Shown here one piece after another: positions 1 through 64,000 of a DNA stretch of 64,000 nucleotides. Made by a program: the position numbers and the translations under genes. Position 1 is the stretch's first letter; each line of letters opens with the position of its first letter. Below the pieces are notes generated by a model that saw nothing but the letters and a program-made list of their open reading frames with translations, did not search any database and was not told the origin of the DNA. The DNA is from Branchiostoma floridae. Lineage: Eukaryota > Chordata > Leptocardii > Amphioxiformes > Branchiostomatidae. The stretch lies in contig NC_049981.1 of NCBI RefSeq assembly GCF_000003815.2, forward strand, positions 27,708,396-27,772,395, written 5' to 3'.

Positions 1-530
1 GCTATGTGGACAAACTCAAGAGGCTCTACAATCTTTTGGCAAGAAGTGCACACCAGAACAAGTCAGCGTTTACAAGTAATGCAGGAATACATGGCTATAT
101 ACAGTGTTTCTCATGTTCCGCGAAGGACGAAATATGTGTTTATAATCAGCATATCGCTCGACTTTGCAGAAGTATTCTCGAGATTGAGCGCGATTTGTAC
201 GACGCCACTTGGTAGAGAGGTGGCCAAGATTGTTTGCCAGACCATAGGCTATATGAGACCGTGTATCGTTGCCGTGCAGGGTGTTTAGGCACGACTTTCG
301 TGTGAGTACCCGATGCTGACGGGGCGGATGCATACGCCCTTCACCGAGAGGGCGAGCTTTTTCAGTTCAGACTGGGAAGGAGTTGTGAAACGCCACTTGG
401 CAGAAAGGTGGCCCAGAATGTGTCATTGAGAATAGGCTATTTCATGTTCCGTGGCGCGACCGTTTTTGTTGCTTTCTGAACGATTTTCGTGTCGACTACG
501 TGAAATTCGGGTTGACGGCGGCCATTGGGG
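1..530. other. Unassigned left-edge sequence with a duplicated palindromic block
   Basis: No recognised gene. A frame is open from the window edge to about 215 on the plus strand (70 residues, ending DLYDATW), but I see no family motif in it and no splice signal that would prove it coding. Two related blocks lie at about 204-255 and 392-445; each contains the palindrome-like gccacttgg...aggtggc followed by ataggctat. This suggests an old duplication or a pair of transposon ends. It could also be the edge of an exon from a gene outside the window. Confidence 0.25.
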
Positions 531-672
531 GTTAAGCAGAAGGGCGGGGGGGCAAGCAGAAGTACACCGGGGGCCAAGAAGAAGGACGGGAGCACAGCAG
601 AAGTACAGCGGGGGTTAAGGAGAAGTCCGGGGGAAAAGGAGAACGGGTAGGGGGAAAAGCAGAAGGAGTTAG
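530..672. repeat. Purine-rich minisatellite (AAGCAGAAG...GGGGG units)
   Basis: Imperfect units of roughly 25-30 bases repeat here, each with an agcagaag or aggagaa core followed by a run of G. The block is strongly purine-biased on the plus strand. Nothing in it looks coding. Confidence 0.6.
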
Positions 673-1059
673 GTGGGGGTGATATAGCAATATGTTAATA
701 GGTTTGTTAATGTTTTGAAATGAAACTATTTTGGTCGACTCACCGAGTTTCTATTTCTACTCAGGGACTACCATGACGACTATCTCACTGAACACAAAAA
801 TTCAGAGCTTTTGTAAATTTCATGCAATTGACTAAGACATTAACATAATTTATGCATGGTGTTGTTCATCATTGACAAACGTACACATGTCACAATTATA
901 AAATTCCCATTATAAATCATAAAGCGGTTTTGCAATTTTTACATAAATTATGCAAATAAGTTCCTCATTATCATATTTGGTATCTGCTTATATTCCACCT
1001 ATCATATTAACATGTGTTACATTTATTGAAGTCCAGTTATTGAAAACAATGGAATTATA

Positions 1060-1875
1060 CAATTTCCTCATTAATTATGCAAATTAACTCCTCATTTGCA
1101 TAACATGCATATCATTATGAACATCTTTGCCTAAGCTACCTGCATACCTAAAATGTAGGCAATCCGTCAATCCTTTCTGCAGTTATCCTCTTTGGAATGT
1201 CTTGACAAAAACGCCCCTGCAGTTCCACAATTAAATGTTAGGGGACTGAAACTTGCCCCACTTTGTCATGACACTGAAAGCTATCTACCAGCCAAATGTC
1301 ACGACCATATCATGTACGGGACAAGAGATACATTGAAAAAACTGCTATGATAGAATATTCTCATTAATTATGCAAATGTACTCCTATTTTGCATAATTAA
1401 TATTTTATCTTGTACAACATTGTCTAAGGTACCTACATACCAAAAATCATGAAAATCCGTTGTTCCCTTCTTGAGTTATCCTCGTCAGAAGTTTTTGACA
1501 AAAATGCCCCTGCTATCCCAAAACTAGACGCTAGGGGGCCCAAACTTATGTCAATTTTTCCTGAGCACAAGAGCTATATAATACTTAAAAATCTTGACCA
1601 TAGCATGTTCAGAACACAGAGATAGCAAAACCGGAAGTTGCGCTGCAGTACCAAGGTCACACACCAGGGGCCCAAAATTGACCTTGACCTTCGTCTTCCC
1701 AACCCCTACCCACATACCAAATATCATCGTAGTCCATCAAGAGGTTCTCAAGTTATGCTGACCACAAATATGCGGACACACAGACACACACACAAACACA
1801 CACACAAACACACACACAAACACACACACAGACACACTCAAAACTATACCTCCATTTTTTCATGGAGGTAACTAC
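1060..1875. repeat. Dispersed AT-rich repeat family (ctacataccaaaaatcatg...gagttatcct units)
   Basis: Three related units lie here. Each carries the order 'attaattatgcaaat', 'cctacataccaaaaatcatg', 'gagttatcctc', 'gacaaaaatgcccctg', then a tail that turns into (CA)n at about 1771-1836. Related tails occur at 4500-4690, 11640-11960 and 53730-53910, so this is an interspersed family and not a local satellite. No coding capacity is evident, and the 77-residue frame across the CA tract is not a gene. I cannot assign the family to a named class. Confidence 0.6.
1771..1836. repeat. CACACAAA / CACACAGA microsatellite
   Basis: A short simple repeat with cacacaaa and cacacaga units at the tail of the dispersed repeat. 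Its His/Thr-rich translation is low-complexity. Confidence 0.85.
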
Positions 1876-4499
1876 GACGAGAACACGGAGAAGCCAAAGG
1901 TTATCAAGTTACCTTATGATCAAGTTGACGTGATGAGTGGTTTCTGTCTTGTTATGAATGAGGTCAACCGTAGAGAAGGTGTACTCTGCCTCGAACTGGG
2001 CCACAGGCGGGATGACCATCATGAGCGGGTCCCCTGAGTCAATCCAGTTAGCTATACTGTAGATGAAAACGAAGATTTTCTACCAGTTCTTCAAGATGCA
2101 CCGTTTCAGCTCTAGATCTTTTACCATACCTTATGCTCGTAAGTTGAAGTACATAGAGACAGTTTAAAAGTTTGATCAGCTTCACACAGGCTTTTGAGAA
2201 TTTCTTTGTACGTTTCTGAATTATGTTAACAAGTAAAATTAATTAAATCAGTGATCTCCTTTAGAAATTAGTCCATACTTCATTTGTAGTCAGCAATTGT
2301 ACACCATACCATACGAAATCACTTAAATGACGAACGTACAGCACTCGTACTACTTTGTGTGAACTGAGGTTGCACTCATCTTTTGTAGTTCTATGCAAAT
2401 CTGGTTTGCCCTTACCAGTATTGCACCAACAAGACAGGCTCGCTGCTGGTCACATGTCTGTACTCGTTAGACGGCACAACAAACTCCCAGAATTCCCCAG
2501 CGTTCAAAGTCCTCGTGCTCTCATTGGTAACGGCGACCTTGGTAAAGACAGGAAAGTAACGGTATTACTGCTATGTAATGCCGGGCTCTTGAAAGATGAA
2601 ATTTGAAAAAAAAAAGTACCAACAATGAGTGCACGCCGTTGCGATGTCTTAGTTGCAATGTGCAAAGGCGAGCTTTCTCAACAAAAGCATTGCTATTTCA
2701 GGCCTACGGATTGTTTCAGGTCTGTCGTTGTTCTTAATAATTACCCCGTCTCCTACAATGTGTGTCCTGCATAATCAGATAAGACATTGCATGTTAGAGA
2801 AGACGGCTAATGAAAAAATATTATGGCGTTTAGAACATAGTCTGTTTTACAATGAGTTTAGATATATACGTTACCAGCGTATTGTCCTTGGCGGACACTA
2901 CACGAAAGAGGTCACCAATAGTGCGCGTGGCCAGCGGCACGGTGACGAACTCCTTCCCCCAGGTGTCCACGGGTGGGATCATCTCCACTATGTGGTCTCC
3001 GGTCCCCCTCTGTTCCTGCCCAATCGGCAAACAGCAGGCAAACATGTTTCCGCTCAGCACGGCTACTGGCTGGTCAGCCGTGATCTTTGAACCGGTTAGG
3101 TCCTCAGTCGCCTGTATCTGGTAAGATATGAGAAATTGTAATATTCTAGTAGGTAACTGTGAGTAGACAAGTGAAAATGAATTTCCTTGTGGTGATATTC
3201 AGCACCTATGAAAATGTAGATTTTGGATAGTGGTAGTAGATTACTTAAGCAAGGCGTAGGCCAGACATCCGTCCTTTTTTTGATAAGCATATCAGCAAAG
3301 TTTCCATGGCTCATACCTGAAGTGTCTGAAACCGGTCTAGTCCTACAGAAAACGGCTGTGTTGTGCTGTAGTTTTGTCCGTCGAACGTCACGGCTTGGCT
3401 GGGGACAATGGTGACGGTCGTCCCGTCATGGACACCGACTACTCCGAGCTCTGCAAATGTTACATGACAAAGATAACCATGATCATGTCAACAGACGCAC
3501 GATGTAAAATTGTTCCACATTCGATAATATGCACCTTTTATAGCAATGACCTAAACCTGAACTACCTATAACACTCTTGAAATGCACATTAGGTAATATA
3601 TTTCACCAGCAGGCTTGTCCTCTGTGACCGTTGCACAAGGGGTGAAGTACTCGGTCCCCAACACGTCAGTGGGGAGGGCCAGGAAGGCGTCAGTACTCTT
3701 TTTTTCTGCAAACACTCCGTACACCACGATCTCCACATCGGACGTGACGTGAACGGCCTTGTCGCTCTTAACGCTGCCGCGGAGTTCCACAGCTGTCCGA
3801 TTCACTTCCACCTGCTCCACCTGTCAATACAGTTGAGGTTGACGTCGATATGTTAACCCTTTATTGTTTCCATCTTTTTCCAACTTATTCCATGACTGGC
3901 ATGTGCGCTATTTTTCAATATTTACTGATGACAACTTTGACAGCACACATTTCGAGTGATTGTAGTACCTGTTTTTTCTGCCAACAAGCAGAGTCTCCAA
4001 TCCTAGAGGTAGAATGAAATTAATGTCCAACCTTGCCGATAGCGCTTCCGGCATGACAGTAAATGAGGTCAACCTTAGCGTGTACTCTGACTCGAACTGA
4101 CAGGTGGGGTCAGCCGGAAATCAGCCGGTCCTAGTGCATGTTCAGGGATTCACGAATTCAAGTCAATGAAGTGTTTCCAGACAAACGAAGCACTAGATGA
4201 GAACAGGGATTACATACCTGTCCATAATCCACATGTACTGTGGTACTGGCGCCATTAGAAGGAGTAGTGATAGTAACAGTCGCCCCGCTGTGATGCGGAC
4301 AGGCGATGAACAGTTTTGGGTTGTGTCGGTCTCTCTCTACGTTTTCTGGAAATGTTAGGATGAACTCAGTGCCCTTGTTGTCTCGAGCAGCTGAAAATGG
4401 AAAAGAATACATTGCCAAGGTTGCTTATGAGCTATAGCTATACCGACGTACAGCATCCAGTAAAGATATTACCCGGTTGGGAAGGCATAGGTACTTGTA

Positions 4500-4690
4500 A
4501 GTTCAGCTGCAGTACCAGGGGGGCACCAAGGGGCCCAAAATCTAATTATTTCTTGTTTTTGTCACACCCTACCAACATATTAAATATGAAACCAATGCAT
4601 TCAGCCGTTCTTGAGTTATCTTGTTGACACACAGACAGGCATACGCACAAACGCTGGTGAAAGCATATCCCATTAATATTTCAGGACATA
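4500..4690 (+). repeat. Dispersed repeat tail (ccaacatattaaatatgaa...gagttatcttgttgacacac)
   Basis: This belongs to the same interspersed family as the repeats near 1.1-1.9 kb and 11.8 kb, recognised by 'gggcccaaaat', 'gttcttgagttatcttgttgacacaca' and a (CA)-like end. It lies within the unit A intron 1. Confidence 0.55.
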
Positions 4691-4774
4691 ATAAGTGAAT
4701 TACACGGGAGGAATCTTACAATATGTGCTTAGATGAAAACACTATTGATAAACAACCCGGCCGGGCGATTCTAC

Positions 4775-4835
4775 CTGGACATCAGCAGATACAGGCTGAC
4801 AGGACGACCAAAGTTAGAAGCACACGCGCCACCAT
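4775..4835 (-). pseudogene. Decayed second copy of the unit A signal-peptide exon
   Basis: In the intron between exons 1 and 2 of unit A lies a second signal-peptide exon. It starts MVARVLLTLVVLSACIC and then meets TGA where the other copies read CCLP. The donor after CCAG is GTAGAA. Its flanking sequence (cctgctactgatttggt, agttcgcc) also resembles the sequence upstream of the unit A and B first exons. This points to a duplicated promoter/first-exon block that has since been disabled. Confidence 0.7.
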
Positions 4836-5771
4836 GGTCTCGTCTATGACCTGCTACTGATTTGGTCATCTGATAAAGTTCGCCGATTCGGAAACTCAAA
4901 TGTCCCTGACATTTTAGAGATGCTAAGTATAGTGGTGCACAATTACCTAGCTTTGTCTAAAGGTCGGCGGCTCTTCAACTTTGATTCTAATGTCAGTTGA
5001 TTAATGGCATCTTGCAATTAATACGGGGCCACAAAATTAAAGTGACTTGGAACGCCCAGCTGCGCCGGCGGTGTGACGACCGCACTATTGCCTGGCTTTC
5101 AATGATGACCAACTTGCACAACGAAGTGGCCAAAATTTATGGTTGCAGAAATTTTGTGGCATAAAGAGTAAGACACAAATGTTCAAATTTGCAACAGGTG
5201 CCTTCGCCGGTTTTCATGTGACCCCTTACATGAGTAATGCATATCTCACCGGTAGTAGAAGCTCGGAGTGGATTTACAAGAAAACTCGACTTGCCTCCAC
5301 CGTAAGACCAACTTGAGCATAATTTCGCAGTTACTCAAGTTGGGATGGGGGGAAGGTGAGTTGAGTACCCTAATTTTCGATCTGAATACACAGACTCCAC
5401 TGAGTCGGATTTCGGTTGAGGCCATAGACATAGTATGTCCGTGAATACTACATATATTGCGCCGCCATGTTGTATGCATTCGCAGCTGATCTAATCAGAC
5501 AACGACCTGTTTTTTATTTCGGCGTCAATGCAGGTCAAGCTTTCAGTAGAAAGATTCTATCAGAAATAGGCCGTAAAATTGACTTCAGCCAGCAATCTTA
5601 CCTGGAAGGCAGCAGATATAGGTTGACAGGACCACCAGAGACAGAACCATACGCGTCATTGTGGTCTCGACTGTACTTGGTACTGGCCCGGTTATTTGTG
5701 GAGCTCGCGCCGAGTTGGCAAACTCATAGAACCATGGCATTTTAGAGATGCCAAGTATTATAGTGGCTCCA

Positions 5772-5886
5772 NNNNNNNNNNNNNNNNNNNNNNNNNNNNN
5801 NNNNNNNNNNNNNNNNNNNNNNNNNNNNNNNNNNNNNNNNNNNNNNNNNNNNNNNNNNNNNNNNNNNNNNNNNNNNNNNNNNNNNN
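5772..5886. other. Assembly gap (115 N)
   Basis: A run of 115 undetermined bases lies just upstream of the unit A signal-peptide exon. Open frames spanning it are meaningless. Confidence 1.
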
Positions 5887-6018
5887 TGTTTGTGTTGGGT
5901 TACGTGGGCCATGGGGGTCTACACTGAATTCCATCCTCCACATACATGCACTGCGGTCTACACATCACCAGTTACAAGTACGGATGGCGTGCAATTCTAG
6001 CCGAGGCCTTTATCAAGA

Positions 6019-6690
6019 TTAACAATGAATGAATGAAAGACCTTTATTGTACATTCATACCTCGACGGGCTAGGTACAGGTCACTGATAACAGACATGAC
6101 TGATAACAGAATAACAAACATATGAAAAAAAAAAAACAACAGGATACAATTTAACTAGTTGAAGGTACTAAGCTAACAGGATGGTCGACATCTTCTCGCT
6201 TCTTTGTACAGGTGTAGATATAAGAACATATAATGTTTGATATACAGGGTTTGTCTAGGCGCATCAAAAATAGAAATTTATCCGTTGCATTAAGATGTTC
6301 AAAATATGGGAACTCTTTTCTGATATATTCATAAAGCACAGTCCGTTCATTATGGTACAATTTACAGTGTAAAATAAAATGCTGTTCATCTTCTACATGT
6401 TGTAGATCACAAAATTGGCAGACTCTATGCTGCAGAGGGGTGCGGTTGTGCCTTCCAGTTTCGATATGTAACTTGTGGCAACTAATCCGGAGTTTAGTGA
6501 CAGCTACTCTGTGCTGTATGTTTTTCACCATCAGATATTCTTCTTCTTTATAAATAGTCTTGGATAATCTATAGGTTCGTAATTTGTTATTGTGTATTTC
6601 GGTTCTAAATGTTTGAATGTAAATATCCTTTAATCGTTGGCTGATGGCGTTGGTTATAGGTAATAGGTTTGTTCCTAGAGATATCTGAGA
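6019..6690 (-). mobile_element. 5'-truncated non-LTR retrotransposon (LINE), ORF2 C-terminus plus 3' tail
   Basis: On the minus strand from about 6670 to 6151 an open frame reads like the end of a LINE ORF2. It has QRLKDIYIQ, then KLRTYRLSK, TKLRISCHKLHIETGR, and a CX2C/HX4C knuckle-like block (VCQFCDLQHVEDEQHFILHC). Only the last 170 or so residues remain; endonuclease and reverse transcriptase are missing. The element ends in a CAATAAAGG-type signal and a (TTCA)n tail at 6019-6045. It interrupts sequence that is continuous upstream of unit B (compare 6985-7080 with 13175-13265), so it inserted into the unit A 5' flank after the duplication. Confidence 0.75.
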
Positions 6691-6739
6691 TCTCCATATG
6701 TAGGCAAAACCACATTCCTCCAGTATCTTACGAACGCCG

Positions 6740-6960
6740 GACGCCCAGCACTTATTCAGATACTGGCGGTTTCCCGTGCGGAATATTGTCCGAGCACTCG
6801 GTTTCCAGTGCTGATATGCCGGCTTCAGTTTCCATTGCTGATGCCAGCTTTTCTAGTGCTGAGGGCGCCTCAGCACTGGATGCCCAGTTCTGACGAACTT
6901 TCAGCACGGGATTTCCAGTATCTTCAGCACTCCGGGAACCAAGTGCTGAAAAGGGAGGGT
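6740..6960. repeat. Minisatellite with CCAGTGCTGA core
   Basis: The short core ccagtgctgatgcc / ttcagcac recurs many times in this 220-base stretch, in degenerate units of about 20-25 bases. No gene is seen. Confidence 0.5.
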
Positions 6961-7147
6961 GAAGCTTTCGCAGCCCGAAGAGTTGAGTAAACTCACTGTT
7001 CGGTGGGGGACAACTACATACCTATACGACACATGTGCCGCTTAGTAGCTCAGCTATTTGCAATACGTATGATACCTTGTAGACAAGGCAATATCATATG
7101 TTGCAGCATATAAAACATTATAGAAGTGAACAGAATGGCGTTTCACA

Positions 7148-7260
7148 TAAATGAATGAATGAAGACCTTTATTGCAAGACTTGAAAAGATTCAGTTAACA
7201 GATACAAAATGAAATGAATAGGTAAAGGTTCAAACAAACAAACTCATTCAACCTTCCGCT
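7148..7260 (-). mobile_element. LINE 3'-end fragment with (TTCA)n tail
   Basis: The segment aatgaatgaatgaagaccttt...attgcaag mirrors the 3' tail of the LINE fragment at 6019. Only the 3' untranslated end remains, in the same orientation. Confidence 0.5.
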
Positions 7261-7891
7261 TAATCAGTTACCTCCACGGGGACATTGCCGCTGTGATGAC
7301 GTAATATAGACATGCGTGTCAGGGTGAAGTTTTCGCCCTACATAGGGCGTCGACGTATTACATGTATTCGCATGTGACATAATCAAGTAACAACCCGTTT
7401 TTATTTTTAAATCTAAAAGCACGACTGCAGATGACGTAATTTTTGTTGTCTTGTGTTGTCTTTCTTCGACATGATTATATAGAAAATAACTAGTATTTTG
7501 AGTCATCTCGTGAGTTAGTCTCAGAAAAGATAATGGCCCTAACAGGTGACGTGATGATCAAGCTTCAGTGATTGTTCAACGTCCCTGTGTAAATTTAAAA
7601 CGCAAGGTTAGGTAGCATATGGAAATGCAGATGAACGCTACATGACATTTACATAATATACATCTAGAGCAACGCTGCAACAATGTTGAATATGTGATAC
7701 AGTAATCGTGATAAGGAAAGAATCTGCACAGTTTTTTAAATGTTTGTATGAAACCTAAACTACAGTTGTCAAAAACCGCTATGTCACTGGAACTGGGAAC
7801 GTTATAGCATGTAAGATGTAGCCACACATTGCCATGGATTACACCGTCTGTATTAGACATCTCATGTCGCGACTGAAAAATAGCTGCCTCC

Positions 7892-10800
7892 TCAAGGCAC
7901 CAGGTTCCTGCATCGGTTCTGTAGGCACGTCCTGTACTGGTCCCTGTTTCCAGCGCAGTTACCTACAGGGAATATGCATTAGGTTCAGGCAACCTTACCA
8001 AATAAATGAAATGAATGCATCAGGTATGATTATTTTATTAGAAATTACCTGGATATGATGAAATGATTTAAAATTCGTTTGTTGCTTGGGGTTACGTTAG
8101 AACAGAAAGGCCACTAACTATTAGCCAAATCCTCGTCGATCAGTCCGTCGCCGTCATCATCAATGCCGTTCAGCAGCTCTTCGTCCACACGTCCGTCACA
8201 GTCGTTGTCCACACGGTCGGCGGGGACGGGGGTGGTGGTGCTGCACGAGGCGGCGATCCGGGACAGCCGGAGGCCGCCGGGATAGCCGTACGACTCCGGG
8301 TACGTGAAGCCATAGCTGGACAGAATTGGGTAAGCCAAAAATGATTTTGGAAATGGTGAGACATTTCAGACAGTTTTGCCTTCATTTCTACATTAATTTC
8401 AAGTCAACTATTCCTTTTATGTGGACGCATTTCTCACCTAAACAGACCGATGTGCCTGGCCACTTCCAAAATCATATCCAGTTGCTTGAGTAACTGCTTT
8501 ATGGCTTATCCTATTACCTTTATGTCTAACCTTCATCGACGAAAGAAGTGGGTAGATGATGAGAACAGATAAGTCAACATCGAAAGGTGATAGCACTTCT
8601 TCATGACCATCTTCAAATATTTTTGCCTTCATTTCTACATTTATTTCAAATCAATCGTTCCTTCTATGTGGCCTCGTGGAAGTATTTCTCACCTAAACAG
8701 GCCGATGTTAACATTGGGAGATAGGTGTCTCGCTGTGTGGGTGCCTGCAGAAATATCAAGTTGTGCTGCTACGTAGTCGGTCCCAGGTACGTCATGCCAG
8801 ACGGTGTCGCTAGGCAACCGCTGTCCATCCAATAGGAGACCAGCTTTGTTAGACGACCTGTACAAGTTGCAGAATCGATACTCACAAGTCAATTAATTTG
8901 AAGTCTCCCGACCCGAGGTATTGGAATGATATGGTATTGATTATAGCAATATATCAACAGGCTATTTATTACTGTTTGGAAATAAAACTAGTATTTTGGT
9001 CAACTCGTCTTTACCAAGTATCTATTTCTACTCAGGGACTGTGTGTGTATGTGCCATGTAACTATTAAAAAAAAACACAGCTAAGATGAGAGTACCAACT
9101 TTTACAGAGAGAAGCCAAAGGTTAGAAAATTACCTCATTATCAGGTTGACGTAATGAGTGGTATCGGCCTGGTCATAAATGAGGTCAACCGTAGCAAAGG
9201 TGTACTCTGCCTCGAACTGGGCCACAGGCGGGATGACCATCATGAACGGGTCGGTTTCTGTGTTGTCAGCTTGGCCATTCTTACTGTTCAGATAGTAATG
9301 TAAGGCAAGATTTCCAAAGTTCTTCAAGATGCAGCGTTTCAGCATTTGAGTACATAGAAACAGCTGTAACTTTGAACAGCTTGACTATGTCGTTTGAGAA
9401 TACCTTCGTACGTACGTTTCTGAAGTGTGTTCATTAACTAAATGTATATAAGATCAATGATCTCCTTCATAAATTTCTTCATACACAATTTTTGTAGTTA
9501 GCAGTTATACAAAATCACTGAAGTTGACAATCGCACTTCCGAGTTTAAACGGTAGCTTTACTCATATATTTGTATTTCTATTTAAACTTGTACAATTTTC
9601 CCTACCCTCTTCTTGGTAGTTGTAACAGTCTACTTCCCGTCACGCTTGTAACAAGCAATGTCAATCTGGTTTACCCCTACCTGTACTGCACCAACAAGAC
9701 AGGCTCGCTGCTGGTCACGTGTCTGTACTCGTCAGATGGAACATCGATCTCCCAGAATTCCCCGGCGTTCAAAGTCTTCGTGTTCTCGTTGGTAACGTCG
9801 ACCTTGGTAAAGACAGATAAGTACCGTTAACGTCTATGTAATGCCGGGATCCGGAAGACTAGAAGTTAAAAATGGCAGAGAAACATCAGTACCAACGACT
9901 GGTGTCTCTTAGGTGCACGTCGTTGGGATGTTGCAAGGGGAAAAGGAAAACCTTCTCAACAAGAGCATTTCCCACGATGTTTCAGGACTGATTATTTTAG
10001 GTCTGTCGTTGGTCTGTCTACATAGCTCCAGTCTCCTATCATGGATGCCATACATAATCAGATATGACATTCATTATACGTCAGTGAATGAATCATGGTG
10101 TTTAGTACATGGCCTATCTTCTCTTTTGCAATTATTTGCCGACATACCTGGGTATTGTCCCTGGCGGCCACTACACGAAAGAAGTCACCAATAGTGTGCC
10201 TGGTCAACGGCACGGTGACGAACTCCTTCCCCCAGGTGTCCACAGGTGGGATCATCTCTACCACGTGGTCCGCACTCCCCAGCATTCCACAGGCAGTAAG
10301 CAAGTTTCCGCTCAGCACAGCCACTGGCCGGGTAGCCGTGATCTTTGAACCGGTCAGGTCCTCAGTCGCCTGTACCTGTTAAAAATACATAGAATTCTGA
10401 GGTAACTGCGAATAGATAACCGGTACAGAAATTAATTTCCTTGCAGGAATATTCAACACATTTAAAAATTTTAACTGTGGTCAGCGGTATTAGATTGCTT
10501 GATCAGGGCGTAGACCAAACATACTTTATTTGGGGCAAGTATATCGGTGAAGTTTCCATGGTTCCCACCTGAAGTGTCTGAAGATCGATTCATCCTACAA
10601 AGAACGTCTGTCCTGCGGCGTAGTTTTGTCCGTCGAACGTCACGGCTGGGCTGGGGACAATGGTGACGGTCGTCCCGTCATGGACACCGACCACTCCGAA
10701 CTCTGCAAAATTGATATGATATAGACGACCCTGATCATGTGGACGGATGCAGAATTCTTCATCTATCATATCTTTGTATTTATTAGTTACAATCGATATC

Positions 10801-12794
10801 TTGAAGGTAAAATGGAAACAAGCTGGATGATATGCTTTACCAGCAGGGTGGACCCCTTTGATGCTTGTACAAGGTGTGAAGTACTCGGTCCCCAACACGT
10901 CAGTGGGGAGGGCCAGGAAGGCGTCAGTACTCCTTCTTTCTGCAAATATTCCGTACACCACGATTTCCACATCGGACGTGATGTGGACGGCCTTGTCGCT
11001 CTTAACGCTGCCGCGGAGTTCCACAGCTGTCCGATTCACTTCCACCTGCTTCACCTGATAATGCAGGTTAACATCGAGATGTTATATTTTTCACACGGCC
11101 AATAATCATGATTTCGTATTTTACCTTCGGCAATAAGGTTATGTTTTCGGTTTGGGCTTCCCTAGCATTTGATTTTAGAACTGTAGGATGGTTTTGATAA
11201 TTGAGCGAATACGGCTTTGACATTGTTCTGACACCAAAATCTACATGTCAGCTAGATATCAAAACCATCGCATGTCCAGAACAAAAGGTACATTGACAAA
11301 AACTGCCAACATATAATTTCCTCTATAACTTTTGCAAATGTAGTTCTGTTTTCATAAATTGCATTTCACCGCATTAATCCGGATGTACAGAAATGATGAT
11401 GATAATGGTGCATTTCATCATGCACAGTAAGCAACCTGATACTAGACTCCCTTGCAGTCTTCGGAACGGGGCTTTGGGGGGGGGGGGGTCGTTGGTCCGC
11501 GATTTTCAACGTTAGCTATGTTCTATTGTGCCGGGAAAGGGAGTTTGTTGAGGAAGGGAGTTTGCCGTGATAGCGAGTTTTCCTTGATAGCGAGTTTCTG
11601 CCCCCTCCGAAGACAGAAAACTCGCTATCACTGCAGGGGAGTCTACCTGCATACCCAAAATCATGAAAATCCGTTGGCCTTTTTACAGCTATCAACATTG
11701 TAATATTTTGACCAAAATTCCCCTGAAGTTCAAGAAGAAAATGCTACGGGGCCGAAACTTATAACTTGTTCCCAAACAAGATTGACATCAAAACAATCGT
11801 GACCATAGCTTGTCCATAACATGAGATATGAAAACCTACCAACATACCAAATATCAAGAAAATCCACCAAGGCCTTCTCGAGTTATCGTGTTGACAGACG
11901 AAAGGACAAATACACAAACTCTGACAAAACCATAACCTACAGGTTTTTCTTGTGTGGAGGTACTGTACTATACTGCCAGTCAGCCTATACAGATTTGGCA
12001 CATACTTCACAAAGAAACAGCTTCGATATCAAGCCAGACTTTTGCCCCTGCGAAATATATGCCCCGACAAATAATTATAGTTCATATAGACTCTTTCTCG
12101 ATACTTCAACGGACTTTAGACCTCCTAAAAAGTGGCTTTATGTCACAGTGACCAGATGACCTTAGCTAACCTTCATGTAACTTACACATAACCGTCCGTA
12201 ACCAAACGCTACCCTATCATAATGCTAATCCTAAATCTAATCCTAACCCTAAGCCCTTATTCCACGCACATGTACATGTACTACAGCATGGTGCAAAAAT
12301 CTGGCGGAGCAGAAATATGGCTCCACACCAGTGATTAGTTACCTGCCCGTGTGTCACCTGTACTGTGGTACTGACGCCATTAGAAGGAGTAGTGACAGTA
12401 ACAGTCGCCCCGCTCTGATGCGGACAAGCGATGAACAGTTTTGGGTTGTGTCGGTCTCTCTGTAGGTTTTCCAGAAATGTTAGGATGAATTCAGTGCCCT
12501 TGTTGTCTCGAGCAGCTGAAAACATTAGAATGCATTATTGCTTCCAATTCTGAGCTATATCTATTTACGGCCATACCAACGCATCTAGTAAGGATATTGC
12601 CCTTGTGAGTATTGGTGGGGAGAACTTAAATAACACCAAATCCATATCCTCATTTACTTAGAAAATGAAAAGATTTTTAGAAACGACGAAAACCAAAAGA
12701 AAAAGTTCAATATAAAGACACCATTGACAGTCTTACCTGGAAGGCAGCAAATACAGGTGGACATGGCCGCCAGAAGCAAAAGCATACGCGCCAT
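7892..12794 (-). pseudogene. IgGFc-binding-domain unit B, complete 10-exon structure with an in-frame stop
   Basis: Exons are 12737-12794 (signal peptide MARMLLLLAAMSTCICCLP), 12343-12515, 10841-11054, 10569-10702, 10148-10375, 9681-9802, 9134-9283, 8693-8857, 8119-8315 and 7892-7962. Phases agree throughout and the summed CDS is 1512 nt (503 codons plus stop), giving a secreted protein. The head is an IgGFc_binding domain (GTEFILTF, DAFLALPTDVLGTEY, VHDGTTVTIVP, WGKEFVTVPL). The ninth exon holds two Asp-rich metal-binding loops (VDNDCDGRVDEE, IDDDGDGLIDED). The terminal exon is a Cys-bearing tail (DQYRTCLQNRC) with no membrane helix. In exon 4 the codon at 10587-10589 is TGA (codon 187), where unit A reads Leu. 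The exon 9 donor is the weak GTTAGT. A single nonsense change could be an allele or a sequencing error, but as given it is disabled. Confidence 0.75.
11140..11960. repeat. Dispersed repeats in unit B intron 2, with a foldback
   Basis: This intronic stretch contains units of the same interspersed family seen at 1.1-1.9 kb (cctgcatacccaaaatcatgaaaatccgttgg, accaacataccaaatatcaag, gagttatcgtgttgacag). It also contains a poly-G run near 11468 and an inverted repeat with arms gtgatagcgagtttt (about 11568) and aaaactcgctatcac (about 11620-11634). I see no coding sequence. Confidence 0.55.
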
Positions 12795-14389
12795 TATGGT
12801 CTCACCTGTACCTGGTACTGACCTGCACCGACTATTTGTAGAGTTCGCCGGCCGACCTAGCAAACCCATAGATTCGCGGCAGATTCGCGGCATAGAAATA
12901 AATGGCTATTTTCATCTGAACGTGAAAATTGATTAATAGCATACGCAGCTAGTAGGTAACATGTCGCTTCAGGTATGTTGGGGATAGTTCAGTATGTTCG
13001 AACACATGTGTGTGCATGTGTGGGGCGCAGTCTTTCTTGCAACAGAACTTTACATCCTCAACGCTACATATCACTGGTTACACGAAATGATGCGATTCTA
13101 TCTCTGAAGCCTATGTCAAGATTGATGTGCCCTATTTGGTCTGCGTCGGCGTTGATCCATGGAGGTCGTCACCCCGGTAAACTCACTGTTCGGTGGGGGG
13201 CAGCTACATACCTTAACGACACATACGCAGCTTAGCAGCTCAGCCATTTCCAATACGATGATAGCTTATCAACGACAGTTAATTTAACATGCTATTTGAT
13301 GTACATGCAAAGCATGATAAAAAGTGCACGGAAGGGGATCTTACTATGTGTGTGTTTATCTCATAGTAACGATTCCCCAATTTTTGGCAAATCAGGTACC
13401 GGCACAGGATCCATTGCAGTTGGTCAGATAGACATGTATAGTACACTTTGTGGAACATATATAGGCGCGGTCAATGTATTCACAACATGTATTCACATGT
13501 TTTCACAACTTATCCAGTACAACAGTAAGATGTATTCTTTTATTTCGGCGCCATTGCCGATGACGTCATTATTTTTATCATCCATTCTTCTACATAACAT
13601 GTCACAAAACACCAACGCTAAATATGTGGCACATTGACGTACTAATGAAACGACTTTAACCTGTACCCTTGTTTCGTTGGTTCTAAATGAACACAGACGA
13701 GGAACAGAAATCTTCGAAAACTGGTGTTTTGCTGTTGATAGGAACGTCATTTCATGTAACACAGGCATGTTGCCATTTCCACACATTGTCATGTCTTTAT
13801 CAAAATATCTTATGTCAAGACTGAGATAGCTGCCTCTTCTTCGCCGAGCCGAGACCGTCTAAGGCAGCAGGTTCCTGCACCGGTTCTGTAGGCACGTCCT
13901 GTACTGGTCCCTGTTTCCAGCGCAGTTACCTAAATAGTGTATGTATTAGCTTGCGGCAAGCTCATCAAATGAATGCAATGCATGAATTCAATATATTTGT
14001 TGAGATACTCCAGATTTGATAACCTTATTAGAAACTACCTATATATGATGACATGACCTTCAATCAGTTTGTTGCTTGGGGTTAAGTAGAACAAGAAGCA
14101 ACTCACTATTAGCCACGTCCTCGTCGATCAGTCCGTCGCCGTCATCATCAATGCCGTTCAGCAGCTCTTCGTCCACACGTCCGTCACAGTCGTTGTCCAC
14201 ACGGTCGGCGGGGACGGGGGTGGTGGTGCTGCACGAGGCAGCGATCCGGGACAGTCGGAGGCCACCGGGATAGCCGTAAGACTCTGGGTATACAAATCCA
14301 TAGCTAGATGTGTGTGCGAGAGACAACAGGAAATGAAGAAAGCGAAGAGTTACATCATAAACAGAAGTGAGACATTTCAGACAGCCATC

Positions 14390-14447
14390 CGGCGTCTTTC
14401 GTCAGTGACACTGGGTTTACGTTACTGTGTCACCGACGAAAGACGCC
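14390..14447. repeat. Foldback hairpin (ggcgtctttcgtc...gacgaaagacgcc)
   Basis: Two near-perfect inverted arms of about 21 bases are separated by a short loop inside the intron between exons 8 and 9 of unit C. The same 'gacgaaag...' words recur near 8540 and 50260 with 'atccagttgcttgagtaac', so this is probably a small dispersed element. Confidence 0.55.
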
Positions 14448-14699
14448 AGATATACATGTATTGTGTAAAAACACAAACTTGTTCTAGATGTCGTCACACC
14501 TCTAGATCTCACCTAAACAGACCAACGGTCACGATGGGAGACAGATGCCGAACTGTGTGGGTGCCTGCAGGAATATCCAGTTGTGCGACTGCGTAGTCGG
14601 TTCCAGGTACGTCATGCCAGACGGTGTTGCTAGGCAACTGCACACCATCCAATCGGAGACCAGACTTTTTTTGCGAGCTGTACCGTAGTATAGGAACAC

Positions 14700-14935
14700 T
14701 AGTTACTATTCCAACAACTACTACTGTAAATGCAGAAATTTTCGCGGTGGATTGATATTCGCGGTTTTCGCGGTGACCACTTTACCGCGAACTTACAACC
14801 ACCGCGAACATTTTTCTATTATGGTATTAGAATGCAGTCTATGGTGTTACCGCGAACTTAAATCCACCGCGAAAAGTCCCCTTTCCCGCTACCGTGAAAT
14901 TAAATCCCCGCGAACTTAAATGCATTCCACTATGT
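14700..14935. mobile_element. MITE-like element built from inverted CGCGGT / ACCGCGA motifs
   Basis: The ends read actgtaaatgcagaaat... and ...aacttaaatgcattccact, in inverted relation. Inside, cgcggtgg / ccaccgcgaa words alternate in both orientations. There is no coding capacity. It sits in the intron between exons 7 and 8 of unit C. Confidence 0.55.
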
Positions 14936-16654
14936 GGAAATAAACAACAACCTTCTGAATGCTATGTACTTTGTGTAATTTTGTGGGTTTTGTTAGGCCA
15001 AAAACACGTGCGCCCAAATCTGCCTCCCTCCCCAAAAGCGGCAAACACATAGACATAGACGTACACATAGCCATTGACATGCACAAAGAGTTACCTGACG
15101 ACCAGGTTGATATGATGAGTGGGCTCGGTCCTGTCACTAAGAAGGTCAACAGTGGCGAAGGTGTACTCCGTATCAAACTGGGTCACAGGCGGGATGACCA
15201 TCATAAACGGGTCGGTTTCTGTTTGGTCGATCGAACCAGTCTTACTGTTTAGGAGATAGCAGAAGTTATCACTTTATAACTATGGTTCTCTTACACACTT
15301 TTCCACTAAAGGCTGATTGACAGATTGCTAAAGGAATGTCATAGATTTAAGAAAAAAGGAATTCATTCGCGTTGTGTGCGTTTTGTTGTCTTTTGTACAG
15401 TACTCACCTATTGTATCATATTTCATCATGAAATCAAGTCTCGCCGAATTACAAGACATTGGACGGTTTTTGGACCTCTCTAAACTTTGAAGTACGCACT
15501 TCCATAGGATTATTCTACTTCATACCTGTACTGGACCAACAAGATAGGCTCGCTGGAGGCCACGTGTCTGTACTCGTCAGATGGGACATCAAGCTCGCTG
15601 AACTCCGCAGCGTTCAGAGTCTTCGTGTTCTCATTGGTGATATTGACCTTGGGAAACACGTACCCATGATCAGATCAGTCACAGCAAGGACAGTCCGAAC
15701 AGCATTGTAGCTGCCGGCCAAGAACATGCCTTATGCCTATGAATATAGGATTTTGCCAAGGGAAGATCTCCCTGGAGATAAGGCAAGGACCAAAGAGCTG
15801 TGTATGGAGTAATGATTTCCGAAAAAAACTGTTGGAAATTTCTAGGCTCAACACTGGCTTAAGTAATCTTTGTAAAGTTCAAAGGCAACCAATACCATAA
15901 CGACTTATAACTATTACAATGATTTTCGACATACCTGCGTGTTGTCTCTGGCGGCTATAACACGGAATATATCGCCAGCCGTGTGCTTTGTGAGCGGCAC
16001 GGTAACGAACTCCTTCCCCCAGGTGTCCACGGGTGGGATCATCCCTACCACGTAGTCTCCAGTGCCCCGATCACTTCCTACCGAAGCAAACATGTTTCCG
16101 CTCAGAACGGCCACTGGATGGGTAGCCATGATCTTCGAACCTGTTAGGTCCTCGGGCGTCTGTACCTGTAAATAGAATGAACGAACATCGTTTTGGAGAT
16201 AATAGTGGTAATCTATTATTTCCAGCATTTGATACTTCCAATGACAATCAATGCATTGTTTATAGTTTATTTTCTCCATACATTTTTAAATATTCGCCGT
16301 GTGGTACGATCTGTTGTATCAGTTACCAGAAGAAAGAACAATTAGAACAGGGACATTTAAAGACAACAATCTTGCATTACCTTGTCCTATAGTCTATAGA
16401 TATGGGGTAGTGAAATACCCACTACCTATCTCCTTTTAATCATGTTAAGCAGCATAAATCCTTGTTTTATACCTGAAGTGTTTCAAATCGGTCCAGTCCC
16501 ACAGAAAATGCACAAAATGCCGAAATCGGTAAAGTCATGTCACTTCCATGTAATTATATTTCAGCCATACCATAGGTATGGTGAAATATATTGTATTCGT
16601 AATGTTTCTTTCTTCTTTCTTTCTTTCTTTCTCCTGCCAAATCTTCAAATCGAA

Positions 16655-17230
16655 TCAACTCCGCCGTTTTTTAACCGATTGACTTGAAATTTGGCACAAA
16701 GGTAGAGTAAGTCAATACCCTCAGGTGTTTTTTTCATTTTTTTCATATCTGCCTTTGAAATGATTTTATTGAGGTTTTTGTCAATTTTTATGTATATTTT
16801 GGGCTCCTGTACCCTGGTATTACAGCCGAATGACATGAAATTTGGTACAGAGGTGCCCTGATCATATGCCCACCCAGATTTGATAACAGTTTTGGTATAC
16901 GGTACAACAAAATGCTTAATTTTGCGATTTTTGGCCATTTTTTGACAAAAAAAGCACATTTTTGCCTCCTGTACCCTCGTTTTACAACCGAATGACCTGA
17001 AATTTGGTATAAAAGTGCCCTTCAATTTTGTGCGCATGAATTCAATAACAGTTTTTCCATACAGTACAACATAATGCTTAATATTGCAATTTTATGGCCA
17101 TTTTTAGACAAAAATTGGACATTTTTGGCTCCTGTTCCCTCGTTTTACAACCAAATGACCCGAAATTTGGTAAAGGGGTGCTCTAGATATTTATCCAAAT
17201 GACCCATGTATAATTTTTGGCATGGAACAC
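16655..17230. repeat. Tandem repeat, about four units of 151-163 bp
   Basis: The word tgacNtgaaatttgg(t/c) recurs at 16680, 16831, 16993 and 17156 with 'ggctcctgtaccct', 'ttacaaccgaatgac' and 'tttggccattttt' in register, giving units of about 151, 162 and 163 bases. A 130-residue minus-strand frame inside is a by-product of the repeat. The array lies exactly between the truncated exon 4 of unit C and exon 7 of unit D, so it marks or caused the break. Confidence 0.8.
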
Positions 17231-18849
17231 TTTAAAATGATATATTTGGGAATTTTTTGGGTCATTTTCCAATGGCCAAAGGGGTCAACGACCTCAAGGC
17301 CTATTGTTGCATGAGGGAGATGGCTGAAATATGCTGTATTTGCTCTCAAGCAAATGTCGGCCTTTCTAGTTCATGCTAAATTACCAATCTACACTGAGGC
17401 TAAACATGTGAAACAAAACTAAGAAACTGAATGTTCTGTAAGTACACAAACGTTTTAGTTTTGTTTGAAGTTCTTTGGGATGTTTTTGTTTACTCTCTTT
17501 ATGTACTCATATGAAAGATTACCTGGTGACAAGGTTGATGTGATGAGTTGTTCTTGAGGGGTCAGAAAGAAGGTCAACTGTAGAAAACGCGTACTCTGCC
17601 TCGAACTGGGCCACAGAAGGGATGATCATCATGAACGGGTCAGTTGCCGTGCTGTCAACCGCGCCGGTCTTACTGTTGAGAAGTTAACAAAAGTCTCAAC
17701 ATTTCACCTAGACCAAATCCCTTGAAGCTGTACAAGCTGTACAAGTTGAAGCGCTTTGAGACTGACTACTTTGAGGTTATTGAGGTATTTGTTTCCAGCA
17801 ACAAAGTTAACATGAAGATTGAGCCTCTAGTTTCTGATCTAGTTTTAATAGGATCTCCCATTTATAACTGTAAAAGACCATACCAATCACTCCTACCGAG
17901 ATCCCTACCCAGTACCGCATTGCCCCTACCTGTACTGCACCAACAAGACAGGCTCGCTGCTGGTCACGTGTCTGTACTCGTCAGATGGAATATCAATCTC
18001 CCAGAATTCCCCAGCGTTCAGAGTCTTCGTGTTCTCGTTGGTAACGACGACCTTGGAAAGAGAGAGTATCGGTAATTCGGTTAGTAGGCGAAAGTGGTTA
18101 AGAAACTGAATGCAATTTCTTGGGTGAAATAATACTTTTCTTAACTTCTTCTTTGTCTGACGCTAAGACAACCCTATCTAGGAAGAGTTTTGCCATAGAT
18201 ATTAAGAAGGATTAATCGATGAATGAAATGCCAGCTGCCAACAATTGAAATGTACATATAGCCTTGAGACGGAGTAGTTGTTTGGGCAGACCATGTAAAC
18301 TCGCGACTGGAACACAAACTGTCTTCATTTTTATCCTTCAACACATACCTGCGTATTGTCTCTGGCAGCAATGACACGGAAGAGGTCACCTCTTCTGTGT
18401 TTGGTCAGCGGCACGGTGACGAACTCCTTCCCCCAGGTGTCCACAGGTGGGATCATCTGCACCAGGTGGTCTCCGGTCCCTGACTGATGCTCGTCCATAG
18501 GCTTGCAGTAAGCGAACACATTTCCGCTCAGCACGGCCACTGGCTGGTCAGCCGTGATCTTTGAACCGGTCAGGTCCTCAGTCGCCTGTACCTTCAGCAG
18601 GAGCGGGCAGTTAGATATACAAACCCAGTTTTTTTTACTGGTGTCAATATAACGTTAAAGTACATCCCAATCGGAAATAGATTTCACTATCCGGACATGT
18701 AGCATCTGAGAAATCTTAACTGCGGGTAGTGGTTGATTTGAGTGAACATATGCATGTCACTCAAACTCAAAGGGCGTCCACAAAAAAATGTCTTTTTTAC
18801 TGGGATACTGGGCATCTCATACAGAGACAGAATAACAAATAGGTTTTCC

Positions 18850-19455
18850 GCAGAACAAATCGGATAGAAGGGGCATATACCACGTAAAAAATATCTTTAA
18901 TTACCAAGGCTTTGGACACATATGGCTGAACCCGAGATCATACCACATAGATACAATCAACACTCAGTTACGACAACGTTTACAAGATATATACGTGCAA
19001 AATTGGCATTCCTCTATTCGAACCAATTCTAAACTCTCCTCTCTTTCTACATTGAATAAGTACTACAAGCAAGAAAATTACATTTCAACCATAAAGAGCC
19101 TTGACATTCGTAGGGCAATCACACAACTCAGAATTAGCTGTCACAAATTAAATATAAAAACCGGGAGATTCAAAAAAATCCCTATCGACCAGAGGGTTTG
19201 TCCATTCTGTCCAGAGTTAATTGAAGACGAATATCACTTTATGATTGTATGTCCCAAATATTCTGAAATACGCAATTCTCTATACAGAAGGTTGTCATTT
19301 TATACACAAGGATTTATCTCAATGGACCTGAAGTGCAAATTCAAATACATCATGACATGTGACAATCCCTGCATGGCAGATATAGGAAAATATATCAAAG
19401 AAGATTTGGATATTAGAAACTCCTCAACTGATTGTAAAAGCTTCCAATGATTGTA
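18850..19455 (+). mobile_element. LINE ORF2 C-terminal fragment
   Basis: The plus strand reads GHIWLNPRSYHIDTIN, QLRQRLQDIYVQNWHSS, then KLSSLSTLNKYYKQENY, TQLRISCHKLNIKTGR and a Cys/His block (VCPFCPELIEDEYHFMIVC), ending at TGA near 19450. It is the same LINE family as the fragment at 6151-6670 and is 5'-truncated. It lies inside the unit D intron between exons 4 and 5, antisense to the host gene. A CAATAAAG-like signal follows near 19559. Confidence 0.75.
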
Positions 19456-19574
19456 AGAAGCTTATCCCATACTACATGTACAACTCCTGTATTAGTTAGT
19501 TAAGCTATAGAACTGTAGTTATGTAGATGCCATACTTTGTACCTCGTACAATTGTTGTGCAATAAAGTTATATA

Positions 19575-19815
19575 TATATGGTAAGGGAGAGAAGGTTAAG
19601 ATGGCTATGACATGTTCTGCGAATGGGAGAGGACAGAACTGCGATGAAAATCCTTGGCTGGAAGCCACTCGTTGGAAGAATAAGCAGGAGAAGGTCAAGA
19701 TTAACATGAAGGTCAGATGTGGAGGAAGACCTTGATACCACTGAAAACTCTTGGTACAGAGAAACACAACACCGAAAATAAAGAGGTGGAAAAGGGCGGC
19801 CCTAAGTGCCTCAAA
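19575..19815 (+). mobile_element. Degenerate retroelement fragment (ORF2 C-terminal type)
   Basis: Read through several stops, the plus strand gives HVLRMGEDRTAMKIL, WKPLVGRISRRRSRLT, then VEEDLDTTENSWYRET. This is the recurring C-terminal pattern of RTE-type reverse transcriptase ORFs (LRW-GH-RM-DR...GRR-R-R...W-D). It is clearly dead. Confidence 0.5.
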
Positions 19816-21331
19816 TGCACGAGAGGAACTAAGGTGCTATTAGAGGTAAGGTCACTCAAACTACAGTAGAGTAATTGCATAGTGACTGGAGCAACTGTCT
19901 TTACATAGCAGCAGCAGCACCGACATTATTTCATTACATTAGATTACGACATCTAATTGGTCCATACCTGAAGTGTCTCAAACCGGTCCAGTCTCGCAGA
20001 GAACGGCTGCCCTGTGCGATAGTTTTGACTTCCGAATTCAACGTCTTGGCTGGGGGTAATGGTGACGGTTGTCCCGTCGTGAACACCGACTACTCCGAAC
20101 TCTGCCAAGATAGGATATTGAAAATCAAATTTCGTGCTCAAATCAACACATGCAAACAAATCGCACATTTTATCATAAATACTTGCTGATGAAGAATATA
20201 TATGATATTTGGAATGATATACATGATATTTGGAACTACACAAGGAGCACCCTAGGCAATTGTTCTATCATCACACATCATTATGTAACTGGCCATTTAG
20301 GGGGCGAACACACTGAAAATGTATTCACTCGAGACTAAATTGTTAAAAGACGAAAAACGAAACGAGACATCTCAAATGTTGTCTCACGAGATGGCATTTA
20401 TATGTCTCGAAATCCTTCTTGGTTCCGATTACGTGCGATGCTTGAGCAGGCAGCGTAGTACTCGGTCCCCAACACGTCTGTGGGGAGGGCCAGGAAGGCG
20501 TCAGAACTCTTTAATTCGGCGAACACTCCGTACACCACGATCTCCACATCGGACGTGATGTGAACGGCCCTGCCTCCTCTGTCGCTCTTTTCGCTTCCAC
20601 GGAGTTCAACGGCTTCACGGTTTAGCTCAACCTCTTCCACCTGCCAAATCAATTGCCGATTAGCCGAAACATTGTCCAGTCTTGCCTTTGTCCAGTCAAA
20701 AACCCACACACTAAGTCAGTGTCACTCTTACGGTCGGGGTTATACTATTCATACTTCAAGTCTAAGCTTGAAGTATGCCAGCCTTTTACAGAGACGTTGT
20801 CATGCTACATATTATAGAAAACGCATTTCCATTCATGCTAAAAGACATCGATTACAAGTTGGGGACAAGTGGTCGGTACGACAGTTCATTTACTAGCAGG
20901 CACAGCACGAAAACGAATATTTAAGCATACTTTCCGAGATACTTAAATGTAGCCTAAAGGTGGGAAAATATTTCCGCAGAGTTTACGGTATCGTAAAGAC
21001 CACGGAAACCATGGTTTTACATTTCCGTAACCTTTCCGTATTCGTTAAGGCAGATTAAATACATGTAATATCTTTACATAACCTTTAAGCATCCTTATAT
21101 GCGCCGTATATGAAACGGGTATTGCTTATGTACAGAAAACATCTACAGGCTTTGAACCGACCATACGTTCACATACAATCAGTTAACCTTCGCCTTTTTT
21201 TTATTTTCGTGGTTCTCTAAGGTGGAAATTACCAATAGGAGATGATATATTTTCATTGCCCTTCCGTTACAATTGATCTCATTTTACATACTCTTATCAG
21301 TATAGGTCTATGGAGACCTCCCCCTTTTATG

Positions 21332-22110
21332 TATAGGTATGGTAGCGTTTATTTCTAAGAAGAGGCATTGCTTTTACCAAATTAAGAGTATTTTCCGCTC
21401 AATATACCACATGCGCCGTTCAATAAAGCAGCGGCTTCAAATGAATAGTGTTTGCGTGTTAAGTTTAACCAAGAAAAGTAAATCTCAGTAAATATCCTGT
21501 GTGAAAGCTACATATAACAGATACAATCTTTCCGATATCTTTCCGTTACATTTGAGCTGGGGAGGTTTAAGCAAACCTCCCCCTTTTATGTATAGGTGGA
21601 AAAAAGATGTCGGAAAGGTAGCGTTAATCATTATTTGAAGAAGAGGCATTATTTTCCGCTCAATATACCACATGCGCCCTCACTAACGCAGCAGCTTCGC
21701 CTGAATAGCCCCTGCTGTGTTAACGTGTTGAGTTTAACCAAGATAAGCAACATTTGCTCCTGGTTAAAACTTACATATAGCAGATACAATTTTTGGAATG
21801 TATAGGTGCAAACGGAAAGGTAGCGTTAATTATTATTCTTAAAAGAGGCATTGCTTTTACCAAATTACGAGTATTTTCCACTCAATATACCACATGCGCC
21901 TCTCACTAAAGTAGCGACCTCGCCTGAATAACTCATTCTGTGTTAGCGTGTTTGACGAAACCAGGAAAATCAAAATATCCTCATGGAACATATGGTATCT
22001 TTCCAATGTCTTTACGTTACCATTGAGCTCACTTTACACAAAAAGATGCTATGTACAGGTGCAAGAAAGATGTCGGAAAGGTAGCGTTTACTTTTTCCAG
22101 TAGTATCGTA
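21332..22110. repeat. Internal tandem repeat of the TIR element, units of about 210-260 bp
   Basis: Units start with ta(t/c)aggt at 21332, 21591, 21801 and 22054. Each carries 'gtagcgtt', 'aagaggcatt', 'ctcaatataccacatgcgcc' and 'agtttaacca', with partial divergence. They lie inside the 3.1-kb element. Confidence 0.65.
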
Positions 22111-22731
22111 TGTTACCGATATCGTTCCGTTACCTTTGCCTTTGAGCTTACTTTTCAGAAAACTCTCTGAACTTTCTTTACAGAGGTGGAGATTGATAGT
22201 TACAGAAAAAGATGTTGGAGAGGTAGCGTTGAAAGCAAGGAAATTAAATATTTAACCTCCTTGTTGAAAGGAAACAACAGTCGCCGGGAGGACTGGGTAC
22301 ATGCCCCCGAAGATTGGTGGTCATAATTACGGCGTGTTCCCGTTCAGGGTAAGAGGACTAGTACTGGGCGGCCTGTGCAGTATGTCGCTCGCGGGTGGCT
22401 GTGCCTTGCAGCTTGGCATCCCGACGACATAGCGTCCTCACTACGCGGTAACGTATCATGGGAATATAGCGGGTTTGCTGTTTATATAATTGTACAAAAA
22501 AACTTTCTTATCATCTGGAAGAACATTTATTATCTACAAGCAATAATCACGTTCTCCCAGAAAGGCTGGTATTTTCTAGTGTGGTAACAGTTGTGTTTAG
22601 CTTAACATTGGCTAAACAGCGTACAAAGGGGATGGTGTTTTTCAAATTCAAATTTATTCGCCGTCAACTATGAATAACGAACAACGCGGCATTGAATTTC
22701 TAATTAGCAGCTCCCAGAAGAGGCCAGTCAT

Positions 22732-23124
22732 GTGATAGGGCGTTATCCAATGACAGACAAAGGTGGGTTTTTTAAACCTAACGAATATACCATAATTTAT
22801 AGAAGAAACCAGTTTGCAGGGCGTCTGTTTCGGGACAAGTCAAGAAGGAGCCTTGGATCCGTTTCAACACACGGATTATCGGCGTGGCTTTGCCGCAAAT
22901 GGATTCGAACGGAACTACAGGACGGAACGGACATAACCATAGGACACTCAAGGCTTGCCAGAAACGGAGTATGTTGGAGAGTCTTCAAAGGGGCACAACT
23001 CAGGGTGAATTCAAGACTGTGTCATCTTGACCAGCATAAGCTGGCGGAGATATGGAGAGCACGGCCTGTTCATCACAAAACAGTACCCGTCTTCGGGAAT
23101 CTCAGCGGATTTTTCCTAATGTGA
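22732..23124 (+). CDS. Unassigned 130-residue open frame inside the TIR element
   Basis: An open frame on the plus strand (start MIGRYPMTDKGGFF, ending NLSGFFLM). I recognise no domain, no DDE triad and no zinc finger. Composition is not obviously low-complexity, so it might be a captured or decayed piece of coding sequence carried by the transposon. It may equally be a chance frame. No partner gene is evident. Confidence 0.15.
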   Translation: MIGRYPMTDKGGFFKPNEYTIIYRRNQFAGRLFRDKSRRSLGSVSTHGLSAWLCRKWIRTELQDGTDITIGHSRLARNGVCWRVFKGAQLRVNSRLCHLDQHKLAEIWRARPVHHKTVPVFGNLSGFFLM

Positions 23125-23607
23125 TGGCCAGATGGAACTATGCTGCTTGAAATGATGTCTTTCCAGGCGTATCGCCCGACACTGGACTCCAAATTGTGGA
23201 CTTAAATGTAGCGGAGATTCGTGCATGGATATTGTACACCGATTGTTCCCTCGGTCGACCAATCCAAGTCCACAATTGGACTCACAAGATAGTTTAGACG
23301 GCAAAGCCATAGATACCGGTGTAGGTATGATTCACACCAAATAAGACACGCATACCCGATGCAAAAGTTCCAATTTAAGCCACACAAAACACATAAAGCC
23401 TACCTAAAGATGCGGAAAGGTTTAAACTTACGCCGCCTTTACTGAAAATAAATGACAACTATAGTCCAAGGAAAGATCACGGAAAGCGTTCGGATAAGTA
23501 CGTTTCTGCACTTCTTCGCGTGCCTTTCAGGGTGTGTAAACGACACATAAACGTGGGGAAATCGTGACGGAAATCGACTGTAAATGTGGTCAAAAGATCA
23601 CGGAAAG

Positions 23608-23985
23608 GTCTTAAGAAACGCGTGCTTTCCGCCCGTATAGGTTACGAAAAACTGTCATTAACGACGCCTTTAAGCGTCTAATAGTTGCGGAAAGGCACGT
23701 GAAGGAGTGCCGAAGCGTACATTTAAGTGCATTAAAGGGAATTTTTACGTTCACGGATAGATGTCGTTAAGTTGCGGAAAGGGTGCAGAAAGGTCTTAAT
23801 AAACGCATACTTTCCTCCCGTATAGGTTACGAAAAACTGTCATTAACGACGCCTTTAAGCGTCTAATAGTTGCGGAAAGGCACGTGGGGAGTGCATATAA
23901 GTACATATAAGTGCCAACGTAAAGGTAACATTAAAGGGGATCTTTACGTTCGCGGATAGATGTCGTTAAGTTGCGGAAAGGGTGC
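23608..23985. repeat. Direct duplication of about 185 bp near the right end of the TIR element
   Basis: Two copies start with gtcttaa(g/t)aaacgc at 23608 and 23793. They share 'cccgtataggttacgaaaa', 'acgacgcctttaagcgtc', 'ttgcggaaaggcacgtg' and 'gatagatgtcgttaag'. They supply many of the CGGAAAG subterminal motifs. Confidence 0.75.
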
Positions 23986-25068
23986 AGAAACGTCGCGTTT
24001 ACGTTGAGTTTAAGCTTGCTTAAATACCAGATTTCGTGCTGTGAGGTTTTCAATATATTTACATGTCAGCGCGTCAGTGGCAAAGTCTGTCACAGACAAG
24101 TTGAACGGTTGACGTTGTTATAGACGCCCATGTAAAGACGCCAAATTCTTAGACGCATATCTAAAGACGCTTCTTAAAAGGTATCAATAGATAATTCTAT
24201 TGCTATTTGGTGACAATTTTAACATGGTTTCACAATCTTCAAACTTCTCAAGTCGTTGGTAAAAAAGAGTGACTATACTTACTCGCCCGTAATTCACTCT
24301 CACCCTCTTGTTGTGACCATTATCATAAGGAAGAGTGACGGTAACGGATGTGGACAGGCGATGAACAGTTTCGGGTTGTTTTGGTCTCTCTGGAAGTTTT
24401 CCGGAAAAGTCAGGATGAACTCCGTACCCTTGTTGTCTCGGACATCTAGAAGAAAAAAAAATCACATACACCCAAGGTCTGCTACTGGGTTTACAAAGTC
24501 ATGGCCATATGCAAGTATCTTGCCAAGGTTTTGCTTGTCATCGTGGTAAATGGGAGATGGGGTGGGATTTCGGTGTAGTTTACGTTTCCCCCGTTAATGC
24601 AGCATTATCTACTCAGCAAGCCAGCCTCAACGTCCATTAAATAGGATCACAAAGTCGAAACTTTCGTATCCATAACAATCCGCTAAAACATAAAACGTGC
24701 ACATATTGTCGAACTGTTCACTGATTGATTCGTGCCTGGCAACGCTTTTGAGGGTTCTTACCTTCACTGCAGCACAATAAAGCGTCCAGAACCAACAGAG
24801 ACAGGAGCACTCGCGCCATCTTGGTTGTACATACAAGACTTTGTTATTCGTTGTTCTTGGAGCTTGCCACCTCAGCAAACTCAACGGTCATTGCCTGTCT
24901 GACAAATTATGCAACAGGAACAAATGCATTCTTTCATTGACATCCACAGCGTGGTACTTTCACAATTTCAAACTAGCAGAATTGACAGTTTACTGCAATA
25001 CGAATGTTATCAAACATAGACATACATTGTCAATGTATCTGGGAAAGGGGATATGTGTTATGTGTGTC

Positions 25069-25099
25069 TGTTTGTTTGTTTGTTTGTGTGTGTGTATGT

Positions 25100-25196
<97 letters not shown>
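25069..25196. repeat. (TG)n microsatellite
   Basis: A near-pure TG tract of more than 100 bases, with a few TGTA and TTTG interruptions at its left edge. The Cys-Val repeat frames it creates are not genes. Confidence 0.98.
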
Positions 25197-25197
<1 letters not shown>

Positions 25198-25719
25198 TAA
25201 TTTATTATTTAACTGCGATACTTCCCGACTGCCAACAATCTAGTTAGCTGGTGAGTCTTCTCTTATTGATCCACTAGTGTTGGTGGTGGTTGTGGAAGAA
25301 TATGAAGCATTGTTCAGCCATGCCAAGTCCAGCCTTCATCATCATCATAACTATAAACCACACTCAAAGGCTCCGACAATCCTAGTCTGCATTCTAAGTT
25401 ATAGCCATGCTTGGTTCTATGTGGTAAAGATAGGCTGACTTGTGGTCTGATATAGATGGTTTTATTCGATAAACACAAAAATGCTCAACTGGGGAAGGAT
25501 TGGGTCTAATCAGTAAAGAGATTCTATCAAGTGAGCAGCCTAACTACATTTTGCATGGATGTGCATGTTACATACATTAGATATACGTAATAGAATATTG
25601 AGAATATCAAAGTTTTTCTATGAATTTATTGATCCTTTGAAATGCTGTTTTCAGTTCAACTTTCATACCTCAAACTGTAATCCTTTACAACCACATATGC
25701 ATAGTTTTATTACGTTACG

Positions 25720-27154
25720 TTATATTGCTCTCTCTACATTGTCATTGATATTTCTGTACAAGAAGATGATCCAGACTTTCCCGGAAGTCCCGTCCTTGCA
25801 AGGCCGAGACCATTCACGGCACCGGTTCCTGCACCGGTTCTGTAGGCACGTCCTGTACTGGTCCCTGTTTCCGGCGCTGTTACCTACAGCCTACAGGGAG
25901 CTGAGAGGAAGATAAGGATGGGGAAACATGACATGACATAAATCGTAACGGTTAAAAACATCACAATACGCAGCACGAGAAGATGACATTTACCCATAGC
26001 CATATCTTCGTCGACCAGTCCGTCGCCGTCATCATCAATGCCGTTCAGCAGCTCTTCGTCCACACGTCCGTCACAGTCGTTGTCCACACGGTCGGCGGGG
26101 ACGGGGGTGGTGGTGCTGCACGAGGCGGCGATCCGGGGATAGCCGTAAGACTCTGGGTATACAAATCCATAGCTATGGCGACAACAAGGAACGAACAAAG
26201 TAGGTCGATTCCATGTTGTTAACTTAGATTTTCATTCCCTTCACATACTAGTACTCTGCTCTAACCTTGAATGATTGAAATGCCGTACAGCTATATGTTT
26301 AAAAGCACATTCACGCACACGTCACGTCATACCTCTTACCTGAACAAACCGACGGTCGCGATGGGAGACAGATGATGGACTTTGTGTGTGCCTATTGGTA
26401 GGTTTAGATGTATGGCAGCATAACTGGTCCCTGGTACGTCATGCCAGGCGGTGTCGCTAGGCAACTGCTGTCCATCCAAACGGAGACCATCTTTGTCAGC
26501 CGACCTGTTTAGATGCCACAATTGATATTCTCATAGGATGCTATTCACAACATTCATTCCCTCCTATTACGAACAGTAACTAAAGTTTTATAATGTGCAA
26601 CTCTACAGAGAAAGCATTGCGTGACATTTCTGTATAACTTTTTACAAACACTTTCAAATGCTCTAACACGGAAATGTTTTCTTCACTCTTGAGAACTTCA
26701 TCGATATACCTTATTGATCCTTATTCTCTGCAACAGCCGTAAAACACGGGACCGACTTTACGTCCCATCCGAGAGGACGTCCCTAGCCAGAGCTAGGTGC
26801 TCATTTGCAGCTGATTCGAGTGTGGAAATAGGTGTAAAATGCACAGCATCGAGGCTTGTCATGACCTCTGGGTTCCGGACCAAACAATCGGCACACAACG
26901 TCGACAATATGCAGGGGCGATATCATGCTTTCGACACATTTACAAGCCGGGTCCGGGTCGGGATATTTGCGGAAAAGTAAATGTGTTTATCAAGGGGCAT
27001 TTACCTGATGACCAGGTTGATATGATGAGTGGGCTCGGCCCTGTCACTAAGAAGGTCAACCGTAGAGAAGGTGTACTCTGCCTCGAACTGGGTCACAGGC
27101 AGGATGACCATCATGAACGGGTCAGTCTCCGTGTGGTCAACTGAGCCAGACCTA
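25720..27154 (-). pseudogene. IgGFc-binding-domain unit E, 3' fragment (exons 7-10)
   Basis: Exons are 27005-27154 (exon 7, DPFMMVILPV-type core), 26340-26504 (8, LPSDTAWHDVPGTSYA), 25994-26172 (9) and 25720-25883 (10). Exon 9 has an in-frame 18-base deletion that removes six residues (GGLRLS) before the metal-binding loops, which are intact (VDNDCDGRVDEE, IDDDGDGLVDED). In exon 10 the first Cys is Ser (SNSAGN). A 1-base loss relative to unit C bypasses the usual stop, adding a novel tail of about 30 residues that ends NDNVERAI. No exon 6 or earlier is found before the mariner element and the lectin gene. It is an orphan 3' half, unlikely to be translated as such. Confidence 0.7.
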
Positions 27155-27338
27155 CTTTAAGAAGTTAACTGGACCATGATGACCTTTTTTGCGGTGGTGG
27201 TACAAATATTCAACTACGGCAACGCTAATTATGATTCCAAAATAACACTGCAAGTCTTTTTTGCACGGACTTGATAATGTAACGATGTGTTCTTACCTAG
27301 ACTTGGGTCGTAGAAAGCGGTCAGCACTAGAACAGTTA

Positions 27339-27912
27339 CGAGGGGCGGTCAATAAGTAATGCCCCTGACCCACCGTCGTCTGATCTAAATGAAATTTTGT
27401 CTGTGTAATGATTCATATCTTTATAGGTTATGTTGCAAAAAACAGCTCTGAACTAATTGTGGTTTTTGATTTACTGGTGTTTGAACTGAGTCAGGTGCGA
27501 AATGGACCAGGTGTGAAATGGAACCAATTGAGTGTCGCGCAGTGATCCGGTTTTTGTATTTGAAAGGACGCACACCAAAGAAGATTTCTGATGAAATGAA
27601 AAAAACTTGTGGTGATGATGCCCCATCATATGACCTTGTAAAACGCTGCCATCCTGAATTCAAACATGGCCGGAAGTCTGCGGAAACAGCTCCCAGACCC
27701 GGTTGTCCCTCTTCTGCCATTGATGAGGCATCTGTTGGAGGACCAACCTGGGGTGTCCTACAAAAACGGTGTCCAGAGCTGTATCAAACGATGGGAGAAA
27801 TGCATAACTCTGGGTGGTTCCTATGAAGAGAAAGACTAATAACTGTGCCAAGTTTCATTAATCTCCTGCTATGGAAAATGGGTCAGGGGCATTACTTATT
27901 GACCGCCCCTCG
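27339..27912 (+). mobile_element. Mariner deletion derivative with perfect 33-bp TIRs
   Basis: The ends cgaggggcggtcaataag... (27339-27371) and its exact complement (27880-27912) form perfect 33-base inverted repeats. TA flanks both sides (27337-27338 and 27913-27914). The 574-bp element is far shorter than a full mariner of about 1.3 kb. The perfect arms suggest recent insertion. It lies just upstream of unit E exon 7, where exon 6 would be expected. Confidence 0.92.
27518..27826 (+). pseudogene. Internally deleted mariner transposase
   Basis: The N-terminus keeps the mariner helix-turn-helix signature (CRAVIRFLYLKGRTPKKI, then SYDLVKRCHPEFKHGRKS and RPGCPSS). After DEASVGG the sequence jumps to the C-terminal end. 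A neighbouring frame holds the expected LYQRWEKC and LGGSYEEKD-like ending. The catalytic DDE/D core is missing, so the element could move only if a transposase is supplied in trans. Confidence 0.8.
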
Positions 27913-28285
27913 TAGGAGTAATTGCAATCCATCTTGGTTTGCACTGATCAGATGAATATGTCAAGCGTTTGATGCCTAACGTAGACTCGCGCGGTCTCAG
28001 ATACGACACAGGCAGGCCAGGTCGTCTACGCGGAACACCACCTGTCGCACCCGCGCATCAGTCAAGAACATTAATATCTATCTTCAAGTTCAAAGGTAAC
28101 AGCAAGAAGCAGCAGACTAGTAACATGAAGGGGGGATCATTAGATTTCCTCACGGGGCGACTCTGCAATACAATATCTTAACTCCAGCCACAGTTAGTTG
28201 CCCTTGTCTCATCCATCAAGTGCATTCTGGATTTTCCACTCAGCGTTTTGGTTTACAATTCATTTGTGTTGAAGTGACTATTATT

Positions 28286-28484
28286 TAGTCTCTACCAGAC
28301 TCCGAGTCGCTGGAAAAAGTCGTAGAAATGGTACAAATAGAGGAGTATGCCGGCCAGAGGAATATAGCCGGCTAAGCAACAGTAACGCGACCTAGGATCG
28401 CGAGCTGTTCCCTGGCCGGTTATATTCCTCTCTATTTGTTACATTTCTACGATTTTCCAGCGATCCGGAGTCTGGTAGAGACTA
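28286..28484. mobile_element. Foldback MITE with arms of about 58 bp
   Basis: The left arm starts tagtctctaccagactcc, and the right arm ends with its complement ggagtctggtagagacta. Both contain gtcgctggaaaa / ttttccagcga and gtagaaatg / catttctac. The centre (about 80 bases) also has ccggccag / ctggccgg. It has no coding capacity. The flanks (actatta-like) hint at a target duplication but are not clean. It lies downstream of the lectin gene. Confidence 0.8.
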
Positions 28485-28941
28485 ACTATTATCACCATGT
28501 CAGAAGGTAGTAAACGACGTAATTACACTACCGTTGTAGGGGGCTGGATTCCTCACGGGGTGGGCGGAGAGAGTGGTTCAGGCATGTATCAACAAAAGAT
28601 GATTTATTCAGCATGAAGGAATGTCATCACCACAATCAGAGTTATAAATTAAACAGGCAGAACATTCTGTGTATCAACAATACTGCACTTTATTTCTTCT
28701 CCTTCGTGTTCCAAAAAGCACATACAGTTCCATTCCAAAAGATCGCAGTTACGCTTAAGTATCTAGATAGATTGGATTTACATAAATCTCTCTTAAGGGT
28801 TTCAGAATGGAATGTGCTTAGTGACTGATATTGTTACTCATTTACACATAAAGGCACTATTGCTATCACAGTTTACTACAGTTTACTACACATTATCCGC
28901 GGATAATTATGTCTATCTGCAGTGTCTCCGTCGGGAGCAGT

Positions 28942-31439
28942 TCAGGCGGCCAGGCGCTTCTTCTGGATGACGTACAGCGCACCCATCATGACGACCGCCA
29001 GGGCGCCGACCCCGGCCACGGCCAGGGCAGCGACCAGGTTGCTGCTCCCTTCCCGAGGAACTGTAGATAGATAAAGTAAGCTGTAAATAGCTACTCTTTA
29101 AACACATGGGGAGAAAATTACATTCTTCCCTTAGCCGTCTTCTGACAGCCGTTCCCACTGCCTTTTATCGGCGACTCAGGTATCTGAAAAGGATGGCTTT
29201 AGGTAAACGGTATAGTCAGAAGAAGGTATTGATAAACATGAACCCTCCTTCAACCTCGAGCTCTGTCTGTAGTGTAGGAAGGACAAAACACTCTCCGTCA
29301 TTGGAAAGAACAAGTTACTAACGGCTGTTTACATGAGGAATTGGAACTTCTAGAATGCCTTATTGGTAAGGCGTTGCTGGTTTAACTAACAATGACGGTA
29401 TCATTACTAAAAAAGAAAATGTATTTTCAAGTTTGCATCTTTGTTGAAAGAAGTCCGCTTGGAGTTCTTACGGTATTCCTCCAGAGCTCTCCTGACCCTG
29501 TTGTCATGGCGACTGGATATCCCGGCCTGCGCCGCGCACGTCATGATGGCGGCCTCCACACAGGTCTTGTACTCGTCCTTATCGCCCACACAGTCGTCAA
29601 GCACCGCTGTTAGAAACAGTTAAAAAGTCAAAGACTTAAATCGATGTCTCCCTGCTGCGAGGCGAAGGTCATTCAACAATCTGGAGTCTATCTCTTCATT
29701 ATAACTTTACCTTCATAATATTCCATTGCAATATTCCAGATAAAAATTTAGATTGAGCTTTCAGAAACCTTGCTGTTACTCAAAGACTTTTCATAAAAAT
29801 ATAAACTATAACTTAGTGATAAAGTAAGAAAGATATTACACAATCAAACATTAACAATGGTACATGATGGAATTGAAAGCTTAGAAGTGAGGAATTTGAG
29901 TGCGGTTTTACAGGATATGACAAGTCCAAGGTGCAGTACCACAAGAATCCGTTCGGGGGCGTATTGGTACTTATCATAACAGACCATATGCAAACATAAA
30001 TGGAAGAATGTTTATATGACGCAAGATCAGCGCACCTTTCTCGCAAACGTAGTGCTTCAGCTCGTCGCACACGTGGTTGTTCCAGTTGTAGCTGTACTCG
30101 ACGCGAATCTCCACACACTGCTCTGTGTCAGGGTTGTCCGGCTGGGCACCGTCCCAATTGCTGTAGTCGGAAGAAGTCAGAGTGCTGCCGTCACTCCAGA
30201 CAAACTGGTGCTGAAAATCAAGATCAGATATCAAATTTTAGTGAATCATGCATCGTTATATCAATTGATTGGATGCAGGTTTTCCTTGATAACAGCACAG
30301 ATTTCAAACTTGAAAAAAAAACTTTACTAAAGGAAGTATAGTATTCACTTTTGAACGTTCCACCTTACATTTTATCATGATATAGAGTGCAGTCTAATTC
30401 AGCATGATCAGACTTGAGGGTCCTTACGCACACAAACATCTGTCATATTAATATCCTTAAATCTTGTATATAGCATTCAAATTTTATTTGCTTACCGTCG
30501 GACTGTTCAGATCGTCCAGGCCGATCCAGGTGTTGTCATTGTAGCTGTTTTTGATGGTGTCCCCGAGGTAAGTGTCCATTGCGGCCGTCTTGACCACGAC
30601 GAGACGTGCCCCCTCAGCCTGGCATGTGGCCCTGGCGTCCGCGTACGGTTTGCTGTCGGTAGAGAACTTCAGGCACGTGCCCTGCACCTCTACGTACCCA
30701 GCCGGGCAAGCAGCTGCGATGGACGGGGGGAAAAGTGTTGACGGTTTTGTGACACAAAATTACCGAGAGGATTCGTGATTTGTATATATGTATGTCTTTC
30801 ACATTTCAAGTGACTTATTACCGGTTCAAGATATCGTTCTTTTTTAGAATTCTAGTCTATCCAGGAACTCTGAAAAATAGGACAAATCTTTATTATTACA
30901 ATGATCAAAATCATCATCTAACCAAAACGCAGGAAACTGCCCCGTCGTCACCAAAATATATTGCCAGTCTATACATGACAAAAATAATCAGAGCATGACT
31001 ACTAAGTAACGCCACCATACATGTTATTGTTGTCAGGGTTTGCTCACAACATTCATCTGAACTTTGATACTTCCCAATGGCGGCACTGAAAACATCATGG
31101 ATGTTCACAGAGAAAGTAATGTACCAAAGGATAGTACAGTACTTGGGATACACTACGTTAAGCCTTGCGAACGCAGTGAGAGTGACTTCAGTTTTGAATA
31201 ACCATGTCAACTAAATGCGCTGACTCTCAAAAGTTCGGCTTAAAGGGGAACTGGGTGAAAAGAAAATATGACCTGTGCTTGTCGATTTATATAACAAAGT
31301 TTCTAGATTAGGTTTTCAATACGACGTCAATGGGACACTGACAACGAAGCACAAAACTGTTTAGACAAATCTAGATGTACTCACCGAGACTTTGCCCTAC
31401 CAGGCCCAGAATCACGCTCAGCAGATATAGGCGCGACAT
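28942..31439 (-). CDS. C-type lectin receptor, type I membrane protein (233 aa)
   Basis: Exons are 31385-31439, 30496-30713, 30036-30210, 29472-29606 and 28942-29060 (702 nt in total, phases consistent). A signal peptide (MSRLYLLSVILGLVGQ) is followed by one C-type lectin domain from CPAGYVEVQGTCLKF through WIGLDDL, a QPD triplet (GAQPDNPDTEQCVEI) and WNNHVCDE to YVCEK. QPD favours galactose-type ligands in this family; the usual WND is WNN here, so calcium site 2 may be altered. The fourth exon gives a juxtamembrane Cys module (CVGDKDEYKTC...RVRRALEEY). The last exon gives a helix (NLVAALAVAGVGALAVVMMG) and the short tail QKKRLAA. These last two exons match the ends of receptors F, G and H next to it. 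There is no ITAM or ITIM. A likely cell-surface recognition receptor. Confidence 0.88.
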
Positions 31440-31513
31440 CTTGCTTACGTGCGACAGTATGTGATGGAATCAAAGGGCACAGGTAGGTAGGGCCAAGCTA
31501 ATGTTTATCTTCT

Positions 31514-31535
31514 AGCTACTCCCCTTTGTTTGCAT
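31514..31535 (-). promoter_or_regulatory. Shared promoter-proximal motif of the lectin gene
   Basis: The plus strand reads agctactcccctttgtttgc here, about 75 bases upstream of the lectin start codon. Nearly the same word precedes receptors G (42369-42390) and H (47849-47870). On the coding strand it contains AACAAAG (SOX/TCF-like) next to ATGCAAA (octamer-like). Conservation between otherwise unrelated head genes suggests a common regulator. The factor assignment is a guess. Confidence 0.5.
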
Positions 31536-31779
31536 GCGGTGATTAACACTGGCATGTCTCTTACGGAGAAAGCATGCGGCTAGTGAAATGTTGATCGTGT
31601 CACACTTCCAACTGAAGGCAAAACATTACGGGCACTTCATGCTTTCAATGATCTTTCAATGACTCATACAGTCCAAAATAGTTACGATGATTACTATTCG
31701 ACGGCTTTCTAATTAAAGATATGCTCACTGAAGAAAGGTAATGAAAGAAGACGATAACAAAATCCAGTAATGTAATATG

Positions 31780-31785
31780 TTTATT
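31780..31785 (-). terminator. Candidate polyadenylation signal of receptor F
   Basis: AATAAA on the minus strand, about 85 bases past the stop codon. Equivalent signals lie at 37650-37655 (G) and 43021-43026 (H). Confidence 0.5.
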
Positions 31786-31870
31786 TTTCCATTGGACCAT
31801 CTAAAGCTACACGTTAATTTCAAATTACATCGTCGCACGTGGCTGAAAGATTGCGTTTCTTGTAGTCCAA

Positions 31871-34800
31871 TCAGGCCGCCAGGAGGCGCTGCTTCTGGAG
31901 GTGATACGTCATCGCCATGACGACGACCATGACCACACCCACGGCGACGACAGCAATGGCGGCCACGACGAACTCCTCTGCCTCTGCCTCTGCCTCTGGA
32001 GCTGCACAGATACAGAAACAGCAGTGCACTTTGTAATTATATCAGCCCAGGGCGCGCACATGGAGAGAAATCACTGGCTTCTGAGTTTGAGACAAAAAAC
32101 GAATATATGACTTCATTCTGCTCTTTGTAATTAGTAGTAATGCGAAAGCTGTAGTAGATTTTTCTTTCTGCTATTTCAACTAGTTTCATTTAGATTGCCA
32201 TCATGCTATGACAACACCGATGAAGTATTTGACCAGAAATTAATGGTTGGCCAACAACAAATGAAAATTGAAGATAGGACAAATTACTTTGCTAGGGGGG
32301 TAAAGGAGGCCATCTACAAAAGAGCACATCAGCCGACACTCAACAGAGACGGGGGCCGATATCGCCTGCCAGGAATTTATGATTCGTTACTCGAATCACG
32401 TGTCTCTAAGTCACATGATCAGAGTAACTGAATCGTCACTCCTGAAGAAGGTCGACGGAAGTGCGACTGAAAATTCCAGGCAAGCTAATTTTGGTGTTGT
32501 AAGACAGTGGAAAATCTTCAATAAGATAGGACAAAGTCCCTCGTGAAATTGATTTTTTCTTTCTAAAGTGTCGAGTCACGTTAACATGTTGTATATTCAA
32601 TTCAACATGTCAACTACTTTTACGCCCACAATCAAGTGATGTTGGCACAGTTTTCCAGCTTTGGTTAACTTACAATACTACAACACAGGTGACAATGTTT
32701 GTCATCAATGGCAGCAGCACAGCCCACATAAAAACCTTACCGAAGTGCTCTGTGTCCTCCGCAGCCCTCCTGGCGCGGATGTTCCCAGTGCGCCTGCTCT
32801 CCAGGGCAGCGCTGGCGCAATTGGTGATCTGCTCCTCCACACAGCTCTTGTACTCATCCTTGTCGTTCTCACACGAAAGTGGTTGCTCTGAAAGGAATGC
32901 AAATGTTGAAACCCTGCTTAATGGCATGTTGACTGGACATCGCGATTCATTTCTAAAACATTATGCCTGATTAACAATCGCGGGGAAGTCAAGATAAATA
33001 GTTATGTGTACTTCTTACGAGCTACGCCGCTATGGAATTTGCATTTGGAGCATTAGTAAAGGAAACATTTTGCGCACATAGTTCCCCGCGCACAAGTCCA
33101 GTAGATGATAAATGTGTGGAGACAAAAGTGATCTTACCTCCTGCCAGATCTTCATCGATTGCTCCGTCACCGTCATCGTCCAGTCCATTCGCCAGCTCCT
33201 CGTCAATCAACCCGTCACAGTCGTTATCGACGCCGTCACCGAAAATGGTGGCTGTAGCCACGCAGGGGGCAGCGATCTGGGCCAGCCTGAGGCCTCCCGG
33301 GTAGCCGTACGACTCGGGGGAGGTGAAGCCGTACACGAAGATTCCAAAGGTGACGATGGGGGAGGTGTGGACCAAGGTGTGCGTGCCATCAGGGATGTCC
33401 AAGCGGGCGCCAGACCAGGCGGTGCCGGGGATGGGAGTCCAGGTCACGCTGGGGTCCAGCGGATTGCCATTCAGACGGAGTCCAGCCTTCTCAGAATCCT
33501 GTAGTAGTTTAATGAATCAACCTTCCAATCAGTGATTCAACCAGTCAATTAGACACATGTCTTGCTGTGAATAAGGATGCTCACGGCATAGTCAGAAGAC
33601 ACGATGCCATTAACTGATGATAACCAGCTTGTGAGTAGCATAAAAGAAATGTAGACACCTCTAAATGTCTATTGACAACATGACGAAGCAGCACAATGAT
33701 CACCATACGCCGTATTCAGCATCACATGTCATTGCCATCGTCCCAAGACTGAGATCACATACCTTTATCGCGATGTTTAAATGGTGAGTCAGTGAGGCGG
33801 GGTCAGATATCAGCTGGGTGGTGGCGAAGGTGTAGTCAGCTGCGAACTGCTGCAGGGGCGGGATCATCAGCATGAAGGGGTCGGTGGCTGTGTTGTCGGC
33901 GTCACCGGTTTTACTAGAGAGCCGGAAGAGATAGGCGTAACTGAGCAGTCTTTGGAACTAGTGATTTTATAGAATTCATTTAAGGAGCTATTTCGCTAAA
34001 TTTTAAATGTATAAGACACAAGGCCTTGCACAAAAAAGACTAATAGACCCATTTCAAACCCCATTTCAAACCCCGGCGCGCTGACAACAATACATTGTAT
34101 AATTTTATCTTATAACATTGTTATGTGCACATTGTTTTCGTTGAGTTTCGAAAGGGGTCTGTTGCCATATGTACGTATGACATGACAAAAAATCGTACCT
34201 ATATTGCATCAAAATCACCGGTTCACTTGCAAGTACATGAAGATACTCGTCCGATGCGGCACCAAACTCCCAGAACTCACCGGCGTTCAGAGTCTGTGTG
34301 TTCTGGCTTGTGACGTCGACCTAGAAGGATGGAAATCGCAGTATTTGCAACATTGGTTTTGGATAAAAGTTTTGCGGGTAGAGCATAAATGCTCAACATA
34401 CTTATTTTCAGGGCTCAAGGTAATGAATTGTTATTCATCTGTTCACAACTAGAAAAAAAGAATGTTTTAAAGAAGTCAAAAAGTGTTTCCATGCCTCTAT
34501 TTCTCAGATTTATCTGGCTTAACCTGTGTATTATCCCTTGCGGCGATGACCCTGAACTTGTCCCCCGCCGACCTCTTGATCAGCGGCACGGTGACGAATT
34601 CCTTCCCCCAGGTGTCCACGGGTGGGATCATCTCTACTATGTGGTCACCTGTTCCGGACTGCCCGTTGCCAACAACGACGAAGAGATTGCCACTCAGGAC
34701 AGCGACGTTCTTGTCGGAGGTAATTTTGGACCCTGTAGAATGTGGGCAAATGGTGCGTGTTATTACATAATACATAGTTCCTAGTCGTTAGATAACACTT

Positions 34801-36365
34801 TTACAAAGTAAATCTTCCGCACACTTTATAGCATAGTTTATTTTTGTAATTATTCTTTCTCTGTGGAACTCCATGCCCCACTGACCTGTCAAATCGCCTT
34901 CACTCTGCACCTGCAGGGTCCGCAGCCGATCTAAGTTGACGGTGATGGTCTGTCCGGCCGTGTACGCTGTCCCGTCAAACGTCACATCCTGCGTCGGCAC
35001 GATGTTGACGGTCGTTCCGTCGTTAATGCCGACGATACCGAACTGCGATGGTTGGTTGGAACTCGGATTGTAGCAGGACACGTAATACTCGGTCCCCATC
35101 ACGTCGGTGGGAAGGGCCAGGAAGGCGTCAGAGGAGGCCTGCTCAGCAAAGACGCCGTAAACCACGATCTCTTCAGTAGCGGTGACGAGGATGCCAGTGC
35201 TCTGTGAGGCGCTACCGCGGAGCTCCACAGCAGCACGCGGCAGATTCACGGTGATGACCTGAACACGAATGAAAACCAGTCAGAACAACACAACATGGAT
35301 CCCGGCCCACAAGCAAACTAATGCTGCCCGTCGGTTCGGTCGTCGTTTGACAGCTGTCGATCCAGCCGTATCAACAAATACCGAATCAAAGTAGCGAGAC
35401 ACCACGGGACTGATTGAGCTATTAGCGAAAGGGATTTTGATATTCTTTCCTCCTTTTCTAGTGTATAGAAAAGTCTTTTCGCTACCAAATTAAAAGTAAA
35501 AGTTGAATCCAAAAAGGGTTGGTTCTATTAAGGGATAGCGATCAAGTTTGCCATGGCCATCTAGTCATCTAGCCTCGGCGGTCAACCATAGAGCTTACCT
35601 TACAGCCCAAAAGTCAACCGACCTACCCACCTCTCCAAACCTGATGTTGAATGTGGTGGTGAAGCCAACGCCTAGGACATCCACATAGACAGTGGCGGAA
35701 GTCTGGGTAGTTCCCGCCACCAACAGCCTGGGTTCGTTCAGGTCACGCTGCATGTTCTCCGTGAACGTCAGGATGAACTCTGTGCCCTTGTTGTCGCGGA
35801 CTCCTGTTTGGAAGAATTCAGAGTGGTGTTTTTGATTTTCTATATAGAGGAAAAATACTCCTACAGGCAGAGGTTAAATACTCCTTCGGGTAGAGGATAT
35901 GTCCTCCTTCGGCAGAGGACAAATACGCCATCAGGCAGAGTACTTATCCTCTATCATGCAGGGTATCCTCTATCAGGCGGAGTATATATTGCCCTTCAGG
36001 CGGAGTACACATCCTCCAAGCTGTTGGGCTATTCTCTAATTCGTTATGTATCATCAGTTAGGATGAACTATTATTGATTTGTTTGAGTATTTATACTCAT
36101 CTATTTGTGATTGTTGGATGAAAGTTTCTTAAAAATGCAAATACCACGTCAGAAAGGCTACATTTTGACAAAAATAAAAGCTTGATATTTGCTGTACATG
36201 GTTCACGCGTCTACTTTCATGATAAACGACTGCTTGATTTTAGCATAATCTAGTCATCATTATAAGATCCTTGTATCATAGACTTGCACATGAAAAATCC
36301 ACATTACCTTGGCCTGCTGCAACGAGCACCAACGTCAGAAGCGTAAACGCCGGTATGACCCTCAT
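31871..36365 (-). CDS. IgGFc-binding-domain receptor F (574 aa, type I membrane)
   Basis: Nine coding exons: 36308-36365, 35631-35803, 34886-35258, 34524-34732, 34199-34320, 33763-33913, 33138-33498, 32741-32887 and 31871-32001. The 1725 nt are in frame throughout. A signal peptide (MRVIPAFTLLTLVLVAAG) precedes an IgGFc_binding domain of about 330 residues (GTEFILTF, DAFLALPTDVMGTEYYVSCY, INDGTTVNIVPT, WGKEFVTVPL, TLNAGEFWEF, MLMIPPLQQFAADYTF). Next come a linker (VTWTPIPGTAWSGA) and two Asp-rich loops (DGVDNDCDGLIDEE, LDDDGDGAIDED) like MopE-type metal-binding repeats. A Cys module (CENDKDEYKSC...RARRAAEDTEHFG), an acidic spacer, a Val/Ala-rich helix and the tail HLQKQRLLAA finish it. Exons 3/4 and 8/9 of the secreted units A-E are single exons here. 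The role is probably ligand binding at the cell surface; the ligand is unknown. Confidence 0.88.
32195..32500 (+). mobile_element. Penelope-like retroelement 3' fragment
   Basis: The plus strand encodes a stretch ending TNYFARGVKEAIYKRAHQ, PTLNRDGGRYRLPGIYDSLL. This resembles the C-terminal end of the GIY-YIG endonuclease of Penelope-like elements (R-x-x-EAI...P-LNRD-G...YD-LL). A 3' block 'ctcctgaagaaggtcgacgg' follows. It lies in intron 8 of receptor F, antisense to it, and is 5'-truncated. Confidence 0.5.
35855..36020. repeat. Minisatellite (caggcagaggacaaat / tcctccttc units) in receptor F intron 1
   Basis: About six degenerate units of 24-30 bases with the core ttc(a/g)ggcagag and a(t/c)atcctc. 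The 89-residue frame through it is a repeat artefact. Confidence 0.7.
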
Positions 36366-36903
36366 TTTGCGCCACTGAAAATTCACATCAACACATTAGA
36401 AATGTCTGTCATGTGCAGATTCATGGAGGTATCTTGGCTAAATTAGCCAGTGCAGGTTACATGCCAAGTACATACAACTACGTACAGTCGATAGTCTATC
36501 ACAATGAAGAGTATAGTCGATATGTAAAATCGGAACTTGCAAACACGGCCGTATTTTCACCTTCTGCGATACTGTTGCCATGGGGTCGTTGGCATGTCCA
36601 AACAAATCATGATCTGTCACATGCCCTCTGTAGTTCTTCGGACAGTATAGCAACTCGTCCACATTTATACAGTCGTAAGGTTTCAAACATGGATATGATA
36701 TATGATTGTTTCAAGAAATTTCACTATCTAGTATATACTGCTTTGATATACTCAAGAGACTCAACGTGAACATCTAGAGTTAATGTGGTTGTTCCCGTTA
36801 TTTCACAAAACCTCATCTTAGCACCATGAACTTAAAGTTTGATTGAAGATATATTGCATGTAAATTAGTACGCTGTAGACCGTATATGATGAAATATACT
36901 CAC

Positions 36904-36995
36904 CCAGGCCTTGTTCAACCGCTCTTGTAAAACCGTGTACCGTCACACCGCTGTGATGTACGTGTGATCCTCGGTTGTGTCAATCTAAACGATAA
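36904..36995 (-). other. Receptor F 5' untranslated exon and promoter side
   Basis: A GTGAGT donor at the 36904 boundary and the CAG acceptor just before the ATG exon (tggcgcaaaATG) define a leader intron. The upstream exon shares 'cacacgtacatc' with the equivalent exons of G and H. A diverged form of the shared promoter word lies at 37003-37022. The transcription start is not determined. Confidence 0.45.
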
Positions 36996-37784
36996 CCGCG
37001 TAGACTCTGCCCTTTGTGTTTGTGATACACACCGTGTTATTTGTCTAGAAGTCTTCCTTTGATAACTTCTTGAATTCCGTTCTTCTGTTGTTGCGTTTTT
37101 TTAACATCTTACAGATGGTAGAGTTTTATTATCTTCAGAGTTCGAAAACGTCAATGTGGTTCAAATGATGAGATTGTAAGATACTCGTATAAGATACGTA
37201 TGTCATATGAAGCTATCACTATGATTTTTAATCAATTGGAAAGTGAGTGAATCTGTCACCAATAAGCAGGTCCCTTGAGCTGTCACGCGAGGAAAATAAA
37301 CAGGGAAGCTCTGCCAGGGCCGTCCATAAACATTGGAACAGACCACATTCGTACGAATATGTTACAGCTTTCGGAAAATTGCTAAATTACTACTCAATAG
37401 AACATAATACACTTCACCGCCTTGCTTCATTAATCTTAAGTACTTGTACTGTACGTAGAGCCTATCGTAAAGCGTCATGAGGTAGACCGCATTTTTATAC
37501 ACATTCTGCCCTGTATGCATATATATGGTTGTGTAACTTTCAACACTCTTCATTTAACATAAGATCCAGATACCATCCAAATGCCATCCTTCAAGCGACC
37601 TCATAAAATATGTAGAAGGAAGAAACAATTACATTTGTTATTTAGTACGTTTATTTGTGTATGTTGACGTTGTAGGTGTTGATATCAGCAACTACTGATA
37701 AGTTTATTTACCAGGTATCATGCAACTATAAATCATATTTGTATCATGCTCAAAGCTGGGTATCTTGTATGCCTACTAGGTCAA

Positions 37785-40700
37785 TTAGGCCGCCAGGAGG
37801 CGCTGCTTCTGGAGGTGATACGTCATCGCCATGACGACGACCATGACCACACCCATGGCGACGACAGCAATGGCGGCCACGACGAACTCCTCTGCCTCCG
37901 CCTCTCGAGCTACACAGTACAGAAACAGCAGTGTTGGCTTTAGAGTCCAATCAAATCAGGTTGTATGAAGGGCAACAAAACCGAGCAAAATGTTCTGATT
38001 ATCTATCACCTACTGACATTACGCTGATATATGCAATGATTGCTTCTTTTTTTTAAGTTTCGCCAAAACAGACATTCAGTCAGAATCGGATGGTCAACAG
38101 ACATCATCATGTAGAATAACATCTCCTGTCAGTCAGTTAGTCAGTCAGTCAGTCAGTCCCATAGCTGGTATCCATCACAAATCTATTCTGGCTATAACTG
38201 GCAACCGTCATTAATGAAGTACAATGAAATACGATCTCAATAACTGACCATTCGTACCAACACCAAGCAGCGTTTGACATTGGCCTCAGCAGACACTGTC
38301 GCACCAGGTCCTTGACTTACCGAAGTCCTCTGCCTCCTCTGCGGCCCTCCTGACGCGGTTGTTCCGAGCGGTGCCGCTGCTCAGGAGCGCAGTGACGACA
38401 CAGTTGCCCAGGTTCTGCTCCACACAGTTCTTATATTCGTCCTTGTCACTCTCACACGGAACCGGTGCCTCTGAAGAGGCTACATAGTAATACGTTTCTA
38501 GTCAGAGACTTTGTAATAAAGGTCCATTCAACGTCATCACATGACATGCCAACCTTACGGCAACTAGGCAGATACCTTTATCAGAAAACAATGAACATTG
38601 CGACTGCTTGCCGGAAGGTACAGCAAGTATATTTATTTATTCAGTATATACCTTGTGCCAAACGTACGGTCCAAAACGTAACTAAATTTAGTTAAGATTA
38701 ATTGGCCAGTAGTCAGTATTATTAGTACAATGAAGGGCCTTTAACACCAGGTATAAGGAGATGTATGAATACTTCTTACGTCCTGCCAGATCTTCATCGA
38801 TTGCTCCGTCACCATCATCGTCCAGTCCGTTCGCCAGCTCCTCGTCAATCCGCCCGTCACAGTCGTTATCGACGCCGTCACCGGAAATGGTGGCAGTGGC
38901 CACGCAGGGGGCAGCGATCTGGGCCAGCCTGAGGCCTCCCGGGTAGCCGTACGACTCGGGATGTGTGAAGCCGTACACGGAGATTCCAAAGGTGACAATG
39001 GGGGAGGTGTGGACCAAGGTGTGCGTGCCATCGGCGATGTCGATCTGGGCGCCAGACCAGGCGGTGCCGGGGATGGGAGTCCAGGTGACGCTGGGGTCGA
39101 GCGGATTGCCGTCCAGAAGCAGTCCAGCCTTCTCAGAATCCTAGAACCATTCGATATATCAATAAAGCAACCAATGAGGCGCATGTCTTTACATATATTT
39201 TTGTCGAGTTCAACAATATCGCAATAACCTAATTCCCTAAACTAAACATATTTTCATTGAGTTGAAAAACTCAAACTCAACATATTTTCACGTCTGTGTG
39301 GGCCACGGAAAAGGCAATGTGTTATCATTAATTATATAATGTTGCTATTGTGTTATGGCTATCATTTCAGTTCCTCACCCTTATCGCGATGTTGACGTGG
39401 TGAGTCACCGATGAAGGGTCAGATATCAGCTGAGCGGTTGCAAATGTGTAGTCAGCTGCGAACTGCTGCAGGGGCGGGATCATCAGCATGAAGGGGTCGG
39501 TATCTGTGTTGTCGGCGTCACCGGTTTTACTGCAAGGATGGAGAAGGCAAATACAGTGGTGACTGACAAATTCTGAAAACTATCCAAATTACAGCAAGGG
39601 TGAAAAAACACTAAAGGGTTCAGTTAGGGAGACGCCAAAGGCGCAAAACACATAGAGCACGAAATAATGCAAAGTTCCATATTCATATACAGTATAACAT
39701 ACCTACGACAATGCAAAAATATCGTACCTGTATTGCATCAAGATTACGGGTTCAGTTGCAACCACATAATGGGACTTGTCAGTTCCGGGATTAAACTCCC
39801 AAAACTCACCGGCGTTCAGAGTGACGGGGCTAGCGCTCTTTTCTGTGACGTTTACCTGAAAGACGATTCAAATTCGTGATCTAGACTTTCAATCACCATT
39901 TTGACGAACTACTTCCCCATAACTACAGTGAAAAACATACGAAATAGACCACTTAGTAACATAATTACCTAGATCAATGTTACATCTATTTCTGACGAAG
40001 GCCACAATATCAAAGTGCTCCATTGCTTCTTCTGAATTCTTTGACAGCCATGGACCCTGATGAAATAAAGTCCGACCTGTGTGTTGTCCCTAGCGGCGAT
40101 GACCCTGAACTTGTCCCCCACCGTCCTCTTGGCCAGCGGCACGGTGACGAACTCCTTCCCCCAGGTGTCCACGGGTGGGATCATCTCTACTATGTGGTCA
40201 CCTGTTCCGGACTGCCCGTTACCAATGATGACGAAGAGATTGCCACTCAGAACACCAACTTTCTTGTCGGAGGTGATTTTGGACCCTGACGGATGTGAAA
40301 AAAAAATAATAATGTGTGTTCTGACACCATTCAGAGTAGATACGCAAGACAACAATCATTCAAGCCATTGAATGTCTTTGTAAATCCTGTAATTCTATCC
40401 AGCAGTTGCTTGAGTAGCTGTTATTTTACGTACCTTGCTTGAGCGTCCTGTAACTTCCTCTAGATACAGAGTTGAAAGTCTTGTACCAATAATGATTAAG
40501 AGGCGCAATTTCCAAACGTTAGGGGTTTCGTAGTGGAAGCTATCGCTTGATTCTTCACACATTCCTCTTTCCTTTTTTTCCTTTAATCCCCCCCCCCCCC
40601 CACACACACACCCGTTCCATGGCAACCAACCTGTCAAGTCGGCATCACTCTGTACTTGTAGAGTCTGCAGCCGGTCCAGAGTGACGGTGATGGTCTGCCC

Positions 40701-41740
40701 GGCCGTGTACGCTGTCCCGTCAAACGTCACATCCTGCGTGGGCACGATGTTGACGGTCGTTCCGTCTCTGATGCCGACAACTCCGAACTGTGATGGTTCG
40801 TTGGAACTCGGATTGTAGCAGGACACGTAATACTCTGTCCCCAACACGTCGGTGGGAAGGGCCAGGAAGGCGTCAGAAGACGCTCGTTCCGCAAAGACTC
40901 CATAAACCACGATCTCATCGGTGGCAGTGATGATGATACCAGTGTTCTGGGTTGCGCTTCCGCGGAGCTCTACGGCCGTGCGTGGCACGTCAACGGTGTT
41001 GACCTGAAATGACATACGTGCGTGAGAGCAATCTCAACGGCTGAACTTTTGGATGAATAATGAGGCACTGGTTAGCCAGCCAGTCTGGTCCTGCTAGTCA
41101 CGTTAACCAGCCCAACCAGTCAGTCCTGCAATTCTAGCCAGGAAGTCAATCATAGCCAGCACGTACCCATTACATAATGTACATACGGAAGTGAATGGTT
41201 ATTAAAAGTTGCACCATAACCCATAAAAAAATATGGAATTTTAACCTTATATAAGTGACTTTGGCCTTATAAGCTTACGATCCGTCGCTTTCACAGTGTG
41301 AGTTTGTTCTATCGCCGACTAACTACACACCTCTCCGAACTTGATGTCAAACGTTTGTTGGAATCCCGCGGCAGGGACTTCCACACTGACAGTGGCGGGA
41401 GTCTGAGTAGTTCCCGCCACCACCAGCCTGGGGTCGATCCCGTTACGCTGCGCATTCTCTGTGAACGTCAGGATGAACTTTGTGCCCTTGTTGTCGCGGG
41501 CACCTGGCAGTGTACACAAAAATCAAATATGTCTCGTGATAATCTTGACATTTCCTCTGCGACCAGATACGTTGTTGATGTCATGTCAATCATTGAGAGG
41601 GATCTTAAGAAGAACAAATAAGCTGAAATATCAAGGTATATATGTTAAGCAACACATGAACACGAGCACAAATGTCAAACCAGCTCACCTTGGCCTGCTA
41701 CAACGAGCACCAGAAAGGCGAACACAGAAATAGCCTTCAT
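37785..41740 (-). CDS. IgGFc-binding-domain receptor G (573 aa, type I membrane)
   Basis: Exons are 41689-41740, 41331-41503, 40631-41003, 40077-40285, 39728-39855, 39379-39529, 38780-39140, 38321-38470 and 37785-37909, summing to 1722 nt in frame. The signal peptide is MKAISVFAFLVLVVAG. Domain order is as in receptor F: IgGFc_binding (GTKFILTF, DAFLALPTDVLGTEYYVSCY, IRDGTTVNIVPT, WGKEFVTVPLAKR), linker, two Asp loops (VDNDCDGRIDEE, LDDDGDGAIDED), Cys module (CESDKDEYKNC), acidic spacer, helix and the tail HLQKQRLLAA, with stop TAA. Exon 5 has two extra residues compared with F and H (VNVTEKSASPVTLNAGEF). Introns and flanks are strikingly similar to receptor H about 5.4 kb away, so the pair arose by recent tandem duplication or is being homogenised. 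Confidence 0.88.
38126..38158. repeat. (CAGT)n microsatellite
   Basis: Seven to eight GTCA/CAGT units with one TTAG interruption, in the last intron of receptor G. Confidence 0.85.
40588..40613. repeat. Poly-C / (CA)n tract in receptor G intron 3
   Basis: A run of about 13 C followed by CACACACACA just upstream of the exon 4 side. Such tracts often vary in length between alleles. Confidence 0.8.
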
Positions 41741-42268
41741 CTTGCGCCTGTGCAATTCATAAGATATGATATTAGTATTTTTTAGTCTCAGCTAATTATT
41801 CAACTGTCAAAGTATCAAATCATCTGACATTCTTTATCTCATTGCCCTCATTTATTTTCCAGCGAGAAAAACTATAATCGTGATTTAAAATCAATATTAA
41901 TGTTGTCAAACACTTCTGTTTGTATGTTTGTATACTGATATGCTTTAACTGAACTGAGTTGGAAAAAAAAACTACGTCAATATTCGAATGGAATAGGGCT
42001 TTATAAAATATTAACATTTCAAGTATCAACTGGATACAAGTATTCTCTAATCACACCAAAAGTATTTTCTACCCAATGTGCAAATATTTACGACTCATTA
42101 ACTTGAGGTGCCAGAAAATCAGAGCAATTAAATGTACCTGAGGTACTGTGTTTGATCTCGCCAGTTACCGATCGTCACGACACACAAACGTAAGCTACCG
42201 ACTGTTCATAATGAGCAGAACAGGTATAGCTATTTACTGTACAGTTGATCAAGTGGATACGTACTTAC

Positions 42269-42390
42269 CTGGGGATTGTCATACCAGCGGCCAAATGAGT
42301 CACAAACTTCGCGGCACCCCGCTGTACGTACGTGTCACAGTCGATGCCAATCCCAGAGTTAAGTAATTAGCTCCTCCCCTTTGTATGCAT
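42269..42390 (-). promoter_or_regulatory. Receptor G leader exon and promoter-proximal motif
   Basis: A CCCCAG/GTAAG donor at 42269 ends a 5' untranslated exon (gcggggtgcc...gtacgtacgtgtcaca region). Just upstream at 42369-42390 is agctcctcccctttgtatgc, the shared word also found before the lectin gene and receptor H. The transcription start is inferred to lie between them. Confidence 0.5.
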
Positions 42391-42644
42391 TTGTGTTAGG
42401 CTACCGACATCCAGATCTTTGACCTGTGTGCCAATGGCATCAAGGTCTTCAAATTCTGTTGTTCCGACAACGTTCTAGGTCTACCAGAGGTCAATGTGCT
42501 TTATATCATAGAATACAAGATTGCATTCCCATGATGTGTTTGTACATCACGTACAAAGTACTAGTGGCCAAAACAGCCATTACGACGCATTGACGGAAGC
42601 TTGGTGAACAGAAAAGGGAACGTTTCTCAATTTTAACAGTGAGA

Positions 42645-42714
42645 CGGGAAACGTGACGATATTTGAGACGATCTCCCAACGGGAAACGTGGCGATATTTG
42701 AGACGATCCCCCAA
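42645..42714. repeat. 35-bp direct duplication upstream of receptor G
   Basis: Two copies of cgggaaacgtg(a/g)cgatatttg...agacgatc(t/c)cccaa lie back to back. A related single copy (gagacgatcccttagc) lies near 48310 upstream of receptor H, so the block predates or accompanied the G/H duplication. Confidence 0.8.
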
Positions 42715-43134
42715 TGAAAGAATTGATATACTTTTCTGATGTTGAAATGTTAGGCCAACTTAGGGTAATGTCACAACCCTTGGTAAACACCAGCATTCCT
42801 TCAACGCTGTGTGCAATTTACAAAATTGAGTATGAAATTTGCAATTTCTAACCTTGTTTTGTTGGGCCTTACCATCATTCTTTGTTGTACACAAAGTATG
42901 AAATGTATCTCTATGTTGATGGCAAAGGCACTGGCTATAACTTGTCCAGTCAAGTTTTCTTTACAGTGCTCATTGAATTGTAAAAAAAGGAAGCAACCGC
43001 AAAATTTACGATTTAGTTTGTTTATTTATTCATGTATGCATTAGGTATCGATATCAGAAATTATCGATTAGTTTAGACGCCAGGTCTTAGTCACAGATAT
43101 ATCAGGTTCAAAGATGGAGTAGCTTGCAGGCTCA

Positions 43135-46100
43135 TCAGGCCGCCAGGAGGCGCTGCTTCTGGAGGTGATACGTCATCGCCATGACGGCGACCATCATCAC
43201 ACCCACGGCGACGACAGCAATAGCGGCCACGAGGAACTCCTCGGCCTCCGCCTCTGGAGCTACACAGATACAGAAACAGCAGTGTGGGCTTTTAGAGTCC
43301 TAGGGCAACAAAACCGAGCAAATTGTTCTGATAATCTATCACCTACTAACAATACGCTGATACACGTAAGTGCAATACTAAGTTGCTTTCTTCAGTTTCA
43401 CCAAAACAGACATTTAGTCAGAATCGGATGGTCAACCTATCATGTAAAGTGACATAGTCTGGTATCCATCACAAAATCTATTTTGACTATAAATGGCAAC
43501 CATTATTAAATGTAGAACAATGAAACATGATCTCAATAAGTGACCATTCGTACCGACACAGATTAACGTTTATGCTAACTAGAAACAGGTTTGACATTGG
43601 CCTCAGCAGACACTGTCACCCCAGGTACTTGACTTACCGAAGTCCTCTGCCTCCTCTGCGGCCCTCCTGACACGGTTGTTCCGAGCGGTGCCGCTGCTCA
43701 GGAGCGCAGTGACGACACAGTTGCCCAGATTCTGCTCCACACAGTTCTTATATTCGTCCTTGTCACTCTCACACGGAACCGGTGCCTCTGAAGAGGTTAC
43801 ATAGTAATACGTTTCTAGTCAGAGACTTTGTAACAAAGGTCCATTCATCGTCCTCACATGACCTTACGGCAACTAGGCAGATACCTCTATCAGAGAACAA
43901 TGACCGTTGCGACTACTTGCCGGCCGGAAGGTACCGTTGCAGCAAGAGTATACTTATTTATTCATTATGTGACAAGAGTACGGTCTGAAACGTAACTAAA
44001 TTTAGTTAAGATTAATTGGCCAGCAGTCAGTACTATTAGTACAATGAAGGGCATTTAACACCAGGTATAAGGAGATGTGTGAATACTTCTTACGTCCTGC
44101 CAGATCTTCATCGATTGCTCCGTCACCATCATCGTCCAGTCCGTTCGCGAGCTCCTCGTCAATCCGCCCGTCACAGTCGTTATCGACGCCGTCACCGGAA
44201 ATGGTGGCTGTAGCCACGCAGGGGGCAGCGATCTGGGCCAGCCTGAGGCCTCCCGGATAGCCGTACGACTCGGGCTGGGTGAAGCCGTACACGGAGATTC
44301 CAAAGGTGACGATGGGGGAGGTGTGGACCAAGGTGTGCGTGCCATCAGGGATGTCAATCTGGGTCCCAGACCAGGCGGTGCCGGGGATGGGAGTCCAGGT
44401 CACGCTGGGGTCGAGCGGATTGCCATTCAGACGGAGTCCAGCCTTCTCAGAATCCTGGAACCATTCGATGTATCAATCAATCAATCAATCAATTAACCTA
44501 CCAATGAGACACATGTCTATATATACATGTTTGTGTAGGTCAGCAACATGGAAAAACCTAATTACCTAAACTGATTCGCACGTCTTCTCGCATTATTACC
44601 TGCCAGTTGAAGAGAGGAGAGGTAGAGAAATGTAGCACTTCTGAGTGTCTATATAGACAATATGAGTATGTGGTAAATCACCCCATATAGATATACATGT
44701 AGCATCATATGTTGTTGATAGGATGCTAAGGTTATCATTACAGTTGCTCACCCTTATGGCGATGTTGAGATGGTGAGTCAGTGAGGCGGGGTCAGATATC
44801 AGCTGAGTGGTGGAGAAGGTGTAGTCAGCTGCGAACTGCTGCAGGGGCGGGATCATCAGCATGAAGGGGTCGGTGGCTGTGTTGTCGGCGTCACCGGTTT
44901 TACTGGATGGATGGAGGAGGCAAGTACAGTACTAGTGGTGACTCAAAATTTCTGAAAACTATCAAAATTACAGCAAGGGTGGCTTTAGTTATAGAATTCA
45001 GTCACGGAGATCGTTCAACGGACGCTGAGTGCACAAATTACATAATACAACAATGTACTGTACGAAATTATACAAAGTACCATACATATACATTGTATAT
45101 GTATATGGTACATACTAAACATAACATACTAAAACAAACAAAAACATCATACCTATATTGCATCAAGAGCACGGGTTCCGTTGCGACGACATGAAGGTAC
45201 TTGCCAGATCCGGGACTGAACTCCCAGAACTCACCGGCGTTCATGCTGTGGGTGTTCTTGTCAGTGACGTCGACCTGAAAGACGATATTTAAAATATAGA
45301 CTTTGACTATTTTTAACAAACAACTTCAGCATAACTACATGGAATAGATGTATACGAAAGCCACTTGCAACTTGTCGTTAACTTAATGTGTTATACCAAA
45401 TAGTGTCCCTTTTTTGTTTTGGATTCCTTGTGTGAAAGTCTGACCTGCGTGTTGTCCCTAGCAGCGATGACCCTGAACACGTCCCCCGCCGTCCTCTTGG
45501 TCAGCGGCACGGTGACGAACTCCTTCCCCCAGGTGTCCACGGGTGGGATCATCTCCACTATGTGGTCACCTGTTCCAGTCTGTCCGTTACCAATGACGAC
45601 GAAGAGATTGCCACTTAGGACAGCGACGTTCTTGTCAGAGGTGATTTTGGACCCTGTAAAGATGTGGCAAAATTGTGCGTGATATTACGAAATAGGTGAT
45701 ACATGTTGATTGTACAGTGAAACCTGCCTTAGGGGTCCCCTGAGTATAGGGGCCACCTTGCAATTGCGGTCAGTTTTTGTCGGCTCCTTGAATTTTTCCC
45801 ATTGACCTTTACTTTACTTTTAGGCAGGTGTATCACCAATATCCGAACACACTAGATTTCATATTTGTTATCATTGGATTCCTTACAGTTACACATCGCT
45901 CTTAGTTTAATGAATTCCCTTCCCCACTGACCTGTCAAGTCGCCTTCACTCTGTACTTGTAGAGTCTGCAGCCGGTCCAGACTGACGGTGATGGTCTGTC
46001 CGGCCGTGTACGCTGTCCCGTCAAACGTCACGTCCTGCGTCGGCACGATGTTGACGGTCGTTCCGTCGTTGATGCCGACAATACCGAACTGGGATGGGTC

Positions 46101-47142
46101 GTTGTTGGAACTTGGATTGAAAGAGGCCACGTAATACTCGGTCCCCATCACGTCGGTGGGAAGGGCCAGGAAGGCGTCAGAGGAGGCACTTTCGGCAAAG
46201 ACGCCGTAAACCACGATCTCTTGAGTAGCGGTGATGATTATACCGGTGCTCTGTGATGCGCTCCCGCGGAGCTCCACAGCAGTACGCGGTACTTCGACGG
46301 TGTTGACCTAAAGAGACGCCACATTATTATCTGGACGGCTGAATGAATTGATCAAGAGACACTGGTTAGCAAGCAATTCTCGTATTGCTAGCCATGTCAG
46401 TCAGTCTAAATAACCAGCCCTGCAATTCTAACCAATAAGTCAATCAGAGCCAGCACGTACCCATAGCTACAAATGTAGTATGTAAAATGCGCGTAAGGAA
46501 TCTGATGGACGTTCAATGTTGCACCAGAACCTCAAAACAAATGTATGGAATGTTATCCTTAGATAAGTGACCGCGACCTTAGGTGCTTGAGTTCCGTTGC
46601 TTTCGAATTTCATGCTCTGCGTATGTGCTAACACTGCCTAACGACCCACCTCTCCGAACTTGATGTTAAACGTTTGTTGGAATCCCGCGGCAGGGACTTC
46701 CACACTGACAGTAGCCTCAGTCTGGGTAGTTCCCGCCACAAGCAGCCTGGGGTCCACCCCGTCACGTTGCTTGTTCTCTGTGAACGTCAGGATGAACTCT
46801 GTGCCCTTGTTGTCGCGGGCACCTGGCAGTGTACACAGAAACGAAAGGTGTCTTGTGATAAAATGGATATTTTCCGTACAACCAGTTTGATATGATGCTA
46901 ATCGTTATCTAATTCATTACTTTGTGTAATAGCTGTTGCCATATATTGTATCATGTACAATTATCGTGCAATACAGTTCCTCTATTCTAACCAATAAGCT
47001 AAAAGAGACGACTCCTTTCCCGCTAACCTATCGGAAGAAATATCGAGGTGAGTTGAGCCACACAGGTGAACAAACGTCAAACCAGCTCACCTTGGCCTGC
47101 TACAACCAGCATCAGAAAAGCAAGCGCAGAAACAGCCTTCAT
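43135..47142 (-). CDS. IgGFc-binding-domain receptor H (572 aa, type I membrane)
   Basis: Exons are 47091-47142, 46650-46822, 45932-46307, 45445-45653, 45153-45274, 44752-44902, 44094-44454, 43638-43787 and 43135-43259, summing to 1719 nt in frame. The signal peptide is MKAVSALAFLMLVVAG. The IgGFc_binding head reads GTEFILTF, DAFLALPTDVMGTEYYVASF, INDGTTVNIVPT, WGKEFVTVPLTKR and MNAGEFWEF. The Asp loops (VDNDCDGRIDEE, LDDDGDGAIDED), Cys module (CESDKDEYKNC...RVRRAAEEAEDFG), helix (FLVAAIAVVAVGVMMVAVM) and HLQKQRLLAA tail follow. Exon 3 has one extra Asn (NPSSNNDPSQFG) and lacks the Cys that F and G have in YYVSCY. A surface receptor of the same family; ligand and signalling partner are unknown. 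Confidence 0.88.
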
Positions 47143-47748
47143 CTTGCGCCTCTGGAATATAAAAATCAGACGATGCAATCTTCAGTCGTTACTAATTTTC
47201 TAGTTAATTATCAAAGTATTCAAACCTTCTGAATGTCCAAATTATATTGAGGTTCATAGATGTAGTACAGGTAGAATTTGCCACAATGAGGACTATGGTC
47301 GTGATATATAAATCAATATTTATGTTGTCTTGCAAACACTTCTGTTCGTATGTTGATGTGGTCTGTATGATATGGTTGTCTGGGGTTCTGTGGCATGCCT
47401 AAACTGAACTGTTACATGTCTTAGTTAACGGGACATGACCTACGTCAGCATCCACATACACGTAAATTAGGGTTTTCAATTCATTGAACTGTTTAAAACC
47501 AGAAAATATCAATGCGGTGCAATCACGACCAGCTATATTAACCACCAGGTAACGTGCATTGTTTTTCAACCTCATGGATTGGACATACCCGAGAATCAAA
47601 GATCATGTACCGAAGTACTGCGTAACCGCGTTATTGTTTGATCTCGCCATTTGACCGCCCGTCCCACAAACTTTACTAACCGGCTCTCAATAATGTGTAA
47701 AGCAAGTCTGGATAACTACTTACACTGTAACTGATGAAGTGTACTCAC

Positions 47749-47870
47749 CTAGGAATCGGCCTACTGGCGCTCGAACAAAATCAAAACTTGCTTGGCACCC
47801 CGATGTACGTGTGAGCACAGTCGGTACCAATCTCAACGTTAAACAATTGGCTCCTCCCCTTTGTTTGACT
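47749..47870 (-). promoter_or_regulatory. Receptor H leader exon and promoter-proximal motif
   Basis: A donor at the 47749 boundary (CTAG/GTGAGT) ends an untranslated first exon homologous to that of G (ggcaccccg...tgtacgtgtgagcaca). The shared word ggctcctcccctttgtttg lies at 47849-47870. The match to G extends for about 100 bases around it. Confidence 0.5.
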
Positions 47871-47989
47871 TGGTGACAGGCAACAATGACCTGTGTGCCG
47901 TGTACGCGCGTGGCTCTTGGGGACATCTTAAAACTCCGTAAACTTCGGCAACGTCTGATAGAATATACCATCTCTGAAGAGGTCAAGGT

Positions 47990-49990
47990 ATTTTACATGA
48001 CGGAAAACATTTTTTTGCATTATGTTCAACGAACTTCATGATACATTATGCGAGCATCTAGCACAGAGGACCCTTTCACGTGCACACAAGTATCAAAATA
48101 CAAACCATGGTCTTGTTTTATACCAGAACAAAGTTTATTTGCCATTTACTTCTGGATGCTTTGTAAAAGGGGAATCTTCTACTTAATGCCGTCTCTTCGT
48201 ATCCTGTGGTGTTAATACTTCATGTATGTACAAGGTATTATTTGGTCATTCGAACTCTACGCTTTGCGCGTGTCAAGCAGATATCATCTTGAATAGAATA
48301 GTGATGATTGAGACGATCCCTTAGCAAAATATTGATAGATATTTCTGATACTGAAATTTTGTGGTTACGTTTCAAAGTTGAACAACCCTCGGTAAACATC
48401 AACATTCTTTCAAAGCTGTGCACAATTTTCATGGTATAAATCGTCCTCCTCAATGATTATGTAAAACGTATTGGTTTTTTGGGGTTCTATTGTAATTCTT
48501 TGTTGCCAGGTATAATTTTTGTGGCAATGCAAAAGGCAATGAAACTTTTCTTCCTCCCCCTCACCACCCATGTGCACGTGATGCGAACCCAAAGACCGTC
48601 CACATACCCTCCTCACCGCGCGCTGTGCAAAGAACGTCCAGCTCGATCGATCAGAGGTCAAGCAAAGATGACAAACTTTTCTGACCCCCAGAGCGACACT
48701 CCCGCGCAGAAAAAGATAAGCCACGCGGTACTTAACAATGTAGGAATCACAAGCCGCCCGTATCAGGCTGTACTTTAAACCCACACATTTACACGGACTT
48801 CTAGTGGCAATCTGATGTAATCATCGCACTGGGTTTCTCACCGTCATCAATGCGTAAAGTAACGTGATTGTTCTGTAATTTTAGAGGCATTCTTTCAAAG
48901 CAGTTACCTATGGACAACATAGGAGTCGACTGTTTTAAAAAAGCACTGAACTTCATTATGCGACTTATATTAGCCACTATTCTTAGTAAATTATACAATG
49001 GATGCCAAGGCCTAAAACTAAGGACTGTAAACTTAAGAAACTCCTCGGTAACTGTTGATTACACAGTGACTGTCAATGAAAAAAAGAACACACACTTTAT
49101 GAAAAGAAAAACTTTGTCTTTTTCAACACATAAAATATAATGACTGGATGAGCAGAAGCTGAGTGTGAAAAGTTATATTTTTAATCACATATAAGGTATA
49201 CATTCACAATATATACAGATTATAATATGCCAAATCTGTTTCATTAACTTGCTTTTTGCATTACTTTACAAACCTGACTTAATAAATTTTTAAAGCATAA
49301 AAATATATCAGTTTCTTGATTATATTTCAAAAATATACAAATAAGAACACATAAGAAAGAAATAAAACATTTAACTTATTCCACATTATAAATATGGAAA
49401 ATAAAGAAACCATTTTATTACTTAACTATGAAGAATTCTCATGCAATCTGGATTTACTTGGAAAAATATCAGCAGCATTAAGCAAATCTTACGTGCAATC
49501 AAAGTGTCTGCTCATAATAGCTGGTAATACACACCATAATCATCTTTTATATTCTGTATTGTTATAATGTTAAATACACCATAGACAAATAATATTTCTC
49601 TGCATTAGTAACTTCAAATAGATATCAATGATAACAAAATTTTCCAAATATTAAAAAAAAATGTGTCCCAGTATAACATAAATGCATTGTGTCAAATTGC
49701 ACTGTGTCTGTTTTTTAGAGATAATTCCTGGTTTCCTTGTATAAAAAATACAGAACCTAAGTAACAACCTGTGATACAGGTTATGTATAAAAATGGCAGG
49801 ATAGAGACACCAATCAGATAGAATTGGCAATTCAGCCAGTACAGATTCTGATAGTTGGAGTTTCTGTTGACAGCGACCCAAATCAGGATCTCTGCGGGTA
49901 CAAATCCCGATCAGAGTCACTGTCGGCAGAAATCCAATCAGAATCTCTACCAGCAGAATTGGAGTCTCTACCCTGACATACATGTGTTAA
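47990..49990. other. Intergenic stretch between receptor H and the CUB/sushi gene
   Basis: I find no gene in these 2 kb. The segment 48240-48440 resembles 42690-42840 upstream of receptor G (gagacgatccc, ttctgatN(c/t)tgaaat, aaca(c/t)CaNcatt), a remnant of the G/H duplication. A GC-richer patch at 48540-48730 has open frames on both strands but no recognised motif. From 49.2 to 49.7 kb the sequence is AT-rich. A short repeat of 'ccagcagaattggagtctctac'-type words lies near 49860-49975. Confidence 0.5.
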
Positions 49991-50028
49991 CCTTTAACAG
50001 AATACCACTGTACGTTATGAGCAAGACA

Positions 50029-53000
50029 TCACCCCAGGGTAGTCAAACTTGTTCCTGTAAAAAAAGAGATCATTATATATATATCATATATAGATATATA
50101 ATATATATATATAGGTGTAGAGAAAATTGGAATCATTCAGGAATAATAAATTGTCTTCAGCTTGACTTGTCTTACCATGTCTCCAATTGGACATCTAAAA
50201 CTGTCTTCATTCATAGTTAGGGTATAAAAGATCAGTTTCTTCCAGATCACTTCGGTGTCACTGACGAAGGTATAGTGGATTCTATCCAAAGCGTCTGACT
50301 ATTTCCAAAACTATATCCAGTTGCTTGAGTAACTACTTTTTGGCATTCAGAAATAATATAATAATCTGTACAAAAATAACCTGTACTGAGACAATAGGAT
50401 GGCCTGGGATGTAAGAATGCAAGAAAATAGTCTAAAGTCTCACAGCCTGAGTGTCCTACATATCCTCAATTTGGATGGAGTAACTCACCTCCTGCTGGTC
50501 CATCGTTCACATTACCATACCTGAAAAAATTAAACCAAGTTCAGTGTACAAGAACCCACATAGGAATAAGAATGGATTCATATAGACACAAATCTTTGAA
50601 AGTTTCCATGAATCACAAAATATACCTACGGTGGAGTCTTAAACCGCCAGTGATTTCGAAGAAAGTGAATGACCAGTCCAGCACAGATAGCAATGGCAAC
50701 TGCTGCACCAACCATTCCTCCTGTACACACCAGAAATACTGACTCTTAGACTGTTACTGACTATTAGACTATTAGATACGAGAAATACTGACTCAATGTC
50801 AATGTTTTCATTTGTGCCCTGCTGGACAGTTAGAAAAATGATGAGGCATGTACAGATGTGTCCCTACCAATAACAGCTCCCACATTGACACTTGGCTTTT
50901 GCTCTGTTTTATGCTGGTCCTGGTTGGTGGAATCTGCAACAATACATAAAGAACAACATCAAAAAATGCAATTTTTCAGTCCTTTGTGCTTTAAACTGAG
51001 TATACAGCATTAGGGTTTGAATTGACCCTTCCCATACAGGACCCAAAGACATTTATCATTCACAAACAATGCCCACATTTACTTAACAGAAAACTAAACA
51101 GTGGTATAGTATCTCTTTCACTAAAGTTGCTTCATTATGAAATCAATGAATTTGTTCTTTCACATGCATCTTCTTCTTTCACTTTGGAATTGGCTTTGGC
51201 ATTCTATGACATTAGTACAATGTATCCATTTTCCAATATTTCTTTTTGCAATATACAGCATTTTTTTAAACCGATGAAAATTGATGTACATGCAACTGTC
51301 ATCAATACAATTGAATCAACATGGCCTATGCTGACTTAATATAGGTAATTGAGTACATTTTTCATGATCAATACGGCTTGAACATGCATTCCCGTTGAGG
51401 GGAGAAGCAAATAATATCTGTACATTCTATACCTTTATATGCTGAGGTGGTCATTTTTGGAAAGGTTGGTACTTTATCAGTCTTCTTTGATGTATAGACA
51501 GGACCAGGAGACTGTGTTATTGTTGATGGTGAAGACGTTGACGGTGGAGTTGTTTTTTCAGCAGTGGATTTTGTGGTGGGCACTGCTGCCGTCGTCGTAG
51601 TTGTTGTACTTGGAGGAGGCGGTGGTGTTGTAATTATCTTAGTTGTAGTTAATGTTGGGGTTGTAACTGTGAATAAAGGATTGCGTTACAACCGTAACAC
51701 TTATACACTGCTAGTACCAACATCATGATAAATATAAGTACATCTTTCATCCTGAATTCATCATCATCGGCCGACGTGATCGCACATGTTTACACACGAC
51801 GAGGTTATACCGCCCCTTACGGGGTGACATACCCTTTTGCTGGCTAATTACAAGACGGGGATGCGCCAGGTCTCCCATCCCATCCTGAATTATTAGGATA
51901 CAAACTAGTACGTACCAACATTACAGGACATCATGGCTCCAGTCTGTGACTCTAATCAGACTATTAATAGAGTCAAACAATATATCTCTACATCCTGGGA
52001 CATTTGCTTGTTGGGAAGGACAAGAACTGTACCCTCTCTGTCCCAAAAATCTGAACTTCATTACATGAAATATATGAAATGTGTTGTCATAAGCTTAAAA
52101 TGGCAGATTTAACAACTATAATGAACATCATGGGCTTCCAAACAAAGAGTGGGACAGAAAACAATTCAAAGCTGGAGACAGACCTGCAACTTCAGGTGGT
52201 TGCCATAGTTGGCAGTGCTGGATGGTTGGCAGGCTTGATCTGCTTCCATTAATATAGTATACTAGTACATGATTTAACACAGGTTTGATCATTAGAATGG
52301 AAACCTTTACCTTGCACACATGTTGGCACACTCCCCTCCCATCCATCCTGCCCACACCTAATCTGTGGGTTCCCTGTCAGGTTGTACCCATCACTGCAGG
52401 CAAACCGTGCCACGTAGTTGTACTGCCACTCCGATTGTGGGTCCACAATAAAGCCATTAGCTGGTGGGATGGGCTCTGCCACTCCGATTGTGGGTCCACA
52501 ATAAAGCCATTAGCTGGTGGGATGGGCTCGGGGCAGGTTGCAGCTGTAAAGGTGCAAGTTCCATTATTCATAAGGCAAAGTCAAATATTCAGAGTATGCT
52601 GATACTTGCAAAATCTACTACAAAATCTGACTGGAGAACTTAAAGAAATACAGTGTTGCCATGCATGTTTAATGTTTGGAAATGCCACATGACCCAAATG
52701 CTGTTACGTTACAAAAACAAGGTTGCTGGTACAACAAGCACATATCTTAGACTCATAAAACAATAGAAATGGTGTTAAATCATCTGCAACTTACGTATAC
52801 AAGTTCGGTCATTTCCAGACCATGTTCCATCTGCTTGGCACACACCATAGACGGAGCCATTGATGGACAAACCTTGGCCATTATTTACACAGTAGTAGAA
52901 CACAGTGGCTCCATAGAGAAAACCCCTCATGTTGTCTATGGTGCCATTGACTCTGTTATAATACACTCTGTGGTCGCTGTTGCGAGGGTATCCACACGCT

Positions 53001-56000
53001 TTAACTTTCAAGAAAAAAAAGATAACACAGAAATCAGAAACAGCGCATGAAGTAAACACATCATCAAGTTGTCAACACTAACAAACAAACAAACAAACAA
53101 ATTTATGCATTTCCTTTTTTATAGAATTAAATTTTCAAATATCACAAAAATAAAGGAGAAAATACAAGATTATAGTGCATACAAATGTATACAAAAAATG
53201 GAAATTGCCATCCATGAATTTACATTCAATCTTATAAATGCTAGAAAAAGTAGCCTAGTGCAAAGGACTAAATCTTATCCAACCACACACACAGATCTGT
53301 TTGTGATACTAGATTATCTTACTTCTGCATGTAGGTATATCATTGGTCCAGGTGCCGTTGGAACGACATGTCCTCAAGTCATCACCCAGCAACTCATAGC
53401 CGAGCTCACAGTAATATGTGGCATTGTTTGGGAAAGTAAACTCTGGTGCAGTGAAGTTTCCATTCTGTGGTGCTCCTGGGTTTCCACACTTTACAGCTGT
53501 GCGGAAAATATAAGGAAAAACATCAATTAAGGTATACTTACAATCCATACCCCTTACATTGCCCATACCCCCTGAAGTGTCCGTTCCCCTGTATTGTCTA
53601 AACCCCCACAGTGTTTGGAACCCTAATGTCCATAGGCCCAGTACGTAGTATCTATATCCCATCCTGCCAATACCCCCTTGTACTGTCGTACGTCCTTGTG
53701 GAGTTTATACTCCTAGTAGTGTCAATACCTCCTGTTGCATTTGAACCCTTCAGTTAAAATTTAACCATTTTGAGACCTCATCCAGACCTACCTTTATACC
53801 AAATATGAAAGCAAAACATCCAGGAATTCTTGAGTCATCATGTTGACAGACAGACACAAAGACAAATACTGACGAAAACATAACCTTCTTGGCAAAGGCA
53901 ATACCTTAACATGTACATTATACTTATATCATTACTCCCTATAGTTTTACTTACGTTGACACACTGTTGGTTCCCCGTCCCAACTGCCTTCCCCGTTAGA
54001 GACGTTACAAACACGTGCCTCCGAGCCACTTGCAAGGAAGTATCCGACATCACAGGCAGTCACAGCAAAGAGACCTGTGCCTGGGACATCCATGGGGATG
54101 ATCCGGCCATGCAGAGGAGCCGGGGGGACTTCCATGCAAGGACTCGCTGTAAAAATCATCTTATGATTAAAACTTCATCTGTATTGGTAGAACCTTATAA
54201 TACAATGTGTATGGAGAAGGCACTAGAAATGCCAAAGTGTAATTCCCAACACAGAGAATGGGAATTTTCAACACCAGTCTAGATATATTAGCTACTTACA
54301 ACATGCATTCTACAGATTTCATATCATTTTCAATTGCAGTAGTAGCTAAGTAAAGAGAAAAAAACTGTGATCAAAAGCCCTAAGTTGTGATATAGATGAA
54401 ACACAGTCATGCACAGTCATTGTGTTCTCTCATCTTGTTCCCCATGCTTTTGGTACAGGTTGGACTATAAAGGATACAAAACATGTACTCCATCTGTACA
54501 TGAAGTATGACTCACAGACACATTCCGGCTGCACCCCCGTCCACTGTTGGTTGGTCCCACAGGTCCTGGCTGCTGAACCCCTGATGTGGTAGCCAGCGTC
54601 ACACCAGAACGTCACCGTACTGCCAACTGCTCTGTCCGTGTCACTATGGAAACCAAAGCCTGGCGGCTGTGGTTCAGGACAACGTGCGCTGTGTTCATCT
54701 ATGGGAGAGAATTACATCATGTATTGGACAGTCAACATCTTTAACCCTGAAGATACTTCTGTATTGAAAAGGTGTTCATGGTAGAAAAGATCTGAAAAAA
54801 TTCTAATGTTGGAGTGCAGGAATAGAATTTGCAGAAGACAACATCTTACATTCAATAAACCAATATTTGAAATGATATTTAACATTTTTGCAATGTACTT
54901 ACATTGTAAACTGATGAAGGCTAGACAGCCTGAAAGAACATTATGTACAGTGTGTGTATAACATAAAAACACATGAAGCAACTGGATAAATTGTCCAAAG
55001 AGTCAGACAATTCAGATAGTATCTCCACTATCTTACACTCTGGTGACAGACGGTGGCTGCTATCCGAAATGTCTGATCATGCATCATCAGTTGCTTCATA
55101 TATTTTGTATTACAGGAGAAACTGCTTACATTTACAGATTGGTACATCACTGTCCCACTGATATTCATAAACGGTTCCAGGAACACATGTCAGTGTCGCT
55201 GCCCCCACCAAGTTGTACCCGACGTCACAGGAAAACGACACAGTGTCCCCTGGCTGGAAGCTGTTGCCTTGTCGCTGGCCGTGCACTGGTGCCCCAGGGT
55301 CTCTACAGTATCCAGCTGATGAAAAATACATATCATTTTCAGCAGGCAGCACTCTAGCGTACTCTAGTAGAAAATGGAATGATATTTCACATGTATCTAA
55401 GCTAAAATGTATCAGACAATGATTGTGTCCATTAATGTACAGTGTTTGACAACATTGCCTCCAATGTTGACACATTACATATCTAGTAAAACAAACTATT
55501 TTCAAAGGCTTAGCCACTTTGAAAGCCAATGTATTGAGTTGTAAGGTTTCATGATGTAGTCAGTAATTCAACACCCAGGACCATTTAGTGGTTCAAAAAA
55601 TGTGCTTCAAAATGATATGATCACATGACACAACAGACTTACTTGAATAGTAGAGGTTCAGAGTGTTTCCCCATATGTACTGCCCATAGTACACTATTTG
55701 AGCTACAGTACTAGTGTTGCTACTTGTAGCATTGACGATGAACGGGTTGTGAGGCAGACGCCAGTCAGTTTTGGTCAGTCTTAGTAGCTCTGTGCCACCT
55801 GGAGGAAAGTGAGCCACAGTGTAATAGCAACATCTACAATAAACAATGATGTACTAAAACATACAGACATGGCACTCATACACTCTTCAATCTGAATTAT
55901 AGCGATGGCAACTTGTGAAGGCACTTTTAAAGAAAGTAAATCTTAAATTTGAAAGTAGCAATTAAGCTAGATGACATCTAAAAACGGGACAGGGTTTTCA

Positions 56001-59000
56001 GACACACAGATTCACTCCCTGAGTCTGTGTGCATCAAGACATAAACCAGCTGGTCCTGAGGCTTAAATGTTTTTTGTTTGTTGATCTTCCAGTTTAAGAA
56101 ATCTTTTTTTAAATGTCGGAGAAACAATCAACCAACCAACCCATATATATATATATATGCATCAAGTTGATGAGATGCACAATGTAGAAAAACTTCTGCT
56201 ATTGATAAAAAATATTTCTTCATTACTTTGTGTTGGCCAGTTTCTCTTAGATGATCTTTATTTGACTTAAAGAACAAAAGCCTCATGCACCATCATGAAA
56301 AACAAACAGGGGAGTGGGAATGTAACTGTAATGACCAAAAAAAAGGCAGACAGTTTTCAATCTTTTCTGAGCAGCACTGACCTTGCATGACCTTGATGTA
56401 CTCGTACTGCGGCCATGTCCAGAAGTAGGTGTGGTTAAAGTACAGGTTGATGTTGTTTCCCTCGGCAGCGCTGATGGTCCAGACGCAGCCCCAGATCCCC
56501 GTGGTTCCCGTCCAGAACCGCCTGTCCGGATCAGGCCAGTGGGGACTCTTGATGGACCCGTAACCCTCCTGCTGTGGGATGCCACTAGCACACTTGGCTG
56601 GAAATACATCATTACAGAAAATAGTTACACATGTGTATATCTGATCATGAGGAGCTTAGGTCCTACCCTGCACACAACACAAGAGCTGCTCTTGACTGGA
56701 ACCGTCAGGGTTAGGGGAAGGCCATGACTCTCATGGGGGAGAGGTGTCAAGAAAGATGAAGCCATTTAACCAACACCTCAGGGCAAGAGGACCGCATGAG
56801 ACTGAAAACAGTGAAGAACAAAATGCCTCCAAAGGGGCATAGAGGATCAGTCAGTCAAGTAAGACACACAAGAGTGCCACTGTGCAAGGAGTGAGTGTCA
56901 GTCAGTGAGTGAGCATTTTTATCATACACCAGTATCATTGTTCTAACACAATCATCCATCATTCTGACTGAGCCCTAGTAGTGACAGGAATGGCAGTTCT
57001 ACATATCAAATGTAACCATAACTTTAATGAAAGGTACATAATACATGTACCAAATATAGAAGATAAATATAGAGGATAGATTTAAGACATCAACATCAAA
57101 CTTCACCTTCACATGTGGGTAATGTAGAGTTCCACTCCGCGAGCAGCACCCCCTCCATGGTGGGTCCATCTGCCTCCATGCAGGTTATGTACACATCTCC
57201 CACCAGCTCAAACCCTTCCTCACAACGGAATTCCAACTGTAAAGATACGAAAAGGGGAGACAATGAAGGGTTACTGAATATTACCAATACCAATTGATGT
57301 TCTTGCAGATGATTATTTTGCTAGAGGTCATTCTGGGTGCAAATAGAGGGCTGTGGGGTAAACTTGTAGCTCAGACTATATTCCTTCCCTGGTGTCAGAA
57401 AAAATTTTTTCCTTTTTTATTTTGGTTTGTTTTTAAGATAATAATAATATAAGATTTCAGATTCAAGCTCTGAAGAGAGGCAGTGTTAAAGTTTGTAATT
57501 AGGTTTTACTGACATTCTACTTGAATTTCTTGCATGTAAGTTTCTAGCTTAGATGCACCAGTACACCTATTCCCCCCCAAAAAAATTTGAGCCCTGCAGC
57601 TGTCTGCAGGAAGACAAGATACCTACGGAGTCTCCAATCCTGTATGGACCACTCTCAGGAAGCCGTTTGGCATGTTGTGGGGTGCCGGGGTCAACGCACT
57701 CTCCAGCTAAGGAAGTGCCAGCAGGGATGACTGAAAGGCAAAAGCTTAAGTGTTATAACATCTTGAACTGATATGTCTCCTCCTTACAACACTATATCTG
57801 ACAAGATATGCAGGTTATTCTGATAGAAACTTACAAAATCAATGCACCAAAATCCTGTTACCAGTCTACTTTGTAGCTGCATTGTACATTTTGCAAACAT
57901 TATCTTAATGGATTTGGTCTCCAATGTTATATTGCAACAACCTCACGCCCAGAACTTGAAGCACAATCAACTCACACAGCAGCTGTGCTTCATAAACCCA
58001 TCTTTTCCTCCATGTATCAATGATGTTTTTTACTTCAGCAGAAGAGATGCTGTTCCCATTCTGCAAGCTATATGTACATGTACAAGAAAAGGTTGCAGTC
58101 CTTAGGGCAGGACATTAAGTTGTGATCCACTATTCATTCTGCAAAAAGAACTTTAATAGAGAGTAATTTCCTTGGTATAATGAACCTGTAGGTACTGCAC
58201 GTAGCATCTGTCTTATGTCATGACCAGTGGGGGAGTAGCTCAGCTGTTTATTGAGATCATCAAGCTAAACTAGACAGAAATATTACTTTTCCTTTTTTTA
58301 CACATTTGAAGTGCAATTATACTAACATCTGTAATGCAGGAGGAATCCAGCGTTGTTGGAGGTGAGGTTGGCAGGACCGTACCCGGATGACCAGTAGGTG
58401 CGGAGGATGATGGAAATGTCATTAGAGAAACTGGTGATGGGATCAGGGTGGGCGGGGTACTCAGTCGTCTGTCGGCCTGTCCAGCTGAGGAGGGAAGAAC
58501 GGGAGGTTTTACTTGAAGATGTTTACCTTTCCTAGTGTATAGAGCAAGTGCCAATCGCTGTTTCTTTAATATAGTATCCACTGGTAAAGGAGTATGTTCA
58601 ACTCCCATACTTGTTCTCATAAGCACTAAGTGCTAAGCAGAGAAAGCTGCATGCACCATTTTTCGTTTAGTGACATTGAAGAAGACGTGATGGATGTCAC
58701 TCGAAAAAGACCAAAAATAATATTCTTATCTTTGATATCCAGTTGTACTATGTAGACATTGATTTGTCTTTTAACTTCTACCAGACTTTGGTATTATCCG
58801 GCTGAGGATTGAACCCCCAACATTCCAAATGCAACTGGCAAACCATCTACCCCCTAAGCCAATGCAATAGTCCCACTTTTCACCTGTATGTTACGACGTC
58901 TCCCTCTCCAACTTGCAGAAAGTCGTCATCAAAGTGTGAGTGCAGCTGTATAGTCTCAAACTCCAGCAGCACGGTAAAGCCTGCAGGTGCCTGGATGTTC

Positions 59001-62000
59001 CAGCTACAGTCCGCAGGGATCTCAAAGTAGTCTGGGTACTGGCCGGGGCTGGTGATGACGCCGGTGGGGCTCGTCAGATTGCCACCGCATTCCGCTGTTA
59101 GATGTACAGAATCTGTGATGTTATCCATCGTTACATAGCCAGTCACGGAATAATGTCTTATCAATGGTAACCCAGTGATATAACTTAATACATTGAGTCA
59201 CTGACACAAAGAGTCATTGGCCAATTGGTCACAAACAGACAACATTTACAGATCTGCATCAGAAAAAAGTGCTAGACTGAAATGGTTTTACAACAATCGT
59301 GCAATGATTCTAAATTACAAATTGCAGAAAAGGGAGAAAAAAAATGTCCAAGCAGCCACAGTACTGGTAATGTCACAACTTTTCTGAATTCATTTTCTCC
59401 AAAAAAATTTATCTATCATTTGTTTGCAATTCTGAACTAACCTCATAATTTTCTAGAAATGTGTTCAAGACTACTCATTGCTAGTAACATGTAATGACTA
59501 CAGGTACTGTACTAGACTAAGTGTGATTTTTCTGCCCTACCTCATAGCCTCCTATGCAGACCTTCTGTGTGGCTCTGGCTATGACTTCTTTCCTGATTTG
59601 TGCTGTTTTCTGATCACTTGCAAGTTGTAATATAGCTTAATCCCTACACCAACCTTAAGATTACCTTGTAGGGTTGGTGTACCTTTTAGACAAAAAGGAG
59701 ATAGAAAAACTGCCAGCCACTTAGAAGCTTAAGGTCTGACAGCGTGCATAACATGTGCCTACCCCTGCAGAGTGCCCGTGGGTCCTGGTAGTTGCTCCAT
59801 TGTGCCCTGGTGCCGTCAGACTGGGCCTCACACAGCAGTGTGACGTGTGCCCTCCGATACGGGTGGTAACCGTCGTTACACGTGTAGTGAACAGTTTCTC
59901 TTGCGGGGTACGTGCCATTGAACAGGAAGTCTGGGACCAGACCACCATTTACAGGCCTCCCTGGGTCCTTACAGGTATCTGATGAGACAACTGGAGCAAA
60001 GACAAACGATTTTTACATTTGTTTTAATGTTATAAGTAATATAACACAGGCCTTCCATTAAATGGTTTCATTACGTTAAGTACTAGTACTAAGTAAGTCA
60101 CTGAAAAATAATATTCTTTGTACACATCTGACTATATTCTCTCCCTGATATAACATTTGTTTGAAGTTTTTAAGATAACAATTATAGGATTTCAGATTCA
60201 AGCGCTGAATCTGTCAGTCAGTCTATACAGACTATGACACTTCGCAAAAAGAAAGTAAAGCGCTGAATATAGGCAGTATCAAAGGGTTGTAATTAGGTTT
60301 TACGTGCTTTATTTCACCAATGCTTCAGTGTCTGTCATCTTCCTTGGGCATCTGTAAGTGGGAAGTTGAAATTGCTCTGAGGAAAGTGACAGAGTGAGAC
60401 TGTCAGCAGAACATCGATAGAATGAAGGTTTTCCTTCCCACATCGTTTGGTGTAAAGGGCAGAGCCCATCTCCATTTCTAGAGCCCTTGGGCCACACAAT
60501 ATACTAATTCTATTAAGTCTTCGGTATTACCCGGTGGGGATTGAACACACAACCTGCCATATACAGGGCAAGCAATCTACCCACTACTTGGCCAATGCAT
60601 AGGTATAAAGATGAAACTGTTACCATACAACAAGTTTACGGAGTTAACTTGAATGTTCATCTGTCTTGGTAGAAGTCATTATTGAACTAGTTTAAATGTA
60701 ATATCCAACACGAAAATTGGAGTGTACAGCCAAGTTTTTAACAAAAGCATTATTTGTACCCATGAACTGGACAAATAAAGTTGCCAAGAATTTTAGCCTA
60801 AAGGTAACAGTGGCAGTACTTACATCTGTAGTAAACCTGAAAACCTCTGCCTCTTGCATACTGGTAGGTTTTAAACTGGATTTCAAATTCGTTCAGAGCG
60901 CTCCAGTGGGTGTGGTTGGCTTCCAGGCCCTCCCTGCCCAGGCTGCCCTGGTAACTGCAGGCAAAGTGACAAGGTGTTGTCAAAAAGTCATTCACAATCA
61001 CTAGTACTATAGCTCCTATTACAGAGATTTCCAAGCATACATTGTTAAATGTGGATCCAGTACATGAAATTATGGACAGTGCTCAGTTATACTATTGTTG
61101 TGAAGGGGAGTCTCCAAGGATTCAAATCAAAACTGTCACTGCTGAGGTATGGAAACCCAAACCCTCAAACTGCTATAGAGTTGACCTAACCACAACAAAT
61201 TTTACCAATTCTTCATGTCATTCCCTGGGTAACAAAAAAGCTTAGCATGTTGTTTTGTCATCAAAACTGTTGATGACAAGACCATGAAAATCATTGAAAT
61301 CATGCGTACTTACATTCTCCATTCACAGCCACCACCACAAATGTGATGCCAGTTTACATCATGGAATATCAGCTCATCCGTGCTGCTGGTGTACAGGTCC
61401 AGGATTGTCACTGAGGAGGATTCAGTATACAGAGACTTAGCAGAGTAAACAAAAGCATTGGTGGAAGATCTCAGGGTGTTTCTGTAGCAACTTTTTCATG
61501 CAAGTCTGATGTATCATAGATTGGACAGTTAGCAGTTTGGGATCGGACAAGGTATAAAGGTAAGTTTGGGAAAGTACAATTTTTTTTTTCTTCAAATTTA
61601 CTTTACACTGAAACATGCATAGATTAATACAAGTTGCACTTGTAAATATCAGTATGTTATTTCTATGTGAATAATGAATGATAGCCTTCATTGTACATTC
61701 ATGCCCTATCGGGCTAAGTGGTACAGGCACACAAAGTTTGGTATAAATTATATGACGTTATGAAAGTATTCCACCAGCACAAAATAATTGCAGATGGATA
61801 AATTTTTTCTCTACATTCACGTTAATGCCTTTCTTTTAATAATTCAAGATGTATGCAATACATGCATATAACATGGAGATGGTGTTGAACCCCCTACTTG
61901 CTATGACGTTCCTCCATGGTGCCTGGATGTGCCATGTACAGCGGATACCAGGGTAGATCCAGGAAGGGTACCCCGGGCTCTGGATAAACCCTGTGGAGTT

Positions 62001-62114
62001 GGTCAGGGTACCGCCACAGTCTTGGGCTGAGGAAAAATTACAGAAAAATGTACAGCTATTAGAATGATAGACAGCAGGTGCCTTAATATTCAGTTACATG
62101 CTTTATTTTGTAAT

Positions 62115-62148
<34 letters not shown>

Positions 62149-62941
62149 GACCTTTATTCATACTGGAAGTAGCCCTGTCGGCCTTAGTCGTTCTTCCCAG
62201 AGGTCCAGTGGAGGGGAGGATTCACGGGAAAATAAATAAATAAATACATCTTGCAAAATAACGTATGCAACAGGACAGTACATTTTTGTACATCCATGTT
62301 ATTCAATAACTGACAGACAAAAGGACAATAGCAGATTAGATATCTTTTGTCTACCATAGGCATAGATGTAGATTTTTGTTGTTTTTGATTACCTGCATAT
62401 TAGGCACTACGATGGCATGAAGTGATAAATGGACAGGTATAAAACCTTATTTGCATAATTAATGAATTAAAGCTATGATTAAAGTAAGTTTTTAGACGCA
62501 CAAGAACCTCTAAAATCATATTTCGCAGAAGTCTAACCTTATATCAAACCTTCGAATTCTTGTTCTTTCTTCTCCTTCTTCTTTCCTCGGGATTGGATAA
62601 GGTACTACAGTGTATATGCTGTTTATTCTAACGTCTTCTTCGTCGTGTCATCACTAAACTTTCTTGCTCCAATACTCCACACACTCCCTTCCTCTGGGGG
62701 TCAGAGCTTCCAGGTCTTCTTTGGTGCATGGTTCGGACAGGAGGGGGCAGACAAGAAGGTGTTTCATAGTCTGCTCTAACGTTACAACGACGGCTATAAT
62801 ATTAATTAATCGTTAACTTAAAGCTAATTTCTGGGTCTAACATATACCATGGTGATCAAACTCATGCTCACCAGTTGATTGTGGCACTCCACAGGTTGCA
62901 AGAAGGGCCAAAACAACAAGCAAAGGTACTCTATAGACCAT
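50029..62941 (-). CDS. CUB/sushi type I membrane protein, SEZ6-like layout (22 exons)
   Basis: Exons are 62872-62941, 61898-62026, 61314-61410, 60824-60954, 59763-59978, 58884-59094, 58327-58484, 57627-57730, 57107-57236, 56382-56597, 55643-55798, 55130-55315, 54516-54698, 53955-54146, 53323-53496, 52795-53004, 52311-52543, 51433-51666, 50868-50933, 50630-50720, 50489-50520 and 50029-50054 (the last is tentative). Order: signal peptide ([17 protein letters not shown]); CUB1 ([18 protein letters not shown]); sushi; CUB2 ([19 protein letters not shown]); sushi; a third CUB-like domain; six tandem sushi domains; a Thr/Ser/Pro stalk; helix [17 protein letters not shown]; tail with PPYGNVND. The alternating CUB-sushi start followed by tandem sushi and one helix is the SEZ6-family plan, though that family has fewer tandem sushi as I recall. 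Most junctions are phase 1, fitting domain shuffling. Without the 53-bp duplication in exon 17 the sum is 3192 nt (1063 aa); with it the frame breaks. Confidence 0.8.
51433..51666 (-). other. Thr/Ser/Pro mucin-like stalk exon of the CUB/sushi gene
   Basis: One phase-1 exon encodes about 78 residues dominated by Thr, Pro, Ser and Lys (for example [16 protein letters not shown]-like runs and [15 protein letters not shown]). It is a likely O-glycosylated spacer that lifts the sushi array off the membrane. Confidence 0.75.
51750..51900 (-). mobile_element. Retroposon-like 3' end with (GAT)n tail
   Basis: On the minus strand the block runs from gatgggagacctggcgcat through gtaattagccagcaaaaggg and caccccgtaaggggcggta to a (GATGAT) tail at 51755. 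This order with a simple-repeat tail suits a SINE or LINE 3' end. I cannot name the family. Confidence 0.4.
52424..52529. repeat. 53-bp perfect tandem duplication inside a sushi exon
   Basis: Positions 52424-52476 and 52477-52529 are identical (starting tgccactccgattgtgggtc). They repeat the [16 protein letters not shown] coding segment of the sixth tandem sushi domain. Since 53 is not a multiple of three, the frame shifts and stops soon after, before the stalk and membrane helix. Confidence 0.97.
53730..53910 (+). repeat. Dispersed repeat tail (ataccaaatatgaaag...gagtcatcatgttgacag)
   Basis: A further member of the interspersed family seen near 1.7, 4.6 and 11.8 kb, here in the intron between two sushi exons. 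Confidence 0.55.
54960..55110. repeat. Dispersed element with 'gaagcaactggata' inverted ends
   Basis: The left edge tgaagcaactggata and the right edge atcagttgcttcata are in inverted relation about 120 bases apart, with ccactatcttacactctggtgacagacgg-type sequence inside. Related 'atccagttgcttgagtaac' words occur at 8475, 40400 and 50320. A small non-autonomous element is likely. Confidence 0.5.
58790..58875 (-). mobile_element. tRNA-derived SINE (promoter part)
   Basis: The minus strand has an A-box-like tggcttagggggtagatgg and a B-box-like gggttcaatcctc at tRNA spacing. It shares the following 'ccggataataccaaa' with the copy at 60520-60605. It lies in an intron of the CUB/sushi gene. Confidence 0.6.
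60515..60608 (-). mobile_element. tRNA-derived SINE (promoter part)
   Basis: The minus strand reads tggccaagtagtgggtagat (A-box-like) and gttgtgtgttcaatcccc (B-box-like), then ccgggtaataccgaag. It is the same family and orientation as the copy at 58790-58875. It is not a functional tRNA, since no cloverleaf closes. Confidence 0.6.
61668..61745 (-). mobile_element. LINE 3'-end fragment
   Basis: aatgaatgatagccttcattgtacattcatgccctatcgggctaagtggtacagg parallels the LINE tail at 6030-6085 (…gacctttattgtacattcatacctcgacgggctaggtacagg). Only the tail remains. Confidence 0.55.
62112..62240 (-). mobile_element. LINE 3'-end fragment with (ATCA)n tail
   Basis: An (ATCA)n run at about 62117-62142 is followed by ataaatgacctttattcatac and cctgtcggccttag, the same kind of 3' tail as above in a diverged form. 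Confidence 0.5.
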
Positions 62942-63119
62942 GATCTGTTCCCCTTCGGCCAGCCCTAGAGCCAGCCCTATCCCTGCATCGGTGGTGGCAC
63001 GCCTTCGTTTACCTGTTGGGACTGTGACGTGTGGGATGTCAGGATCTTCCGGTCATGGGATGAACTCTGCAGGTCAACGTCCGAACATGACCACATTTGA
63101 CCTTACGGGTTACTGGGCT

Positions 63120-63165
63120 TTGAGGTTTAAGTCAAAGTCGATAGGTGGCGCTTATAAACTGGTCT
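63120..63165 (-). promoter_or_regulatory. Candidate core promoter of the CUB/sushi gene
   Basis: A TTTATAAG element on the minus strand lies at about 63152-63159, roughly 210 bases upstream of the start codon at 62941. Beside it is tcgataggtggcgc (63138-63151), which matches 11 of 14 positions of the CTCF core. This is suggestive only. Confidence 0.3.
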
Positions 63166-63199
63166 TTCAAGTCTTGAGCCGATAAAACTCAGAAATTAC

Positions 63200-64000
63200 C
63201 CCCCACTGTGAAAGTATAGAACATACCTGAACCACCTGGCATAAAATAATGATATCTACCACAGTTCTAGCAAATTTTCCCACAAAGGCGATTTGTGAAT
63301 GTTGCGACTCTACCCTGTGCTTTGCTGCAAAACGACTAGAGGGCGCTTCTTCACTGTTGTTCTCTATTGGGCTGGTTGGCTGGCAACGGGTCACGTGAGT
63401 ACATTTCAAAATGTCGGACACACAACTGGTTTTTGAAATGTGGCGTTGACAAATTGTTTCGCCACAGTTGCAGTATTTTGAGATTTGGTGAGTTCATAGA
63501 GACATCAGGAAGTAAGGTAAGTAATACATGATCGCAAAAAATCGCCAATGATGTCCTCCTGTCCGCTTCTAAATGAATTTAGAGGAAACTTTCGACCAGT
63601 CCCGTCTTTGTTTGGAGAGGGGGAGGGGGGCAATGTTGACATGTTGACAAGACTACTGTAGTATAATTTATACTTTAATAGTACTCACCTAGTAGACTTC
63701 GAGAGAGGTTTCTGGGCAGAACTGACCTTCTCTTACTTCTTTGTACAAAGATACTGTGACCTATATCATTATTTCTTTTCCGGGAAACCAGTACCGTAGT
63801 ATATACCAAATAATGTGCTTCACAAAAATATTTACACGAATTCCCAAAGGACCGTCTTTGGAAACAAAATTACTAGTATACTCAGTGGTTTCAACAAGTT
63901 GATAATGTGGCACAGGGACTTAAAGGTCCAACGTCTTACTTAAGCTTGAGGTAGGGTTAATTCAAATATTCAAAGCAAAAATTTTACTATATAGTTATAA
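63200..64000. other. Right-end sequence without an assigned gene
   Basis: No coding exon is recognised. A plus-strand segment ending in ggaagtaag/gtaagtaat near 63516 looks like a splice donor, and it follows the E-box and CTCF-like motif. A divergent gene could start here and run out of the window. The only ATG in that segment (63411) opens a 12-codon frame, so any such exon would be untranslated. Confidence 0.25.
63333..63346 (+). promoter_or_regulatory. CTCF-like motif
   Basis: cgactagagggcgc matches the bilaterian CTCF core (CCASYAGRKGGCRS) at 13 of 14 positions. It sits 5' of the CUB/sushi gene, with a CACGTG E-box 46 bases further at 63392-63397. Confidence 0.4.

Follow-up and report, generated by a model that had tools for sequence, protein, structure and literature searches.

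Genes at the locus

The window, that is, the whole 64,000-nucleotide stretch of Branchiostoma floridae DNA analysed here, contains an array of IgGFc-binding-like genes, inside which, between genes E and F and about 430 bases from the stop codon of F, sits a gene for a C-type lectin; all genes of the finding lie on the minus strand. The lectin gene has five exons. Exon 1 (31385..31439) supplies a start codon and signal-like peptide and ends in a phase 1 donor; exons 2 (30496..30713, phase 1 to 0) and 3 (30036..30210, phase 0 to 1) encode the first and second halves of the lectin domain; exon 4 (29472..29606, phase 1-1) encodes a cysteine stalk, C-x9-C-x7-C, with an RVRR site; and exon 5 (28942..29060) encodes a linker, a transmembrane (TM) helix and a short QKKRLAA tail, followed by a stop. 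Read from splice sites and phases, the model is intact, with GT-AG introns, coding phases 1,0,1,1 and a single open frame of 233 aa across all five exons. The whole protein matched Lectin_C (PF00059; E 9.3e-21, 75 bits against a curated cut-off of 22.6, residues 39-149), and the sequence contains WNN and, in exon 3, QPD, predicted sugar- and calcium-binding motifs of which we take the QPD to be galactose-type.

Many lancelet chimeras are held to be prediction errors (PMC4967905; PMC6071037), among them a Lectin_C chimera whose misprediction was exposed by ESTs (PMC4967905). The same could apply here, the lectin domain being transcribed separately from the stalk and TM exons, since the model derives from sequence alone and a weak donor (GTGCGC) follows the lectin domain. 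Against this stand the start codon and signal-like exon that belong to the gene itself, its GT-AG introns, matching phases and five-exon open frame, and the fact that, in this reading of the locus, no other head is available for the stalk and TM exons; an artefact is therefore very unlikely. Having its own start codon and signal-like exon, the lectin does not need trans-gene splicing.

Genes F (31871..36365, 574 aa), G (37785..41740, 573 aa) and H (43135..47142, 572 aa) are IgGFc-binding-like. Modelled from splice sites and phases, each has nine coding exons and yields one open protein, and their coding phases are identical (1,0,1,0,2,0,1,1). The stalk and TM exons lie at 32741-32887 and 31871-32001 in F (site RARR), at 38321-38470 and 37785-37909 in G (RVRR), and at 43638-43787 and 43135-43259 in H (RVRR). 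IgGFc_binding (PF17517) matched H above its curated cut-off (E 4.4e-78, 263 bits, profile positions 1-297) and, in an exon-level genome search, exon places of F and G. It was the only family over cut-off in H, the two sub-threshold matches up to E 1 not being vWD, and neither zona pellucida (ZP) nor immunoglobulin-like domains matched the lectin or H in Pfam up to E 1. The IgGFc name derives from a human protein; in FCGBP, which shares PF17517 with H, vWD-type repeats follow the IgGFc-binding domain, whereas H carries instead a DxDxDG repeat, the stalk and the TM segment. The lectin, F, G and H each have an N-terminal hydrophobic segment and one C-terminal TM-like segment.

Divergence among the exons of these genes is very uneven: F and G share 56% amino acid identity in the stalk, 95% in the TM exon and 90% in exon 4, a pattern that points to conversion among the copies. 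F-H have two fused exons; the first is split in A, B, D and the distant gene L009, and the second is split in B, C, E and L009, so that loss of introns in the F-H branch is probable.

A shared stalk and transmembrane cassette

The preliminary description held that the lectin and genes F, G and H end in the same two exon types, with identical splice phases, and this was borne out by alignment, shuffling and whole-genome search; the cysteine exon is flanked by phase 1 on both sides in all four genes. In codon alignments the lectin stalk exon showed about 50% amino acid identity to those of F/G/H, and the TM exon 42-45% (42-47% over all comparisons). Chance-level similarity, named at the outset as the outcome contrary to the claim, was not seen: none of 5000 composition-preserving shuffles scored as well for the stalk (lectin-F and lectin-G) or for the TM exon (lectin-F, lectin-G and lectin-H). 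Within the window, lectin stalk and TM queries scored F, G and H far above the remainder, and the best other cassette match was to the F TM query (E 0.010, opposite strand, near 55268).

The genome searched comprised 513,431,437 bases in 431 contigs, the window lying on contig C3; the searches scored the best candidates, so that all counts are lower bounds. Up to E 10, the lectin stalk found at least six places: the four in the window, the distant IgGFc-binding gene L009 on C3 (E 0.10), which has both stalk and TM exons, and L010 on contig C2 (E 0.36). The lectin TM exon found at least five, namely itself, H (0.12), F (0.17), the L009 gene (0.35) and G (0.37), and an F TM query returned the same five genes, genome-wide TM E-values being 0.12-0.54. 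Single E-values of this order are unconvincing, but the agreement of two separate exons on the same genes, out of 513 Mb, is convincing. Short cysteine-rich stalks and hydrophobic helices of skewed composition might grow alike by chance, and the E-values of single TM exons would allow it; the shuffles and the agreement of both exons across the genome nevertheless rule out chance similarity for the lectin/IgGFc-binding cassette and leave convergence close to refuted, and hardly tenable. Searches up to E 1 with the 86-residue cassette of H matched neither a Pfam family nor a PDB sequence.

Although the stalk is present in F-H, as first described, it is not confined to them, for early-stopping paralogues end inside a homologous exon. 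Genes B (7892..7962) and C (13859..13929) have terminal exons on the minus strand, NCAGNRDQYRTCLQNRCRNLVP and NCAGNRDQYRTCLQNRCRNLLP respectively, each followed by a stop, giving a truncated stalk and a secreted-type end. The terminal exon of E (25720..25883, minus strand), whose acceptor was chosen by likeness to B and C, encodes a diverged stalk start, GNSAGNRDQYRTC, from which the first cysteine is missing, and no TM segment was found for this gene. In all three the short last exon follows a phase-1 junction and contains NCAGNRDQYRTC or a variant. Compared with the lectin stalk, 0 (B), 0 (C) and 1 (E) of 5000 shuffles were as good; compared with the G stalk, 0, 1 and 105, and for E against F, 23. 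The array continues into the 20 kb to the left of the window (C3:27688400-27708399; L047, L048), where three further secreted-type ends were found, one on the plus strand; one of the three may belong to gene A. The occurrence of such exons in B, C, E, L009 and to the left of the window means that the stalk has long belonged to the IgGFc-binding genes.

Carriers outside the window

A third head on the anchor was found at two von Willebrand A (vWA) loci on contig C2, L010 and L015, where C-x9-C-x7-C stalks with phase-1 junctions precede a TM exon; the joins of vWA to stalk exons depend on splice sites read by eye, as do the phase 1-1 assignments of the stalk exons of L009, L010 and both L015 copies. 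L015 (C2, near 25.857 Mb) has two tandem stalk copies before one TM exon, with a convertase-type site in the second copy only. All eight anchored-type stalk copies fit C-x9-C-x7-C with [DEQ][YF]xxC, a pattern present at no further place in the examined loci (315,336 bases, overlaps included). The vWA TM exon, tested by shuffling in L010, was not similar to that of the lectin (1728/5000 shuffles as good) and showed a weak likeness to those of F and G (23/5000 and 79/5000).

The cassette looks rare: at least 7 anchored genes were found against at least 62 exon-level IgGFc-binding matches and at least 150 C-type lectin domain (CTLD) matches, the latter scored among 922 candidates. The proposal of a modular family made by exon shuffling is upheld in that unrelated heads occur on a homologous anchor, in a manner compatible with phase, and in that the family is wider than first described, with vWA as a further head; matching phases in themselves are weak evidence, because 1-1 exons are reportedly favoured in lancelets (PMC4284660).

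Origin of the lectin head

Similarity between the lectin and the receptor genes extends upstream. In local alignments the lectin 5′ region scored 52 against H and 50 against G (0/1000 shuffles each), with weaker results for F (77/1000) and D (95/1000); in G and H the assignment of a 5′ exon is tentative. Among 850 window tiles the best same-strand non-self scores were those of H (52, 51) and G (50, 47), the lectin's own 5′ region on the opposite strand scoring 48 and the next tile 35, and the maximum in 1660 tiles of other DNA from the same genome was 40. When 181 bases of this region were used in a BLAST-type search of the genome, the matches were confined to the lectin and its copy on contig C9 and did not include G or H. 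The region contains the element ACAAAGGGGAGTAGC (31515..31529, minus strand), which differs by one base at G 42370-42384 and H 47850-47864. Taken alone, this 15-base motif is not a significant signal, having three exact matches, while with three mismatches allowed 34/100 shuffles had as many. No clear similarity was seen between lectin and receptor introns (best 21/300 shuffles), and the lectin 3′ flank was not used as evidence (1/300 shuffles against F, but 220/300 against G and 118/300 against H).

The closest CTLD among the matches listed, on contig C9 (C9:16336500-16346499), proved to be a copy of window positions 29732-31871 in four pieces of 77-87% DNA identity. It covers the end of gene F and everything up to and including the lectin domain, without the stalk, and about 1.1 kb of other sequence is inserted upstream. 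This region, considered as an independent donor, was rejected: it is a copy whose second lectin exon has a disrupted reading frame, and we read it as derived. The next relatives, in three regions examined among many matches, on contigs C13 and C8 (51-59%), share the position at which the lectin domain is split and lie near frames that appear by eye to be vWA-, WSC- or vWD-like; no cassette match was found in the 6-10 kb around them.

The position of the lectin inside the array, its 5′ likeness to G/H and CTLD relatives with no cassette match nearby together favour head replacement in a tandem copy; most simply, a C-type lectin domain was substituted for the head exons of a duplicated receptor gene. 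A tree of the last two exons, as the preliminary description had proposed, was run; it did not nest the lectin within F/G/H and gave no firm order of lectin, IgGFc-binding and vWA cassettes (support 36% for the IgGFc-binding group, 92% for the vWA pair). For the lectin cassette, synonymous divergence was 0.76 to 1.5 or not computable, and so gives no date for the event. The cassette could thus have spread from the vWA genes or the lectin to the IgGFc-binding genes, and the stalk scores lean that way, the lectin scoring 73 against the L010 vWA stalk, above G (59), L009 (51) and F (47). Such a direction is nonetheless unlikely: stalk-type exons occur in seven genes of the IgGFc-binding family (F, G, H, L009, B, C and E) against a single lectin, with the ends left of the window besides, and the TM exon places the lectin with the IgGFc-binding genes and not with L010.

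A furin-type site outside the membrane

Between the stalk cysteines and the membrane, R-X-K/R-R is present in 7/7 anchored genes found (lectin, F, G, H, L009, L010 and, in its last stalk, L015, the first stalk copy of which lacks R-X-[KR]-R). In the lectin, F, G and H there is one such site each and no cysteine after it, so a cut would free the head; L009 and L015 have a cysteine in the TM region. The convertase site is a motif match: shuffled tails contain it in 3.6-31% of cases, and the product over six distinct tails is 4e-7 on an assumption of independence that relatives do not satisfy. Cytoplasmic tails in the lectin, F, G and H are about 8-15 residues long, ending YHLQKQRLLAA or YVIQKKRLAA, and inspection by eye of these four genes revealed neither a cytoplasmic signalling motif nor a charged residue within the TM helix. 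Tails so short and plain, together with the furin-type site, suggest release rather than signalling.

The label of receptor, under which F-H were first described, is accordingly doubtful. All four window proteins could still be permanent surface receptors, with the cassette a mere membrane anchor: each has a clear TM segment and short tail, and since the tails past the third cysteine are rich in arginine, R-X-K/R-R might be incidental, the shuffled tails yielding it most often for the vWA genes. We regard this as unlikely, though not negligibly so, given that the motif is kept in every anchored gene found despite differing surrounding residues, that the site occurs once per window protein, and that the array also includes paralogues with secreted-type ends. 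Conservation of the site in 7/7 genes makes the cassette best read as a putative releasable anchor.

A proposed history and its relatives

We propose that the last two exons act as a plug-in anchor, which would consist of the cysteine stalk, furin-type R-X-K/R-R site, short linker, one TM helix and tail of some 8-15 residues; being phase 1-1, the stalk exon fits behind any extracellular head with a phase 1 end. The anchor would be native to a branch of IgGFc-binding-domain genes, with a version under vWA heads, and a two-exon C-type lectin domain would have taken the place of the head exons in one tandem duplicate of an F/G/H-like gene, the 5′ region and anchor being retained. The protein would be made as a membrane-anchored precursor, its stalk cysteines probably pairing chains, and furin-type cleavage outside the membrane would free the head. 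Heads would probably end up soluble by either route, B, C and E through a stop within the stalk exon and the anchored genes through convertase release, and may serve in binding microbes or mucus. As a joint explanation, a releasable plug-in anchor with a lectin acquired by head replacement, paired and then cleaved, is in our judgement probable.

On this account, likely steps toward a new chimeric protein are visible in one array, in the 5′ similarity, the captured head, the kept anchor and a copy elsewhere without the anchor. A lectin and several unrelated extracellular proteins would stand, as different heads, on one detachable stem, a common and probably enzyme-cut anchor; that a short module with no Pfam match lies under three unrelated heads predicts release by one protease class. 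If this is true, release turns presumed receptors into soluble effectors, and the module gives a search motif for further heads. A bolder possibility, which we consider quite unlikely, is that lectin and IgGFc-binding chains pair via the stalk into mixed-head dimers that a convertase frees, yielding bispecific soluble recognition molecules from one array, and that the cassette is a general lancelet releasable-anchor module; homologous stalks with an odd number of cysteines (three) and possibly shared 5′ control would permit such pairing.

ZP-type proteins, which consist of an ectodomain, an R-X-X-R convertase site, a short linker, a TM helix and a short tail, have the same working order, but the cassette genes lack a ZP domain (lectin and H) and their module is one of about 45 residues with three cysteines. 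Mincle is a type II protein, and we know of no cassette that it has in common with other heads. It resembles the present lectin in that a neck cysteine beside the lectin domain can pair chains, through an interchain disulfide (PMC11632378). The snail VIgL family (FREP, GREP and CREP) likewise unites one common part with different recognition domains, including C-type lectin; as that account describes it, the common part is immunoglobulin-like and the proteins occur in plasma, whereas here the common part is a membrane anchor (PMC5433772). IgGFc-binding protein is reported to form gels, and limpet adhesive proteins have been compared with it (PMC7333891); C-type lectin domains are reported as over-represented among dispensable lancelet genes (PMC12373286).

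Exon shuffling in lancelets is already known: it is reported as the fastest among metazoans, with a 1-1 bias, and that work, which also treats novel domain pairs, resembles ours in its phase 1-1 exons and extracellular domains, but deals in genome-wide rates, no shared cleavable anchor being evident in the parts of it covered and the word lectin being absent from its main text (PMC4284660). Of the cassette itself, in agreement with the preliminary description, which knew of no account of the combination, no description was found among the titles and abstract openings covered, mostly from outside subscription journals.

Other features of the window

Between about 14000 and 27200, C and E appear to be without 5′ exons and D without 3′ exons; part of the array may therefore be pseudogenes or rearranged. 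Upstream of H, at about 52200-62100 on the minus strand, exons resemble by eye those of a CUB and sushi (CCP) mosaic gene. At about 27340-27920, between E and the lectin, matching ends GAGGGGCGGTCAATAAGTAATGCCCCTGACC in opposite orientation surround a transposase-like frame, presumably, by its likeness, the start of a mariner-type transposase.
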